The notes under the pieces were generated by a model. That model was not told where the DNA came from. It worked only from the letters and a program-made list of their open reading frames with translations, and ran no database searches. A DNA stretch of 49,963 bases from an uncultured Bacilli bacterium (GTDB lineage: Bacteria; Bacillota_I; Bacilli_A; RF39; UBA660), in assembly GCA_944358405.1 (NCBI GenBank), contig CALVQX010000013.1, positions 1 through 49,963 of the forward strand, read 5' to 3'. Positions 1 through 49,963 of this stretch are shown here, piece after piece; the first letter of the stretch is position 1, and each line of letters starts with the position of its first letter. The position numbers and the translations under genes are program-made.

Positions 1-44
1 TCTTCAGCAGTCCATTTTTTGTGTTTTTGACCTTTACTAGCCAT
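1..44 (-). CDS. Partial IS3-like transposase OrfA (N-terminus only)
   Basis: The minus strand gives an ATG at 44 preceded by a good AAGGAG ribosome site (about 50-56). It reads MASKGQKHKKWTAEE and then runs off the window. A short Lys-rich start of the form 'KGQK..K.W..E' is typical of the helix-turn-helix OrfA of IS3/IS150-family elements in Firmicutes. Only 15 residues are visible, so the family is a guess from this start. If right, an insertion sequence lies just outside the window and its left end is near position 106. Confidence 0.4.
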   Translation of the reverse strand, partial: MASKGQKHKKWTAE

Positions 45-76
45 TTTATCATCTCCTTACTCTCATTATAACAAAC

Positions 77-110
77 AAAAAAGTGGAACATCTTTTTATG
101 TGTCCACTTT
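77..110 (-). terminator. Rho-independent terminator after the coiled-coil gene
   Basis: On the minus strand AAAGTGGA-C-ACAT pairs with ATGT-TCCACTTT (one bulged C, six-base loop) and runs into a T tract. It lies just past the stop of the gene at 144-1421. It also lies close to where an IS3 end would fall, so part of it could be an IS terminal repeat. Confidence 0.55.
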
Positions 111-143
111 TATCTTACAACTTCAAATTACTTTCTCTTTTTG

Positions 144-1421
144 TTATGCTGCTCTTTTGCTAGTTTTTGCTGTTGAAATATCATCTTGGCTTGGTTGCAT
201 TGCCTCTAACATTTCAGCCATTGTTCTGTTGTATTCTTCTGTTTCTTCGCTATATCTTTGTGCTTCTTGTTCAATTCTTGTTTTATTTTCTGCCAAAGCA
301 CGTGTATATTCCTCAAGTTTTTGAGCTGTTTCAAGTAACTGTTGCTTTTGCATTTCTGCTTCTTTTTTTCTCTCTTCTGCTTGCTTTTTCATCAACTCTG
401 TTTCTTTCTTTAACGTGGTCGCTCTTACCAAATACTCTTTTAGTTTTCCTATATCTGTCGTCATTGCCGTTGCCTTTTTCAAATCGTTACTTGTTGCATT
501 GCTTACGTCAAAATGGATTTCTGTTGTTTTTTCTTCTGGTTTTGATTCTCTTTCTGGTACTATAATTATAGTATCCTTTTTTGAGGAATTTTCCGTTTGA
601 TTTGATGCAATTGGAGCATTTTCAAAAATATCGCTATTTGTATATTTTGGAGGTTCATTAATCGGTGTAGCTATTTCTCTTTCAATTTCTGAAATAAGAC
701 TTGCCTTATTTTGTTTCTTTTCGTCTTCAGAATCTGTTTTTTCTGATGAAGCAGTAGGTACTAATTTAAATTTTTCCTCTTTTGCATCATCTCCATGAAT
801 TTTTAGAGCTGTATATTTTTTTACTTTTGCACGTCTTGTACCGTTTCTAGTTGCTTTCTTTGGCTTTTCAATAGAAGTTTCTTCCTCAATTTCTTCTCGT
901 TTTTCAGAATCTTGGACTATTGGTGTGGAAACAAGTGTTGCACTCTGTTCAATCACCGTTGGCTCTTTCACCTCTACTTTTATTGGTTGCTCTTTCGTAG
1001 AATCTACTGAATCTTGTGATTCAACAATATCTAGTTCTTTCTTTTGTTGATTATATTTATATGAAATATTATTCTTTAAAGTTTGAGCAACTTTTAAAGC
1101 CCGATGCAATTCATAATGAAATTTATTATTATCACTAAAATCTACATAAAGAATCTTGTCCTGCAAACTAGCGGTATTTGCCGTTTTTTTGGTAACCATG
1201 CGTGGAACTGATGATTTATTTTCTTCTTTACTTTGATCTGTTTGCTTTTTCTCTGAAGTCTTAATTCTATTTTGTCTAGAAACATTTTTAAATGACTCTT
1301 GTACAAATTTTAATTTCTTTGCAGCATTTTCTTCTTTCCATTCTTTTTGATACCGCTCTGCTTCCTTCTCGCTTAATTTTACCTTTAAAACCTCATCCAT
1401 ATATTCTTCTACTGTAGCCAT
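144..1421 (-). CDS. Glu/Lys-rich coiled-coil protein of unknown function
   Basis: A 425-residue hydrophilic protein with no signal peptide or membrane segment, so cytoplasmic. Residues 1-60 are charged helix. Around 90-125 is a short conserved-looking patch (DKILYVDFSDNNKFHYEL). Residues 130-310 are low-complexity Ser/Thr/Glu/Lys linker. About 325-410 is a strong heptad coiled coil rich in Lys, Glu and Gln. ATG 1421 has an AAGGAGG site at good spacing. It follows the DUF1292 gene by 16 bp and is probably co-transcribed from the promoter near 1768-1795. I do not recognise the family; it could be a structural or scaffold protein. A hairpin terminator follows it. Confidence 0.8.
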   Translation of the reverse strand: MATVEEYMDEVLKVKLSEKEAERYQKEWKEENAAKKLKFVQESFKNVSRQNRIKTSEKKQTDQSKEENKSSVPRMVTKKTANTASLQDKILYVDFSDNNKFHYELHRALKVAQTLKNNISYKYNQQKKELDIVESQDSVDSTKEQPIKVEVKEPTVIEQSATLVSTPIVQDSEKREEIEEETSIEKPKKATRNGTRRAKVKKYTALKIHGDDAKEEKFKLVPTASSEKTDSEDEKKQNKASLISEIEREIATPINEPPKYTNSDIFENAPIASNQTENSSKKDTIIIVPERESKPEEKTTEIHFDVSNATSNDLKKATAMTTDIGKLKEYLVRATTLKKETELMKKQAEERKKEAEMQKQQLLETAQKLEEYTRALAENKTRIEQEAQRYSEETEEYNRTMAEMLEAMQPSQDDISTAKTSKRAA

Positions 1422-1437
1422 AATCTGACCTCCTTAC

Positions 1438-1731
1438 TTATTGCTCTGCTTTTGCTAACTCACGTAATACATCTTTTATACGGTTCCACTCTTCTTCATT
1501 TTCTACTCCTAATAATTTAGGTTCTCCTGTAGAATCATCTATATGTGATACATATACCGTGATATTTCCATTTTCATCTTTTTCATTCTTAGTATAAACA
1601 ACATATTCTTTTCCGGTGTCTTTGAATTCAAATGCAACAACAATTTCTACTTCTTCTGTAGATCCATCTTTGGAAACTATTGTCATTTTTGTTTTCTCTA
1701 AATCTTGTTTTTGTGTATTTTCCATATCCAT
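1438..1731 (-). CDS. DUF1292 family protein (YrzB-like)
   Basis: A 97-residue acidic protein with the DUF1292 pattern: 'DGSTEEVEIVVAFEF', then a 'YVVYTKNE' strand, an Asp/Glu-rich turn, and a C-terminal helix 'EEEWNRIKDVLREL'. The family is widespread in Firmicutes (B. subtilis YrzB), small, cytoplasmic and of unknown biochemical role. GGGAGG lies 10 nt before ATG 1731; a second in-frame ATG two codons on is possible. First gene of a two-gene unit with the coiled-coil protein. Confidence 0.85.
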   Translation of the reverse strand: MDMENTQKQDLEKTKMTIVSKDGSTEEVEIVVAFEFKDTGKEYVVYTKNEKDENGNITVYVSHIDDSTGEPKLLGVENEEEWNRIKDVLRELAKAEQ

Positions 1732-1767
1732 ATAATGAAATCCTCCCTTTATTATTCATATACTTTT

Positions 1768-1795
1768 ATTTTAACATATTTTCAAATAAATACAA
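1768..1795 (-). promoter_or_regulatory. SigA-type promoter for the DUF1292 gene
   Basis: On the minus strand TTGTAT (1790-1795), a 16-bp spacer and TAAAAT (1768-1773) preceded by TGT (extended -10). It lies 37 bp before the DUF1292 start. Confidence 0.6.
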
Positions 1796-1799
1796 GTGG

Positions 1800-2078
1800 T
1801 TACTTTATTTTTTTTAGTAGAAATGTCTTGGCACCGTAATTGCAATAATCTTTTTTATAATCTTCTACATATTGAATATCATTAATTTTTGTAGCTTTTT
1901 TATTTTGACTATCATAATATCCTTTTAATCTTACTTTATCATTGGAATAATCTCCAAAGATATAATCAAACGGTTCGAAATAGTCTGTTACCATTTCTTT
2001 TAATTCTATTGGATTAACACAATTGGCATCATTTTTTAAAATTTCATATTTTTGACCATTAATTTCTATTGTTTTCAT
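1800..2078 (-). CDS. yutD: YutD family protein
   Basis: A 92-residue protein matching the YutD (DUF1027) family. It starts 'IEINGQKYEILK', then has 'DYIFGDYSNDKVRLKGYY', and ends with the family signature 'DYCNYGAKTFLLKKIK'. Small and cytoplasmic; B. subtilis YutD has no settled function. I chose ATG 2078 over the longer ATG 2090 because GGGTGAG sits correctly before 2078, and the -10 box at 2095-2100 would start transcription at about 2088, inside the longer start. In B. subtilis yutD and yunB are in the same chromosomal neighbourhood, as here. Confidence 0.88.
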   Translation of the reverse strand: MKTIEINGQKYEILKNDANCVNPIELKEMVTDYFEPFDYIFGDYSNDKVRLKGYYDSQNKKATKINDIQYVEDYKKDYCNYGAKTFLLKKIK

Positions 2079-2094
2079 ATACTCACCCATTTTT

Positions 2095-2103
2095 ATTATA
2101 ACA
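2095..2103 (-). promoter_or_regulatory. Extended -10 promoter for yutD
   Basis: TGT-TATAAT on the minus strand, 17 bp before the chosen yutD start. The -35 is poor (TTTAAG at 17 bp spacing), as is usual for extended -10 promoters. The same TGTTATAAT element recurs in the window (near 26333 and 35906). Confidence 0.55.
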
Positions 2104-2213
2104 TGTATCTTTCCAAACTTAAACTTTTAAGTTTTTATTCCTGCTTTACAGACATCTTATCTATAATCATTTATTTAGAGCTATTGTATATCTTTTCTTT
2201 TCATGTTCCAATT

Positions 2214-2990
2214 TTATTCCTCCAGTGGTAGGGAAAATTCATTGGAACTTTCTTCTAATCCAGATAGATAATAGTTTGGAACAATTCCTTGAATAATTTT
2301 AATTGTTAATGGGGCTTCTATTTCTATTGTACTGCTTTTGGACATCACCGGCATTGTAATTTTTTCTTCTATTTGAACCTGAACAGTAATTTCTACTACT
2401 AAATTGTTGATACCATAGCTTGTTATTTTAGTATTTAATTTCGCTTGCACTTGTCCTAAAAAAGACATTTTTATTGGTATTGATGGGCCTATATTTACAA
2501 ATAGCGAATTTCCTCTTAATGATCCCATAGGAATTTCACATAATACACCATTTTTTATTTTTGTAAATTTTCCCATTTTGAAACTTTCTGATATTTTTAA
2601 TGTTTCTAAATATCCATCTTCTAAATTCATTAATCTTTTTTGGATTTCTTTCGTAATTTTTCCTAATAGTTCATTCACTTTTTTTGTATTGTAATCTAAC
2701 ATTTCTATTTCATTTTTTGAGTTTTTCTTTATATCAAATAAATCATCCTCTATATTTTCTGAGATTATATCATTTACAGCAGAGTTTACAATGTTACTAG
2801 CAAATCTTTTTGCTTCTACGTTAACATAACGATATAATATAGGACTTAATTTGGTTCCTAAAATATATAATAAAAAAAAAGTGGAAAGAACTGTAGCTAA
2901 TAGAATCCAAAATAGAAATTTCTTAAAAGTTAAGGGTTTCCTATTTTTACTAATATCACATCTTCTCCTATTTTTGCTATGTCTTTCCAA
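2214..2990 (-). CDS. yunB: Sporulation protein YunB
   Basis: A 258-residue protein with a basic N-terminus, one membrane segment (about 26-45) and a large extracytoplasmic domain. 'SPILYRYVNVEAKRFASNIVNSAVN' and the later 'IPMGSLRGNSLFVNIGP' and 'IPIKMSFLGQVQAKLNT' regions are the YunB pattern (in B. subtilis a SigE-controlled sporulation gene of unclear role). The start is uncertain: TTG 2990 gives a basic N-terminus like other YunB proteins but overlaps the ylmC gene by 61 bp. No better in-frame ATG exists before the membrane segment, and AGGAGAAG near 2960-2970 points to a rare start (ATT) just downstream. Its place after sigG and ylmC fits spore formation. Confidence 0.85.
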   Translation of the reverse strand: MERHSKNRRRCDISKNRKPLTFKKFLFWILLATVLSTFFLLYILGTKLSPILYRYVNVEAKRFASNIVNSAVNDIISENIEDDLFDIKKNSKNEIEMLDYNTKKVNELLGKITKEIQKRLMNLEDGYLETLKISESFKMGKFTKIKNGVLCEIPMGSLRGNSLFVNIGPSIPIKMSFLGQVQAKLNTKITSYGINNLVVEITVQVQIEEKITMPVMSKSSTIEIEAPLTIKIIQGIVPNYYLSGLEESSNEFSLPLEE

Positions 2991-3169
2991 TTAATTTCTG
3001 TATCACTTTCTCTATTTAAAGAAAAAAAAGATTTATTTGCTTCTATTATCAATGATTCAATTGTTCCATCTTCAGAAACATTTACATCTATAATATTTCC
3101 TACATTTCTACCGTCAATTATATTAACGATATTTTTTGTTTGTAAATCGGATAAGCGCAATTGTATCAC
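2930..3169 (-). CDS. ylmC: YlmC/YmxH family PRC-barrel sporulation protein
   Basis: A 79-residue PRC-barrel protein: 'LRLSDLQTKNIVNIIDGRNVGNIIDV' (split here across the barrel strands) and 'INWKDIAKIGEDVILVKI' are characteristic of the YlmC/YmxH family. The B. subtilis ylmC gene lies shortly after sigG, and this order is kept here (38 bp gap). Its C-terminal codons are overlapped by yunB, which suggests translational coupling. Small soluble protein; role in sporulation is by family and context. Confidence 0.85.
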   Translation of the reverse strand: MIQLRLSDLQTKNIVNIIDGRNVGNIIDVNVSEDGTIESLIIEANKSFFSLNRESDTEINWKDIAKIGEDVILVKIGNP

Positions 3170-3207
3170 CTGCTTTTATTTCTATCTTATTATATTCATT
3201 ATATAAT

Positions 3208-3984
3208 TTACTTTAGAACTTTCTTTAATTGTTTAATTGCACCTTTTTCTAGTCTGGAAACTTGAGCTTGACTAATATTTAATTCTTCGGCAATTTCCAT
3301 TTGTGTCTTTCCGATCATAAATCGTTCGTCTAAGATAAACTTTTCTCTTTGATCTAGATTATCAATCGCATCTTCTAGGGCTAATCGTGTAGAAAATTCA
3401 TTGCTATTTGTTTTTTTATCTTCAATTTGATCAAATAGATAGATAGTATCTCCACCATCATTGTATATCGGTTCAAACATGCTTACGGGCTCTTTTAATG
3501 ACTCTAGGGCACTAATTACTTCTTGGGGTTCTACTAGTAATTGTTCAGCAATGATTTCTATTGATGGTTCTTCTCCGTTTTTTTGAAGATACTCATCTTT
3601 AAATTTTAAAGACTTATAGGCAATATCTTTTAAGGATCTACTGACTCTAATACTATTATTATCTCGTATATATCGTCTAACCTCCCCCAAAATCATTGGT
3701 ACTGCATACGTGGAAAACTTTACATCGTGAGATAAATCAAAGTTGTCAATTGCCTTTAATAGACCAATACAACCAATTTGAAATAGATCGTCCATATTAT
3801 CATATCTATTATTAAATCTTTTTAAAATAGATAATACCAGTTTTAAATTTCCTTGAACCAATAGATCTCTTGCGAATAGGTCTCCATCTTTTTTCTTTTT
3901 AAATAGTGCTGTCATCTCTTCATTTGTAAGAACTTCAATATCGTTTGTATTAATACCACTGATTTCAACTTTATATTTTGCCAT
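3208..3984 (-). CDS. sigG: RNA polymerase sporulation sigma factor SigG
   Basis: A 258-residue sigma-70 family factor, full length for SigG. The N-terminus 'KVEISGINTNDIEVLTNEEM' is the SigG-specific extension. Region 2 holds 'DDLFQIGCIGLLKAIDNFD' and 'KFSTYAVPMILGE'; region 3 'SRSLKDIAYKSLKF'; 'SMFEPIYNDGGDTIYLFDQI' is nearly identical to B. subtilis SigG. Region 4 helix-turn-helix is 'TQMEIAEELNISQAQVSRLE'. SigG directs late gene expression in the forespore. AGGAGG precedes ATG 3984. It follows a TtcA-like gene by 48 bp and precedes ylmC and yunB. Its presence shows an endospore programme in this organism. Confidence 0.97.
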   Translation of the reverse strand: MAKYKVEISGINTNDIEVLTNEEMTALFKKKKDGDLFARDLLVQGNLKLVLSILKRFNNRYDNMDDLFQIGCIGLLKAIDNFDLSHDVKFSTYAVPMILGEVRRYIRDNNSIRVSRSLKDIAYKSLKFKDEYLQKNGEEPSIEIIAEQLLVEPQEVISALESLKEPVSMFEPIYNDGGDTIYLFDQIEDKKTNSNEFSTRLALEDAIDNLDQREKFILDERFMIGKTQMEIAEELNISQAQVSRLEKGAIKQLKKVLK

Positions 3985-4032
3985 ATAAAAATCCTCCTAA
4001 CCATATATTGATTAGAAAGATCTTTTTTTATT

Positions 4033-4860
4033 CTATTTTTTATCATATGTTTCTAAAAAGGTCGTTTTTTTGTTTCCTTTTTTGATTGCTAAAACGGTGT
4101 CAATATTTACGTTTTCTGATGATTTGAATATATTATAGGATACGTTAGGATTTATTTTTTCTAGTTCTTTGATTAAGTTTTTTATTTCTTTTCTTTTGGA
4201 TTCTTTTTCTTTTTTGTGCACTTCTTCTGTAAATTTACATGCACAATTAATAAAAGATAGTTGATGATAGTTACAAAACTTTAAAATACTTTCTTCCTTT
4301 ATTAAATACATTGGTCTAATTAATTCCATTCCTGGGAAATTAGTGCTGTGAATTTTCGGCATCATTCCTTTATATTCTCCACCATAAAGAATAGAGAGCA
4401 GAATGGTTTCTATCACATCATCAAAGTGATGTCCTAAGGCAATTTTATTACAACCTAAACTTTTTGCTTTTGCATAAAGGCATCCTCTTCTCATTCTAGC
4501 ACATAAATAACACGGAGATCCTTTTTCTTCTTTGCTTACCACATCAAAAATATCAGAGTTAAAAATTTCAATAGGGATTCCCATCACTTTAGCATTTTCT
4601 ATAATTTTCTGTCTATTTTTTTCACTATATCCTGGATCCATGACTAGGTAAATTAGTTCAAATTTAAACTTTCCATGCTTTTGTAGTTCTTCTAAACATT
4701 TTGCCATTAGCATGGAATCTTTTCCTCCGGAGATACAAACTGCTATTTTATCATTTTCTTGAATTAATTCATACTCTCTAACTGCTTTCGTAAAGGGACG
4801 CCAGATTGTTTTTCTAAATTTGGTGATAATACTTCTTTCAATTTCTTGTTTTTGACACAT
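4033..4860 (-). CDS. ttcA: TtcA-family tRNA 2-thiocytidine synthetase
   Basis: A 275-residue PP-loop ATPase. The PP-loop is 'CISGGKDSM' (about 43-51). Then comes 'CYLCARMRRGCLYAKAKSLG' with the CxxC pair, and 'ALGHHFDDVIET'. A third conserved Cys region (CNYHQ, CAC) sits near 200-215. TtcA proteins adenylate C32 of tRNA and hold a [4Fe-4S] cluster by three Cys to insert sulfur. Slightly shorter than E. coli TtcA and with a Lys-rich C-terminal tail. Substrate position is by family only; other PP-loop thiolases of Firmicutes look alike. Confidence 0.85.
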   Translation of the reverse strand: MCQKQEIERSIITKFRKTIWRPFTKAVREYELIQENDKIAVCISGGKDSMLMAKCLEELQKHGKFKFELIYLVMDPGYSEKNRQKIIENAKVMGIPIEIFNSDIFDVVSKEEKGSPCYLCARMRRGCLYAKAKSLGCNKIALGHHFDDVIETILLSILYGGEYKGMMPKIHSTNFPGMELIRPMYLIKEESILKFCNYHQLSFINCACKFTEEVHKKEKESKRKEIKNLIKELEKINPNVSYNIFKSSENVNIDTVLAIKKGNKKTTFLETYDKK

Positions 4861-4882
4861 GATTTCACTACTTTCTTTTGTT

Positions 4883-5560
4883 TTAATCTTTGTAATAGTT
4901 TATAAACTTTTCTTTTAATTTTGCGGACTCTATTTTTTCCCAGGCTGATCTATAAATTTTTTTGGTAGTTTCTTTATCTAAAAATTGATTTTTAAAAGAT
5001 GTCATCATGCTTTTTATTGTATCATTTTTTGTCCATAAATTAAATTTTTTCTTGTTTCTTTCTAATATATATTTATAGCACCTTTCAAAATGTTCTTCAA
5101 AAGTAGTTAACTCTGGATAATATTTTATACTAGTTTGTAGTTGACGTTTTGCTAAAGTAGGAATTTCTAAATCTCTGTCGGCATCACTTACAATTTCTCC
5201 ATAAATATTTCTTGGTCTTTGATTTTGATCACCAGAGTGTTCTTCCACTGCTTCCTTCATTATTTGAATTTGTTCTGTTATAAAAAAGCGTTTTAGATTT
5301 TGATCTGCTTGTAAAATTTTTCCGGATTCTATGGCATGATTGTTTCGTTCTGTGCTAATCTTTAAAAGGCCTAAATCATGATAACAGGCGATACAGTAGA
5401 TCATATTCGGATCCACATCATAATCTTTAGCAATAATAAAAGAATGATGGATGACATAGTTAATGTGTTCTAGTCCATGTGCATATAGTTTTTTATATTT
5501 TGGGAAGATGTTTTTTTTCAAGTATATTTTTAAATCTTTATTTACTAAATCTTCGTTCAT
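4883..5560 (-). CDS. HD-domain phosphohydrolase
   Basis: A 225-residue soluble protein with a metal-dependent HD domain. 'AHGLEHINYV' (about 27-36) gives the first His, 'CIACYHDLGLL' the paired His-Asp (61-62), 'VEEHSG' further His, and 'SDADRDLEI' the distal Asp. Such proteins hydrolyse phosphoesters or nucleotides; the substrate cannot be told. It starts one base after the trmL stop, so the two are translationally linked, and is 22 bp before ttcA. Confidence 0.85.
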   Translation of the reverse strand: MNEDLVNKDLKIYLKKNIFPKYKKLYAHGLEHINYVIHHSFIIAKDYDVDPNMIYCIACYHDLGLLKISTERNNHAIESGKILQADQNLKRFFITEQIQIMKEAVEEHSGDQNQRPRNIYGEIVSDADRDLEIPTLAKRQLQTSIKYYPELTTFEEHFERCYKYILERNKKKFNLWTKNDTIKSMMTSFKNQFLDKETTKKIYRSAWEKIESAKLKEKFINYYKD

Positions 5561-5561
5561 G

Positions 5562-6074
5562 TTATTCTCTTTCTAGATAATCTGCTCCTTTATGTGGTTC
5601 TTCTTTCCATAAATCGTTGTAGTTTTGCTGTCTTAAAACTTCATATATTACAACGGCTACACTATTAGAAACATTTAAGGCTCGAACATTATCACTCATA
5701 GGAATTCTTAGGCAGTGCTTTAGATCTTTTTGCAATATTTCTTTAGGAATCCCTGTAGATTCTTTTCCAAAGATAAAATATAATTCCTTTCCTTCTTCAT
5801 TACTATAGTCAAAATCCGTATGGGGTCTTCTTCCATACCTAGTCAAATAATAATAGATTCCTTGATTCTTTGATTTAAAGTCGTCCCAATTTTCATACAC
5901 TTCATATTGCAATTTATCAATATAATTTACACCACTTCTTTTTAAATGAGCATCATCTAAACAGAAACCTAGAGGTTTGATGAGATGAAGTTTAGTGTTG
6001 GTTGCAACACAGGTTCTCATAATATTTCCTGTATTTTGTGGTATTTCAGGTTCAAATAATACAATGTGATTCAT
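5562..6074 (-). CDS. trmL: tRNA (cytidine/uridine-34-2'-O)-methyltransferase TrmL
   Basis: A 170-residue SPOUT methyltransferase. The N-terminus 'VLFEPEIPQNTGNIMRTC' carries the NTGN motif 1. 'YFIFGKESTGIPKEI' is motif 2 and 'LRIPMSDNVRALNVSNSVAV' motif 3, with the SAM-binding trefoil knot. Length and motifs fit TrmL (YibK/CspR), which methylates the wobble ribose of tRNA-Leu. It has its own ribosome site and is 23 bp after the thioredoxin-like gene in a translation/tRNA-flavoured run. Confidence 0.95.
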   Translation of the reverse strand: MNHIVLFEPEIPQNTGNIMRTCVATNTKLHLIKPLGFCLDDAHLKRSGVNYIDKLQYEVYENWDDFKSKNQGIYYYLTRYGRRPHTDFDYSNEEGKELYFIFGKESTGIPKEILQKDLKHCLRIPMSDNVRALNVSNSVAVVIYEVLRQQNYNDLWKEEPHKGADYLERE

Positions 6075-6097
6075 ATTTCCTCCTATTAAAAAGGAGA

Positions 6098-6619
6098 TTA
6101 CTCTCCTATTTTATTCATTTCAATAAATTGTGTTGCTTTTTTTATCGTTAATGGTTCTTTCTCTGAGCCTTGAAGAATATTTTGAATTTCGCCTGATTCA
6201 AATACAACTAAAGCTGGATATTCCTTGGTAAGTTTTACTTTATAAGGGTAAGTTGTATTAAAATTTTCTACGAAATCTTCTATATTTGCTTCACTCAAAT
6301 TTAAATATACAATGGAATCTTGAATTTCTTTTTGTTTTATTAATTTAGCAAAATCTTTTTCGAAATTTCTACAGTTCATGTCTTCTGATGTACACATATA
6401 AATTACAGTAGTTGGATTTTCCATGATATAATGATCTAATTCTTCTGTTGTGATTTCAGATAAAGTACCACGAATGACAGGAATTTCCATTTGACTTTCA
6501 CTATATACTTGGTAGCAATCGCAAAGATACCATGTAAGTCCAATGGTTATAAGAAATATTACTCCTAAAAGAAAATAGTTTTTTTTCGGAATCTGTCTTT
6601 CTTCTTCTTTTTGGTTCAT
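6098..6619 (-). CDS. Membrane-anchored thioredoxin-like protein lacking CXXC
   Basis: A 173-residue protein: cytoplasmic basic N-terminus, one membrane segment (about 14-32), then an extracytoplasmic thioredoxin-like fold ('PTTVIYMCTSEDMNCRNFEK', 'YPALVVFESGEI'). The usual CXXC is replaced by C-x6-C (Cys76, Cys83), so a standard redox disulfide is doubtful. It could be a structural or binding thioredoxin fold. Family not known to me; the call rests on the 'TVIYM(C)' strand and helix layout and the 'YPALVVF' cis-Pro strand. Confidence 0.6.
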   Translation of the reverse strand: MNQKEEERQIPKKNYFLLGVIFLITIGLTWYLCDCYQVYSESQMEIPVIRGTLSEITTEELDHYIMENPTTVIYMCTSEDMNCRNFEKDFAKLIKQKEIQDSIVYLNLSEANIEDFVENFNTTYPYKVKLTKEYPALVVFESGEIQNILQGSEKEPLTIKKATQFIEMNKIGE

Positions 6620-6688
6620 CTGATCACTCCTTATCTATCATTATTTTATCACAAAAGATTTTTTTTTAATACTTAAAAAGTAAAATTC

Positions 6689-8863
6689 TTAATATTTCTT
6701 AATTATTTCTTTTATTTCTTTAGGACTCTCTTGAGTAAATTCTAGGCGAATATCACAATATTTTTTTAATAATTCTTTCTTTTCTAAATCTCTAGGTAGA
6801 TAATTTAGTATGTGTGTGTTTGTTCCATCAAAATAAACGGGGAATTTTCTATTTTTTTGATCTTTTAACTTGTAATTAGTATCATTTGCTTTTAAATTTA
6901 AAATATTTCCTTTTATAATCATATTTTCTATTCTGCCATATCCGATGATCTCGACTTCTGGATAACTATGAAATTTCTTATAATAGTTATTTATTATCTC
7001 TTCTATTTCTTCTTCCGTCAACTCAACAGATAGAGTTACTTCTTTTAAACCATATTTTTTTAAATAATAAATAGTGTAGATATTTGCTACATTTTGTCCA
7101 TAATCACCGATTGGATTTTCTATCTTAGAAAAATCAAAATACTCTGCAACTAAGGACTTTTTTTGACTATTTTTTAGCGGTGTACGACTGCATCTTGGTA
7201 ATTTATAATATATGTTTTCTATGCTCTTATATTTTTGATATAACTCTTTTTGTGATAAATAAATTCTTTTAAAATTTAGTTTTTGACAAAGCTTAAGTTG
7301 ATCTTCATTAGTTACAGTAGCACTTAATCCAGGAGTTATTTTTGTGGTACTCTCTTGAAAAAGTGGTTCTTTCTTTATTACTAATTTTTTTTCTTCCCTT
7401 CTCAGTGATATTAATTGGTCTACGATTGTATGACGCATTTCATTTATTTCTTTTATAGGAATAAATATATTATCATCTGCAATTATTTTAGTAGAGCTGC
7501 TAAGGAATGGTGTTGTTCCTAGTTTTTCTATTTGTATTCTAATTCTTTCTTTGCTGATTGGAGCATTTTTAGCATTTTGTACTATTTTTCCTTGAAGTTC
7601 TAATGTATGTTTCTGATCCCTTATTTTCACCTGGAATGGTTTTCCTTTTTTAGCAATTACTTCTATTGTTATTGGTATTTTCTTAGGTGTGATATTTTTT
7701 AGTTCATTAAATAATTGATAGTCAAATGTTTTAGTAATGATATCTTTTTCTTGTAAGTTGACTTTATTATCTACATAACAAACGTCTGTTGCTTGATTTA
7801 TTAATTTTCCAGTAGCATCGTATAAATAATTTACAATAAATCCTTTTCCGCTTTTTAAAAAGCGAATTCCATCCTGTTGATTTAGTGTTTTTTTTAGTTT
7901 AATTTTAATTTTTTGAGGCGTGATATCTATTACTTTTCCTATTTCTTGGCCAATATGATTTGGAGTTTCTGGATTCATGATTTCTTCTTTCGTAGCCTGA
8001 AATAAGTGACCATAGGTAAACCCTCGATGAAAAATTGTTTTTAATTTCTCTAATTCTAATTCTATTCTTCTTTGATCCCATTTATTATCAATTATATTAC
8101 GATAGAGTTTTGTGATAAATCCTACATATTCTGGACTTTTCATACGCCCTTCTATTTTAAAACTAGTAATATCGCTTTTTAACAGTTTTGCAAATTGATT
8201 CGCCGTATTTAATTCTTTGGTACTTAGTAAATATTTATTACTTACTATTGTTTTTCCTTGGTATTCTAATGAATATGGTAGGCGGCAACTTCCTGCACAC
8301 TCCCCACGGTTCCCGCTTCTAGTTCCTAACATGCTACTCATTAGACAGCAACCGGAATAGCAAACACATAATGCACCGTGAATAAATACTTCTTTTTCTA
8401 TGGGAATATCAATTGCTTTTATTTCTTCTAGTGACAACTCTCTTGCTAAAACAACTCTTTTTATTCCTAATTGATAGAATAATTCTGCTGTTGCTTTCGA
8501 TGTAGTATTTGCTTGAGTGGAGGCATGCACTTCTAAATTTGGATACATCTCTCTTACAAGGCATAGCATACCAAAGTCTTGAATCAAAATGGCATCTACT
8601 CCGTTCTCATGAAGGAATTCTACTTGTTCTAAAAAAGAAGTTACTTCTTTATCTTTCACTAAAGTATTCATTGTTACATATACTTTTACATCGTATAGAT
8701 GACAATATTTTATTGCTTCTATGATTTGTTCGTTAGTAAAATTTTTAGCGAATTTTCTGGCACTGAAATTTTTAAGTCCTAGGTAGACGGCATCTGCCCC
8801 ATTTGCTACTGCTTGATATAGACTTTCCATATCTCCACAGGGGACTAATAACTCATGTTTCAT
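6689..8863 (-). CDS. U32 family peptidase / RlhA-like protein with DUF3656 region
   Basis: A 724-residue protein. Residues 1-290 form the U32 barrel: 'ELLVPCGDMESLYQAVANGA', 'GADAVYLG', 'EVHASTQANT'. The conserved Cys set is 166, 168, 172, 173, 189 and 193 ('CVCYSGCC' and 'GECAGSCRLPY'), followed by 'SFKIEGRMKSPEYV'. The remaining 430 residues match the long form with a DUF3656-type region. E. coli RlhA of this architecture hydroxylates 23S rRNA C2501; others are annotated as collagenase-like peptidases. RNA modification is the better guess given the Cys cluster. It heads the minus-strand run, with an extended -10 promoter upstream. Confidence 0.85.
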   Translation of the reverse strand: MKHELLVPCGDMESLYQAVANGADAVYLGLKNFSARKFAKNFTNEQIIEAIKYCHLYDVKVYVTMNTLVKDKEVTSFLEQVEFLHENGVDAILIQDFGMLCLVREMYPNLEVHASTQANTTSKATAELFYQLGIKRVVLARELSLEEIKAIDIPIEKEVFIHGALCVCYSGCCLMSSMLGTRSGNRGECAGSCRLPYSLEYQGKTIVSNKYLLSTKELNTANQFAKLLKSDITSFKIEGRMKSPEYVGFITKLYRNIIDNKWDQRRIELELEKLKTIFHRGFTYGHLFQATKEEIMNPETPNHIGQEIGKVIDITPQKIKIKLKKTLNQQDGIRFLKSGKGFIVNYLYDATGKLINQATDVCYVDNKVNLQEKDIITKTFDYQLFNELKNITPKKIPITIEVIAKKGKPFQVKIRDQKHTLELQGKIVQNAKNAPISKERIRIQIEKLGTTPFLSSSTKIIADDNIFIPIKEINEMRHTIVDQLISLRREEKKLVIKKEPLFQESTTKITPGLSATVTNEDQLKLCQKLNFKRIYLSQKELYQKYKSIENIYYKLPRCSRTPLKNSQKKSLVAEYFDFSKIENPIGDYGQNVANIYTIYYLKKYGLKEVTLSVELTEEEIEEIINNYYKKFHSYPEVEIIGYGRIENMIIKGNILNLKANDTNYKLKDQKNRKFPVYFDGTNTHILNYLPRDLEKKELLKKYCDIRLEFTQESPKEIKEIIKKY

Positions 8864-8891
8864 TATTCCAACTCCGTTTCTTTGTTCTTTT

Positions 8892-8900
8892 ATTATAGCA
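8892..8900 (-). promoter_or_regulatory. Extended -10 promoter for the U32 gene
   Basis: TGC-TATAAT on the minus strand, 28 bp before ATG 8863, which has GGAG in its leader. No convincing -35. Confidence 0.45.
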
Positions 8901-8934
8901 TAATTTTATCTTCTCTTTTGACATAAAATGAACT

Positions 8935-9297
8935 ATGAAAGAGGAAGAGCAAAAAACAATACAAAGATTAACTTTTGAGAATTTTATCTGGGTTGCTTTC
9001 ATTTTCATTAGTCTTTTAGATATTTATGGAGATGAATTGATTAAAAAGTCCATTCGTGAACATGATCAAAAGGCAGATTTAAGAGCTAAGAAGATTTTTC
9101 TTTATGTTATGATCGTCTCGATTGGTATTTATATTTATTTTTTATTACGAAACTATTCTGATGTCAAAACACATCCTCAAGAAGAAATTTATCAAATCCG
9201 CTTTTTGGGTAGTATTTTTGTTTTGGTTGGTACTCTTTGCCTTTTCTATTTTCAACTTAAGACATCGAATCCTAATACTTCACCTTCTAATGTTTAA
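8935..9297 (+). CDS. Small membrane protein, paralogue of the convergent gene at 9309-9686
   Basis: A 120-residue protein with three predicted membrane segments (about 17-32, 53-72, 93-110). Its N-terminus 'IQRLTFENFIWVAFIF' aligns with 'LQQIRIENFIWIVYFF' of the gene next to it on the other strand, and the pattern continues through 'YFLLRNYSD' and 'IRFLGSIFVLVGTLCLFY'. An in-frame TGA lies two codons upstream, so ATG 8935 is the first possible start. It has no ribosome site; TAAAAT ends five bases before it, so the message may be leaderless. Function unknown. Confidence 0.7.
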   Translation: MKEEEQKTIQRLTFENFIWVAFIFISLLDIYGDELIKKSIREHDQKADLRAKKIFLYVMIVSIGIYIYFLLRNYSDVKTHPQEEIYQIRFLGSIFVLVGTLCLFYFQLKTSNPNTSPSNV

Positions 9298-9308
9298 GTT
9301 TTATTTTA

Positions 9309-9686
9309 TCAATTAAAGGCAATTTCTGTAACCAGTTCTGTATCTGAACAAGCAATATATAGAAAAATAAGTCCGCTGATTAAAATTAGAGTTGACCCAA
9401 TTAAATTTAATTGGGTATACTTTATTTTTTCTTTTGAATCACAAGAATTTAAAGATTGATATTCTTTCCAATTATCTGCTACAAAATAAGTATAAAAAAT
9501 AATTGCAACACAAAAAATGAGAATCGTAATTTTTCTATAAGTTTCTTTATTTATTTGATTTCCTGTTAGAAAATATTCTTTTTCAAAATAGTTGCCGTAA
9601 AGGCAAAGGGCAATTATAAAAAAATAGACGATCCAAATGAAATTTTCTATTCTAATTTGTTGTAATCTTTTTTCTATATCTTCCAT
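9309..9686 (-). CDS. Small membrane protein, paralogue of the convergent gene at 8935-9297
   Basis: A 125-residue protein with three membrane segments (about 15-32, 50-70, 93-113) and a clear relationship to its convergent neighbour; the two stops are only 11 bp apart. It too lacks a ribosome site; TATATT ends five bases before ATG 9686, the same geometry as in its paralogue. The two N-termini align from residue 1, which supports both starts. No family recognised; likely lineage-restricted. Confidence 0.7.
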   Translation of the reverse strand: MEDIEKRLQQIRIENFIWIVYFFIIALCLYGNYFEKEYFLTGNQINKETYRKITILIFCVAIIFYTYFVADNWKEYQSLNSCDSKEKIKYTQLNLIGSTLILISGLIFLYIACSDTELVTEIAFN

Positions 9687-9774
9687 GATTAAATATATTC
9701 TTTAAAGGAAAAGAATATCATAAAGAAAATAGAAAAGACCCGAGGCCAGATAGAAATACTATCTAAAATAAAGC

Positions 9775-9811
9775 AAAAAATCTCAACAAAGTAATGAGTT
9801 CTTTGTTGAGA
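9775..9811 (-). terminator. Terminator after rubrerythrin
   Basis: Perfect 11-bp stem, TCTCAACAAAG / CTTTGTTGAGA, nine-base loop, with A tracts before and T tracts after, so it can stop transcription from either side. On the minus strand it begins at the rbr stop codon. Confidence 0.85.
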
Positions 9812-9816
9812 TTTTT

Positions 9817-10359
9817 TTATTCATAGTTATCTGCTTTTACTTCCATAAAACTTTGTGGATGAGCACATACTGGGCATACTTTTAAAGCATCTTTTCCTTC
9901 ATAAACATAGCCACAATTACGACATACCCAAATTTTATCTCCATTTTTATGGAAGATTCTATCATCTTCTACATTTTGTAATAAAGTAAGATATCTTTTT
10001 TCATGCTCTTTTTCTATTTCTCCTACTTTTTCAAATAGAAGGGCAAGTCTGGTAAATCCTTCTTCTTTGGCAGTTTCTGCAAATTCTTTATACATTTCTG
10101 TCCATTCGTAGTTTTCACCTGCTGCAGCATCTTTTAAATTTGTAGCAGTATCTGGGATATCTCCTCCATGTAATTCTTTGAACCATAACTTTGCATGCTC
10201 TTTTTCATTATTTGCTGTCTCTTCAAAAATTGCTGCAAGCTGTTCATATCCATCTTTTCTTGCTTTACTAGCATAATATGTATATTTATTTCTAGCTTGG
10301 CTTTCTCCTGCAAATGCAGTCATTAAGTTTTGTTCAGTTTTACTTCCTTTTAATTCCAT
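9817..10359 (-). CDS. rbr: Rubrerythrin
   Basis: A 180-residue rubrerythrin. The N-terminal four-helix diiron domain carries '[16 protein letters not shown]' (Glu/Arg pattern of the first iron-binding helix), '[15 protein letters not shown]' (ExxH), and '[15 protein letters not shown]' (second ExxH). The C-terminal rubredoxin domain has '[12 protein letters not shown]' and 'CPVCAHP', two CXXC for one iron. Acts as a peroxide reductase in anaerobes, taking electrons from NAD(P)H through redox partners. It lies 123 bp after a Fur/PerR-type gene. That gap holds an imperfect hairpin (10391-10412) of unclear role. The pairing suggests an oxidative stress unit of an anaerobe. Confidence 0.96.
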
Positions 10360-10482
10360 AATTCTATCTACCTCTTTCTTTTTTATTTATATTAAGGAGG
10401 ATTGCTCCTAATATACTATTTTTACTTTTCTTCATGGTACCATAAGTTATCCTTGGTTAGCTATTTCATTTTATTGTATATT

Positions 10483-10869
10483 TTACAACATCTTCCTACA
10501 ATCTTTACATATTCCTTTATATATCATCGTTGTTTGTTCTATTTTGATGGAGTATTTTTTTTCTATCTTTTCTACTTTTTCTTGGTAATCATTTTCATAA
10601 AGGTCTATTATTCTATGACATTTTTGGCATATGAAATGTTCATGGGGATTGCATTCTCCATCATAATGATACATATTATCAGATGATGAAATACGAATTA
10701 CTTCTCCATTTTCTACCAGTTTGTTGATATTTCTATAAATTGTTGCTTGACCAATTTTAGGATTTATTTCTGATACTTTTTGATAAATTTCATAGATTGT
10801 CGGATGGGATTTATCGTTTTTTATCACTTGTAAAATTATATCTTGTTGCTTTGTTTTTCTTGATTTCAT
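10483..10869 (-). CDS. Fur-family transcriptional regulator (PerR-like ligands, Fur-like DNA contact)
   Basis: A 128-residue Fur-family repressor. The winged helix is at 10-60 with 'IGQATIYRNINKLV'. Candidate regulatory metal ligands are His22, Asp70, His76, His78 and Asp89, as in PerR. The structural zinc site is CQKC (81, 84) and CKDC (121, 124). The residue matching PerR Asn61 is Arg46, the residue type that in B. subtilis reads a Fur box. The gene's own promoter carries exactly such a box. It precedes rubrerythrin on the same strand. Whether it senses iron or peroxide is open. Confidence 0.9.
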   Translation of the reverse strand: MKSRKTKQQDIILQVIKNDKSHPTIYEIYQKVSEINPKIGQATIYRNINKLVENGEVIRISSSDNMYHYDGECNPHEHFICQKCHRIIDLYENDYQEKVEKIEKKYSIKIEQTTMIYKGICKDCRKML

Positions 10870-10884
10870 AGAATCATTCCTTAT

Positions 10885-10899
10885 TGATAATGATTATCA
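10885..10899. promoter_or_regulatory. Perfect Fur box (7-1-7)
   Basis: TGATAAT-G-ATTATCA, an exact match to the B. subtilis Fur box (TGATAATnATTATCA) and two base pairs per arm different from the PerR box. It covers the expected start point just downstream of the -10 of the regulator gene, so it would autorepress. Confidence 0.85.
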
Positions 10900-10904
10900 T
10901 TTTA

Positions 10905-10932
10905 ATTATATCACTTCTATCATTATTGTCAA
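10905..10932 (-). promoter_or_regulatory. Consensus SigA promoter of the Fur-family gene
   Basis: TTGACA (10927-10932), 16-bp spacer and TATAAT (10905-10910) with a TGA extended -10 on the minus strand. Both hexamers are perfect. The Fur box follows it directly. Confidence 0.85.
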
Positions 10933-10992
10933 TTATTTTTTCTATTTTTAACCTTTTTTTGCAACTTTCATAAAATATGATAGGTGAATATA

Positions 10993-11205
10993 ATGAATAA
11001 TAAACATCCTTTCTTTTGCAAATGCAATTATTGTAGACAAAAAAGAAGAAGTAATGTCTTCTATTTTGCAGGAATTATTATTAATTTTATTGTTCTCTTT
11101 TATCAAATGATTTTACTTATTTTTATTACTACTCGCTTAAATGTTATCATTTTATTATTTGAATTTCTACTATTGTGCTTTTTGATTTTTTTCATTCTCT
11201 TTTAA
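10993..11205 (+). CDS. Small membrane protein with Cys-rich N-terminus
   Basis: A 70-residue protein. Residues 1-24 are polar with 'FFCKCNYCRQKRR' (CxCxxC, possible metal site); the rest is two membrane segments (about 24-45 and 50-68). ATG 10993 is chosen over GTG 10984 because the GGTG of that earlier codon forms the ribosome site. The last 36 bases overlap the end of the convergent gene at 11170-12069. Unknown family; it is real if the ribosome site is used. Confidence 0.5.
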   Translation: MNNKHPFFCKCNYCRQKRRSNVFYFAGIIINFIVLFYQMILLIFITTRLNVIILLFEFLLLCFLIFFILF

Positions 11206-12069
11206 TATTAATTGTTGGCTTTTTAATAAATAAGTGACTAATTTTCTGACATTTAAAGTATTTATATAGTTTGAATCTTTGAATTCAATTTTCCATGGAA
11301 TTGCTAGGAGTGATAAAAATAGTAATTTTTCTTCTTTTGTATATTGATATTTACTTTGGTATAAGTCGAAAAGAGAATTCATTTCTAAGATCAAGTATTC
11401 ATTTTGATAAAAGTTTAGAAAGTCATAAATTACGATTCCTTTTTGTGATTTGTGCCAATTAATTAGATAAGAATTTTCTGTTTCTAAGAAGTGATCTAGA
11501 CTTACATCATTATGTAATTGTACTAGTCTTTCTCTTTTTAATTTTATTTTTTCCTGATACCATATTTCGATTGTTTCTTTTGCATAGTTTAGAGTTGCAT
11601 AAATTCTGCTGATATTTCGCATTAAAAGATATTCTGCTGGTGACATATATATTTTATTTTCAATATAGTCTTGTAGATCATGATAATAGATATTTAAGTA
11701 CGATATTTTTTCTAGTGTTTGCTCATAGGTTTCTTTTGTCTTATCTAAATCTATCTCCTGATAAGTTGTAGTTTTAATGTGAAGCATACTTAAAACATAT
11801 ACTAAATCAATGGCTTTATCTTCCGCAGATAATTTTCTCTCTTCTATATAGCTATAGATTTCGATTGGGTCTTCTTCTTTGTTTTCTAAGGGCAAAAAGC
11901 TATGAAAATTTCTGCTTTTGAGATATTCATAGATCCTATTATTATTATTGTTTTTTAATTTTATAGCAAATTTTCCTTTGTCTGTTTCAATCATTTTTGT
12001 GTTATTTTTATAACTGATTCGTAATGGTCTTAAATTATAATGCTCTAGTAAAAATTTTTCTTTATTCAT
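11170..12069 (-). CDS. ysxE: YsxE/CotS-like spore coat protein (degenerate kinase fold)
   Basis: A 299-residue protein with the layout of the CotS/YsxE family of aminoglycoside-phosphotransferase-like spore coat proteins. An N-terminal lobe has 'KMIETDKGKFAIKLKNN' and 'SFLPL', and a catalytic-loop-like 'RLVQLHNDVSLDHFL' is followed by 'GIVIYDF' in the place of the Asp-Phe metal site. Overall identity looks low. The order spoVID then ysxE is the same as in B. subtilis, with an 8-bp overlap, and this supports the call. Probably a coat component and not a true small-molecule kinase. Confidence 0.7.
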   Translation of the reverse strand: MNKEKFLLEHYNLRPLRISYKNNTKMIETDKGKFAIKLKNNNNNRIYEYLKSRNFHSFLPLENKEEDPIEIYSYIEERKLSAEDKAIDLVYVLSMLHIKTTTYQEIDLDKTKETYEQTLEKISYLNIYYHDLQDYIENKIYMSPAEYLLMRNISRIYATLNYAKETIEIWYQEKIKLKRERLVQLHNDVSLDHFLETENSYLINWHKSQKGIVIYDFLNFYQNEYLILEMNSLFDLYQSKYQYTKEEKLLFLSLLAIPWKIEFKDSNYINTLNVRKLVTYLLKSQQLILKENEKNQKAQ

Positions 12070-12991
12070 TTTTTGTTGGGATAATTATTTTGGTTCCGAT
12101 AGTTAAGTTACTTAAATCATTATAATCTTCTAATTCTTCTTTGGTTGTATGATATTTTTCTATCAGTGTTTGAATCGTTTCTTCTTGTCTTAGAATATAC
12201 ACAGAATATGTTGCAAAGGTTTCATCACTATCTTTAAATGATGAAAATAGAGAACCTACATTTTCTGCATTACTTTGTTCTGTTGTTTCTTGTTCTTTTT
12301 GATCATTCGTATCCGGTATCATTTTCTCCTCCACCTTTTCTTTTTCTTGCATAGGTAGTTCTATTACCTCTTCTGGTTTGAGATCACCATCACATTCTCG
12401 TACTTCTTCTTCGATGTTTTCTTTTTCCTTCATTGATTTTGTTTCTAGTTCTACGCAACGCTCTTCTAATTCTTTAGAAGAAGGGATGTGTATTACTTCT
12501 GGAACTAGCTCTACTTCTTCTTTGGTTGTATATTTTTCCTCTTCTATTGGTTCTTGGAGTTCTTCTTGCAAATTAGCACTGTCTTCTTCTTGGGATTTTC
12601 TTTCTTTGGGATCCTCTATAGGTGTTTTTTCTTCTACTTCTGCTAATTCTTCTGGCTCTTCTGGAATTTCTTCTACTCCTTCAATTTTTACATCAATATA
12701 ACAAATCATCGTATCTTCATTTTCAATCTCATAATAGAAATCGTCGATTTCTATCTTTGCTGTGGCGAGATCTAGTTTCTCGTTTAGAATAATATCGGCA
12801 GGAATATGATATTCAAATTTTTCTTCTAATCTGGATGCTTCTGTCAATTTATAATTTCCAGAAATGGTAAATTCTCCTGATACCGTACTTGCATCAGTAA
12901 ATTTTAAATCATGATCTAGCGAGATGGCAGTTACTTCTCCTATCATAGATGGAAAATCTAATTTTTTTTCAAAAGATATTATTTTTTTCAT
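12062..12991 (-). CDS. spoVID: SpoVID-like spore coat morphogenetic protein (SPOCS + LysM)
   Basis: A 309-residue protein with three parts. Residues 1-110 are a beta-rich domain of the SPOCS/SpoVID N-terminal type ('FTISGNYKLTEASRLEEKFE', 'HIPADIIL'). Residues 110-255 are an extremely Glu-rich, disordered linker. Residues 258-306 are a C-terminal LysM domain ('YSVYILRQEETIQTLIEKYH' to 'IGTKIIIPT'). SpoVID helps the coat encase the forespore. AGGAGGT precedes ATG 12991. In an operon with lon upstream and ysxE downstream. Confidence 0.85.
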   Translation of the reverse strand: MKKIISFEKKLDFPSMIGEVTAISLDHDLKFTDASTVSGEFTISGNYKLTEASRLEEKFEYHIPADIILNEKLDLATAKIEIDDFYYEIENEDTMICYIDVKIEGVEEIPEEPEELAEVEEKTPIEDPKERKSQEEDSANLQEELQEPIEEEKYTTKEEVELVPEVIHIPSSKELEERCVELETKSMKEKENIEEEVRECDGDLKPEEVIELPMQEKEKVEEKMIPDTNDQKEQETTEQSNAENVGSLFSSFKDSDETFATYSVYILRQEETIQTLIEKYHTTKEELEDYNDLSNLTIGTKIIIPTKNE

Positions 12992-13031
12992 TGCTAACCT
13001 CCTATCTCATCATATGAAAAAAGAAGAATCA

Positions 13032-13682
13032 TTATTCTCCTTTCTTTTTTATCTTTTGAAAATTTAAATTGGTAGCTTGTGCATATTTTCTTAAAGCTCT
13101 ATTCCATAGTCCTTTTTTATTTTCGCATTCTCTAATTTTTCTTTCTGTTTGTTCACTTACTGTGGCATCCTCATAGATTTCTGGGATGGTTTCTATAAAG
13201 TAGTTTGTACTAGATAGAAAAAGATCTTCTTCTTTGATGGTTTGAGATAAATTTGTCTTTAGTGCTTGATATGTTGTTGCATCGAAGGTTAAAGCTTCTA
13301 AAAAGGCTTTTTGATCTTCAAAGCATAACATTCTAATTTCTTCTTGATAAAGTAAATAGTGTTCTAGAATACTATTTCTTTTTATGTCTGAATAAGTTTT
13401 TATTTCATTTAGAAGCGGAATAATTTGATTCATCCATTCATTGGTTTCTTGATCTTTCCATTCATATCTTTTACTATAAAGTATCGTTTCTAGTCTTTCT
13501 AATAAAACAGGTGTTTGTAATAAAAAACCACTATCTAAATCTAATAAAGCTTTAGTGGTAGTAAGAAACCGAAGATAGCTTTTTCTTTCACGACATTGAT
13601 TTATCATAAAATCAAGTGACTCTTTTACTAATTGTTGTTTTAGTAGTAATACTTCTGCAAAAACTTCTATCCTATACTCCAT
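13032..13682 (-). CDS. Unknown helical protein between lon and spoVID
   Basis: A 216-residue soluble, mostly alpha-helical protein with no signal, membrane segment or motif I know. It overlaps the end of lon by 11 bp. I chose ATG 13682 over GTG 13691 because AGGTGA lies six bases before the ATG, inside the lon 3' end, which fits translational coupling. Rich in Leu, Glu, Tyr and Thr; ends with a Lys-rich tail ('NFQKIKKKGE'). By position it may serve sporulation or Lon-dependent control. Confidence 0.75.
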   Translation of the reverse strand: MEYRIEVFAEVLLLKQQLVKESLDFMINQCRERKSYLRFLTTTKALLDLDSGFLLQTPVLLERLETILYSKRYEWKDQETNEWMNQIIPLLNEIKTYSDIKRNSILEHYLLYQEEIRMLCFEDQKAFLEALTFDATTYQALKTNLSQTIKEEDLFLSSTNYFIETIPEIYEDATVSEQTERKIRECENKKGLWNRALRKYAQATNLNFQKIKKKGE

Positions 13683-15993
13683 GAAGTTCACCTACTTTAA
13701 ATAACTTTTGATATATTTCATTATAATTTTTAATAAAGATAAATTTTAAATCTTTTTTAATATCATCAGGGATCTCATCTAAATCTTTTTCATTTTCATA
13801 AGGAAGAAAAATTGTTTTGATTCCGGCACGATGAGCTCCAATCACTTTTTCTCGAAGGCCACCAATCGCTAATACGCGTCCACGAAGAGTGATCTCTCCA
13901 GTCATTGCAATCGTTTTTTCTACTGCAGTTTCTGTAAATAGACTAATTAAAGCCGTCGTAATCGTGATTCCTGCAGAGGGACCATCTTTATTTACTGCCC
14001 CTTCTGGAACATGAATATGGATATCGTTTTCTTCTAATATTTTAGTAGGAATCATGAATTTCTTAGCATTTGCTTTGATATAGCTTAAGGCAATTTGGCA
14101 AGACTCTCTCATGATGTCTCCTAAGGAACCAGTTAGTATTAGCTCTCCTTTTCCTTTATACAGAGTGACTTCGATTGGTAGAATATCTCCGCCAAAAACA
14201 GTATATGCCATACCATTGACTACTCCTATTTCATTCTTGCTACTTGTTTCCATGTATAAATACTTTTTTTTGCCTAAAAATTCTTCGATCATTTTCTCAT
14301 CGATCTGATAAAATACATCTGTCTTATCTAACAATATTTTTTTTACAATCTTCCTAAAGAGTGTGGCAATCACTCTTTCTAGCTCTCTAACTCCAGCTTC
14401 TTTGGTATAGTTTCTAATCAATGATAATAAGGCATTATCATCTATCTGTACTTGTAATGAGGTCAGACCATGTTCTTCTAACTCTTTAGGAATTAGATGC
14501 TCCTTGGCAATGTCTAGTTTTTCATATTCTGTATAACTAGATACTTGAATAATTTCTAATCGGTCTCTTAGTTCATAAGGAATTTGTTCCATATAATTTG
14601 CTGTTGCGATAAACATTACTTGGGATAAGTCGAATTCTTCTTCAATATAATGATCAGAAAATTTGCTGTTTTGCTCTGGATCTAGAACTTCTAGTAGACT
14701 ACTAGCAGGATCACCTTTGATATCTTTCGTCATTTTGTCAATTTCATCAATGATAAATACAGGATTCGTAGTTCCCGCTCTGCGGATTCCTTGAATAATT
14801 CTACCAGGATTAGCACCAATATAAGTTCTACGATGACCAATAATTTCTGCTTCATCATTGATTCCACCTACACTGATCTTTGCTGCTTTGCGCCCCAAAC
14901 TTTCTGCAATACTTAAAGCTAAAGAAGTTTTTCCAACTCCAGGAGGTCCTACTAAGCAAAGAATAGGACTTCTTAGATTATTGGTATTTTGCTTTACTGC
15001 AAGATATTCTAGGATTCTATCTTTGACTTCTTCTAAGGCATAATGAGAAGAATCTAAAATATCCTTTACTGATTTTAAATCATCATTATCCTTCGTATAG
15101 TTATTCCATGGTAAATTTAACATCCAGTCTAGATATTCTCTAATCATTCCTAACTCAGGAGAATTGCTACTAATCGATTCATATCTTTCAATTTCTCGGC
15201 GTATTCTTTCCTTGATTTTGCTATTGCATTTTAATTTTGCACATTTCTTTTTTAATTTTACTACTTCATCATCTTTGCTATTAACTTCCCCTAATTCCTC
15301 TTGCATAGCTCTGATTTTTTCACGTAAAAAATATTCTTTTTGAGTGTCGTTTAATTTTTTCTCTACTTCTTTTTCTATTTTTTGTTCCAATTCAATAAAT
15401 TTTAAATCTTCACTCATATCTTCAATGAGCCTTTTGCAACGTTCTATTGGATCTATTATTGTGATATATTTCTTCTTCCTAGAAATATCAATCGATAAAA
15501 AACTGCCTATTAAGTCACATAGATCACTTAAATTATTCGCTTTATTCAATTGTGACATGATGGCATTTCCCATATATGGAACATTATTAATATATTTTTC
15601 TAAAGATTTTAAAAGAATATTGTAATAATTCCCTTCTTCTTTATGGATCGGAATTTCTAGTTCTTGATATTCCGCTGTATATATATAGTCTTCTTCTTGG
15701 TAATTGCTAATCGCTACTCGTTTGATTCCTTCTAGAACAATTCTAGTTTTCCCATTTGGAACATTCATTTTTAATTTAATTTTAGCTAATATTCCATAGT
15801 TAGGAAGAGAAGTAATTTCAAAGGGATGTTCTTCATCTATCGAATTGACAATTAAAATTGGGCTTTCATCCATTTGGTTTACTAGATTGATGATTGGTTT
15901 ATCATAGGTATTATCATATTCTATTCTTACTTCGTTATTCGGAAATATTACCATATCATTGATAATTAGAACTTTTAGTTTCCTATTTTCCAT
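13672..15993 (-). CDS. lon: ATP-dependent protease LonA
   Basis: A 773-residue LonA, full length. Residues 1-200 are the substrate-binding domain ('VFPNN'-like start reads VIFPNNEVRI), then a coiled region. The AAA+ module has Walker A 'GPPGVGKTS' (about 349-357) and Walker B 'VFIIDEIDK', with 'GDPASSLLEVLDPEQN' after it. The C-terminal protease domain has the Ser/Lys dyad: Ser at about 673 in 'DGPSAGIT' and Lys at about 716 in 'GGLREKVIGA'. GGAGGTG precedes ATG 15993. First gene of lon - unknown - spoVID - ysxE; a SigA-type promoter and a 16-bp palindrome lie upstream. Confidence 0.98.
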   Translation of the reverse strand: MENRKLKVLIINDMVIFPNNEVRIEYDNTYDKPIINLVNQMDESPILIVNSIDEEHPFEITSLPNYGILAKIKLKMNVPNGKTRIVLEGIKRVAISNYQEEDYIYTAEYQELEIPIHKEEGNYYNILLKSLEKYINNVPYMGNAIMSQLNKANNLSDLCDLIGSFLSIDISRKKKYITIIDPIERCKRLIEDMSEDLKFIELEQKIEKEVEKKLNDTQKEYFLREKIRAMQEELGEVNSKDDEVVKLKKKCAKLKCNSKIKERIRREIERYESISSNSPELGMIREYLDWMLNLPWNNYTKDNDDLKSVKDILDSSHYALEEVKDRILEYLAVKQNTNNLRSPILCLVGPPGVGKTSLALSIAESLGRKAAKISVGGINDEAEIIGHRRTYIGANPGRIIQGIRRAGTTNPVFIIDEIDKMTKDIKGDPASSLLEVLDPEQNSKFSDHYIEEEFDLSQVMFIATANYMEQIPYELRDRLEIIQVSSYTEYEKLDIAKEHLIPKELEEHGLTSLQVQIDDNALLSLIRNYTKEAGVRELERVIATLFRKIVKKILLDKTDVFYQIDEKMIEEFLGKKKYLYMETSSKNEIGVVNGMAYTVFGGDILPIEVTLYKGKGELILTGSLGDIMRESCQIALSYIKANAKKFMIPTKILEENDIHIHVPEGAVNKDGPSAGITITTALISLFTETAVEKTIAMTGEITLRGRVLAIGGLREKVIGAHRAGIKTIFLPYENEKDLDEIPDDIKKDLKFIFIKNYNEIYQKLFKVGELHGV

Positions 15994-16029
15994 GACTGAT
16001 ACACCTCCAAATTTTTAATACTTCTTATT

Positions 16030-16057
16030 ATTATATCGGAAATTATTTTTTTTTCAA
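16030..16057 (-). promoter_or_regulatory. Promoter of the lon operon
   Basis: TTGAAA (16052-16057), 16-bp spacer, TATAAT (16030-16035) on the minus strand, 36 bp before the lon start. Confidence 0.7.
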
Positions 16058-16058
16058 T

Positions 16059-16074
16059 AAATTACGAGTAATTT
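16059..16074. promoter_or_regulatory. Palindrome abutting the lon -35 (possible operator)
   Basis: Perfect 7-2-7 inverted repeat AAATTAC-GA-GTAATTT, one base upstream of the lon -35 box. It does not match CIRCE, the CtsR heptad repeat or a Fur-type box. Confidence 0.4.
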
Positions 16075-16086
16075 CATAAAAATTCC

Positions 16087-16116
16087 AAAAAAACAGATTC
16101 TGTAATTAGAATCTGT
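16087..16116 (-). terminator. Terminator after tig
   Basis: Stem ACAGATTCT / AGAATCTGT (9 bp), six-base loop, followed on the minus strand by seven T. It lies just past the tig stop and separates it from the lon promoter. Confidence 0.85.
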
Positions 16117-16121
16117 CTCAT

Positions 16122-17429
16122 TTACTTATTTAGTTCTTTTAACAACTCAATTGTCTTACGCATTTCTAAGTCATATTGAATCATGTCTATACCACCAAAT
16201 TGATGCAAAAATTCTTCTTTTTCCATCTGATATTTCTTGGCCAATTCTTCAGCTTCTTTTTCTGCTTCTTCCTGTGATACTTCAATTTTTTCTAAATTCA
16301 TAATCTCTTCTAACATTAGACGATATAACACATTAGAGTAAGCTTCTTTTTCTAATTGAACTTTTAAATCTGCTTCAGTAGAATTAGTAAATTGATAATA
16401 TAAATCTAGAGAAATACCTTGCATTTTCATTTGTTGCTCAAATCTCTTTAATAGACGATCTACTTCTTCCTCTACCATCTCCTCAGGAATATCTACTTCT
16501 ACATTTTTAGCAACTTCTTCAAGGATAGTATCAATATACTTATTCTCAACATCCATTTCTTTTTGAGTAGTAATAGATTTTTTGATTTCTTCTTTCAATT
16601 TTTCTTCGGAATCTACACCTTCCATTCCTAAATCTTCGAAAAAATCTTCATCTAACTCTCTAGTCTGTTTTTGTTTGATCTCATTAACTTTTACTTTAAA
16701 TACAACAGGTTTTCCAGCTAAATCTTTTGCTGCATAATCTTCAGGAAAAGTAATATTTAATTCTTTTTCTTCACCTGTTTTCATACCAATTACTTGCTCT
16801 TCAAAGCCTGGAATAAAAGTATCAGAGCCAATCTCTAAAGAATAGTTTTCCCCTTTTCCGCCGTCGAAAGCAACTCCGTCCTTAAATCCTTCAAAGTCGA
16901 TGACAGCAACATCTCCTGATTCTACGCTTCCTTCTTCTTTAGTTATCAATTCTGTATATTTTTCTAACAAATGTCCAAGTTCATGATTAATCTCTTCTTC
17001 GGTTACTTCTACCTTTTCTGGTTCAATTTTTAATCCTTTATATTTATTTACTTTTACTTCTGGTTTTGTTACGATTTTGAAGGTAAATTCTACTCCATTT
17101 TCATCTAAACTCTTTAAATCTACTGCTGGTTGTACTACAGGAATTAATTTTGATTCTTCCATTGCTTTTGTATAAGCATCTTGTAATACAGAATCTGCAG
17201 CATCAATAAATAATGATTCCTTACCAAAATGTTTTTCGTAAATATCTCTTGGCACTTTACCTTTTCTAAACCCATCTACTTTGGCAGTTTTTTGCTTTTT
17301 TATAAACGCTTTATCTAAGGCTTTGCTCCAAACATCTCCATCAATTTTGATTACCACTTCATGAACATTTTGCTTTGATTTTTTTTCTTGTTTTTTTGTT
17401 TCTGTTTCTTTCTTTGTTTCTTTTGCCAT
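16122..17429 (-). CDS. tig: Trigger factor
   Basis: A 435-residue ribosome-bound chaperone and peptidyl-prolyl isomerase, normal length. The N-terminal ribosome-binding domain has the signature 'VDGFRKGKVPRDIYEKHFG' (the FRxGxxP motif). The FKBP-like domain spans roughly 155-245 ('GDVAVIDFEGFKDG', 'LEIGSDTFIPGFEEQVIGMK'). The C-terminal helical arms follow. The first 20 residues are an extra Lys/Glu/Thr-rich head. Own promoter and terminator, so monocistronic. Confidence 0.98.
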   Translation of the reverse strand: MAKETKKETETKKQEKKSKQNVHEVVIKIDGDVWSKALDKAFIKKQKTAKVDGFRKGKVPRDIYEKHFGKESLFIDAADSVLQDAYTKAMEESKLIPVVQPAVDLKSLDENGVEFTFKIVTKPEVKVNKYKGLKIEPEKVEVTEEEINHELGHLLEKYTELITKEEGSVESGDVAVIDFEGFKDGVAFDGGKGENYSLEIGSDTFIPGFEEQVIGMKTGEEKELNITFPEDYAAKDLAGKPVVFKVKVNEIKQKQTRELDEDFFEDLGMEGVDSEEKLKEEIKKSITTQKEMDVENKYIDTILEEVAKNVEVDIPEEMVEEEVDRLLKRFEQQMKMQGISLDLYYQFTNSTEADLKVQLEKEAYSNVLYRLMLEEIMNLEKIEVSQEEAEKEAEELAKKYQMEKEEFLHQFGGIDMIQYDLEMRKTIELLKELNK

Positions 17430-17451
17430 TTCTATCCCTCCAACGTCTAAT

Positions 17452-17480
17452 ATTATATCGTATAAATTTCTTTAAGACAA
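17452..17480 (-). promoter_or_regulatory. SigA promoter of tig
   Basis: TTGTCT (17475-17480), exactly 17 bp, TATAAT (17452-17457) on the minus strand, 23 bp before the tig start. GGAGG lies in the leader. Confidence 0.8.
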
Positions 17481-17548
17481 CAACTTTATTTATAATTTTT
17501 GGATTTCTGTTATCTAGATTATTTTTCCTTCCGTCTATTTATAATTTG

Positions 17549-17557
17549 TGATAAAAT
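17549..17557 (+). promoter_or_regulatory. Extended -10 promoter of trpS
   Basis: TGA-TAAAAT, 20 bp before the trpS start; a weak -35 (TTCCGT) lies about 17 bp upstream. The leader is too short for a T-box. Confidence 0.45.
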
Positions 17558-17576
17558 GATTACAGGAAGTGAGAAG

Positions 17577-18581
17577 ATGAAAAAAACAATTTTAACAGGA
17601 CTTCGTCCAACGGGAAATTTACATTTAGGTCATTACTTTGGTGCTTGTAAAAATTATATTAAAATGCAGGATGACTATGATTTTTATTTAGAAATTGCCG
17701 ATGTCCAAGCTCTTACTGATAATTTTAATCATCCAGAAAAGGTTCGATTTAATGTTTTTGAGATCACAAAAGATTTATTAGCAATCGGTCTAGATCCAAA
17801 CAAAGTAAATTTCTTTATTCAATCTAAAATTCCGGAAATAGCAGAACTTACCGTTTTTTACTCTAACTTGGTTACAGTATCTAGATTAGAGAGAAATCCA
17901 ACAGTAAAAAGTGAAATCAGTCAGAAGAAAGAACTATTTGGAGCGAATGGTGAAAGTATTACTTATGGATTTTTAGGCTATCCAGTATCACAAGCTGCAG
18001 ATATTACCGCATTTCATGGAGAATTGGTTCCTGTTGGGGATGACCAATTACCCCTATTGGAGCAATGCAGAGAAATCGTTAGAAAATTCAATTCTATTTA
18101 TGGAGAAACTTTAGTAGAACCAGAACAAGTATTAAGCTCTACCACTCGTGTGAAGGGATTAGATGGAAATGAAAAGATGGGAAAAAGCCTAGGAAATGCT
18201 ATTTATTTGGTGGATGATGCAGAAACGATTCATAAAAAGGTTATGGGAGCTGTAACGGATCCTAAAAAGATAAGAAAAGATGAGCCCGCTAATCCTGACA
18301 TTTGTATGGTTTATTATTACCATCAATTAGTCAGTCCAAAAAAACAAGTAGAGAAAGTTTGCCAAGAATGTAAGCTTGGTAGTCGTGGATGTGTACAATG
18401 TAAAAAAGAACTGATTGCTGCGATGAATCTATTTTTGATGCCAATTCAAGAACGTAGAAAATATTATGAACAACAGCCGGAAATAGTACAAAAAATCCTA
18501 GACGAAGGAACAGAAAAAGCTAGAAAAAAGGCCAGTGAACAAATGAAAAAAGTAAAACATGCCATGAAAATAGACTACTGA
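17577..18581 (+). CDS. trpS: Tryptophanyl-tRNA synthetase, Fe-S-motif type
   Basis: A 334-residue class I synthetase that charges tRNA-Trp. The HIGH motif lies in 'TGNLHLGHYFGA' (12-23) and the KMSKS loop is 'EKMGKS' (199-204). The insert Cys243-x21-Cys265-x6-Cys272-x2-Cys275 closely matches the [4Fe-4S] site known in Thermotoga TrpRS (C-x22-C-x6-C-x2-C) near the anticodon-binding region. A 78-nt longer frame exists (17499), but ATG 17577 has the AGGAAGTGAG ribosome site, starts right at the catalytic fold, and follows the -10. Ends in TGA. Monocistronic, with a hairpin after it. Confidence 0.96.
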   Translation: MKKTILTGLRPTGNLHLGHYFGACKNYIKMQDDYDFYLEIADVQALTDNFNHPEKVRFNVFEITKDLLAIGLDPNKVNFFIQSKIPEIAELTVFYSNLVTVSRLERNPTVKSEISQKKELFGANGESITYGFLGYPVSQAADITAFHGELVPVGDDQLPLLEQCREIVRKFNSIYGETLVEPEQVLSSTTRVKGLDGNEKMGKSLGNAIYLVDDAETIHKKVMGAVTDPKKIRKDEPANPDICMVYYYHQLVSPKKQVEKVCQECKLGSRGCVQCKKELIAAMNLFLMPIQERRKYYEQQPEIVQKILDEGTEKARKKASEQMKKVKHAMKIDY

Positions 18582-18591
18582 TTTTATGAAT

Positions 18592-18629
18592 TGAACCTCG
18601 TTTCTATTTTGTCCAAGAAACGAGGTTCA
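18592..18629 (+). terminator. Hairpin terminator between trpS and the convergent gene
   Basis: A perfect 14-bp stem, TGAACCTCGTTTCT / AGAAACGAGGTTCA, 10-base loop. The T tract after it is imperfect (ATCATTTTTG). It can serve both converging genes. Confidence 0.75.
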
Positions 18630-18644
18630 TATCATTTTTGTAGT

Positions 18645-19289
18645 CTATTTTTTTATATAAGTTAATCTTACTATTTCATATAGTTCATTGTATTTTGAAG
18701 TATAATTTTTTTCTATGTCCTCTATTATTTTTTGATATCGTTCAAAAAAAGATAGTTTGTCTTTAGAAAATACTTCTTCATATAAATAATTAAATTTATC
18801 TATATCTTGGTCTTCTTTCAATCCTTTTAATTCTTTTAATAAATAATTCTTTTTGAAATGTTCTTCTCTAGTTAAAAAGTAATCTATCTGGTACTTTTCT
18901 TTGATTTCATATGTAATTTTTTCTTCTAGGAAATCATCACATTCTTCTATAATATCTTCTTCTTCATCCAATAATAAACTACTTCTACTAATCACATTTC
19001 CTTTATTATCAAATTCTAAAGCAATTACCTTGTTTAAATCTGAAAATAAAGCACCATATTGAATCGATTTTTTATTTTTGTAAGAAATTGTCGTTCCTTT
19101 AATCTTTTCTAATAATTCGTTAGAAACTTTAATTTTATTTTGTGTCATTTCATTCATTTGTTTGCTAGAAATACGAAATAAAGGGATCTTTTTTATATGT
19201 TCTAGACTATCCTCTTCTTTCCATTCATAAAAGTCTATCATTCTATTATCATCATTAAAATTTAATAGTACATCATAAATATATGTCAT
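18645..19289 (-). CDS. DUF3603-like protein
   Basis: A 214-residue soluble acidic protein. The N-terminus 'MTYIYDVLLNFNDDNRMIDFYEWKEED' (shown in part: IYDVLLNFND, FYEWKEED) and 'HIKKIPLFRIS' resemble the Firmicute DUF3603 family. The middle has a very acidic loop (EEEDIIEECDDFLEE) and the C-terminus is helical. I chose ATG 19289 because AAGGGGAAG precedes it; the longer reading has no support. It overlaps the upstream membrane protein by ATGA. Function unknown. Confidence 0.75.
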   Translation of the reverse strand: MTYIYDVLLNFNDDNRMIDFYEWKEEDSLEHIKKIPLFRISSKQMNEMTQNKIKVSNELLEKIKGTTISYKNKKSIQYGALFSDLNKVIALEFDNKGNVISRSSLLLDEEEDIIEECDDFLEEKITYEIKEKYQIDYFLTREEHFKKNYLLKELKGLKEDQDIDKFNYLYEEVFSKDKLSFFERYQKIIEDIEKNYTSKYNELYEIVRLTYIKK

Positions 19290-19558
19290 TTTTTCTTCCC
19301 CTTTCCATGATAAAAACAGACCATTTGTAAAGTAATGCCAATCAAAAATAGATAACATTCATATCTTTTGAGTATAAATTCTAAGTATTCTTTAATAGTA
19401 TATCCAAAAGTGAATAAATTAATATAAATAATTATATATGTTAAGCCAATTACCATCATAAAAAATGATAAGATTCTTATTCCCCATTTTGTTATCATAA
19501 TAAAATTTATGTGGATATTTCTATTAGTATACTTTGATTTCATAAAAGATTTAGACAT
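19286..19558 (-). CDS. Small membrane protein, coupled to the DUF3603-like gene
   Basis: A 90-residue protein with two membrane segments (about 25-47 and 68-84) and a basic tail ('HGKGKKK'). The stop codon overlaps the next start as ATGA, so the two are translated together. No clear ribosome site before ATG 19558; the next in-frame ATG codons (19543, 19498) do no better. Family not recognised. First gene of a two-gene unit that ends at the hairpin near 18610. Confidence 0.65.
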   Translation of the reverse strand: MSKSFMKSKYTNRNIHINFIMITKWGIRILSFFMMVIGLTYIIIYINLFTFGYTIKEYLEFILKRYECYLFLIGITLQMVCFYHGKGKKK

Positions 19559-19653
19559 TCTTTGAGTCTCTCATATAAGAGTTTTTGTTTATTTTTGCCT
19601 CATTTCTTTTTATCATGCATATATTATAGAAATGAAATAATAAATTTTCATAT

Positions 19654-19679
19654 AAAAAGAAACGAATTGCTTCGTTTCT
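19654..19679 (-). terminator. Terminator after the Cthe_2159-like gene
   Basis: Stem AGAAACGAA / TTCGTTTCT (9 bp) with a TTGC loop, followed on the minus strand by five T. It begins inside the stop codon of the gene at 19678-20733. Confidence 0.8.
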
Positions 19680-20733
19680 ATTGAGGGAGAAAAGCATCTT
19701 CATTTCCGATTGCGATGTAAGATTTTATTGTCATTTCTTCTAAGGGTAAATATCCTTCGGTTGCTTCCTTAGGAGTTTCTATTGTAGCTAATGTATATTC
19801 TTTATTTTCTAGATCTGTACTTAGAAAAAGATGTTTGAATTCCTGATTAGATGAAAATGCTAAGATAGCTTTTTCATTTTCTAATAACAGATAATTTTCT
19901 TTCATTCCAGAAAAATTTAAACTTAGATATTTTCTTGTTGTCTTTTTGCTTTCTAGCTCTTGTACTGGGGTTTGACCTAGTCCTATGATAGTTCCGCCAG
20001 TAATTATTAAGTAATCATCACAGTCAATTGAAGTTTTTCTTGAGGCTATATAAATTCTTCCATTCTCTATTTTTATATTTTTATTGGAAGTAATTCCGTC
20101 TTGTCCACTTTCTATATATAGACTTTGAGGGCTTAGTTTCATTGAGGCACTTTGGTCCCCACCAGAATAAATGCCTTCTTCTTCTGTTTGTAAATGAAGG
20201 GTTCCATTGGATATATTTATGGATGCATTTTTGGTATATATTCCTTTTTCTTGACTATTTGTCTGTAGATATCCAGTCCCTTTTATCTCTATAGGGCTGG
20301 TACTTTGAATTGCTGGTTGTGATTGGCTATTCAAAATATTTTTCGTATCTTTGGCTAGTCTAATTTTTATTTTTTTAGCCTGTTTGCAGTCAATCGGAGA
20401 ATAGAGGTGTGAGGTGATTTCTGCATTTTCTAAAACTAGTTCTACGATTCCCTTACTTTCAACGATAATATTTCCTTGTTCTAGGGTACCTGTTAGAATA
20501 TATTTTGCTTCCTCTTTTAATATTAACTTTTGATCTTCAAAGAATACGTTTTCATCACTTGTCGTTTTCTCTGTTAAATCAATTCGGATTTCTTTTCGTT
20601 CTTTTTTTTCTTCTTTTGGGACTTCGATTAGGACGGTTTTGCTATCTCGATCTAAGATAAAGAGAAAATAAGCCATTGCTAGTATGCATATGCTAATTGT
20701 AGTTACTAAAATAATATTTCTTGTTGATGTCAT
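19678..20733 (-). CDS. Cthe_2159-like carbohydrate-binding beta-helix protein
   Basis: A 351-residue protein with an N-terminal membrane anchor (about 7-26) and an extracytoplasmic right-handed beta-helix. Turn repeats such as 'IEIKGTGYLQTNSQ', 'KGIYTKNASINISNGTLHLQ', 'GIYSGG' and 'DGITSNKNIKIENGRIYI' are the pattern of the Cthe_2159 family, which binds acidic polysaccharide and calcium in Clostridium thermocellum. 'SPIDCKQAKKIKIRL' and 'IDCDDYLIITGGTIIGLG' are conserved in it. Third gene after the VTT protein and rmuC (7 bp gap). Likely surface-exposed; ligand unknown. Confidence 0.8.
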   Translation of the reverse strand: MTSTRNIILVTTISICILAMAYFLFILDRDSKTVLIEVPKEEKKERKEIRIDLTEKTTSDENVFFEDQKLILKEEAKYILTGTLEQGNIIVESKGIVELVLENAEITSHLYSPIDCKQAKKIKIRLAKDTKNILNSQSQPAIQSTSPIEIKGTGYLQTNSQEKGIYTKNASINISNGTLHLQTEEEGIYSGGDQSASMKLSPQSLYIESGQDGITSNKNIKIENGRIYIASRKTSIDCDDYLIITGGTIIGLGQTPVQELESKKTTRKYLSLNFSGMKENYLLLENEKAILAFSSNQEFKHLFLSTDLENKEYTLATIETPKEATEGYLPLEEMTIKSYIAIGNEDAFLPQ

Positions 20734-20740
20734 AATTTCC

Positions 20741-21814
20741 CTATTCTTCTTCTGTATAATCTAGTTTCACCACATCTACTTGATTGATAGTTTCAAATTT
20801 TTTGGTGATTTTTTCTGTTGTTATAGATACATTTTCTACATCTTTATTTACAGATTGAATACTTCTTGCTAATTTGTCCCAACGTTCTTTATAGCGTGCA
20901 AATTCTAGTCCTAATTTATTTAATTCTTCATGAATAATCGAAGTGTATTTATCTCTTTCCATATTTTTTATAATCATTTCTATTACTGTTAAGGTTGAAA
21001 TTAAAGTGGTTGGACTAGTAATCCAAACTCTTTTCTTATAGGCATAATTGATAATGTCTGGATGATAGGCATTTACTTCAGCAAAAATTGCTTCTGCTGG
21101 TAAAAATAGAATCGCTTGATCTGCAGTTTCTCCAGGAATAATATATTTACTACTAATGGCATCAATGTGCTTTTTCATGTCTTGTTTAAATAGTTTTTCA
21201 TAATTATCTCGTTTTTCTTTCGATAGATTTTTATCGACCATTTGCTGATAGTGTTCCAAAGGGAATTTAGAATCAATGGCGATCGTTCCTAGAGGTTCTG
21301 GAGCAAAGACTACAGAATCTGCAATTACTCCGGTACTTAGGGTATATTGAAGGCGAAATATTTGATCGTTTCGTTCTCCAAATACACTAGTTAAAATGTG
21401 TTTTAGATTTACTTCTCCAAAAATTCCTCTTGTCTTTTTATCGGTTAAAATACTTTGAAGACTTACTACGTCGGTAGAAAGTGTTTCTATCTTTTTCTGT
21501 GCTTCATCAATTTTTGATAATCGTTCAATTACATTCATAAATGTTTTATTCGTCTTATCAAAGTTTTGATCTAATCTTTCATTTACTTTTTCATTGATTG
21601 CTAAAAGTCTTTTTTCTAATTGCTCATTTAACTTAGTAAAATCTTCGCTTAGATTTCTACTTAAATCGTTTTTAAAGTCCCCCATTTCTTTCATCATACT
21701 GACTTCTAATTTTCCCAGTCTTTCAGTAATATTACTTTCATTAATATTTTTAAAAATTGATACTACTACTAGAATCAAAATTAGTATTAATAATCCAATG
21801 ATAATATAATCCAT
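20741..21814 (-). CDS. rmuC: RmuC family DNA recombination protein
   Basis: A 357-residue protein: an N-terminal membrane helix (3-22), a coiled coil (about 25-120), then the RmuC domain with 'KTRGIFGEVNLKHIL', 'IAIDSKFPLEHYQQM', 'DQAILFLPAEAIFAEV' and 'KRVWITSPTTLISTL'. These hold the restriction-endonuclease-like core (Glu, Asp-x-Lys) of the family. Limits recombination at inverted repeats in E. coli. Follows the VTT gene by 11 bp. GGAGG precedes ATG 21814. Confidence 0.95.
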   Translation of the reverse strand: MDYIIIGLLILILILVVVSIFKNINESNITERLGKLEVSMMKEMGDFKNDLSRNLSEDFTKLNEQLEKRLLAINEKVNERLDQNFDKTNKTFMNVIERLSKIDEAQKKIETLSTDVVSLQSILTDKKTRGIFGEVNLKHILTSVFGERNDQIFRLQYTLSTGVIADSVVFAPEPLGTIAIDSKFPLEHYQQMVDKNLSKEKRDNYEKLFKQDMKKHIDAISSKYIIPGETADQAILFLPAEAIFAEVNAYHPDIINYAYKKRVWITSPTTLISTLTVIEMIIKNMERDKYTSIIHEELNKLGLEFARYKERWDKLARSIQSVNKDVENVSITTEKITKKFETINQVDVVKLDYTEEE

Positions 21815-21825
21815 TTTTCCTCCTA

Positions 21826-22404
21826 CTATTCTATATTTACTTTTTTACTCACTATTCTAGATAGAGAATATGCGATTGCTAACATTATTGTTAAAATCAT
21901 AATTGTTGTTATGTCTGTCATACTTTCAATAAAACTTTTTCCAACATAGCCCCAGAATACTATCATAAATATTTTTCCAATCATTAATGCTAGTAAAAAT
22001 TTTTCTTTTTTCATTTTAGATACTCCGGCTAAAATATTGATTACGAAGGCTGGGGTAAAGGGTAAAGCTATGATTACTACTAGCTTTGATAAAGGTATTC
22101 TACTAAAAGTATTTATTCCCTTTTCTAATTTTTTTCTACTTTTTTTCCAAAAGTATTTGTCAATCAAGTTTCTTGATAAACAAGAAAATAGAAGGTAGGA
22201 TAAGTAGCAGCCACAGCAAGTTGCTGCCCATGAGATAGTAATTCCAACAAAGAAACCAAAGGCTTGGATATTTAATGCTACAAATACACCTAATGGTAAT
22301 ATTGGTAGCCATGACTCTAATATAATTATTAAAATCCCAAAAAGAAGTCCTCCATTCGATATGATTTCTGTACTATAATTAATAAAGTTGTTTACTACCT
22401 CCAT
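21826..22404 (-). CDS. VTT-domain (TVP38/DedA-like) membrane protein
   Basis: A 192-residue integral membrane protein. 'LESWLPILPLGVFVALNIQA' is the first re-entrant VTT/DedA loop. 'IPLSKLVVIIALPFTPAFVI' with 'NILAGVSKM' is the second. ATG 22404 is chosen: AAGGTGAT precedes it, and the -10 of its promoter covers the longer ATG 22425. VTT proteins are linked to lipid flipping and membrane homeostasis. First gene of the VTT - rmuC - Cthe_2159-like operon. Confidence 0.85.
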   Translation of the reverse strand: MEVVNNFINYSTEIISNGGLLFGILIIILESWLPILPLGVFVALNIQAFGFFVGITISWAATCCGCYLSYLLFSCLSRNLIDKYFWKKSRKKLEKGINTFSRIPLSKLVVIIALPFTPAFVINILAGVSKMKKEKFLLALMIGKIFMIVFWGYVGKSFIESMTDITTIMILTIMLAIAYSLSRIVSKKVNIE

Positions 22405-22423
22405 GTTATCACCTTCTAGGTTC

Positions 22424-22452
22424 ATTATAGTACAAAATACTTTTCTTCACAA
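22424..22452 (-). promoter_or_regulatory. SigA promoter of the VTT-rmuC operon
   Basis: TTGTGA (22447-22452), 17 bp, TATAAT (22424-22429) on the minus strand. It fixes the downstream start codon at 22404. Confidence 0.75.
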
Positions 22453-22455
22453 GGT

Positions 22456-22758
22456 TTAGAAGAATCGTTTTTGAAAAGAACTATAATTATGATATCCACC
22501 ATCAATATTAATTATATGATAACCAAGGTAATTTAAATTATTCATTACATCTCTACTTACTTGACCAAATTGACAATATACATAATAATTTTCATTTGGC
22601 TGGAGATATTTTGCTGGGTCCTGGAGTAAATAAGTAGCAGGAATAGAAATTGCATTAGGAATATGACCTTGTTCATATTGGAACTTTTCTCTAACATCAA
22701 TGATATTTAGCTTTTCTTTTTTTGCTTTTGTTAGAAAATCTTCCATGTTGATATTCAC
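22456..22758 (-). CDS. Rhodanese-like sulfurtransferase
   Basis: A 100-residue single rhodanese domain: 'LNIIDVREKFQYEQGHIPNA' is the substrate motif, 'YYVYCQFGQVSRDV' the active-site loop with Cys in CQFGQVS, and 'NIDGGYHNY' the C-terminal motif. I chose GTG 22758 because GAGGTG lies 6-7 bases before it; ATG 22764 is too close to that site and ATG 22782 lies at the putative -10 (TATAGT). Cytoplasmic sulfane-sulfur carrier. It lies between the end of the secretion cluster and the VTT promoter. Confidence 0.9.
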   Translation of the reverse strand: MNINMEDFLTKAKKEKLNIIDVREKFQYEQGHIPNAISIPATYLLQDPAKYLQPNENYYVYCQFGQVSRDVMNNLNYLGYHIINIDGGYHNYSSFQKRFF

Positions 22759-22837
22759 TTTCATCACCTCTACTATATTCATATGTTGTATTCTATTTTG
22801 TAATTAATCATAGCTCCTAAGCAAATTTCTTTTTTTC

Positions 22838-22862
22838 AAAAAAACCTCTAGAATACTAGAGG
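22838..22862 (-). terminator. Terminator closing the secretion/pilus cluster
   Basis: Stem CCTCTAG / CTAGAGG with an AATA loop and seven T on the minus strand, 11 bp past the stop of the last cluster gene. Confidence 0.85.
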
Positions 22863-22873
22863 CTGATATCATT

Positions 22874-24061
22874 TTATCTTATCTTATAGGGATTTTCTTC
22901 TGTCCCTTTTCCACTTGCATATAATACTTTGCTATTTAAATAAATTACAGGACGAATGTAGGCATAGTTACTGGCACTTGTAGCTTCAATGGTTCCACTA
23001 CTATTTACCATAAATACTTCTGAATCTGTTTCTTCTTCTACTGCAGTTCCTAACCACCAACTAGTATCGATTGATAGATAATTATAATTTTGGCAGGCTT
23101 TACTTGTTGTTGTGGTACAGTTACTATCTAAACTAGCATTCATATAATCAGATACCGTTAGTAATCCTATTTTCTGTGAATTTTCTGCAGATTGACATTC
23201 TATAGAATTATCGTTTGTGCTATCTGTTTCTGTTCTTTTTCCAGTACATACATTATAAGATACGATTTTGCTTTTATCATCTGCACTTAATATTTTTTCA
23301 TCTTCTTTATCTTCGTAGTATGATTCTAAGTATTCTTTTATTCTACTATTGGAATAATTATTGATTCCAAGACTATATCCTATATTAGAATTATATCTAT
23401 TATCCCATGAATAAGACATCTCTAATGGTTCTTCTTTGATTAATACCACATTATTGTCTGAAGTTACTTTGACAATTCTCCATAATCCATTTTCTAATTC
23501 TACATAGTTGTTTACTGTTTCCCCACGATATACATAAGAGTTGTTATATGTATATAATCCATAACCTGTTTGAACAATATTAGAAGCATCTGTTATTACT
23601 TTATACAATTCTTTGGTACTATAGCTTTCTCCACAATCTAAATATGGGGTATATAAATATTCTTCTCCACTTTTTTGAACCATTACTTTTCCGGTACAAT
23701 TTACACCTTCTTTGGTATATTCTGATAATTCTTTCATATTCCCATTTTGTGCTAAGATCGAAGCATCGATTTCTACTAATTGGGACTCTGTACTTGGCAA
23801 ACTTTCTTTATTTTGATCAAAATAAGAAACTGCTGCATCTGTTAAAATTTCTTCTATCTCTTTATAAGAATAATCCTTTTTTATCAATAAGGAACATAAC
23901 CATAGTATTACTAAAAGAAGAATTACTCCAATTGCAATGATGGCCATCATTTTAATCATTTTTTTTCTTAGCTTATCTTTCTCATTCGTTTCTTTTGGTA
24001 CTTTGGTTTCTTTTGGTTTATTTGCATTTATTTTTCCCATATTATTCATATTTGCATTCAT
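22874..24061 (-). CDS. Membrane-anchored surface protein with pilin-like and DUF6273-like domains
   Basis: A 395-residue protein. Residues 1-35 are a cytoplasmic Lys/Asn-rich head, 36-61 a membrane segment. Residues about 65-160 form a pseudopilin-like head: helix 'EIEEILTDAAVSYFDQN', then 'YTKEGVNCTGKVMV' and 'YTPYLDCGESY'. From 180 to the end is a domain like DUF6273: 'ELENGLWRIVKVTSDNNVVL', then 'SWWLGTAVE', 'YIRPVIYLN' and 'GKGTEENPYKIR'. The same two domains occur in the 605-residue protein near the other end of the cluster. Last gene of the cluster, 17 bp after virD4. Probably cell-surface; ligand unknown. Confidence 0.7.
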   Translation of the reverse strand: MNANMNNMGKINANKPKETKVPKETNEKDKLRKKMIKMMAIIAIGVILLLVILWLCSLLIKKDYSYKEIEEILTDAAVSYFDQNKESLPSTESQLVEIDASILAQNGNMKELSEYTKEGVNCTGKVMVQKSGEEYLYTPYLDCGESYSTKELYKVITDASNIVQTGYGLYTYNNSYVYRGETVNNYVELENGLWRIVKVTSDNNVVLIKEEPLEMSYSWDNRYNSNIGYSLGINNYSNSRIKEYLESYYEDKEDEKILSADDKSKIVSYNVCTGKRTETDSTNDNSIECQSAENSQKIGLLTVSDYMNASLDSNCTTTTSKACQNYNYLSIDTSWWLGTAVEEETDSEVFMVNSSGTIEATSASNYAYIRPVIYLNSKVLYASGKGTEENPYKIR

Positions 24062-24078
24062 ATTCTTGGCTCCTTTTA

Positions 24079-26307
24079 TTAATTATCAAAAAAGTCATCA
24101 AAGAAATCATCATCGTCGTCATCATCAGAAAGAGTTAAATCTGCCTTTTCCTTTTCTTTTTCATTTATCATTGGATCGGAATTTGTTTTTTTCTCTTCTT
24201 CTGAGGATGGAGCGGACGGTGAGGTTGTCTTGGCAGATTCTTCTTGGTTTGGTTCTTTAGTCGTTTTCTTACTTTCTTCTTTATTTCTTTTCTCTTCTGC
24301 TTCTAATTCTTCTATCTTTGCCTCTATTTTCTTTACTAGTTCATTTACATCAAATCCTAGGTCATCGTCTTGTTTTGGCGTAGATTGAGCTGGTTTAGAA
24401 TTCATAGCCATTGGATTTAGAAATGATGGAATACTTGGTGAATCTTGTCTTGGTGCTTGTGCCATTGGCGATGAAGTGGAAGGCATTGTTTCTCTTGGAG
24501 CAAATGGATTTTTTCCCATTGGTGGAAGAAAGCCACCTAGATTTGGATCTTTTTGAGCTTGAGAAGGATTTTCTTCTGCCGCATTCATCATCTCTAATAG
24601 TTTTTTCTTTTTCTGATTTTTTACAAATTCTTTAATATCGAAAGTATGTACTTCTTCTTTTTCTCTTGTTGGATAAGTTGCCTGAGGATATTTGCGTCCC
24701 CAATCCAATTTGAAATAAGGGGTAAATTTTGTTTTAAATGGTTGTTTTCTCATTCTCATAATAATTACTTCAAATTGTTTCATGCGCTGTAAATCCGAAA
24801 CTGTAACTAATGGAGTGGAAGCCGTTTTATCATCTTTTTTAGATTTTACTTCTCCACACATTTTAGAAATTTCTTCTAAGGCTTTTAACTCTGTCGTAAT
24901 TAAGTAAATAATATTTCCGCAGTTACCTCGAATCGTTTCGGCATCTTCTTTTCCATAGACGGAATCTAATTGAGCAAAGTTTTGGATAATCATTGTAAAA
25001 CGAATTGCTCTTGAACGGGCAGCAGTAATCATTGTAGTAACGTCTTTTAATGGTGGCATATTGGCAAACTCATCTAGTAAGAAATTGGTACGAACAGGAA
25101 GTTTTCCCCCATGTTGCTGAGCAACAGCAATAAGCGTTTCATAAATTTGCTTTAAGAGAATTGTTACTAGAGAGTGATATGTTTTCTTTTCGTCCTGAAT
25201 AACGATAAATACCGCAGTTGGTTTTTCTCCAATACTTTCTAGTTCAATATCACTATGAGATAACATTTCACTTAGATTATCTCTTGATGCAAATAATTTG
25301 ACCTTTTGTTTAAATACAGATAGGATAGATCCTTTTGTTTCTGCTGGTGCCATGATAGTACTTGATGCATTAATTGCTGCGGCACTTGCTGGATCTTTGG
25401 CATTGAAGTATTCTTTAATATATGTAGATCCTCCGAATTTCTCTTCTCCAACAGTTGTTGCTAGAGAGATACTATTAATATTAATTTCATCTTCTTTGGC
25501 ATCTTCAAAAAGACCTAAGGCTACTCCAGAAAAATAATCTGCTGATGTTTTTTCCCAGAATGGATCTGCATTTTTATTGGATTCATCATACAAAATATTC
25601 AATGCTAAGTCATCTAATAACTCAATTGCTTTGTCTTGATTTCCTTCTTTGTACATACGATATGGTAAAGTCATTGGATTCCAAGCATTTCCATTTTGTG
25701 GGTCACGGAAATTTAATAGTAAAATTTGGTATCCTCTATCCCGAAGCATCATACTTGTTTTTTCGTAGATTTCTCCTTTAGGATCGGTAATAATCATCGA
25801 TTCTTTGGCTTTTGCTAAACTATGTACTAATGGTAAAATTACAGTTTGTGTTTTACCACTACCAGTTGCACCAATGACTAAGGAATGATATTCACTATTA
25901 TCTACCCACATCTCTTTATCATTTAAAATTAAAGGTACTCCAGCTGCTTTGGAATTTTCTTGTTGAATTTCTACACGCTCTAATTCTTCTTTAATTTCTC
26001 TTTCTTTTGCCCAACGAGAATATCCTTTATCTTTTTTATCCGTTGTAAAACCAAACCCTTTGTCTCGTTCGAAAAAATAAGAGCTAACACTAACAAACAA
26101 ACCAAATAAGCATAAAAGATAAAATGTGGTAGTCGCAACTATGTATTTTTCTGAAAAGGCAGGAAGTGGATTTAGCCCAGCAAATGTTCCTTCGGTTGCA
26201 AAAGTAGATAAATTCACTACTCCAATGGCAACGATATATAATAAAAATAGTGCAAAGCCACCAAAAATTAATAAATCTTCTGGATCTGCTCGAAATTTGA
26301 ATTTCAT
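24079..26307 (-). CDS. virD4: VirD4/TraG-type coupling ATPase
   Basis: A 742-residue type IV coupling protein. Two membrane segments (about 12-32 and 58-80), then the RecA-like core: Walker A 'GATGSGKT' (146-153), 'MIITDPKGEIYEKTS', Walker B 'NFLLDEFANMPPL' (408-420), and 'ITAARSRAIRFTMIIQNFAQ'. A 180-residue Pro/Ser/Glu tail follows and ends in a run of Asp and Phe. Such ATPases bring substrates to the type IV channel. No relaxase is seen in the window, so the cargo is more likely protein. An extended -10 promoter precedes it. Confidence 0.95.
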   Translation of the reverse strand: MKFKFRADPEDLLIFGGFALFLLYIVAIGVVNLSTFATEGTFAGLNPLPAFSEKYIVATTTFYLLCLFGLFVSVSSYFFERDKGFGFTTDKKDKGYSRWAKEREIKEELERVEIQQENSKAAGVPLILNDKEMWVDNSEYHSLVIGATGSGKTQTVILPLVHSLAKAKESMIITDPKGEIYEKTSMMLRDRGYQILLLNFRDPQNGNAWNPMTLPYRMYKEGNQDKAIELLDDLALNILYDESNKNADPFWEKTSADYFSGVALGLFEDAKEDEININSISLATTVGEEKFGGSTYIKEYFNAKDPASAAAINASSTIMAPAETKGSILSVFKQKVKLFASRDNLSEMLSHSDIELESIGEKPTAVFIVIQDEKKTYHSLVTILLKQIYETLIAVAQQHGGKLPVRTNFLLDEFANMPPLKDVTTMITAARSRAIRFTMIIQNFAQLDSVYGKEDAETIRGNCGNIIYLITTELKALEEISKMCGEVKSKKDDKTASTPLVTVSDLQRMKQFEVIIMRMRKQPFKTKFTPYFKLDWGRKYPQATYPTREKEEVHTFDIKEFVKNQKKKKLLEMMNAAEENPSQAQKDPNLGGFLPPMGKNPFAPRETMPSTSSPMAQAPRQDSPSIPSFLNPMAMNSKPAQSTPKQDDDLGFDVNELVKKIEAKIEELEAEEKRNKEESKKTTKEPNQEESAKTTSPSAPSSEEEKKTNSDPMINEKEKEKADLTLSDDDDDDDFFDDFFDN

Positions 26308-26332
26308 ATGTGTCTACTCCCTTTCTGCCTAT

Positions 26333-26341
26333 ATTATAACA
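26333..26341 (-). promoter_or_regulatory. Internal extended -10 promoter before virD4
   Basis: TGT-TATAAT on the minus strand, 25 bp before the virD4 start, in the largest gap of the downstream half of the cluster (60 bp). The -35 is poor. Could give virD4 and the last gene extra expression. Confidence 0.45.
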
Positions 26342-26367
26342 TATCTTTCAAAAATATCATTAATATT

Positions 26368-27147
26368 TTATTGATTTGATATTAATAACTTAAATTCATT
26401 CTCTTTCCATTGATATAGCATTACGATTGGCTCTTCTATGCTATACTGATTGCAAGTTACTATTAGCTCATTTTTTTTATCATTATCTGCATCCAACACA
26501 GAAGTAATCATTGGTTTGCAACCATTTGTCCCCTTATTATTATCAATTGCACTATAAAGTAAAGAAAGAGTTCCATTTTTTTCCATGAATACAAAAGAAA
26601 ATACTTTTTCGGGATTACTATCCATTGGAAAGGCATTGCTTAAGGTATAAAAATTCTCTATTATTCCATCTTGGTCTATGTCAATATGACTTACTTCATT
26701 TACTGTTAATTCTTGATTTATTAGCAGATTATTTTCTGTTAAAACTTGATCTACATATGTCCTATCTGTTACTTCTTCTGTAATAAATTCTTGCAGTTTT
26801 AATTCAAAATTTCCAGAAAAGGCAAGAAGATCTCCTTGATAATTGATCGCATTTCTATCTTTATCAAATAAATACCATTTATCATCATACCATAAATCAT
26901 AATTTCCTAATTTTTTATTATCAACATAGACCTGGTATTCTTGCCAATTTAGTTCTTTCATATCTGAATTACTTCTAATATTATACCATTTTCTATTGGA
27001 TAATTCCCAAATCGTATGGTTTCCTACAATTAGTTTTATTGTAGATTCTTTTTCTTTTTGATAATCTTTACCAATTAGAAAATATAGGGCAACGAAATAA
27101 ATAATTAATATGACAAGTAAAATAATATATCTTTTATTTTTTTTCAT
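26368..27147 (-). CDS. Membrane-anchored extracytoplasmic protein with Asp-loop motifs
   Basis: A 259-residue protein: a basic start, one membrane segment (about 7-25), and an outside domain. Two loops resemble Ca-binding FG-GAP/VCBS turns: 'DIDQDGIIENFY' and 'DADNDKKNELIV'. The middle is beta-rich ('WYDDKWYLFDKDRN'). No known family named; it sits between the wall hydrolase and virD4, so a role in the type IV apparatus or its surface is likely. Confidence 0.6.
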   Translation of the reverse strand: MKKNKRYIILLVILIIYFVALYFLIGKDYQKEKESTIKLIVGNHTIWELSNRKWYNIRSNSDMKELNWQEYQVYVDNKKLGNYDLWYDDKWYLFDKDRNAINYQGDLLAFSGNFELKLQEFITEEVTDRTYVDQVLTENNLLINQELTVNEVSHIDIDQDGIIENFYTLSNAFPMDSNPEKVFSFVFMEKNGTLSLLYSAIDNNKGTNGCKPMITSVLDADNDKKNELIVTCNQYSIEEPIVMLYQWKENEFKLLISNQ

Positions 27148-27156
27148 TATTTTCTC

Positions 27157-29517
27157 CTATCCTACCTTAAAATATGCTATGGTACTTGTATTTCCCCAAG
27201 GATATTCTGCCCACATATCTGTTGATGTACTACCTGGATCCATCATCCTTATTGTATCATTAGAAACACTGTCAATTGCTACCCAGTGTTGTCCTGTATT
27301 TCCTTTTACTTCTGCTACTACATAATATCCTTGGTCTAGTAATTCTTGGATTCGTTGTAATTTTTGATCTCTGCTATATCCGGAAACTGATATTTTCTGT
27401 TGGAAAACAAAGGATGGTGCAGCATTGCTTACAGATGCCCAAATTAAATTTCCACCAGAAAAACCATTGTGATCATTTAAATATTCTACAAACGTTCCTG
27501 GATTAAATTCACCATTAATATTGGTATCTACACCACTTTTTTCAATTAACATAGCAATCGATGTTACAAGGCAGCCAATATCTTTGATTGTTTGCCCACT
27601 AGTACCTACCATTACATTTGTCCATGATCCTTGATACTGTTTCCAGCTTGAATATGGACCTGCAGCGATCGTTCCATCACTTGTACAGGTACTAGAACCA
27701 TCAATATTACAAGTATTTTCTTGAATATCTTTTACTCCAGAATAATGTTGCATTAATATCTGTTTATAATTCATTCCACCAACAGCCCAGTCATACCATT
27801 TTCTTTGATCACTACTTAAGTATGGGGTTGTATAGACCCAACCATTTTCATCTACAGCAACTTCTCCCATGACTTCACTTACGGCTCTTCTTAAAATATG
27901 ATCTTGTGCTAAAGGGCCTAAATATTGATAAGCTTTCGTACTTGCCCCAGAGTAAACTGTCGTGCTATTTCCAGAATCGCTTGGATTTGTAGTATTAGAG
28001 CATCCCTGATCTGGATCACAATATACTTGATCCTCTGTACAGTTTCTAATTTGTAGAATCCATTGACCATTTTCTTCGCTAAATTTTGAACCTCCTGCTC
28101 CTCCCATGATGGTTGCTCTAGTTAGGGAAAAACTACGTGCTGCTACAGCTTGTGCTTTATATAATTCTTCGTGTACTAGTCCTCCTGTTTCTGCATAAAC
28201 GACACCCAAGATATATTTTTCAAATGGAACTAATTCTTCTCCTTCTATTGGAGTGCCTAATCCTTGATCAGAACAGTTCATCAGTCTTACTTGAATGTCT
28301 GATGCTGTTATGGAAGAAGCAGAAGATGCTCCAGAGGTTGCTCCATTAAATCCTTGAATATTATAAACACAGCTTCCTAAAGAGGCACATGTGTTATTTG
28401 CATTGTCGTTTCCTATGAAATTGTAATACCTATCTATATAATCAAATACATCTTCTGTCATTTGTTGTCTTTCTTCTAGGGTAGAATTTGGAAAATAACT
28501 TGCAAAAATTTGATAAGTTAGATTCGATTTAAATGTAGATTCACTATAACTATTTCCATCAAACATAGCATCTGCAATTTGTTCAATCTTAGAAGTCGTC
28601 ATATCTTCATAATTTGCACCATCATTAATATGAATGATGTGATATACGGCAACTACTTTCAAGGCATCTACTGTTTTCCCATTGGATTGATAGTTCAATT
28701 TTACTTGGTTTACACGTTCATAAAAATCTTGAGCATCAGGGTCTGTAGAATTTACTTCAATTCCGCCCGTATCTCCTCCTGTTAAATTGCTAATTCCTAA
28801 GGCGTCTTCATAGTCACTTAGGGTACCTGTTACTGAGGTAATAATTACTAAAATTAGGGCAATAAATATTAGAAAGGGGATTGCAACGGAAATTGCAATT
28901 TTCATAGGTAATGGCATGTTACCAAAACCAAATCCAGATAATTTTGCTTTGTCACCTTCTACATTTCTTTCTGATTCGTCACCTAGGATGCTTTTCCCGC
29001 CTCTTTTTCGTCCAAATAAAGAATTTGCTTTAGAATCCTGATTTTCTGAAGATGCTTTTTCTTCCCCTTTTGAGGAAGTTTTTTCTTCTTCACCACTTTT
29101 TTTTGGTGGTTGATTTTTTCCACCACCAACTAAGTTCATTCCTTTATCTAAGGTATCCATGGTGCCTTTTTCATCTAATTTTTGTGTTGTCTTGGCAATC
29201 CCAGGAATTTTGTTTAAGGTCTCTGCACCTTTATTTAAAATCGCTTGTCCTGCTTTGGTTTTGGCAACTGCATCTACGGCTTTGCCACCAAGTGGTCCAC
29301 CAAAATAATTGGCAGCTCCTTTGGCTGCCGTTTTTAATGCTTTTTTTGATGCTTGTTTTTGTTGTTCTTTTTTATTATCTTCTACTGGGGTATAGGCACT
29401 GGGCTTGTTCTCCGTATTTTTTTCGGCTGCCGAATTATTTTTATTATTATTGAATGAATTGTCGCTTGTTCCTTGACTATTTTCGTTGTTGCTATTTACA
29501 TTATTATTTTCCGGCAT
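27157..29517 (-). CDS. SpoIID domain plus C39-like peptidase: wall hydrolase of the T4SS
   Basis: A 786-residue protein. Residues 1-200 are a low-complexity Asn/Lys/Ser cytoplasmic region; 205-230 a membrane segment; 260-370 a helical domain. The SpoIID-type domain begins at about 430: 'FEKYILGVVYAETGG' (Glu443 in the place of the SpoIID catalytic Glu) and 'YKAQAVAARSFSLTR'. From about 620 is a papain-like C39-type peptidase domain with Cys649 ('DIGCLVTSIAML'), His744 ('GQHWVAIDSV') and 'MMDPGS'. SpoIID is a lytic transglycosylase. It fills the slot of the VirB1/CwlT-type two-domain hydrolase, next to VirB4, and should open the wall for the channel. Confidence 0.85.
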   Translation of the reverse strand: MPENNNVNSNNENSQGTSDNSFNNNKNNSAAEKNTENKPSAYTPVEDNKKEQQKQASKKALKTAAKGAANYFGGPLGGKAVDAVAKTKAGQAILNKGAETLNKIPGIAKTTQKLDEKGTMDTLDKGMNLVGGGKNQPPKKSGEEEKTSSKGEEKASSENQDSKANSLFGRKRGGKSILGDESERNVEGDKAKLSGFGFGNMPLPMKIAISVAIPFLIFIALILVIITSVTGTLSDYEDALGISNLTGGDTGGIEVNSTDPDAQDFYERVNQVKLNYQSNGKTVDALKVVAVYHIIHINDGANYEDMTTSKIEQIADAMFDGNSYSESTFKSNLTYQIFASYFPNSTLEERQQMTEDVFDYIDRYYNFIGNDNANNTCASLGSCVYNIQGFNGATSGASSASSITASDIQVRLMNCSDQGLGTPIEGEELVPFEKYILGVVYAETGGLVHEELYKAQAVAARSFSLTRATIMGGAGGSKFSEENGQWILQIRNCTEDQVYCDPDQGCSNTTNPSDSGNSTTVYSGASTKAYQYLGPLAQDHILRRAVSEVMGEVAVDENGWVYTTPYLSSDQRKWYDWAVGGMNYKQILMQHYSGVKDIQENTCNIDGSSTCTSDGTIAAGPYSSWKQYQGSWTNVMVGTSGQTIKDIGCLVTSIAMLIEKSGVDTNINGEFNPGTFVEYLNDHNGFSGGNLIWASVSNAAPSFVFQQKISVSGYSRDQKLQRIQELLDQGYYVVAEVKGNTGQHWVAIDSVSNDTIRMMDPGSTSTDMWAEYPWGNTSTIAYFKVG

Positions 29518-29543
29518 TTCCCATCACCTACTTCTTTTTTGGA

Positions 29544-31334
29544 TTATAGACCTCCACCACTACCAAATGAATCTAGTTCTTCTTTTGTAACTGCTATATT
29601 AATACGCATTCTTCTGTTACCACAAACAAAGAGTGCTTCTCCTTGTGAATATCTTTTAATACTTTCCTTTTCACTATCATTTAAATCAATTAATAAGCTC
29701 AAGTCTTCTACTGCTTGCTTTCTTAATCCCATTACAAGATAGTAAGAAGAATTATCAAAAATTGCCTTTCCTTGAGTAATTACAGCTGGATCAGAAAAGT
29801 CACTTGGTTGTTGGGTAATAATAATTGTTCCTGTGTTATATTTTCTAGCACGTCTTTGTACTTGGGCTAGGAAAGATGCGCCTAAAACGTTATTGTCTCC
29901 TAATAAAACGTGAGCTTCATCTACCATAAGAACTGTATTTACATCAAAATCCAAACATAATCCCCAAGCATATTTTAAAACATTAAAGAATAGAGCGTTT
30001 CTGACGTTAGAATCACTATTCATTAATTCTTTAATGTTGAATACCATAAAGTCACTGTCTCTTCTAATTGTTGTATGACCATCAAAATAGAATTTTAATT
30101 CTTTGGTAATTGGCCTTACTTTTAATTCTAGTCGCTCCATGATATCTCGTTCTTGAGTATGCTCTGTCATGGACATTAATTTTCCACGTATCGTTGCATA
30201 TACATCACTAAAGGTTGGATAGTCATTCGATGTATAAGAAGAAAAATCTGTGGTAAAATCAATTCCAAATCGTTTATAAGTATCTTGGACAATTTCACTA
30301 AACATGGTTAGAACATCTTCTTGGATCGAAGGATCATAATATTTCATGAAAGCTTTTAAAAATTGTAGTGTTCTTGTTAATACGGTATATCCTGGACCTT
30401 TCTTAATTTCTTCTTCATCTGCATCAATGACTACTTCTAATGGGTTAATTAAACCAAATTCTCCACCTTTTCCAATATCTACAGTGTCTCCACCAAAAGT
30501 TTCTGTAATCTCGCGAAATTCATCTTCTGGATCAATAATAACAATTTGGCAGCCATTTCTAATGTGAGATCGAAGCATCAATTTAGCTGCAGTTGATTTA
30601 CCTGAACCAGAGGTTCCTAAAATAATCATATTGGCATTATTTCTATTATTTTCTTTTCTAATTTTATATAAAAATTGATTGAATAAAATGACTCCTCCTG
30701 AGAAATCTACTCCTAATAAAGTAGATAGACCAGGATCTTTGATACTATCAAAAATAAACGGATACATCGCTGATAATGTTACAGATGGAATCGGTGTTCC
30801 AATTCTTTGTTCTACATCTTGAGGTGGAAAAATAGGTAGAATTGATTTTAATACTTTTTCTTGTTCAAAACGTAGAGGGATTGCTCTTAACTCCATCGCA
30901 TCTAAATAGTTTCTTACATTTACTTTTTTTAGCTCTAAATCCTCTTTCGTATCTGCAGTAATCATAATGTGCATCTGAAAATCAAAAATTCTGGCTTGAC
31001 TAGCTGCTAACATCGAAGTAAAATATTCCAAACTTTCTGCGTCTTGACGCATTCTTTCTTTCGTTGTTAAGTCTCTTTCATTTTGATATCTTTCTTTTAA
31101 ATCAGCAACTTGCTTATTCAACATTTTTGACATTTGTTGAAACGGAACAGGAATATGTTTCGCAACCACTTTAATTCCAGGCATATTGGTTAGAGATGAT
31201 AAATACCCAGGCTGAATATATTTAGGATAAGAAACTACGGTTAAGATGGTAGCATATTTATCACTAATAAAGAATTCACTAGGTGAAAAATGAAGACCCT
31301 TAGGAGCAATTTGACTTCTAATTCCGGTACTCAT
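29544..31334 (-). CDS. virB4: VirB4-type ATPase, large C-terminal piece
   Basis: A 596-residue type IV secretion ATPase. It starts at 'IAPKGLHFSPSEFFI', the middle of a normal VirB4/TraE. Walker A is 'GTSGSGKST' (240-248), Walker B 'TVLMVDEAHVLL' (Asp472-Glu473), with 'GTIIITQQPSDF' after it. Powers assembly and transfer at the cytoplasmic base. It overlaps the N-terminal piece as ATGA (31331-31334), so VirB4 is made as two linked chains here. Followed by the wall hydrolase after 26 bp. Confidence 0.95.
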   Translation of the reverse strand: MSTGIRSQIAPKGLHFSPSEFFISDKYATILTVVSYPKYIQPGYLSSLTNMPGIKVVAKHIPVPFQQMSKMLNKQVADLKERYQNERDLTTKERMRQDAESLEYFTSMLAASQARIFDFQMHIMITADTKEDLELKKVNVRNYLDAMELRAIPLRFEQEKVLKSILPIFPPQDVEQRIGTPIPSVTLSAMYPFIFDSIKDPGLSTLLGVDFSGGVILFNQFLYKIRKENNRNNANMIILGTSGSGKSTAAKLMLRSHIRNGCQIVIIDPEDEFREITETFGGDTVDIGKGGEFGLINPLEVVIDADEEEIKKGPGYTVLTRTLQFLKAFMKYYDPSIQEDVLTMFSEIVQDTYKRFGIDFTTDFSSYTSNDYPTFSDVYATIRGKLMSMTEHTQERDIMERLELKVRPITKELKFYFDGHTTIRRDSDFMVFNIKELMNSDSNVRNALFFNVLKYAWGLCLDFDVNTVLMVDEAHVLLGDNNVLGASFLAQVQRRARKYNTGTIIITQQPSDFSDPAVITQGKAIFDNSSYYLVMGLRKQAVEDLSLLIDLNDSEKESIKRYSQGEALFVCGNRRMRINIAVTKEELDSFGSGGGL

Positions 31335-31879
31335 ACTGGCATCACCGTCCCAAACTCTGTTGTATTTCCTCCATTTAAGAAATTGTCTAATACAACACGA
31401 AGATCATCATTACTTGTTTGAGCTGCATTTAGCCCACAACTAGCTAGACCATTGATCATTAATCGAACTCTTTTTTGAAGAAGATCTACATTTTTATCTT
31501 TAAACATAAAATAATATTCTGTATCTACTACATTATTATTAATGAAAGTTTGTCCTTTCTGAATATCTTGTTGAATCAATTTTCTAATCGCAGGAGCTGT
31601 TGCTTCATTATATAGTAGTTGTAATTGCGACATATATACAGAAATGTCTACTGGACGATCTGCTACTATTAGCCAAAACTCAAAATCAATTGTATTATAA
31701 AAATTCTTTAAAGCAATTAGGGTGTTATTTTGAGCATCTGGATCTAAAATAAATATATTTCTGGGAGATATTTTTACTCCAGTTACTTTTTGATTGTCGG
31801 TTGTCACGATCATTCCATTTTGAATTCCTTTGATTGGTAACCAATCCTCTGTAAATCCACTGCTTACTTTCTTTGCCAT
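31331..31879 (-). CDS. VirB4 N-terminal domain encoded separately
   Basis: A 182-residue protein corresponding to the N-terminal domain of VirB4/TraE-like proteins: 'WLPIKGIQNGMIVTTDNQKV', 'VKISPRNIFIL', 'NTIDFEFWLIVADRPVDIS' and an alpha/beta region to about 160. No nucleotide motif. Overlaps prgI by 16 bp and the ATPase piece by 4 bp. Probably interacts with the ATPase and the PrgI membrane protein at the base of the channel. Confidence 0.8.
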   Translation of the reverse strand: MAKKVSSGFTEDWLPIKGIQNGMIVTTDNQKVTGVKISPRNIFILDPDAQNNTLIALKNFYNTIDFEFWLIVADRPVDISVYMSQLQLLYNEATAPAIRKLIQQDIQKGQTFINNNVVDTEYYFMFKDKNVDLLQKRVRLMINGLASCGLNAAQTSNDDLRVVLDNFLNGGNTTEFGTVMPV

Positions 31880-32172
31880 TCTTTATAACACCAACCTTTC
31901 CAACGATATGTTTGCCTACTCGTTAAGAACTCATAAAGTTCAATAATAATATTTAACATATTATGATAATATGGAACCGGCATCACAAGAAAGGCACAAA
32001 TTACGCCTGGACTTAGAACTAATATCGTTACCCAAGTGGAGCTTAGTGGCAAAAATGCTAATAAAATGATTGTCACTAGTACACCAGAGCAAAATAGAAT
32101 TAAATCAAAAGGCCTGAATATTCCTAAAATTAATTGTCCTTTCTTTGTATTTGCGGGAATTAAATAATTCAC
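31864..32172 (-). CDS. PrgI/VirB3-like membrane protein
   Basis: A 102-residue protein of the PrgI family: 'IPANTKKGQLILGIFRPFDL' then two membrane segments (about 25-45 and 48-66), and 'TYRWKGWCYKEW'. These play the VirB3 part in Gram-positive type IV systems and lie directly before VirB4, as here. Start is GTG 32172, with AAGGAG 11 bases before it. Confidence 0.9.
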   Translation of the reverse strand: MNYLIPANTKKGQLILGIFRPFDLILFCSGVLVTIILLAFLPLSSTWVTILVLSPGVICAFLVMPVPYYHNMLNIIIELYEFLTSRQTYRWKGWCYKEWQRK

Positions 32173-32204
32173 GTTGTATCACACTCCTTTTTATGTGTCT
32201 TTGA

Positions 32205-34355
32205 TTAGTGAGGACCACCTGGAGGAGGTCCACCTGGTCCACCACCTGGAGGAGGTCCACCACCAGGTGTATCCACATTAGTTAATGGATTATCATGATA
32301 TTGACTCGTTCCTGCTGCACCAGAGTCTGCTCCAGGTCTCCATCTATTTCCGTCTTTTCCTCCTGTAATTACAGTACCTGGACCATAATGTACGTTTCCA
32401 TGTTCATCTACTGTTCTTTCAACTAATCTCTGATGATCTGTCCTTCGAGCAACAAAACCGTTTCTAATAACTCCTCGACTACCATCTTCATCATAAAAAT
32501 CTGGTCTATTTGTAATATTGTTAGCACCTGGTAATCTTTCTTTCCATGAGCGACGGAATTTTTCTTCGGCACTTGGAGTAATACGATGTGTATCTGCGAA
32601 CTTTTTAATCTCGTCATAATCTTTTCTTGCCTTACTTGCGGCGGCTTGGCTATTATTCATCCGTTGATATGCACGTTGTCTAGCCAAATCAGAAATTACT
32701 TGATTACCATTATGATCTGTAGTTATTAGTCCTGACATAGCTAATTGATCCATTTCTTGCGAAGTTAAATTTCCTTGTACTAGGCGATCGTAATAGTCTT
32801 TTGCATCTGCTGCTTGACTTTCTAAATTATTTACACGGTTCTTTTCTTGATCAAGACCCGCTTTTGACACACCATAATTTTTCCATGCAGCATTAATTCC
32901 TGCACTGCGCATCAATCTATCATTGATATTATTAAATAATCCACCTTTGGCTTTGGGATCTCCAGTTTTAATTTGAGCTGCTAAATCAGCACCCGTTCGC
33001 CAAGCTGGTGGGGCTTGTTTTCCTTGTGCCTGTGCTTCCATTGCTGCACCACCTGCATTCATTCCAGCAGCTAAGGCTCCACTGATACCAGCTCCACCAA
33101 TTAAAGCAGCAGTTCCACCTAGCATAGCATTTAATCCTACACTGCTTGGACCACCTTTAATACCTAACACATCCTTAATAAATTTAGGAGCCTGTTTTGC
33201 AAAGATAAATAGCCCTAAGCAGATGAAAATGAATGAGAAAATACCTACGAATCCACCTGCTTGATTGATTACAATTCCGTTTACAATCATGTCTTGAATT
33301 AAGAAGATTACAAAGTAAATAATTGCTAGTCGTATAAAAATATCTAGATAGGTAGTCATTAGTGCTTTTACCCAAGCTCCAAATGCTCCTCCATCTTTTC
33401 CTTGAGGGCCCATATAACTAATAATTGGGATTGGAGCAATTAATCGCAATACAGCTAGTTTTACAGCCCTAACTGCAACATCTACCGTATAACTGATTAA
33501 TATGAAGGAAAATACAAATGCTACGATACCACCGATTACTGGCCTATATGCAAAAGCATAATGACTGGTACCAAATAGTTTTTGAACGGCACTTGTTAAC
33601 TTGGAAAACCATCCACTGCTTCCAGTAGAAGCACAAGTATGATTTACTAAAGCAAACAAATCTCCTGGATCTGCATCTAGTCTTGTATAAACGTTGATAT
33701 AATCATCTGGCAAATCAGAACATACCCAGTTTTCTTTTATTGTGTCTGCTCCCTTTCCTTCTGGTGGAGCTACCTGATCTTCTTCTGGTATTAAGTTGAT
33801 GCGAATAAATCCTTTTAAAATTGTCGATGTAAAAATATCAGCAGATTGGGCTAATCTATTATTACTTGTTTGAACATCAGATGCTTCATCCGTGGTGCCT
33901 AGAATCAGTCGTCCTAGTGTATTATTGGCTAAAATACGATTTTGTAAAGAATAAAGTGTACCAAATAATAATCCGTTATTATTTAATTCTACTTCATATT
34001 CATTAGAAGCATTAGGAATATTAATTGGTACAAGTACCACTAGCATAGTCAATGCAATAATTACTCTACTAATAATGTTACCAATCCCTGCTTTTTGATC
34101 TGTAATTCTTTCCGGTGACATAATTCCTTGTAAGATTGTAACCGCTAATTTAAAGATCATGAAAACTCCTATGATCAATTGCATTCGATAATAGAAGTTT
34201 CTAACCGTAGAATTGCTGAACAGTTCAGCAGATGCTACATTAAAAAATATTTCATATACTAATCCTAAGATAAAATAGGCTGGGCGGTCTATCAGCCAAG
34301 ATGCTACAGTACGTATGGCATCACTAATTACATCTGCTTTCATTCCGTCTGTCAT
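32205..34355 (-). CDS. VirB6/TrbL-type polytopic membrane protein
   Basis: A 716-residue protein. Membrane segments lie at about 27-45, 55-75, 90-112, 265-290, 335-360 and 365-390, with an extracytoplasmic loop of about 140 residues between 115 and 260. 'VAVRAVKLAVLRLIAPIPII' and 'GAFGAWVKALMTTYLDIFIRL' are typical of the TrbL/VirB6 core. After a Gly/Ala-rich stretch there is a charged coiled coil (about 500-600) and an end rich in Gly, Pro and His. Forms the inner membrane channel. GAGGTGG precedes ATG 34355. Confidence 0.88.
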   Translation of the reverse strand: MTDGMKADVISDAIRTVASWLIDRPAYFILGLVYEIFFNVASAELFSNSTVRNFYYRMQLIIGVFMIFKLAVTILQGIMSPERITDQKAGIGNIISRVIIALTMLVVLVPINIPNASNEYEVELNNNGLLFGTLYSLQNRILANNTLGRLILGTTDEASDVQTSNNRLAQSADIFTSTILKGFIRINLIPEEDQVAPPEGKGADTIKENWVCSDLPDDYINVYTRLDADPGDLFALVNHTCASTGSSGWFSKLTSAVQKLFGTSHYAFAYRPVIGGIVAFVFSFILISYTVDVAVRAVKLAVLRLIAPIPIISYMGPQGKDGGAFGAWVKALMTTYLDIFIRLAIIYFVIFLIQDMIVNGIVINQAGGFVGIFSFIFICLGLFIFAKQAPKFIKDVLGIKGGPSSVGLNAMLGGTAALIGGAGISGALAAGMNAGGAAMEAQAQGKQAPPAWRTGADLAAQIKTGDPKAKGGLFNNINDRLMRSAGINAAWKNYGVSKAGLDQEKNRVNNLESQAADAKDYYDRLVQGNLTSQEMDQLAMSGLITTDHNGNQVISDLARQRAYQRMNNSQAAASKARKDYDEIKKFADTHRITPSAEEKFRRSWKERLPGANNITNRPDFYDEDGSRGVIRNGFVARRTDHQRLVERTVDEHGNVHYGPGTVITGGKDGNRWRPGADSGAAGTSQYHDNPLTNVDTPGGGPPPGGGPGGPPPGGPH

Positions 34356-34382
34356 AAATTACCACCTCTTTTTTCTTTATTT

Positions 34383-35888
34383 TTAATTTAGACCACAAGT
34401 TTGATCGGTAGTGATTCCAAAAATCGTTAATAATGTATTCACTAGATCTGGAAGGAAAAATAGAGCAATTGCTAATACTAACCTAATTCCTAATCTTTTT
34501 TGAGCTTTTTTCATGCTTTCCTCGTCACTTACGATAATTGATTTTGCAAAATCCACACTACTTAATACTAAAACTAATAGTGGTCCTAATAGTTTAATAT
34601 AATTTAGCATTTTTTGCAAGAGCCACGCTACAGAATCCGGATTATTTACATCTCCTAATAAAGAGTTGCACTCTACATCACCATCATATCCTTCTAGCCA
34701 TTCTTGCATATCTTCTTGAGTAATTCCTTCCTCTGTTGTTGTATCTTCTGGATCTCCTAAGGAACCTCCATAGGAAGTGGACCCAAAAGCCTGTCCATCT
34801 GCTGCTCCTAGTTCATTTTTAGAACATACTCCACTGGATACCGATAATTCATAATTATATTTTTTGTTTCCCGTTTCTGTGACACAACGGTAGATCTCTT
34901 CTGGACATACTACTTTTTTGTCTTGATATATTTTCGAAATTAAGGAATCATTGATCGATATCTTGGCAGTATGTTCATTACCAACATTTACTTCCCAACT
35001 TGTATTTACTGAACCATAATTTTTTCCATCAATAGACCATTCTCTACTTCCATCACTATAAATTCTAAAATATGGAAAGAAATATCTTCGACTATTATAG
35101 GCACCAATTGCAGATCCTACACAACTACTGACGATTTTTTTACTAGAAAGAGAGTTCTTTTTAGCCTCTTCTGATAATGTTATCTTGCTTGCCTTTAAGC
35201 TTTGACATTCTCCTGCACATTCTTCTTGGTAACGCTCCTTTGGAAATACAGTAATGGAAGTCTCTGTCTTTTCTATAGAAAGTGTAGGACACGTATAATT
35301 TCCATCTTCTGTTTTTGCTGCTTTTAAGAAGACTTTTTTAAAATCTGCCCCATGATACCATAAATGACCATCTTTTGCTAGATCTTCTTTATCACTGAAA
35401 GCATATCCTAAGACGTCACTTGAAAAAATATGATAGGTGAAGTTGACATTTGCTGTAGAACTTTTATATGTATATTGACATTGTAAAATTTCTGTTTCGT
35501 TATCATTATTGGCAAGGTTTTCTTTCGATAAATTTACTACGGAACTTGCTATTCCTAAAGATTGAGCTGCGGTTTTATTATTTGAAACATAGATGTTTTG
35601 ATCACTTGATGTAGAGATATATTTAGGACAAGTAGCATTGTTACTTTCCATTACATATTTTCGCATTTGGTTCCAATTTGGTATTTCTTTTTCGGACTCT
35701 TGTGCTACTCCGTTTAATTTATCAACAATAGCTAAAGCAGTATAATCTTCATATATTTCAATCATTACTTGAGTTTTGCTATCATTATATGTACACTCTT
35801 TAATTGCTGTTTTGGCATTGGCATTTATCGGATTCAATATTAATATGCTGAAAAAAAACAAAAAACAAATGACGGCCTTTTTTTTCAT
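34383..35888 (-). CDS. Cys-rich ectodomain protein with VirB2-like C-terminal hairpin
   Basis: A 501-residue protein: signal peptide (1-25, 'NANAKTA'), a Cys-rich outside domain to about 410, then two membrane segments. The C-terminal 85 residues ('LLGPLLVLVLSSVDFAKSII', 'SDEESMKKAQKRLGIRLVLA') align with the small VirB2-like gene just upstream ('PIILIVLGTIDLGKAVI', 'SSDDKEVKGAQSRLIKR'). It looks like a pilin hairpin carrying a large head, perhaps a tip or minor subunit. It starts a new transcription unit with its own promoter. Confidence 0.75.
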   Translation of the reverse strand: MKKKAVICFLFFFSILILNPINANAKTAIKECTYNDSKTQVMIEIYEDYTALAIVDKLNGVAQESEKEIPNWNQMRKYVMESNNATCPKYISTSSDQNIYVSNNKTAAQSLGIASSVVNLSKENLANNDNETEILQCQYTYKSSTANVNFTYHIFSSDVLGYAFSDKEDLAKDGHLWYHGADFKKVFLKAAKTEDGNYTCPTLSIEKTETSITVFPKERYQEECAGECQSLKASKITLSEEAKKNSLSSKKIVSSCVGSAIGAYNSRRYFFPYFRIYSDGSREWSIDGKNYGSVNTSWEVNVGNEHTAKISINDSLISKIYQDKKVVCPEEIYRCVTETGNKKYNYELSVSSGVCSKNELGAADGQAFGSTSYGGSLGDPEDTTTEEGITQEDMQEWLEGYDGDVECNSLLGDVNNPDSVAWLLQKMLNYIKLLGPLLVLVLSSVDFAKSIIVSDEESMKKAQKRLGIRLVLAIALFFLPDLVNTLLTIFGITTDQTCGLN

Positions 35889-35905
35889 AAGATCACTCCA
35901 CTTAC

Positions 35906-35934
35906 ATTATAACATATTAAGTATATCAAAGCAA
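35906..35934 (-). promoter_or_regulatory. Promoter of the T4SS half
   Basis: TTGCTT (35929-35934), 17 bp, TATAAT (35906-35911) with TGT extended -10 on the minus strand, 17 bp before the gene at 34383-35888. Its -35 lies in the T tract of the terminator upstream. Confidence 0.7.
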
Positions 35935-35960
35935 AAAAAAAATAGCAATCATTTGCTATT
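35931..35960 (-). terminator. Terminator after the VirB2-like gene
   Basis: Stem AATAGCAA / TTGCTATT with a TCAT loop and about ten T on the minus strand. It sits 6 bp past the end of the repaired VirB2-like frame. Confidence 0.8.
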
Positions 35961-35966
35961 CTAATT

Positions 35967-36307
35967 TTAGTTTCCTGCTGCTCTCCAACAGTTTTCCCAA
36001 CTAGTTGCATCTCCAACATTACTATCATCAGCATTCGATAATAAAGACATAAGTAGAGTAACGATAGTTACAACAAAGAAAATTGCAACTGCATAAATAC
36101 AACGTTTAATCAATCTACTTTGTGCGCCTTTACTTCTTTATCATCACTAGAAATCACGGCTTTTCCTAAATCGATCGTTCCAAGGACAATCAAAATAATG
36201 GGAATACCTATTTGAATGATAGGGAAAACACCTTTTCTAATCACTTTTACGATTGGTAATAATCCGCCACAAGGATCCGTAGCAGCTATTTGAAATAAAT
36301 TTGACAT
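35967..36307 (-). pseudogene. VirB2/TrbC-like pilin with an apparent -1 frameshift
   Basis: The open frame from ATG 36307 gives 65 residues ending at TGA 36110 ('...SSDDKEVKAHKVD'). If one base is re-read at about 36128 (GTAAAGGCG), the protein goes on as 'KGAQSRLIKRCIYAVAIFFV' to a TAA at 35967, about 113 residues. It then has three hydrophobic helices, and the joined part aligns well with the C-terminus of the 501-residue neighbour. So this is one small pilin-like gene split by a shift. It may be an indel, an assembly error in an A tract, or programmed frameshifting. GGAGAGG precedes ATG 36307. Confidence 0.7.
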
Positions 36308-36367
36308 ATTAACCTCTCCTTCAATATCAATATCATACCTTATTTTTTTCTCTTTGTCAATAATTGG

Positions 36368-37351
36368 TTATCTTCTAAACAAACCAAAGATTTTGTTGGA
36401 AGACTCTTTCTTTTCTTCCGTTTTTGTTAATAGACCAATTCTTCCTAAAAAGTCACTAATTACTCCGTTCCTTTTTCGCTCATCTAAGGGGGGCATATTA
36501 TAAAACACCTTGGTATTGGCCTCATATTCAAAATCAGTGATATCTTTATTAGATAACAAACTTTTATTTAATATTAGTTTTTTCCCTTTTAATTTTGAAA
36601 ATATTGTATGATTTCTTCTAATTAGCTTATTTAATTTAATAATACTTGGTTCTAATAGATATAAAACATCACCACAAATAGAATCGTCTGTTGAATCATT
36701 TAAATCTATTAATATAATCGATGCGTTTCGATATCTTTCAATAATACTACGCAATTGAGCACTAGTGGTTGAGATCATATTCTTATCGTTAAATACGCTA
36801 AAATCATTTTTATCTACTTCAATGGCTACTACTGCATTGCCTAATTCTACTGTTAATTCTTTTTTTAACATATAAATTAACGTAGTTGCTCCGGCATGTT
36901 CTGTAACATTTCTAACTCCAATTATTTTGGTTCCATTTTCCACTTTGTTGACAATGGTCGTAGATAGATCGTTGAGTTGTTGAATATGTGCCACATCTTT
37001 ATATGTATTACTTTTTTTAATTAAATATTTTATTCCATCTAAGTTCGTTGTAAAATTATAAATTCCAACGGAAATTAACTTAGATAGAAAATTAGAGGTA
37101 CATAAATTACTGTTTTCTGGTAAAAAGAAAATGATTTTTTCTACATCTAATCCCATCGCTAAGGTTTGATAACTTCTGATGTCTTCATAATTTTTAATTG
37201 CTGTTACATCTAGAACCATTTTATTGTAAAAAAAGCTTTTAAACATTTCTACAATTTCACTTGCTTCGTAGGTACCAGTAATACTTTTTATAATGTCAAT
37301 ATCTAAATTAGATAATATATTCTGTTGACTATTTGCTATTACAACATTCAT
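36368..37351 (-). CDS. CpaE/TadZ-like protein with degenerate Walker A
   Basis: A 327-residue protein. The first 110 residues form a receiver-like alpha/beta domain; the rest resembles the MinD/ParA-type fold of CpaE/TadZ. The P-loop place reads 'IGVRNVTEHAGATTLIYML', in which the lysines of the Walker A are missing, and 'ASIILIDLNDS' follows as the beta strand with Asp. TadZ places the Tad machine in the cell. ATG 37351 is preferred to GTG 37363, as GGGTGA lies before it. Falls between the TadE-like and VirB2-like genes. Confidence 0.75.
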   Translation of the reverse strand: MNVVIANSQQNILSNLDIDIIKSITGTYEASEIVEMFKSFFYNKMVLDVTAIKNYEDIRSYQTLAMGLDVEKIIFFLPENSNLCTSNFLSKLISVGIYNFTTNLDGIKYLIKKSNTYKDVAHIQQLNDLSTTIVNKVENGTKIIGVRNVTEHAGATTLIYMLKKELTVELGNAVVAIEVDKNDFSVFNDKNMISTTSAQLRSIIERYRNASIILIDLNDSTDDSICGDVLYLLEPSIIKLNKLIRRNHTIFSKLKGKKLILNKSLLSNKDITDFEYEANTKVFYNMPPLDERKRNGVISDFLGRIGLLTKTEEKKESSNKIFGLFRR

Positions 37352-37381
37352 TTCATTTATCACCCTTTTCTACATTAGGGA

Positions 37382-37819
37382 TTAATTGTTGGGATCTATC
37401 AACTTTGTACTACCAGATACTTGGAAAAAGCGAAGGCCAATTCTATTGATAATCGGTATTTCTATATTGATTTTTGTCACCACTTCATAATAGAATTTAT
37501 TGCTTCCGTCAATTCCACCAGTATCAGTAGAGGCCTCTACCCTTCTAATGCAGTAACCTTTTTCCATTCGGCAATCATATCCACTTAATCTAAAGCCTTC
37601 TGCATTATAACCAATTTCTTTCATATAATTTGTAATTGTTCTATCACAAGCGCTTTCCTCAGGACAAACGCCTTCATATTGCTCAAGTGTGCTTATTATT
37701 TTGTTTTTAACGCGAAAAGCCTTTGTATAATTCACATTAAAAGCTAAATAACCGCTAACTAATACTAAGAAAACTACGATGATAGCAATATTTACAATTC
37801 CACCAAAAGCATCCCGCAT
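37382..37819 (-). CDS. TadE-like pseudopilin
   Basis: A 145-residue protein with an N-terminal membrane helix (about 8-28, 'IVNIAIIVVFLVLVSGYLAF') and an outside domain with four Cys ('CPEESAC', 'YDCRMEKGYC'). It ends with 'VVTKINIEIPIINRIGLRFF', a pattern shared with TadE/TadF-like minor pilins (the 'P.....' and 'V.G.T' end). It lies directly between the Flp-like pilin and the CpaE-like gene, as in tad loci. Confidence 0.65.
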   Translation of the reverse strand: MRDAFGGIVNIAIIVVFLVLVSGYLAFNVNYTKAFRVKNKIISTLEQYEGVCPEESACDRTITNYMKEIGYNAEGFRLSGYDCRMEKGYCIRRVEASTDTGGIDGSNKFYYEVVTKINIEIPIINRIGLRFFQVSGSTKLIDPNN

Positions 37820-37834
37820 CTTTTACACCTCTTA

Positions 37835-38008
37835 TTATTTATTTTGAATTACAATCATACCACCTTGATAATTTCCACTAATATTTCCCCATTGACTATT
37901 TAAGCTTGCTTGGATATTAGGCCACAAAAGCCAGAAAAAGCCGATGACTGCTGCAATTGCAATTAATGTGATTACTGTTAAATTTAATTCTCCTGTTGCT
38001 GCTTTCAT
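37835..38008 (-). CDS. Flp-like small pilin
   Basis: A 57-residue protein: 'MKAATGELNLTVITLIAIAA' has a short head with Gly-Glu-Leu (a class III-like leader cleavage pattern would be G/E), then one hydrophobic helix and a short 40-residue polar end. This is the plan of Flp pilins. ATG 38008 is preferred to GTG 38020, which overlaps the AAAGGAG site. It has its own near-consensus promoter, as expected of the main structural subunit. No prepilin peptidase gene is in the window. Confidence 0.65.
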   Translation of the reverse strand: MKAATGELNLTVITLIAIAAVIGFFWLLWPNIQASLNSQWGNISGNYQGGMIVIQNK

Positions 38009-38040
38009 TGATTTTTCCACTCCTTTCTATTATCATTATT

Positions 38041-38069
38041 ATTATACCAAAATTTTTTTTTTTAAACAA
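38041..38069 (-). promoter_or_regulatory. Strong promoter before the Flp-like pilin
   Basis: TTGTTT (38064-38069), 17 bp with a long A tract, TATAAT (38041-38046) with TGG extended -10 on the minus strand. Lies in the 70-bp gap after the tadC-like gene; leader about 26 nt. Confidence 0.8.
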
Positions 38070-38078
38070 CATCTTTAT

Positions 38079-38888
38079 CTACATATTAAACATCATCATC
38101 ATAGAAATTAGTATGACTAGCATCACACCTATTCCTGTCACTACTAGCATAATCATCGTTTGATTTTCCATATGATTTAGACGTTCTTTATATTTTGTTT
38201 CCCTAGCTTTATTCTGTAGATTTGATACAGTCTTTGAAAACATCATTAATCGTTCTTGCTTTTTTTCTTGAGAACCTAGTCCTAAACGATATAATAGACG
38301 CATCATTCTCATCGAGTCTCTTACGGGATAGGTATTTGCAAATTCCATATAAGGATCAATTGAGGAATCTCCTGAATTAATCCGATCTATTAATTGCCTT
38401 AATCCTGGTTTAAAGATATCTGGAGCATCATCAATTGATTTTCCTAATGCTACCGGAACTGTATAATGTTGAATTAATATCTCTAAACTTTTTAAATAGT
38501 ATGGCAACATAACATCGATTTCATGAAGATGTGCTTTATAATATCTTTTTAAACTACTGTAACTTGATTTGAACATGACCACGGCCACAACAATAGCTAG
38601 TACTAAATTTAAGAAAAATTGGGAATCTATTAAACTATCTGAACTACTACTTCCTATCGTAAAAGCAAAAACTACGAAGAATGCGATGATCGAATAAAAT
38701 ACTCTTTTAATATATAATTGATCCGCATCTACATCTTCTCCGTATTTGGCATACACTAAGAAGTTATAGTCTTCTTCACGAAATATTTGCAAGTATTTTT
38801 CATTATCTGCAATAAACTTATTCTTATCAATCGTATTATTATAGATTAACATACCCATAATAATTACACCTACAATTAGTACTTCCAT
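38079..38888 (-). CDS. tadC: TadC-like inner membrane platform protein
   Basis: A 269-residue type II secretion F-domain protein. Membrane segments lie at about 3-15, 66-82, 88-106 and 245-266. The F domain is 'EIDVMLPYYLKSLEILIQHY' with 'DSMRMMRLLYRLGLGSQEKK' near 200. Platform on which the CpaF ATPase acts. Its start overlaps the stop of the tadB-like gene by one base (38888), so it is coupled. Confidence 0.85.
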   Translation of the reverse strand: MEVLIVGVIIMGMLIYNNTIDKNKFIADNEKYLQIFREEDYNFLVYAKYGEDVDADQLYIKRVFYSIIAFFVVFAFTIGSSSSDSLIDSQFFLNLVLAIVVAVVMFKSSYSSLKRYYKAHLHEIDVMLPYYLKSLEILIQHYTVPVALGKSIDDAPDIFKPGLRQLIDRINSGDSSIDPYMEFANTYPVRDSMRMMRLLYRLGLGSQEKKQERLMMFSKTVSNLQNKARETKYKERLNHMENQTMIMLVVTGIGVMLVILISMMMMFNM

Positions 38889-39790
38889 TATTCTGCACCT
38901 ACATTCTCATTATAGTATTTTTCTCCTTTTAATAAGAAGTATGTATTAATGATCAAGGTACCATGAAGTAATAATTTAATGTACCATCGATCTAGGAGAA
39001 TTAAATAAGTTTCTCTTCCTAATAAGTATTGAACAAGCATTACCATTAAATATAACATAATACCAAATTGTAAAAATGATTTATGGAAACTAGCACGTTC
39101 AATTCTATCTCTATATACACTTTCTACTAACATATCAATATCTAGTTGCATGTTATCTAAGGAATCCGCAGAATTTCTAGCTCCTTCTTTTGTAATTTGA
39201 AGAAAGAGTTGATGCATATTCTTTACAATATAGTATGGATATAGACCACTCATATACTCTAGAGATTCATCAATACTTCCATTTTGATAAGCTAACTCTA
39301 TCATATGATCTACATCTTTTTTTACTGGATCTTCTAAGATTCCTGAATTTCTAACTCCTTCTAGAGCTTTTACAAAAGACTGGGTAGTAGCAAATTCCAT
39401 AATTACATTGGAGGTGTATACTTGGATTTGTTCGAAAAGAAACTCACTGTAAATTCTTTTGCAACGTAGATAGGATAAGTAAGGAACAAACATGATTACT
39501 ACAGCTATATATATAATACAAATTACTAGATTATAGAAATATAAGTAAGTAACTACCCCTGTAAAAACAGTTAGAGCAATTACTTGTACCATATATTGTC
39601 TTGGAGTATATTCCTGACCTAATTCTTTTGTCTTTTCTCTTACCATCTTAAAGGAGTATGGAGCATATCTATCATAAATTTCTTGAATCTGTTTTGTAAT
39701 AAATTTCCCAACGTTTTGCCCTTTATAATTTCGATAGGCATAGATCCCAAGAAAGATTACGGAAATAATTACTAATTCTTCAATATACAT
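38888..39790 (-). CDS. tadB: TadB-like inner membrane platform protein
   Basis: A 300-residue protein of the type II secretion F family. Membrane segments lie at about 1-17, 70-105, 245-262 and 270-290. The middle has 'EFLFEQIQVYTSNVIMEFAT' and 'LDNMQLDIDMLVESVYRDRI'. Paired TadB and TadC proteins form the Tad platform. Directly after cpaF (16 bp) and before tadC (1-bp overlap). Confidence 0.85.
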   Translation of the reverse strand: MYIEELVIISVIFLGIYAYRNYKGQNVGKFITKQIQEIYDRYAPYSFKMVREKTKELGQEYTPRQYMVQVIALTVFTGVVTYLYFYNLVICIIYIAVVIMFVPYLSYLRCKRIYSEFLFEQIQVYTSNVIMEFATTQSFVKALEGVRNSGILEDPVKKDVDHMIELAYQNGSIDESLEYMSGLYPYYIVKNMHQLFLQITKEGARNSADSLDNMQLDIDMLVESVYRDRIERASFHKSFLQFGIMLYLMVMLVQYLLGRETYLILLDRWYIKLLLHGTLIINTYFLLKGEKYYNENVGAE

Positions 39791-39806
39791 CGATCATTCC
39801 TCCCTT

Positions 39807-41384
39807 CTACTCTGTCCCTAATGGGGATGTTTCTAAGGCATCCAAACTTGGTATCACTGGCTGTTCTTCTGGAATGGCTGGTACTACTTGTGACTGTGCT
39901 ACTGTGCCTTGATCCCTTGAAATATCAGATGCTTCTACTTCTGATACGGCAATTGGAGTAGACATAGAATTCGTCGAATCTAGTGCTGGTTGCAATGGAG
40001 CTTGAGGTGGAATAATTGGCATATTTCCTTCCGGTGGAACATTTACTGATGCATCTTGTCCTACTGGTTCCATGCTAGTTGCATTTTCTTCTGCCTGTTG
40101 AAATTGATTTTCTTGGTGTGGGATACTCGCCTTATTATTTTCTTCCACTTCTGCTACCGCTTGAGGCTGTTCTTGTTGTTTTTCTGTTGTTGTTTGCTCT
40201 AGTGGTGGTTGCATTGATTCCTCCATTGGAGCTTGGCTTTCTTGATTTTCTTCCACTGGGTATGCTGATTTCTTTTCTTCTTCTGATGCATCTTGGCGAT
40301 CCTCTTGGAATGGTACGTCCTCATTTAATCTTGATGTAATTTCATTAATATCAATATTTTGATTTTCCAAGTACTCTATTAAATGTTTGCTTGGCTTTCT
40401 CATAATTGGCTCTTTGCCAAACATTTTTTGATAGATCACCCTAGTCTGTGGTTTGTTATCCTCATCTACATAAAATTCTACTACTTCATCTACTTCACGA
40501 TGAAATTTACCATATTTTTTACTATAATAGGCTTTAATATGTACACCTATTTGAATATAACGATAAATTGTTGTTAAAAACTGATTTACATCTAAATCCG
40601 TTTCCATCAAACTATATAAACGATATGGAATTGCTGATGCTTTGTCAGCATGAATTGTTGATAATATATTATGTCCAGAAGAAATCGAGTTACGTACGGC
40701 TGTTACAGCCTCTGCACTACGTACTTCGGATAGTAATATCCACTTTGGATTCTGTCTCATACAAGTTACTAAAACATCTGTGTAACTTGCAACATTATTT
40801 GTCTTCATTGCAACGATATCTCTTTGTGGGAAAATTTTATCTAAATGCAACTCTAAGGTATCTTCAATGGTAATAATTTTTTCATTTGTTTTGGTATGAG
40901 CAGCTAAATATTTTACAAACTCTGTTTTACCAGAACCAGTTTCACCACTTACCATAATGTTACAATGTCCCTCTACACATTTAATTAATATATCGTGAAT
41001 GTCTTGTGTAAAGTAATCTTCTTTGATTAACTTTTCTTTTTCTAGACGAATTTTTGCTGGTGTTTTACGAATCACCATAGCAATTCCATTGGTAGCGATT
41101 GATGGATGAACGAAATTTAAACGTAATTCTGCTGATTCAGCATCAAGAAAAGGTTTTGCATTATTAAACGTAGTTCCCATGACATTGGAGCATTGAAATG
41201 CTAGTTTTTCAACAAACTCTGGAGTTGCCCCTTGTATTTCTACGCGCATAGAACCTTGAGTTAGAGAGCGAATCCATATCTGTCCATTATTATCATAAGA
41301 GATATCTGTGATATCATCGTTATCTAATAATGAACGTAGGGGACCAAAGTCTAGTTTATCAAATATATTTTCGTTCATATCCAC
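39807..41384 (-). CDS. cpaF: CpaF/TadA secretion ATPase with long disordered tail
   Basis: A 525-residue ATPase of the VirB11/CpaF superfamily. Domain: 'DITDISYDNNGQIWI', Walker A 'SGETGSGKT' (146-154), Asp box 'IITIEDTLELHL', Walker B-like 'PKWILLSEVRSAEA', His box 'SGHNILSTIHADKA'. Residues from about 350 to the end are an unusual Gln/Glu/Pro/Val-rich low-complexity tail of roughly 175 residues not found in ordinary CpaF. Drives Tad pilus growth; it could also stand in for the missing VirB11 of the type IV half. Confidence 0.95.
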   Translation of the reverse strand: MDMNENIFDKLDFGPLRSLLDNDDITDISYDNNGQIWIRSLTQGSMRVEIQGATPEFVEKLAFQCSNVMGTTFNNAKPFLDAESAELRLNFVHPSIATNGIAMVIRKTPAKIRLEKEKLIKEDYFTQDIHDILIKCVEGHCNIMVSGETGSGKTEFVKYLAAHTKTNEKIITIEDTLELHLDKIFPQRDIVAMKTNNVASYTDVLVTCMRQNPKWILLSEVRSAEAVTAVRNSISSGHNILSTIHADKASAIPYRLYSLMETDLDVNQFLTTIYRYIQIGVHIKAYYSKKYGKFHREVDEVVEFYVDEDNKPQTRVIYQKMFGKEPIMRKPSKHLIEYLENQNIDINEITSRLNEDVPFQEDRQDASEEEKKSAYPVEENQESQAPMEESMQPPLEQTTTEKQQEQPQAVAEVEENNKASIPHQENQFQQAEENATSMEPVGQDASVNVPPEGNMPIIPPQAPLQPALDSTNSMSTPIAVSEVEASDISRDQGTVAQSQVVPAIPEEQPVIPSLDALETSPLGTE

Positions 41385-41406
41385 ACATCCTTATCCCTTT
41401 TTCTTT

Positions 41407-42219
41407 TTAACTTTCTGTCCAAACAGTAACAGAATTGATCCATTCTTGTAATTGTTCACTACTAATGTTTACTTCTCCAGGATTCTTTTCATGGCCTTCA
41501 TTGGTTGGTACTGGAATTAGTGTTGAATCATATGTTCTTAGATATTCTGCTTTCTTTAATAAAATGTACATATCCTCTGGTACGGCAAAGACAATCATCG
41601 CTGGGGTTCTTTGTTCATCTAAATTAGAAAATACTGGTTGTCCTGATGAATCTTTTACTGCTAGTACTTTTACATTTTCTACTAATTTACCTAACATTAC
41701 TTTATCTGCATCTGCTAAGTTGGCATTTGGATCATTATCAGCAATTTTGTATACTGCTCTTAGATAGATATCAATATAGTTTCCTGGAAAAATTGAATTT
41801 CCGTAAGTAGATGCAGTGTCTACAGACATGTTATATAGTACATATCCTTTTGGATAATCAAGAATTACACTATATGGTGACTGTTCTTCTTCTACTACTG
41901 ATCTTGAGTAAAATAGACTACCTTCTGGAATAATACTATCTACTGCTGAATATTTATCAATTACTTGTGATTGATTTGTAATTACATTTCCTTTCAACAT
42001 TGCTGGTGGTACTTCCATTGTCCCAACCATTTCTTCTGTAATTTGTACCCCGGGGTTAATCGTTTCCTTTGCATAAGGTACCGTAATTGGATTTACTGCT
42101 GCTTTTACACGCATATTATATCCAATGTATAAGACAAGAATAGCAGCAACAACACCAAGTACTGTTACTGTATTCTTGTTTTGTAAGAATTTTTTAATTC
42201 CATTTCCTATGTTCCCCAT
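41407..42219 (-). CDS. cpaB: CpaB/RcpC-like SAF domain protein
   Basis: A 270-residue protein with a membrane segment at 17-35 and a SAF domain: 'VPYAKETINPGVQITEEMVG', 'IIPEGSLFYSRSVV', 'GYVLYNMSVDTAS', and the RcpC-like 'FPGNYIDIYLRA'. CpaB proteins are periplasmic or wall-side partners of Tad pili. 2 bp after the TadE-like gene and 22 bp before cpaF, as in tad operons. Confidence 0.88.
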   Translation of the reverse strand: MGNIGNGIKKFLQNKNTVTVLGVVAAILVLYIGYNMRVKAAVNPITVPYAKETINPGVQITEEMVGTMEVPPAMLKGNVITNQSQVIDKYSAVDSIIPEGSLFYSRSVVEEEQSPYSVILDYPKGYVLYNMSVDTASTYGNSIFPGNYIDIYLRAVYKIADNDPNANLADADKVMLGKLVENVKVLAVKDSSGQPVFSNLDEQRTPAMIVFAVPEDMYILLKKAEYLRTYDSTLIPVPTNEGHEKNPGEVNISSEQLQEWINSVTVWTES

Positions 42220-42221
42220 TT

Positions 42222-42719
42222 TTATTCCTCCCCATCTGTCGTATAAGTTTTTCCATCTTGGCTAATAATTACTGGATTACCAATTTCTCCTTCAGCAATA
42301 CCTTTGCTGATAAAATCATCTGTTTTTCTGTTGCTTTCAACAATTCCATCATATGTTGTAGTCAATAATAATTTAGAACTATCAAAGCTTAATACTGTAG
42401 AAGAATCTACTTTTACACTAACTTTCGGAGGGACTTCATTTAAATCGTAGAAACCGATTTTATAGTTTCTTGTATTATCAATGCTATCAGCAAAACGACG
42501 TAAGAAACTTTCTACAAATTTTTCTTTGTCCATTCTAAGTGTACCATAATCACGATAGTAACTGATATCGACCGCATCTTCCATTGAAGCTTCTACAGTT
42601 TCTTTCACCAGGTAGTAATCTAATTCACTACCTGATGAATAATTTGAAATTACATTGATTAATAGTAAAGCTATCAAGCTAAGTAAAATAATTCCAACTG
42701 TTAGCATTCCTTTATTCAC
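42222..42719 (-). CDS. DUF5411/TadE-like membrane-anchored protein
   Basis: A 165-residue protein: N-terminal membrane helix (5-25) and an outside domain with 'KETVEASMEDAVDISYYRDY' and 'FVESFLRRFADSID'. The helix-plus-domain plan and its place before cpaB fit a TadE-like pseudopilin; I also recall this pattern from DUF5411. GGAGG precedes ATG 42719. Confidence 0.6.
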   Translation of the reverse strand: MNKGMLTVGIILLSLIALLLINVISNYSSGSELDYYLVKETVEASMEDAVDISYYRDYGTLRMDKEKFVESFLRRFADSIDNTRNYKIGFYDLNEVPPKVSVKVDSSTVLSFDSSKLLLTTTYDGIVESNRKTDDFISKGIAEGEIGNPVIISQDGKTYTTDGEE

Positions 42720-42731
42720 AACATTTCCTCC

Positions 42732-45620
42732 TTATCTTACTGTTTCCACATAATCGTCGGTAAAGGTTTCACAAACTCCATCACGTTCATTATTACATCC
42801 AATGGTACCTAACTTGTTAGCACTAATACTAGAACCACTACCACGGAATAAATCGCTCTTATAAACAAGCACTCCGTTTTGCAGAGTAAGTGTTCCACCG
42901 AAATTAGTATAGTTATTTTGATTTTCTTTGGAATAATTCCTAATTTTTTGAATTGCTTCTTTGTCTAGAATAAATTCATAGTCTAAGTAATCAGATTGTG
43001 AATCGGCATCATAAATCGTATTACCTCGTCTTTGAATGGTTGTTAATAAAGCACCTGGAGTAATTTCATAATCTGGGTTATTTAAGTTCGTTGCTGCTGA
43101 TGTCCAGTTGAATCCTGGAGTTCTTCCTGTTTCTCCTGGTAATGAAGATTCTCCTGTTGTACTTGGGAATAGATTGGTATTATCTACACTTCTTATCCTA
43201 TATGATAGTCCTGTTTGATTTGTTGTATTTGGTGTCGAAGTGGAAGTAGATGTTGGAGTTGGTTCTTGGCAATTTGGATCTCCTGGTGTACAAGTGGTAT
43301 CTGGTGCATTGTCATATAATCCATAGAAACAATTAATATCAAAGTCCCAACTGAAGTGACCAAAATCTCTTACGGTTGCTTTAATGTTATATTCGAGGTT
43401 GTTTGTAATGTTGTTCTTTTCAGATTCTGTAATATCTGGATCCGCATTTCTTGTGACATACCATGTCCACCATTCTTCATTTACATCCTTTGAATCTAGT
43501 AAAGTACAGAATTTCTTATCACGTTTTTTCCAAGCAGTTCCTGTTACTGGCTCATAACTAATTTCTCCTGTTTTTAAGTTTTTCCAGGTTCCTGGGAAAC
43601 TCCATTCTGTCATATAATCATATTCTGTATTTGCTTCTCCATAACATCCTCCACGATCTAGGATGATATTATCTGAATCAGATTTTATATTTGTTCCACT
43701 AATTACTGCTTTATCATAATCAATCCAGTTATCTTTATTTGGTTCGCTATTTGTCTTATTGTTAACACTGATTGTAAATTCTGCTTCTTTGGTTGTACAA
43801 GATGCTTGTGCTTTACATTGTCTTACAAAATCATTATAAGTTTCTAAGTCTTCATTGTATGCTTCTATGGCATCGGATTTATTAATGTATTTTGCTCCAC
43901 ATCCTTGCCAACGGCAACTTTCTAGACACGAGGTTCTTCTTTTGAATCCATGGTATCCTGATGGAGCTTCACTACATGTATATGCTTTTCCTGGACCGGT
44001 TTCTCTAACTGTTCTTGCGGCTTGGTAAACGAAATACCATGTACCACAGTTTTCCCAATAATTTTTGCTCTTTTCTTTCGGACAATTTCCATCTTCATCT
44101 GCTGCTACTGGGCACCAGTCGATGCTTCCATCTTTTCTTCTATAGTAATATCCTTCTCCTTCGTTCACTACTGCTTTTCTTAGAGCATTATAATCTGTCG
44201 TAGTAGTATCATTTAGGATATTATACGTCTTGGCAATTTGTAATGGGGTTATATCACCATAATTTAGAGCCAGAGCATTCATGCTACTACTATCGCTTCC
44301 ATATACTTCGTTGTAACATTGGTTAATACAGCTTTGACTATATTCTCCACCATCACACTCTTGGACACATTGGTCAAAGTCATCATTTGGTCCACCCTGG
44401 GTTTCATATAGTTCTCCCCAGTTATTACAATTTGGTTTTGGAATACAATAATTATAGTCTGAATCGCTTAACTTTGGTCTTGAGGCACCTGTTACTTTAC
44501 TCTGACAATTTACTTTACTTACTACTTTTACTTTATATTCAAAGCATAATCCACCTTTGGTAGCTTGAGGAGGTCCATATTCTACTGTAATGGTTTCTTC
44601 ACAAGCAGTTTCACACTTTAAGGTCTTTCCAGAATTTTTTAACTTTTTGGTTTTTACTGTATCTGTACTTTTCGTATAGTATTTCTTTTTATTTGCATAG
44701 TAGTCTGTATCCGTAGAGTCTGTAAATGGATCACAAACTAGTGGTTGTCCACTTAAATCTGTATCGGTTACAGTAATCGCATCGGCTGGAGGTGTTAGGG
44801 AAACGGATCCTGAACCAGTTCCAATAATATCTAGACTATATGATTCAATGGTATTTACAATCATTTGAATTATATCTTTTTCACTATAACTAGCACTTAC
44901 TTGTTGGTTGTAGCAATAATCAAATCCATAGTTTCTATAAGTTTGTTCTCCAATTGCTGCACCACTATACTTTTCGAATTGTGCTTTGGTAAGTCCTGTT
45001 CCTTTGAAATAGGTCTCCCAATTGGTTCCTTCACGGAAGGCCTTACATACGGTATCATAACTTTCATTACTTACTGGTACATTGGAATAATCTCCACTAA
45101 TTGAAAATGTTTCATAGTGAATATAAGTAGAGTTGGTAGCAGATATTCCAGCACTTGCTAGTTTCTGCAATAAAGGATTATTTTTTACTTCTATATTATT
45201 CTGAGTAGTTGAGCCATCCGCAGCAGTGACTGGTGCGGTAAGGCATAGATCATCTGATGCTGATAAAACTAAGACAATCTCTAAATCTGTATCCACAGTA
45301 GTACTATATCTTATACTTACTGATTTGTTATTTGGAGTTAAATCTAATGGTGTATCAATACTAGTTGTTGTATCCCCATTTAGTGGAGTTTCTGATCTAA
45401 AAACTACAACTTTAAATGTTCCTGTTGCTACCGAAACGGTAATGGTACCATTTTCATCATCTGTCATTTCGGGTTGATATTTATTATCTGCTGACTGAGG
45501 TGAGCAACTATTTTTCACACTATTTGTTTCTGCATTGGAATCTATACAGGTTATTAATAATGAGAAACAACAAATTATTATTGTTAGTAATATCTTTAAC
45601 TTTTTATTCTTCTGTTTCAT
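42732..45620 (-). CDS. Large Cys-rich secreted surface protein
   Basis: A 962-residue protein with a signal peptide (to about 'DSNAETN', residue 31) and no membrane segment after it. It has many Cys throughout ('CVQECDGGEYSQSC', 'CINQCYNE', 'CETACEE'), so it is likely disulfide-rich outside the cell. A Thr/Pro/Ser linker ('TPTSTSTSTPNTT') near 800 separates a beta-rich end domain. ATG 45620 follows GGAGG and overlaps the sortase end by 17 bp. The lack of an LPxTG-type end makes a simple sortase substrate unlikely. No family known to me; candidate adhesin or pilus tip. Confidence 0.7.
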   Translation of the reverse strand: MKQKNKKLKILLTIIICCFSLLITCIDSNAETNSVKNSCSPQSADNKYQPEMTDDENGTITVSVATGTFKVVVFRSETPLNGDTTTSIDTPLDLTPNNKSVSIRYSTTVDTDLEIVLVLSASDDLCLTAPVTAADGSTTQNNIEVKNNPLLQKLASAGISATNSTYIHYETFSISGDYSNVPVSNESYDTVCKAFREGTNWETYFKGTGLTKAQFEKYSGAAIGEQTYRNYGFDYCYNQQVSASYSEKDIIQMIVNTIESYSLDIIGTGSGSVSLTPPADAITVTDTDLSGQPLVCDPFTDSTDTDYYANKKKYYTKSTDTVKTKKLKNSGKTLKCETACEETITVEYGPPQATKGGLCFEYKVKVVSKVNCQSKVTGASRPKLSDSDYNYCIPKPNCNNWGELYETQGGPNDDFDQCVQECDGGEYSQSCINQCYNEVYGSDSSSMNALALNYGDITPLQIAKTYNILNDTTTTDYNALRKAVVNEGEGYYYRRKDGSIDWCPVAADEDGNCPKEKSKNYWENCGTWYFVYQAARTVRETGPGKAYTCSEAPSGYHGFKRRTSCLESCRWQGCGAKYINKSDAIEAYNEDLETYNDFVRQCKAQASCTTKEAEFTISVNNKTNSEPNKDNWIDYDKAVISGTNIKSDSDNIILDRGGCYGEANTEYDYMTEWSFPGTWKNLKTGEISYEPVTGTAWKKRDKKFCTLLDSKDVNEEWWTWYVTRNADPDITESEKNNITNNLEYNIKATVRDFGHFSWDFDINCFYGLYDNAPDTTCTPGDPNCQEPTPTSTSTSTPNTTNQTGLSYRIRSVDNTNLFPSTTGESSLPGETGRTPGFNWTSAATNLNNPDYEITPGALLTTIQRRGNTIYDADSQSDYLDYEFILDKEAIQKIRNYSKENQNNYTNFGGTLTLQNGVLVYKSDLFRGSGSSISANKLGTIGCNNERDGVCETFTDDYVETVR

Positions 45621-46416
45621 CATTTCCTCCACCTTTCAATTTTTCTTTTATTGCTTTATAATTTTCTTTTTCTTTTACACTGTAATTCTTTGCTTCTTCA
45701 TTTTCTCTTACCATTCTAGCATCAATTTTGAAGGTATAGTCATTTGTATATCCATAAAATCTAGTACAAGTAACCAGAGTAATTATATTATCGGTCTCAT
45801 CAACATCTATATCAAAGTCGAAATAGCTATCTTCTAATGATTGTTCAATGTATTCTTTTTGCTCTTCTTCTGTAGGATTTCCACTAGTATAATCTAGTGG
45901 ATCATCTTCTACAATTGCCACAGAAAATATTTTATATAAATAATCTTTTCCATCGATAGTAAATTGAATATATTTATTTTGTTTTACAAAATCATAATAG
46001 ATGTAAGACATTAATTGTTCAAATCTAGTATGCGAAGGATTGGTAATTAGGGGTTGGCTGGAAACATTTCTAATGTTGTGGCCAATGATAAAAACTTTCT
46101 TTGTCAGTTCGCTAATATCTGTTTCCATCCAGACAAAATCTTCATCGGTAATATCAGCCATATCCACATCTGCAGAGTTATAGATTACAGGATAATCAAT
46201 GTTTGTCCCCTGAACTCTTATCCATCCTAGCTTTTCTACTTTTTCATTGGCACTTTGATAATTATTTAAAGCTTCTATTCTTGTTTCTATAGAATAAATC
46301 GTTTTATTTTGTGCCAGTAAAAAGTTTATCAGTAATCCTGCAACTAGGATAATTAAGAGGACTAGTATTCCAATGTATTTATTTACTCTTCGCTTACTTT
46401 TTTTGTTTTTTTTCAT
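45604..46416 (-). CDS. Class B-type sortase
   Basis: A 270-residue sortase: N-terminal anchor (about 14-34), then the sortase barrel with 'LGWIRVQGTNIDYPVIY', His113 ('FIIGHNIRN'), Cys217 ('ITLVTCTRF') and Arg234 ('KIDARMV'), the full catalytic trio. The sequence plan before the Cys and the long helix ('EEEQKEYIEQSLEDSYF') fit class B. No protein in the window shows a clear sorting signal, so the substrate is open; a pilus or the 962-residue protein is the context guess. AGGAG before ATG 46416. Confidence 0.9.
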   Translation of the reverse strand: MKKNKKSKRRVNKYIGILVLLIILVAGLLINFLLAQNKTIYSIETRIEALNNYQSANEKVEKLGWIRVQGTNIDYPVIYNSADVDMADITDEDFVWMETDISELTKKVFIIGHNIRNVSSQPLITNPSHTRFEQLMSYIYYDFVKQNKYIQFTIDGKDYLYKIFSVAIVEDDPLDYTSGNPTEEEQKEYIEQSLEDSYFDFDIDVDETDNIITLVTCTRFYGYTNDYTFKIDARMVRENEEAKNYSVKEKENYKAIKEKLKGGGNDETEE

Positions 46417-46437
46417 ACTCTTACTCCTATTATTTTA

Positions 46438-48255
46438 CTATTTTACGATTTGATATGGATCTTGTTTTGTTCCTGAACCACTTAAAATTTTGCAATTTTT
46501 ATTTAAATAGCCAACAATTCTAGCATAAGATGTTGTTCTATCACTTAGTTTATCGTAGTACACTACACCATTATCGGAAACCATATATTTTCTCTCTACT
46601 TCTCTAGATGAATTGATTAACCAATAACTACCTGTTGTATTTGCTGATGAAGTAAACATTTCATACATATTTGGAGCAGCAAATCTTACGGTATATTCTT
46701 TGGTTGTACTCTCTTCATTATATTTGACTAAATTCTTATAAATTGGAACTTCTATTTTTTTATTTACAAAATATCCACTGTTAATATAGTCTCCTGTTTT
46801 TTGATTGATCACATATCCAATGTTTCCTCTTTGCGTTGGATCGTAAATCTTTGATTCGTCTGTTGTTTCATAAGCAATTCCGGAAGAGAAATCACCTTGT
46901 TGTAGTGTATCTTCCATAATTACTTTGATGCTATTATCTTTTGCTACTTCCATAATTCTCCAGATATATCCAGAATATTCTAGATATTCCCCACTATATC
47001 TGGTATTTAAATTATCATTTGCTTTTCCTTTGGTTGTCTCTTCTAATGAATATGGATTATCTTCTGTTCCATCTCCACTTTTGATTACTTCGTCTCCTTT
47101 GATGGTTAGTACTGGACGAATGCCAAAGTTATAGTCTTTATCAAAGGCCATATAATTTTGTCCATTTACCATATTTTGAGCATCATAATTAATAAATCTG
47201 ATCTTGGTAGCCCAAGCTTCTTCTTCATTTTTAGAATTTGCTAGCCAACTAATCGTTGCTGGATATAAGTAACTTTCTCCAGCCTCATCTAGTGTCTTAT
47301 TAATATCTTGAGCAGATAAAATATTGTATGTATTTGCTTTTGAATTAGAGCTGCATTCTTTGGTTGTTGATACATTTTCTTCAGTTAAAGTATCGGTACA
47401 ATGAGTATTTTCTACTAAATATTTTTTCGCTTCATCCGTTAGATGATCTTTAAAATATTCTAGCCAGTCATCTATGGCATCATAATTTACATTTGCAATA
47501 TCGTCACTTGTAACAATTCTTACATTGTCTCCATCCACGTCTATTATCCGGAAAAGAATATTAGAAAATCTAATATAATTACTTACTCCTGTTCCTGTAT
47601 AAACACCTGTATTTTCTGTATCATTTAATACGGTATTTTTTAATCGCTGTACTACATTTACTGTTCTAATTTTTACCGTTTCATTATCTAGACTATCTGC
47701 TATTGTATATTTTACTTCATATGTTCCAATTTGATCTGTTTTTACTTCGCTAGAATCAATTACCACATCTTTCGTCGACATTTTTCCATCACTATTATCA
47801 ATGACACTTTCTACTCCTAATTCTTCATATTCTTCCCCTTTGTTTATCGTAATTTCTTCCTCGCCTTTTAATGTAATTTCTGGTCCTTTATGATCTACAA
47901 TAGAAGATAAAACTCCACACTTTAAATAAGTATAATATTTATACTCTCCATCTTCCTTTCTTACTTTCACCCAGCTTTCTTCGATCGAACAAGTATCATT
48001 GCTATATGGTACATAAAGATCCTCGGTTAAAAATGATTTATGGGCTAATTCTTTCAATGTTACGGTACCTACTCTACTTCCAGATGGTAGTTCATTAGGA
48101 TATACTTCATAATATCTTTTTGCTGCTTTTAAAAATTTATCTTCATTTCCTTTAAATTGAAGATATGGTCTTAACAGTAAAAACCATACAAACAAGCCAA
48201 CAATTACACAAGTAATAATGATCTTTAAATACTTCTTTATCTTTTTATTTTCCAT
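46438..48255 (-). CDS. Surface protein: pseudopilin-like head, Ig domain, two DUF6273-like domains
   Basis: A 605-residue protein. Membrane segment about 9-29; pseudopilin-like head to 115 ('FLKAAKRYYEVYPNELPSG', 'TYLKCGVLSS'). An Ig-like domain spans about 120-205 ('GPEITLKGEEEITINKGEEY', 'IGTYEVKYTIADSLDN'). Then come two copies of a DUF6273-like domain: 'YIRFSNILFRIIDVDGDNVR' to 'GIRPVLTIKGD', and 'YLEYSGYIWRIMEVAKDNS' to 'ARIVGYL'. Both copies end 'GTEDNPYSLE' or 'GTKQDPYQIV'. Related to the 395-residue protein at the other end of the cluster. Confidence 0.75.
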   Translation of the reverse strand: MENKKIKKYLKIIITCVIVGLFVWFLLLRPYLQFKGNEDKFLKAAKRYYEVYPNELPSGSRVGTVTLKELAHKSFLTEDLYVPYSNDTCSIEESWVKVRKEDGEYKYYTYLKCGVLSSIVDHKGPEITLKGEEEITINKGEEYEELGVESVIDNSDGKMSTKDVVIDSSEVKTDQIGTYEVKYTIADSLDNETVKIRTVNVVQRLKNTVLNDTENTGVYTGTGVSNYIRFSNILFRIIDVDGDNVRIVTSDDIANVNYDAIDDWLEYFKDHLTDEAKKYLVENTHCTDTLTEENVSTTKECSSNSKANTYNILSAQDINKTLDEAGESYLYPATISWLANSKNEEEAWATKIRFINYDAQNMVNGQNYMAFDKDYNFGIRPVLTIKGDEVIKSGDGTEDNPYSLEETTKGKANDNLNTRYSGEYLEYSGYIWRIMEVAKDNSIKVIMEDTLQQGDFSSGIAYETTDESKIYDPTQRGNIGYVINQKTGDYINSGYFVNKKIEVPIYKNLVKYNEESTTKEYTVRFAAPNMYEMFTSSANTTGSYWLINSSREVERKYMVSDNGVVYYDKLSDRTTSYARIVGYLNKNCKILSGSGTKQDPYQIVK

Positions 48256-48265
48256 TTTTATTCTC

Positions 48266-49822
48266 CTATCTTATTCTGTAAACGTAATGATTATTTCTAA
48301 TTGTGAAATCGAGCGTGATTTCCTTGGCCGTTTCAATTTCTGCTGGTACTTTTATATATAAGTATTTTCCATAATAGGTTTTTCCGATGGCATTTTCTAT
48401 CGGTAATATCTTTTCCTGATCTTTATTATCTATGTAATTAATTGTACCATATTTCGATGAAAAGTCAATCATATCTTTATCTTCAAATTCGTTGGAAATA
48501 TAATCTAATTTTAAAATTTTATAGCCTTCTGGAGAGGTGTAATTCTCTGTCGTTAGACGACAGCCATCACTTTGGCATGTCTGCTTTGAATAAGTAATGG
48601 TATCCAATAGTATAGCATCATCCAAAATTACTTTTTTCTCTTTATTATTTTCTATAAAGGTTATCTCTTCTGTTAATGTCTTTTCTTCTTGCTCTTTGAT
48701 TTGTGATATGTCTTGTAGAGATAATTTTATTTTTCTTAAATAGTTGGTATTATCGTTGTTAAATTCTTGGTAATATAAAACAAAGTCATGATAATCTAGT
48801 TGAGAAGAAACTTTATATATCATCAAAAAGGCAAGTTCTTCCCCTTGTTTTATCGTCCTATTTTCATAAGTTTTTCCTAGATCTTGAAAATAGGTTTCAT
48901 AAGTTTTTTTGGTAGGAGAATAATTACTAATTCCATTCATTAGGTGGAAGCGGTTAAAATTAATGTCTCTTTTTTGAACATTATTTTTTATGGTGACATC
49001 TAAGATTACAAAGCTATCTTCTTTAGAAATGATGTCTCCTTTATAATCTTTATCTGTATAGTAGGCATTCTTGATATTGATTGTATATCCGTTTGTGTTA
49101 ATTGTCTCTCCTTGTTGATATGATTTATTTACCACAAAGATATAGTTATACGTTTGATAGGCGGTGATCACTAGAAAAATAAAAATGAGTGTCCAAATAA
49201 TTCGTTTGTGTTCTTGATATACATATCCTATATTTCTAAGGAATCTTTTAAAGCTTCTTTTGATACTTTCTTTATCAATATCAATATTGATTTCCATTTC
49301 TTCCCGATCTTCACTATCAAGTTCTAGATATTCTTGGTCTGTTTGAAAATTAAATTTATTTAAGTCTACTCCAAAGATACGCATCAATAAAATAATAAAT
49401 ACTGGATATTGTGGAATTGTAAAAATAAATAAAATATCTCTTACAGCTCTTGCTCCAGTGGTTTCTAATTGTCCACTATAATCATTAAAAAAGCTTCTTG
49501 TAATTAAAAAGGCAACAAATAAAGCTAGATATTCAAAAAATACAATTAGATATAACTTCCATGGTTTTTGTTTATGGCGTAGTAAGATAATTAAGGCAAC
49601 GGCTGCGGCAATAATCAAAATTAATGCAAAAAAAGCTAGGCCTGTAATATATCCCGATATTGGTTCATTATATGCATCATAGGTTCCTAACGATAAGAAT
49701 TCATTCACAAAAGAATTTGTCTGTACCGTCTTATAATAAATATAGGCACACAATATCAGTAAAAAAACGTGAATCTTTTTAAAATTTTTGATTAAAAAGG
49801 CATAAGGTTTTCTAATAATCAT
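48266..49822 (-). CDS. Polytopic membrane protein with extracytoplasmic domain
   Basis: A 518-residue protein. Five membrane segments lie in the first 155 residues (about 15-32, 60-80, 90-110, 130-152), then a cytoplasmic stretch with 'DLNKFNFQTDQEYLELDSED'. A further membrane segment sits at about 210-230, and an outside beta-rich domain of 280 residues follows ('DSFVILDVTIKNNVQKRDIN', like DUF4352-type domains). No known family. First gene of the cluster; AGGAGAAAAAG precedes ATG 49822. Confidence 0.65.
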   Translation of the reverse strand: MIIRKPYAFLIKNFKKIHVFLLILCAYIYYKTVQTNSFVNEFLSLGTYDAYNEPISGYITGLAFFALILIIAAAVALIILLRHKQKPWKLYLIVFFEYLALFVAFLITRSFFNDYSGQLETTGARAVRDILFIFTIPQYPVFIILLMRIFGVDLNKFNFQTDQEYLELDSEDREEMEINIDIDKESIKRSFKRFLRNIGYVYQEHKRIIWTLIFIFLVITAYQTYNYIFVVNKSYQQGETINTNGYTINIKNAYYTDKDYKGDIISKEDSFVILDVTIKNNVQKRDINFNRFHLMNGISNYSPTKKTYETYFQDLGKTYENRTIKQGEELAFLMIYKVSSQLDYHDFVLYYQEFNNDNTNYLRKIKLSLQDISQIKEQEEKTLTEEITFIENNKEKKVILDDAILLDTITYSKQTCQSDGCRLTTENYTSPEGYKILKLDYISNEFEDKDMIDFSSKYGTINYIDNKDQEKILPIENAIGKTYYGKYLYIKVPAEIETAKEITLDFTIRNNHYVYRIR

Positions 49823-49963
49823 ATCTTTTTCTCCTATTATTCTATTCTTATTAAGTATATCTTATTTTTGCCAAAAAAAAATGATTGCATTTTACTTTTT
49901 ATAAAATTTTTTCTTTTTTATAATACAACATTTTCTTTTTTTTTAATTTTTTTTTTCTTTTTT
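49823..49963. other. AT-rich noncoding upstream region
   Basis: No gene seen. The minus strand holds weak -10-like boxes (TATACT at 49854-49859) without a good -35, so a cluster promoter is likely but not placed. The last 60 bases on the plus strand are a near-pure T/C tract with runs of up to about twelve T. Confidence 0.4.

What the first reader, a model, noticed from the sequence alone, without database searches (positions are those of the whole stretch)
27157..29517. SpoIID domain fused to a C39-like peptidase takes the place of the T4SS wall hydrolase
Gram-positive T4SSs commonly use a two-domain hydrolase (lysozyme-type plus NlpC/P60). Here the first activity is a SpoIID-type glycan-cutting domain with the likely catalytic Glu443, and the second a papain-like C39 domain with Cys649 and His744. 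It sits next to VirB4. Inference: a sporulation engulfment enzyme family was recruited for secretion in a spore-forming lineage.
Basis: partly seen in the sequence, partly recalled or inferred. Interest (0 to 1): 0.75.

Follow-up and report, generated by a model that had tools for sequence, protein, structure and literature searches.

The report
SpoIID–C39 wall enzyme of chromosomal T4SS
A membrane-anchored, probably cell-wall-cutting protein built from a sporulation-type sugar-cutting domain and a papain-like domain sits between the two motor genes of a type IV secretion system that is a fixed chromosomal part of a whole family of uncultured gut-type bacteria, and in that slot such cutting domains are swapped almost freely between genera.

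Summary
Observation confirmed. ORF 27157-29517(-), 786 aa, has a SpoIID domain (Pfam E 6e-10; profile E ~1e-12 to solved SpoIIDs) with Glu443 at the catalytic position, and a C39_2-like papain-fold domain whose Cys649 and His744 are invariant in 37/37 relatives (Asp760 in 36/37). Single TM at 201-236. It lies between VirB4 and VirD4, the position of a VirB1 hydrolase.

The T4SS (VirB2-like pilins, VirB6, PrgI/VirB3, a two-gene VirB4, hydrolase, VirD4) with Tad-type genes is chromosomal, has no linked relaxase, and is orthologous (VirB4 63-90% identity) in about 121 of 145 sampled genera of the family; other families of the class have only 30-34% homologues. In 92 complete loci the hydrolase slot carries SpoIID in 51, lysozyme-type domains in 24 (3 with both), combined with C39, M23, NlpC/P60 or CHAP; about 63 architecture changes on the VirB4 tree, SpoIID placement near random (27 changes, shuffled mean 30).

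"Sporulation enzyme recruited" is only partly supported: T4SS SpoIIDs fall outside a supported clade of the family's sporulation-type SpoIIDs, and the window type lacks the C-terminal GHGxGMSQ motif. Enzymatic activity untested. New variant of a known kind.

The parts
27157..29517 (-). SpoIID-C39 T4SS wall hydrolase (VirB1 position), 786 aa
   Evidence: ORF; Pfam/NCBIfam; conserved position between VirB4 and VirD4
29134..29376 (-). Cytoplasmic N-terminal segment (residues 48-128) shared by 26 slot proteins with different catalytic domains
   Evidence: iterated profile search
28810..28917 (-). Single predicted transmembrane segment (residues 201-236)
   Evidence: hydropathy
27742..28299 (-). 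SpoIID domain (residues 407-592); Glu443 codon 28189-28191
27160..27648 (-). C39_2-like papain-fold domain (residues 624-786); Cys649 27571-27573, His744 27286-27288, Asp760 27238-27240
26368..27147 (-). Small membrane-anchored protein of unknown family, conserved after the hydrolase in close relatives
   Evidence: no Pfam hit
24079..26307 (-). VirD4 coupling protein (CD1115 family)
   Evidence: PF02534 E 8e-56; NF045973 above cut-off
29544..31334 (-). VirB4, C-terminal ATPase part
   Evidence: NF045975 E 3e-105; 63-90% identical in about 121 of 145 genera
31331..31879 (-). VirB4, N-terminal part as a separate gene
   Evidence: NF045975 positions 101-277; same split in relatives
31864..32172 (-). 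PrgI/VirB3-like membrane protein
   Evidence: weak match to NF045975 positions 2-96 (E 0.03); conserved position, found in 105 of 112 loci
32205..34355 (-). TrbL/VirB6-like polytopic protein
   Evidence: PF19597 above cut-off
34383..35888 (-). VirB2-like two-TM segment at the C-terminus of a larger exported protein
   Evidence: repeated as 1-3 copies of similar two-TM proteins in most relatives
36110..36307 (-). VirB2-like two-TM protein, first half only (reading frame breaks)
   Evidence: relatives 105-118 aa; remainder reads in another frame
36368..42219 (-). Tad-type block: TadZ-like?, pilin-like proteins, TadC/TadB-like, CpaF/VirB11 ATPase (39807-41384), CpaB (41407-42219)
   Evidence: PF00437 E 5e-28, PF16976; TIGR02788, TIGR03819, TIGR03177; the TadZ/TadB/TadC/pilin names rest on position and sequence appearance only

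Best explanation
It is the VirB1-type wall hydrolase of a domesticated, relaxase-less chromosomal T4SS. An N-terminal cytoplasmic tail and one TM helix hold it in the T4SS membrane complex. Outside, the SpoIID domain cuts glycan strands (Glu443 as the acid/base of a lytic transglycosylase) and the C39-like domain (Cys649-His744-Asp760) cuts stem or cross-link peptides, so that a local hole opens in the wall for the channel or pilus. Functionally it is a one-chain counterpart of the glycan cutter plus amidase/peptidase pair, with SpoIID in the seat that a lysozyme-type domain takes in other members. The slot is modular: the machine is conserved while its catalytic domains are exchanged. Shown: domains, catalytic-site conservation, gene order, absence of a linked relaxase, domain turnover. 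Inferred: membrane topology, enzymatic activities, role in channel assembly.
For: SpoIID and C39-like domains with conserved catalytic residues. Located between virB4 and virD4 in loci across the family. The same slot in sister genera holds recognised T4SS-type hydrolases: M23 + phage lysozyme, M23 + Phage_lysozyme2, glucosaminidase + CHAP, NlpC/P60. A shared N-terminal segment links 26 slot proteins with different catalytic domains. One predicted TM segment. T4SS hydrolases of relaxase-bearing elements in the same family carry the same C39-like domain, 43-48% identical. [quoted passage not shown]
Against: No biochemical data. The window-type SpoIID lacks the C-terminal GHGxGMSQ motif, and one close relative has Met for the catalytic Glu (L025), so the domain may in some lineages only bind wall or be regulatory, as LytM and CHAP are in PrgK (PMC11323569). 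The C39 match of this protein alone is below the Pfam cut-off. The structure model was too poor to use (mean pLDDT 40).
Confidence: 0.78

Rival explanations
1. Only the C39-like domain is catalytic; the SpoIID domain is a wall-binding or regulatory module.
For: Loss of the GHGxGMSQ motif in the window type, E443 replaced in 5 of 56 (Met in L025), while Cys/His are invariant in 37/37. In PrgK only one of three domains is active (PMC11323569).
Against: Glu443 is kept in 51 of 56, and the SpoIID core residues (Lys454, Arg461, Gln497) are conserved.
Confidence: 0.2
2. The protein is a secreted or cell-surface weapon or remodeller that acts on the wall of a neighbouring cell, which is why its domains change so fast.
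For: Domain content is nearly uncoupled from the VirB4 tree; no linked relaxase; Tad-type and sortase/surface genes in the same block; in the epibiont Ca. S. epibionticum the peptidase and lysozyme genes next to virB4 are essential for epibiotic growth (PMC12102498).
Against: A predicted TM anchor and the VirB1 position fit cis action equally well; no partner organism or secretion is known.
Confidence: 0.15
3. The gene belongs to sporulation (a SpoIID paralogue used in engulfment) and lies by chance inside the T4SS block.
For: The genome has sporulation genes, among them SpoIIP; SpoIID family membership.
Against: Slot conserved between VirB4 and VirD4 across many genera, and in 41 of 92 complete loci filled without a detected SpoIID; supported separation from sporulation-type SpoIIDs; far below the sporulation SpoIID equivalog cut-off.
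Confidence: 0.03

Closest known systems
VirB1-type hydrolases of Gram-positive T4SSs (PrgK of pCF10, TraG of pIP501, Orf14 of Tn916)
   Same: Membrane-anchored, extracellular multi-domain wall hydrolase encoded with the T4SS; glycan-cutting plus peptidase modules
   Different: SpoIID replaces the SLT/lysozyme/muramidase domain and a C39-like domain replaces CHAP/NlpC; no SpoIID-bearing T4SS hydrolase was found in the paper library searched
SpoIID lytic transglycosylases (B. subtilis, B. anthracis, C. difficile) and the chlamydial SpoIID
   Same: SpoIID domain with the catalytic Glu; chlamydial SpoIID shows use outside sporulation (PMC6635528)
   Different: Fused to a peptidase, no GHGxGMSQ motif, a Cys-rich insert (C493, C500, C506), encoded in a T4SS operon
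Patescibacterial chromosomal T4SS (PMC12102498)
   Same: Chromosomal, widespread in a lineage, no linked relaxase in most, VirB2-like pilin arrays, hydrolase genes beside virB4 in some members
   Different: Bacilli with walls and sporulation genes; two-gene VirB4; Tad-type block alongside; SpoIID/C39 hydrolase. VirB4 kinship to the Patescibacteria clade not tested
Hydrolases of relaxase-bearing integrative elements in the same family (L030-L032)
   Same: The same C39-like domain, 43-48% identical to the window domain, next to VirB4
   Different: No SpoIID domain; different N-terminal region; encoded in elements with a relaxase (G003, G008)

Membership tests
SpoIID/LytB domain (PF08486) | Profile match above the curated cut-off | tested here: met
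   40 bits against 23
SpoIID/LytB domain (PF08486) | Catalytic Glu | tested here: met
   Glu443; kept in 51/56 slot SpoIIDs
SpoIID/LytB domain (PF08486) | C-terminal GHGxGMSQ motif seen in sporulation SpoIIDs | tested here: not met
   Absent in the window type; present in some other slot SpoIIDs such as L158 and L160
SpoIID/LytB domain (PF08486) | Lytic transglycosylase activity | not testable with these tools
   needs enzyme assay
Sporulation SpoIID (TIGR02870 equivalog) | Score above cut-off; groups with sporulation SpoIIDs | tested here: not met
   28.4 of 234.75 bits; separate in the tree
Peptidase C39-like (PF13529) | Profile match above the curated cut-off | tested here: inconclusive
   17.8-22.3 bits against 24 for this protein; 19 of 31 homologous domains match at E <= 0.1, best 6.4e-21
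Peptidase C39-like (PF13529) | Cys, His, Asp/Asn catalytic residues | tested here: met
   37/37, 37/37, 36/37
Gram-positive VirB1-type T4SS hydrolase | Encoded in the T4SS operon, membrane anchor, extracellular wall-cutting domains | tested here: met
   (topology predicted only)
Gram-positive VirB1-type T4SS hydrolase | SLT/lysozyme-type plus CHAP or NlpC/P60 domains | tested here: not met
   Neither found in the window protein; sister loci have them
Conjugative T4SS | Linked relaxase | tested here: not met
   None among the genes of the window scanned against Pfam; PF03432 and PF02486 absent from the own genome; a broken Mob_Pre gene lies on another contig. PF03389 and other relaxase families not searched genome-wide; genome about 90% complete
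Conjugative T4SS | VirB4 and VirD4 ATPases | tested here: met

The most novel reading that the evidence does not exclude
A whole family of small-genome gut-type Bacilli carries, as a core chromosomal trait, a domesticated T4SS joined with Tad-type pilus genes that serves contact with other cells (effector delivery, DNA release or uptake, or an epibiont-like lifestyle) rather than conjugation, and its wall hydrolase is a plug-in slot whose glycosidase and peptidase modules, SpoIID among them, are exchanged rapidly to fit changing target or partner walls.
Probability: 0.3. Interest if true: 0.82.

Novelty: new variant of a known kind. Interest (0 to 1): 0.62.

Why it matters
It adds SpoIID to the set of glycan-cutting domains used by Gram-positive T4SSs and shows that the wall-opening step of a T4SS can be changed domain by domain while the motors stay almost constant, a natural experiment on what a T4SS needs from its hydrolase. 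It also points to a family-wide, relaxase-free chromosomal T4SS in uncultured Bacilli, a second case beside Patescibacteria, whose function is open and testable.

Tried and rejected
Viral contigs, PLSDB plasmids and INPHARED phages hold no relative of the SpoIID-C39 region detectable by these searches. Genome contigs gave one relative, L025. The idea that the split VirB4 is an assembly error was rejected: the same overlap recurs in relatives. Chance placement of a sporulation gene was rejected (see rivals). An apparent GHG motif in L026 lies at another place in the domain and was taken as coincidence. The tree of SpoIID domains has many long branches and weak forks, so the number of origins in the T4SS slot is not claimed. 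No paper in the library joins SpoIID with a Gram-positive T4SS hydrolase; one paper lists SpoIID-like domains in polyvalent proteins of mobile elements (PMC5512222), which is a different setting.

Full report
Observation. The finding's ORF is real: 27157-29517, minus strand, 786 aa. Pfam places SpoIID at residues 429-511 with E 6.1e-10, above its curated cut-off; Peptidase_C39_2 matches residues 646-761 below its cut-off. Both assignments hold up with relatives. A profile from 28 SpoIID domains of relatives hits the solved SpoIIDs of Bacillus and Clostridioides at E about 1e-12 to 1e-13. Of 31 C39-like domains, 19 match PF13529 (best 6.4e-21), and the profile hits a solved C39-like peptidase. 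The catalytic Cys649 and His744 are invariant in 37 of 37 domains, Asp760 in 36 of 37, and Glu443 is kept in 51 of 56. One close relative, L025, has Met in place of the Glu.

Anatomy. Hydropathy shows one membrane segment at 201-236: a cytoplasmic tail of about 200 residues, a helix-rich linker (judged from sequence only), SpoIID at 407-592, and C39-like at 624-786. The tail segment 48-128 recurs in 26 slot proteins whose catalytic domains differ, which suggests that the tail is the docking part and the exported domains are cargo that can be exchanged.

Surroundings. On the same strand run VirD4 (24079), a small anchored protein (26368), the hydrolase, VirB4 in two genes (29544 and 31331), a PrgI/VirB3-like protein (31864), VirB6 (32205), VirB2-like two-TM proteins (34383 C-terminus, 36110), and a Tad-type block with a CpaF/VirB11 ATPase and CpaB, then a sortase and surface proteins. 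On the other side lie RmuC, a VTT-domain protein, rhodanese, a class I tRNA synthetase, trigger factor and Lon, several of which also flank the block in relatives. A recent review states that Gram-positive T4SSs universally lack VirB11 homologues (PMC12857230); here a VirB11-superfamily ATPase is close by, but its CpaB neighbour suggests that it serves the Tad-type part.

Distribution. The VirB4 gene gives matches in 123 of 145 sampled genera of the family; two of these (G355, G364) have only element-type homologues at 32-33%, leaving about 121 with a 63-90% identical orthologue. In other families of the class matches are only 30-34% identical. VirB4N and VirB4C overlap by 4 or 1 nt in 94 of 112 loci, so the split is fixed. 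No PF03432 or PF02486 relaxase was found in the own genome; a Mob_Pre gene, broken in two frames, lies on another contig. The system is therefore best read as a domesticated T4SS. It could still move elements that bring their own relaxase.

The slot. In 113 loci I read what lies between VirB4 and VirD4 (with Pfam checks). In the 92 loci closed by VirD4, SpoIID was found in 51 and lysozyme-type domains (phage lysozyme, Phage_lysozyme2, glucosaminidase or muramidase types) in 24, with both in 3; in 20 no glycosidase was recognised. Peptidase partners were C39, M23, NlpC/P60 and CHAP. On the VirB4 tree the architectures need at least 63 changes; SpoIID presence needs 27, where shuffled labels need 30 on average (range 21-36). 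Missed divergent domains and weak forks (38 of 109 inner branches under 80% support) inflate this, but genera next to each other in the tree clearly differ. The window's own close group (VirB4 above about 85%) is mostly SpoIID + C39.

Origin. Sporulation-type SpoIIDs of the family and their 450-aa paralogues form a supported clade (99% SH-aLRT) that excludes the T4SS domains. The window type lacks the GHGxGMSQ motif of sporulation SpoIIDs and carries a Cys-rich segment (C493, C500, C506) near the place where the C. difficile enzyme binds zinc (PMC6221140); whether it binds metal is open. The C39-like domain also occurs, 43-48% identical to the window domain, in hydrolases beside VirB4 in relaxase-bearing elements of the same family (L030-L032). 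In a weakly rooted tree those lie among the chromosomal ones, which fits exchange between mobile elements and the chromosomal system.

Mechanism. By homology the SpoIID domain should cut glycan strands and the C39-like domain peptides. In C. difficile SpoIID needs prior amidase action by SpoIIP (PMC6221140), while chlamydial SpoIID acts on intact peptidoglycan (PMC6635528). If the window SpoIID needs stripped glycan, the fused cysteine peptidase (C39, NlpC, CHAP) or M23 domain could do for it what SpoIIP does; this is a guess, and it predicts amidase activity of the C39 domain. PrgK warns that domains in such proteins may be inactive regulators (PMC11323569).

Verdict. The more unusual facts are the family-wide chromosomal T4SS and the rapid exchange of catalytic domains in its hydrolase slot. 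I call it a new variant of a known kind (VirB1-type hydrolase), not a new kind. A link to the order RF39 is a guess from genome size, sortase and sporulation genes (PMC10868615).

Noticed in passing
window 29544-31879: VirB4 is encoded by two overlapping genes (4-nt overlap), and the same split recurs across the family (94 of 112 loci overlap by 4 or 1 nt).
   Followed up: yes
window 35961-36307: The small VirB2-like protein gene is broken in the window: its second half reads in another frame, while relatives have intact copies of 105-118 aa. Assembly slip or real loss not decided.
   Followed up: partly
window 36368-45632: Tad-type pilus genes (CpaF/VirB11 ATPase, CpaB, membrane proteins), DUF5411 and a 966-aa Cys-rich exported protein adjoin the T4SS; a combined T4SS-Tad block also occurs in relatives.
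   Followed up: partly
L025 3687-4310: SpoIID domain with Met in place of the catalytic Glu while the C39-like domain is intact: a possible pseudo-enzyme half.
   Followed up: no
L038, L078, L080, L084, L089, L131, L136, L163, L168: Loci with M23 plus lysozyme-type hydrolases often have two extra proteins of about 160-190 aa after the hydrolase, VirB8-like in appearance, that the SpoIID-C39 loci lack.
   Followed up: no
L032 8459-10102 and genome G003 contig C5: Relaxase-bearing element whose T4SS hydrolase has the C39-like domain without SpoIID.
   Followed up: partly
window 45604-49822: Sortase, Ig-like surface protein and other exported proteins upstream of the T4SS/Tad block; possible adhesins or substrates.
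   Followed up: no

Follow-up and report, generated by a model that had tools for sequence, protein, structure and literature searches.

Predicted paralogous proteins with C-type-lectin-like DUF6273 domains at both ends of a conserved Tad-like and type IV secretion locus of uncultured Bacilli

A DUF6273 domain forms the N-terminal part of ThomasA, the IgA peptidase of Thomasclavelia ramosa (PDB: 9qa6). The name is given there to residues 31–322, and the protein is secreted, with an M64 peptidase after this domain and an SPXTG motif at its C-terminus (PMC12402451). In gut phages, hypermutation is known to target DUF6273 domains: the tentaclins, encoded in DGR cassettes of the phage genomes the authors examined, have an N-terminal lectin domain followed by Ig domains, and the relevant passages already report the resemblance of DUF6273 to the C-type lectin fold (PMC10743442). 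On the side of the secretion machinery, the CpaF/PilC/DUF5411 operon of Roseburia, Ruminococcus and Eubacterium, all of the class Clostridia, is predicted to be secretion-related, and VirB4 is absent from the main text describing it (PMC9523054). In Cutibacterium acnes, tad is a plasmid-borne accessory trait; it adjoins conjugation genes, VirB4-like and TcpC-like, and is accompanied by an FtsK-like translocase and, on some plasmids, a sortase (PMC5696575). Literature queries on RF39 with Tad or type IV secretion, on VirB4 with Tad, on DUF6273 and on DUF5411 returned no title describing a locus like the one below among the matches listed. Term searches in the main texts of PMC7301438 and PMC13155120 found no passage on type IV systems, pili or Tad; in PMC12306168, type IV pili come up for a different lineage.

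The window analysed here is the whole stretch of 49,963 nucleotides from contig CALVQX010000013.1 of an uncultured Bacilli bacterium (RF39, UBA660). A preliminary description, made from the letters alone, had placed DUF6273-like domains in two proteins, and both open reading frames are indeed present on the minus strand, encoding a 605-residue (46438–48255) and a 395-residue (22874–24061) membrane protein. By sequence, Pfam and profiles, the 605-residue protein has the order TM-head-Ig-lectin-lectin: an N-terminal transmembrane segment, a head (residues 33–120; 47896–48159), an Ig-like domain (PF16403, residues 127–201; 47653–47877; E = 6.9e-15, above the cut-off), and two DUF6273-like copies, D1 (residues 207–408; 47032–47637) and D2 (residues 409–605; 46441–47031). 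The Ig-like domain between head and D1 was absent from the preliminary description and recurs in 17/17 family members of the 605 type in Pfam searches. The 395-residue protein is predicted to consist of a cytoplasmic tail, a transmembrane segment, a head (residues 60–149; 23615–23884) and a single DUF6273 domain, D3 (residues 150–395; 22877–23614).

A pattern scan recovered the end motif G.GT..[ND]PY.[IL] and the head motif YL.CG where they had been placed. The end motif matches three times among the 45 window proteins, twice in the 605- and once in the 395-residue protein, and in 0/200 shuffles; both proteins contain YL.CG exactly once, against a shuffle mean of 0.03. The start motif in its original wording had no exact match, but with one additional residue of spacing and a Y permitted at the first place it marks exactly the three copies.

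Profile–profile comparison of families built from relatives of each protein (locus L030 being excluded from the 605 alignment) gave E = 1.5e-32 for D1 with D3, 1.6e-21 for D1 with D2, 1.2e-15 for D2 with D3, and 9.8e-18 for the two heads. Five cross-domain controls all remained at E of at least 0.012, and in 65 further comparisons, run against 13 other protein families encoded by the locus, E was at least 0.014. In sequence searches, single profiles of D1, D2 and D3 each recovered both copies of the 605-residue protein and the copy of the 395-residue protein. The two-plus-one count of domains and the common head proposed earlier are borne out by these comparisons, and the three copies align as profiles rather than by low complexity alone. 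A chance motif match was considered for the three copies and is ruled out by the profiles, the controls, the shuffles and the single-profile searches. At the level of profiles, the three domains are thus shown to be homologous, as are the two heads. The two proteins are paralogues.

The Pfam family DUF6273 (PF19789) matches D3 with E = 1.6e-8 and 35.1 bits against a gathering cut-off of 23.5, and gives no match at E ≤ 1 to the window's 605-residue protein, in which D1 and D2 lie. Across relatives, 49/62 members of the 395 type match at E ≤ 0.01 and 8/17 of the 605 type at E ≤ 0.1. An NCBIfam search with both proteins was uninformative.

An AlphaFold2 model of the 395-residue protein, built with 61 relatives, reached a pLDDT of 90.9 and a pTM of 0.81, with a transmembrane helix at residues 28–59, a head built of helix and sheet, and a long domain of beta structure. 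Structural Z scores were taken from a VIA-align run over Foldseek's list, with the tool's noise mark at 8. The best match of D3 is 9qa6 (Z 16.8, rmsd 3.2, 201 residues aligned over 9qa6 residues 32–303), a structure of the same fold and Pfam family. Below the noise mark follow the C-terminal domain of Legionella Lcl (8q4e, Z 7.3), the fimbrial protein BACOVA_04982 (4eps, Z 6.5) and many C-type lectins (Z about 5–6.2). We take Lcl and BACOVA_04982 to have adhesin and pilus-tip roles. BFVD yielded 16 matches at E ≤ 0.001, five of them named DUF6273 proteins; Foldseek alone found no PDB match to the 395-residue model at E ≤ 0.001, and among PDB sequences the profile of the 395 family matched nothing in its DUF6273 part. 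The model of D2 is of low confidence (pLDDT 55.2 overall, about 90 in its best parts), and its best match is also 9qa6, at Z 7.1 with the next at 3.9. The label "DUF6273-like" used from the outset is therefore backed by both profile match and predicted structure, and the model establishes a C-type-lectin-like fold as the predicted fold of D3.

All listed open reading frames longer than 133 residues between 22874 and 49822 lie on the minus strand, as do all features placed below. Next to the 605 gene at the high-coordinate end is a gene for a 518-residue membrane protein (48266–49822), and on its other side one for a class B sortase-like protein (45604–46416; PF04203, E = 8.3e-9, above the cut-off), which resembles SrtB structures with a best E of 2e-13 and scores 53.8 bits against the NCBIfam srtB equivalog, below its cut-off of 153.75. 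A 966-residue Cys-rich secreted protein with no informative Pfam or NCBIfam match (42732–45632) precedes a DUF5411 protein (42222–42719; PF17424, E = 3.6e-48), a CpaB/RcpC-like protein (41407–42219; PF16976, E = 4.8e-7, barely above the cut-off) and a TadA/CpaF-type ATPase (39807–41384; PF00437, E = 5.4e-28), to which CpaF structures (E = 7e-20) and archaeal FlaI (2e-20) are equally close in the PDB. Two membrane proteins (38888–39790 and 38079–38888) occupy the TadB/TadC position; they have no Pfam T2SSF match, show weak profile similarity to each other and are assigned by position. Also placed by position are a 145-residue pilin/TadE-like candidate with an N-terminal transmembrane segment and no Pfam match (37382–37819) and a protein in the CpaE position with no informative Pfam match (36368–37363).

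The remainder of the block has the character of a type IV secretion system. A 501-residue secreted protein (34383–35888) with no informative Pfam match ends, on reading its sequence, in a two-helix VirB2-like C-terminus. It is followed by a VirB6/TrbL-like protein (32205–34355; PF19597, E = 9.6e-7, barely above the cut-off), by a small membrane protein of no assigned family in the VirB3/PrgI position (31864–32172) and by VirB4 (29544–31879). The last is split over two genes that recur side by side in relatives, a 182-residue N-terminal part recognized by position (31331–31879) and a 596-residue ATPase (29544–31334; PF19044, E = 4.7e-13; VirB4-like structure, E = 1.5e-55). Further on lie a transmembrane protein with a SpoIID domain and a weak C39-like domain (27157–29517; PF08486, E = 6.1e-10; C39, E = 0.005, below the cut-off), a 259-residue protein of conserved position with no family assigned (26368–27147) and a VirD4/TraG coupling ATPase (24079–26307; PF02534, E = 8e-56), next to which the 395 gene is found. 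Taken together, the 27 kb block reads as a hybrid of a Tad-like system (TadA/CpaF, CpaB) and a type IV secretion system (VirB4, VirB6-like, VirD4). The Tad-like motor (TadA, CpaB) and VirB4, VirB6-like and VirD4 genes also share one conserved block across window positions 24079–45632 and loci L074–L173. The SpoIID-domain protein is a candidate cell-wall lytic enzyme in the role of VirB1. A small two-helix VirB2-like gene at 35967–36307 is split here over two frames of 65 and 48 residues; in many relatives it is a single frame of about 100–130 residues.

Gene order was compared over 80 named loci, those that ranked highest by VirB4 similarity among 569. The order from TadA to VirB4 was kept in 53/53 of those holding both, and the 395 gene directly followed VirD4 in 70 of the 74 loci with VirD4. 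The remaining four comprise one with the 395 gene inside the locus (L169) and three without it beside VirD4, one of which ends at VirD4. Among 12 distant loci the order was kept in 11, a count that is no fair sample because all 12 were picked for having TadA and VirB4 on one contig; six of them place a 395-like gene between CpaE and VirB4. The 605 gene adjoins the 518 gene in 17/17 loci and the sortase gene in 16/17, the single miss coinciding with a contig end. Over 30 partly overlapping loci, the sortase gene lies beside it in 30/30 and the 518 gene in 28/30, the two loci with no detectable 518 neighbour being second copies (L194, L209). Two copies of the 605 gene were seen in genomes G140 (L209, L191), G206 (L194, L210) and G004 (L019); the five of these copies that were read all adjoin a sortase gene and three also a 518 gene. 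Synteny is thus established. Gene order places the 605-residue protein in a 518-605-sortase module, specific to the clade, that heads the predicted Tad/type IV secretion locus; the same comparison makes the 395-residue protein a frequent, not obligatory, member of that locus.

The spread of the machine was followed in a family sample of 117 genomes, one per genus. VirB4 orthologs were found in 97/117 (at least 63% identity), VirD4 orthologs in 101/117 (at least 48% identity) and TadA in 96/117; the VirB4 and VirD4 counts exclude genomes G082 and G093, whose sequences reach 32–33% and 37% identity, respectively. VirB4 and TadA occur together in 86 genomes, singly in 11 and 10, and neither in 10 (Fisher p = 2.6e-4, from a hand tally with one unlisted genome inferred and with kinship and incomplete assemblies uncorrected). 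In one genome (G014) about 1 kb separates the sortase gene from a contig start (L179), which can explain why VirB4 and TadA were unseen there. In a class sample of 296 genomes, all 34 VirB4 matches (E ≤ 1e-120) fall in the window's own family, and the genomes shown in an order sample all come from that same family. Among the relatives that have names are 'Candidatus Onthousia' and 'Candidatus Faecimonas', listed as Bacilli incertae sedis in NCBI. The relaxase family PF03432 occurs in 17/117 family genomes and gave no match in this genome at E ≤ 1e-6, so the presence of the machine does not depend on this relaxase family. The 605-residue protein itself was found in 17/117 family genomes, this one included, and in 28/31 genomes from the genera possessing it plus two near genera.

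DUF6273-like proteins are also found away from the locus. Near full-length homologs of the 395-residue protein are present in 57 family genomes, a count that excludes weaker or longer-frame matches such as those in G071 and G026. In 28 of the 57 the gene lies within 12 kb of a machine gene (VirB4, TadA or VirD4 on the same contig), adjoining VirD4 in 11 and on the Tad/VirB4 side in 17, and in 29 it does not. Some of these 29 are at contig ends; the 23 that were inspected lie among varied chromosomal genes, with no other gene of the machine in the surrounding stretch examined. Two genomes, G023 and G029, carry a 395 homolog with VirB4, TadA and VirD4 unmatched at the thresholds used. Within this genome, a Pfam search for DUF6273 exceeded the cut-off at the 395 gene only, and a match on contig C47 fell below it and was not accepted as real. 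Contig C28 encodes a 471-residue protein with two DUF6273-like copies (residues about 91–280 and 289–465) and no head match in a profile search. At 2870–6328 of its locus (L174), this transmembrane protein is flanked by two proteins that, by reading, combine a VirB2-like two-helix start with SGNH-like and C39-like parts. In a relative (G072), a 611-residue protein matching the 605 query mainly over the Ig-like region (residues 118–230) adjoins a 395-like gene on a contig other than those of TadA and VirB4 (L236 on C75).

The preliminary description had argued from the shared domains at the two ends that the whole 27 kb is one functional unit. As a syntenic unit it is well supported by conserved gene order; the shared domains as such are no proof, since a third DUF6273-like protein is encoded on another contig and 29/57 of the 395 homologs are unlinked. 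The combination of head and DUF6273 found in both end proteins, with the head undetected in the third protein, favours a tie between the two ends.

Surface recognition on behalf of a pilus/secretion machine is the most likely role of both proteins, with a probability of about one half. They are paralogous, N-terminally membrane-anchored and presumably surface-exposed proteins, in which a short membrane-proximal head, possibly pseudopilin-like, would hold C-type-lectin-like DUF6273 domains outward: one in the 395-residue protein and two, beyond the Ig-like domain, in the 605-residue protein. Both belong to the conserved locus of Tad-like pilus motor, type IV secretion apparatus and sortase. As its receptor or adhesin subunits, they would bind to glycans or proteins of a target surface and so let the machine make contact. 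The membrane anchor and the C-type-lectin-like fold, which is often used to bind sugars or proteins, make the earlier reading of DUF6273 domains as surface-recognition modules plausible, and lectin-shaped domains placed at both ends of the block may be the parts by which the machine touches other surfaces.

The same proteins might instead be general surface lectins or glycan-binding proteins that sit beside the machine by inherited gene order only, as the unlinked half of the 395 homologs and the frequent matches to both proteins elsewhere in the family's genomes would suggest; the near-constant sortase neighbour of the 605 gene and the recurrence of the 395 gene at two different places in the locus speak against this, and we consider it possible but on the unlikely side. 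Somewhat less probable still is a purely structural function, with heads that, like minor pseudopilins, prime or cap a Tad-like pilus and DUF6273 domains that form its tip or plug without a specific ligand. The places of both genes in the locus are conserved, and the head of the 395-residue model resembles type II pseudopilins (GspI, XcpV and a pseudopilus model) at Z 4.5–5.0. These values, however, lie inside the tool's stated noise range, profile comparison linked the head neither to the pilin-position protein nor to DUF5411, and reading of the sequences found no prepilin signature G-xxxx-E (E at +5). For the "pseudopilin-like head" of the preliminary description there is thus a weak structural resemblance and, by reading, no prepilin processing signature.

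Diversification in the manner of the DGR-targeted tentaclins, with fast change that varies the ligand or escapes phages, would draw on the shared domain family and on the distribution of sequence change. Over 52 within-genus pairs of the 605 family (one genome per species, same-genome copy pairs of G140 and G206 included, gaps counted as differences), mean identity was 51.8% for the transmembrane part, 62.5% for the head, 59.1% for the Ig-like domain and 52.0% for each of D1 and D2; in D3, some of the highest variability falls on residues 204–215 and 348–371, the latter around its last hairpin. The excess divergence of D1 and D2 over head and Ig is moderate, common to the transmembrane part and partly due to gaps; it is compatible with, and no proof of, ligand-driven divergence. 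A DGR in this genome was rejected, as no reverse transcriptase (PF00078) was found at E ≤ 0.001 in the assembly, which is about 90% complete, and we regard such diversification as very improbable. A phage origin of both proteins was likewise discarded after two pattern-based scans found no relative in viral contigs.

Returning to surface recognition as the preferred role, a wider and distinctly speculative extension, which we would sooner doubt than adopt, sees a family-wide and apparently order-wide, vertically inherited chromosomal machine in which Tad motor and VirB4/VirD4 act as one with no dedicated relaxase. The membrane-anchored lectins at its ends would choose the target for contact-dependent delivery or uptake, in a life with a host or with neighbouring bacteria. 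In these hard-to-grow gut bacteria, conserved gene order ties the DUF6273 fold to a pilus-secretion locus. If the lectins aim the machine, knowing their ligand would reveal the surfaces to which bacteria with such reduced genomes attach. The Tad/VirB4/VirD4 hybrid, which most of the family's sampled genera possess and which was confined to this family in the class sample, offers a concrete, testable gene set.

Set against the described systems, the DUF6273 domains here differ from that of ThomasA in ending a transmembrane-anchored protein in which Pfam found no enzyme domain. Tentaclins likewise join DUF6273/C-type-lectin and Ig-like domains (PMC10743442). The 605-residue protein departs from the tentaclin layout of N-terminal lectin, subsequent Ig domains and C-terminal anchor Ig: its lectin domains come last, its gene is chromosomal, and neither a reverse transcriptase nor a viral relative was found. 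The operon of Roseburia, Ruminococcus and Eubacterium shares with this locus the CpaF ATPase and DUF5411 and belongs, unlike it, to the Clostridia. The Cutibacterium acnes plasmids are likewise a hybrid of tad and VirB4-type genes; in contrast to that plasmid-borne trait, the locus described here is chromosomal and present in most sampled members of a family.
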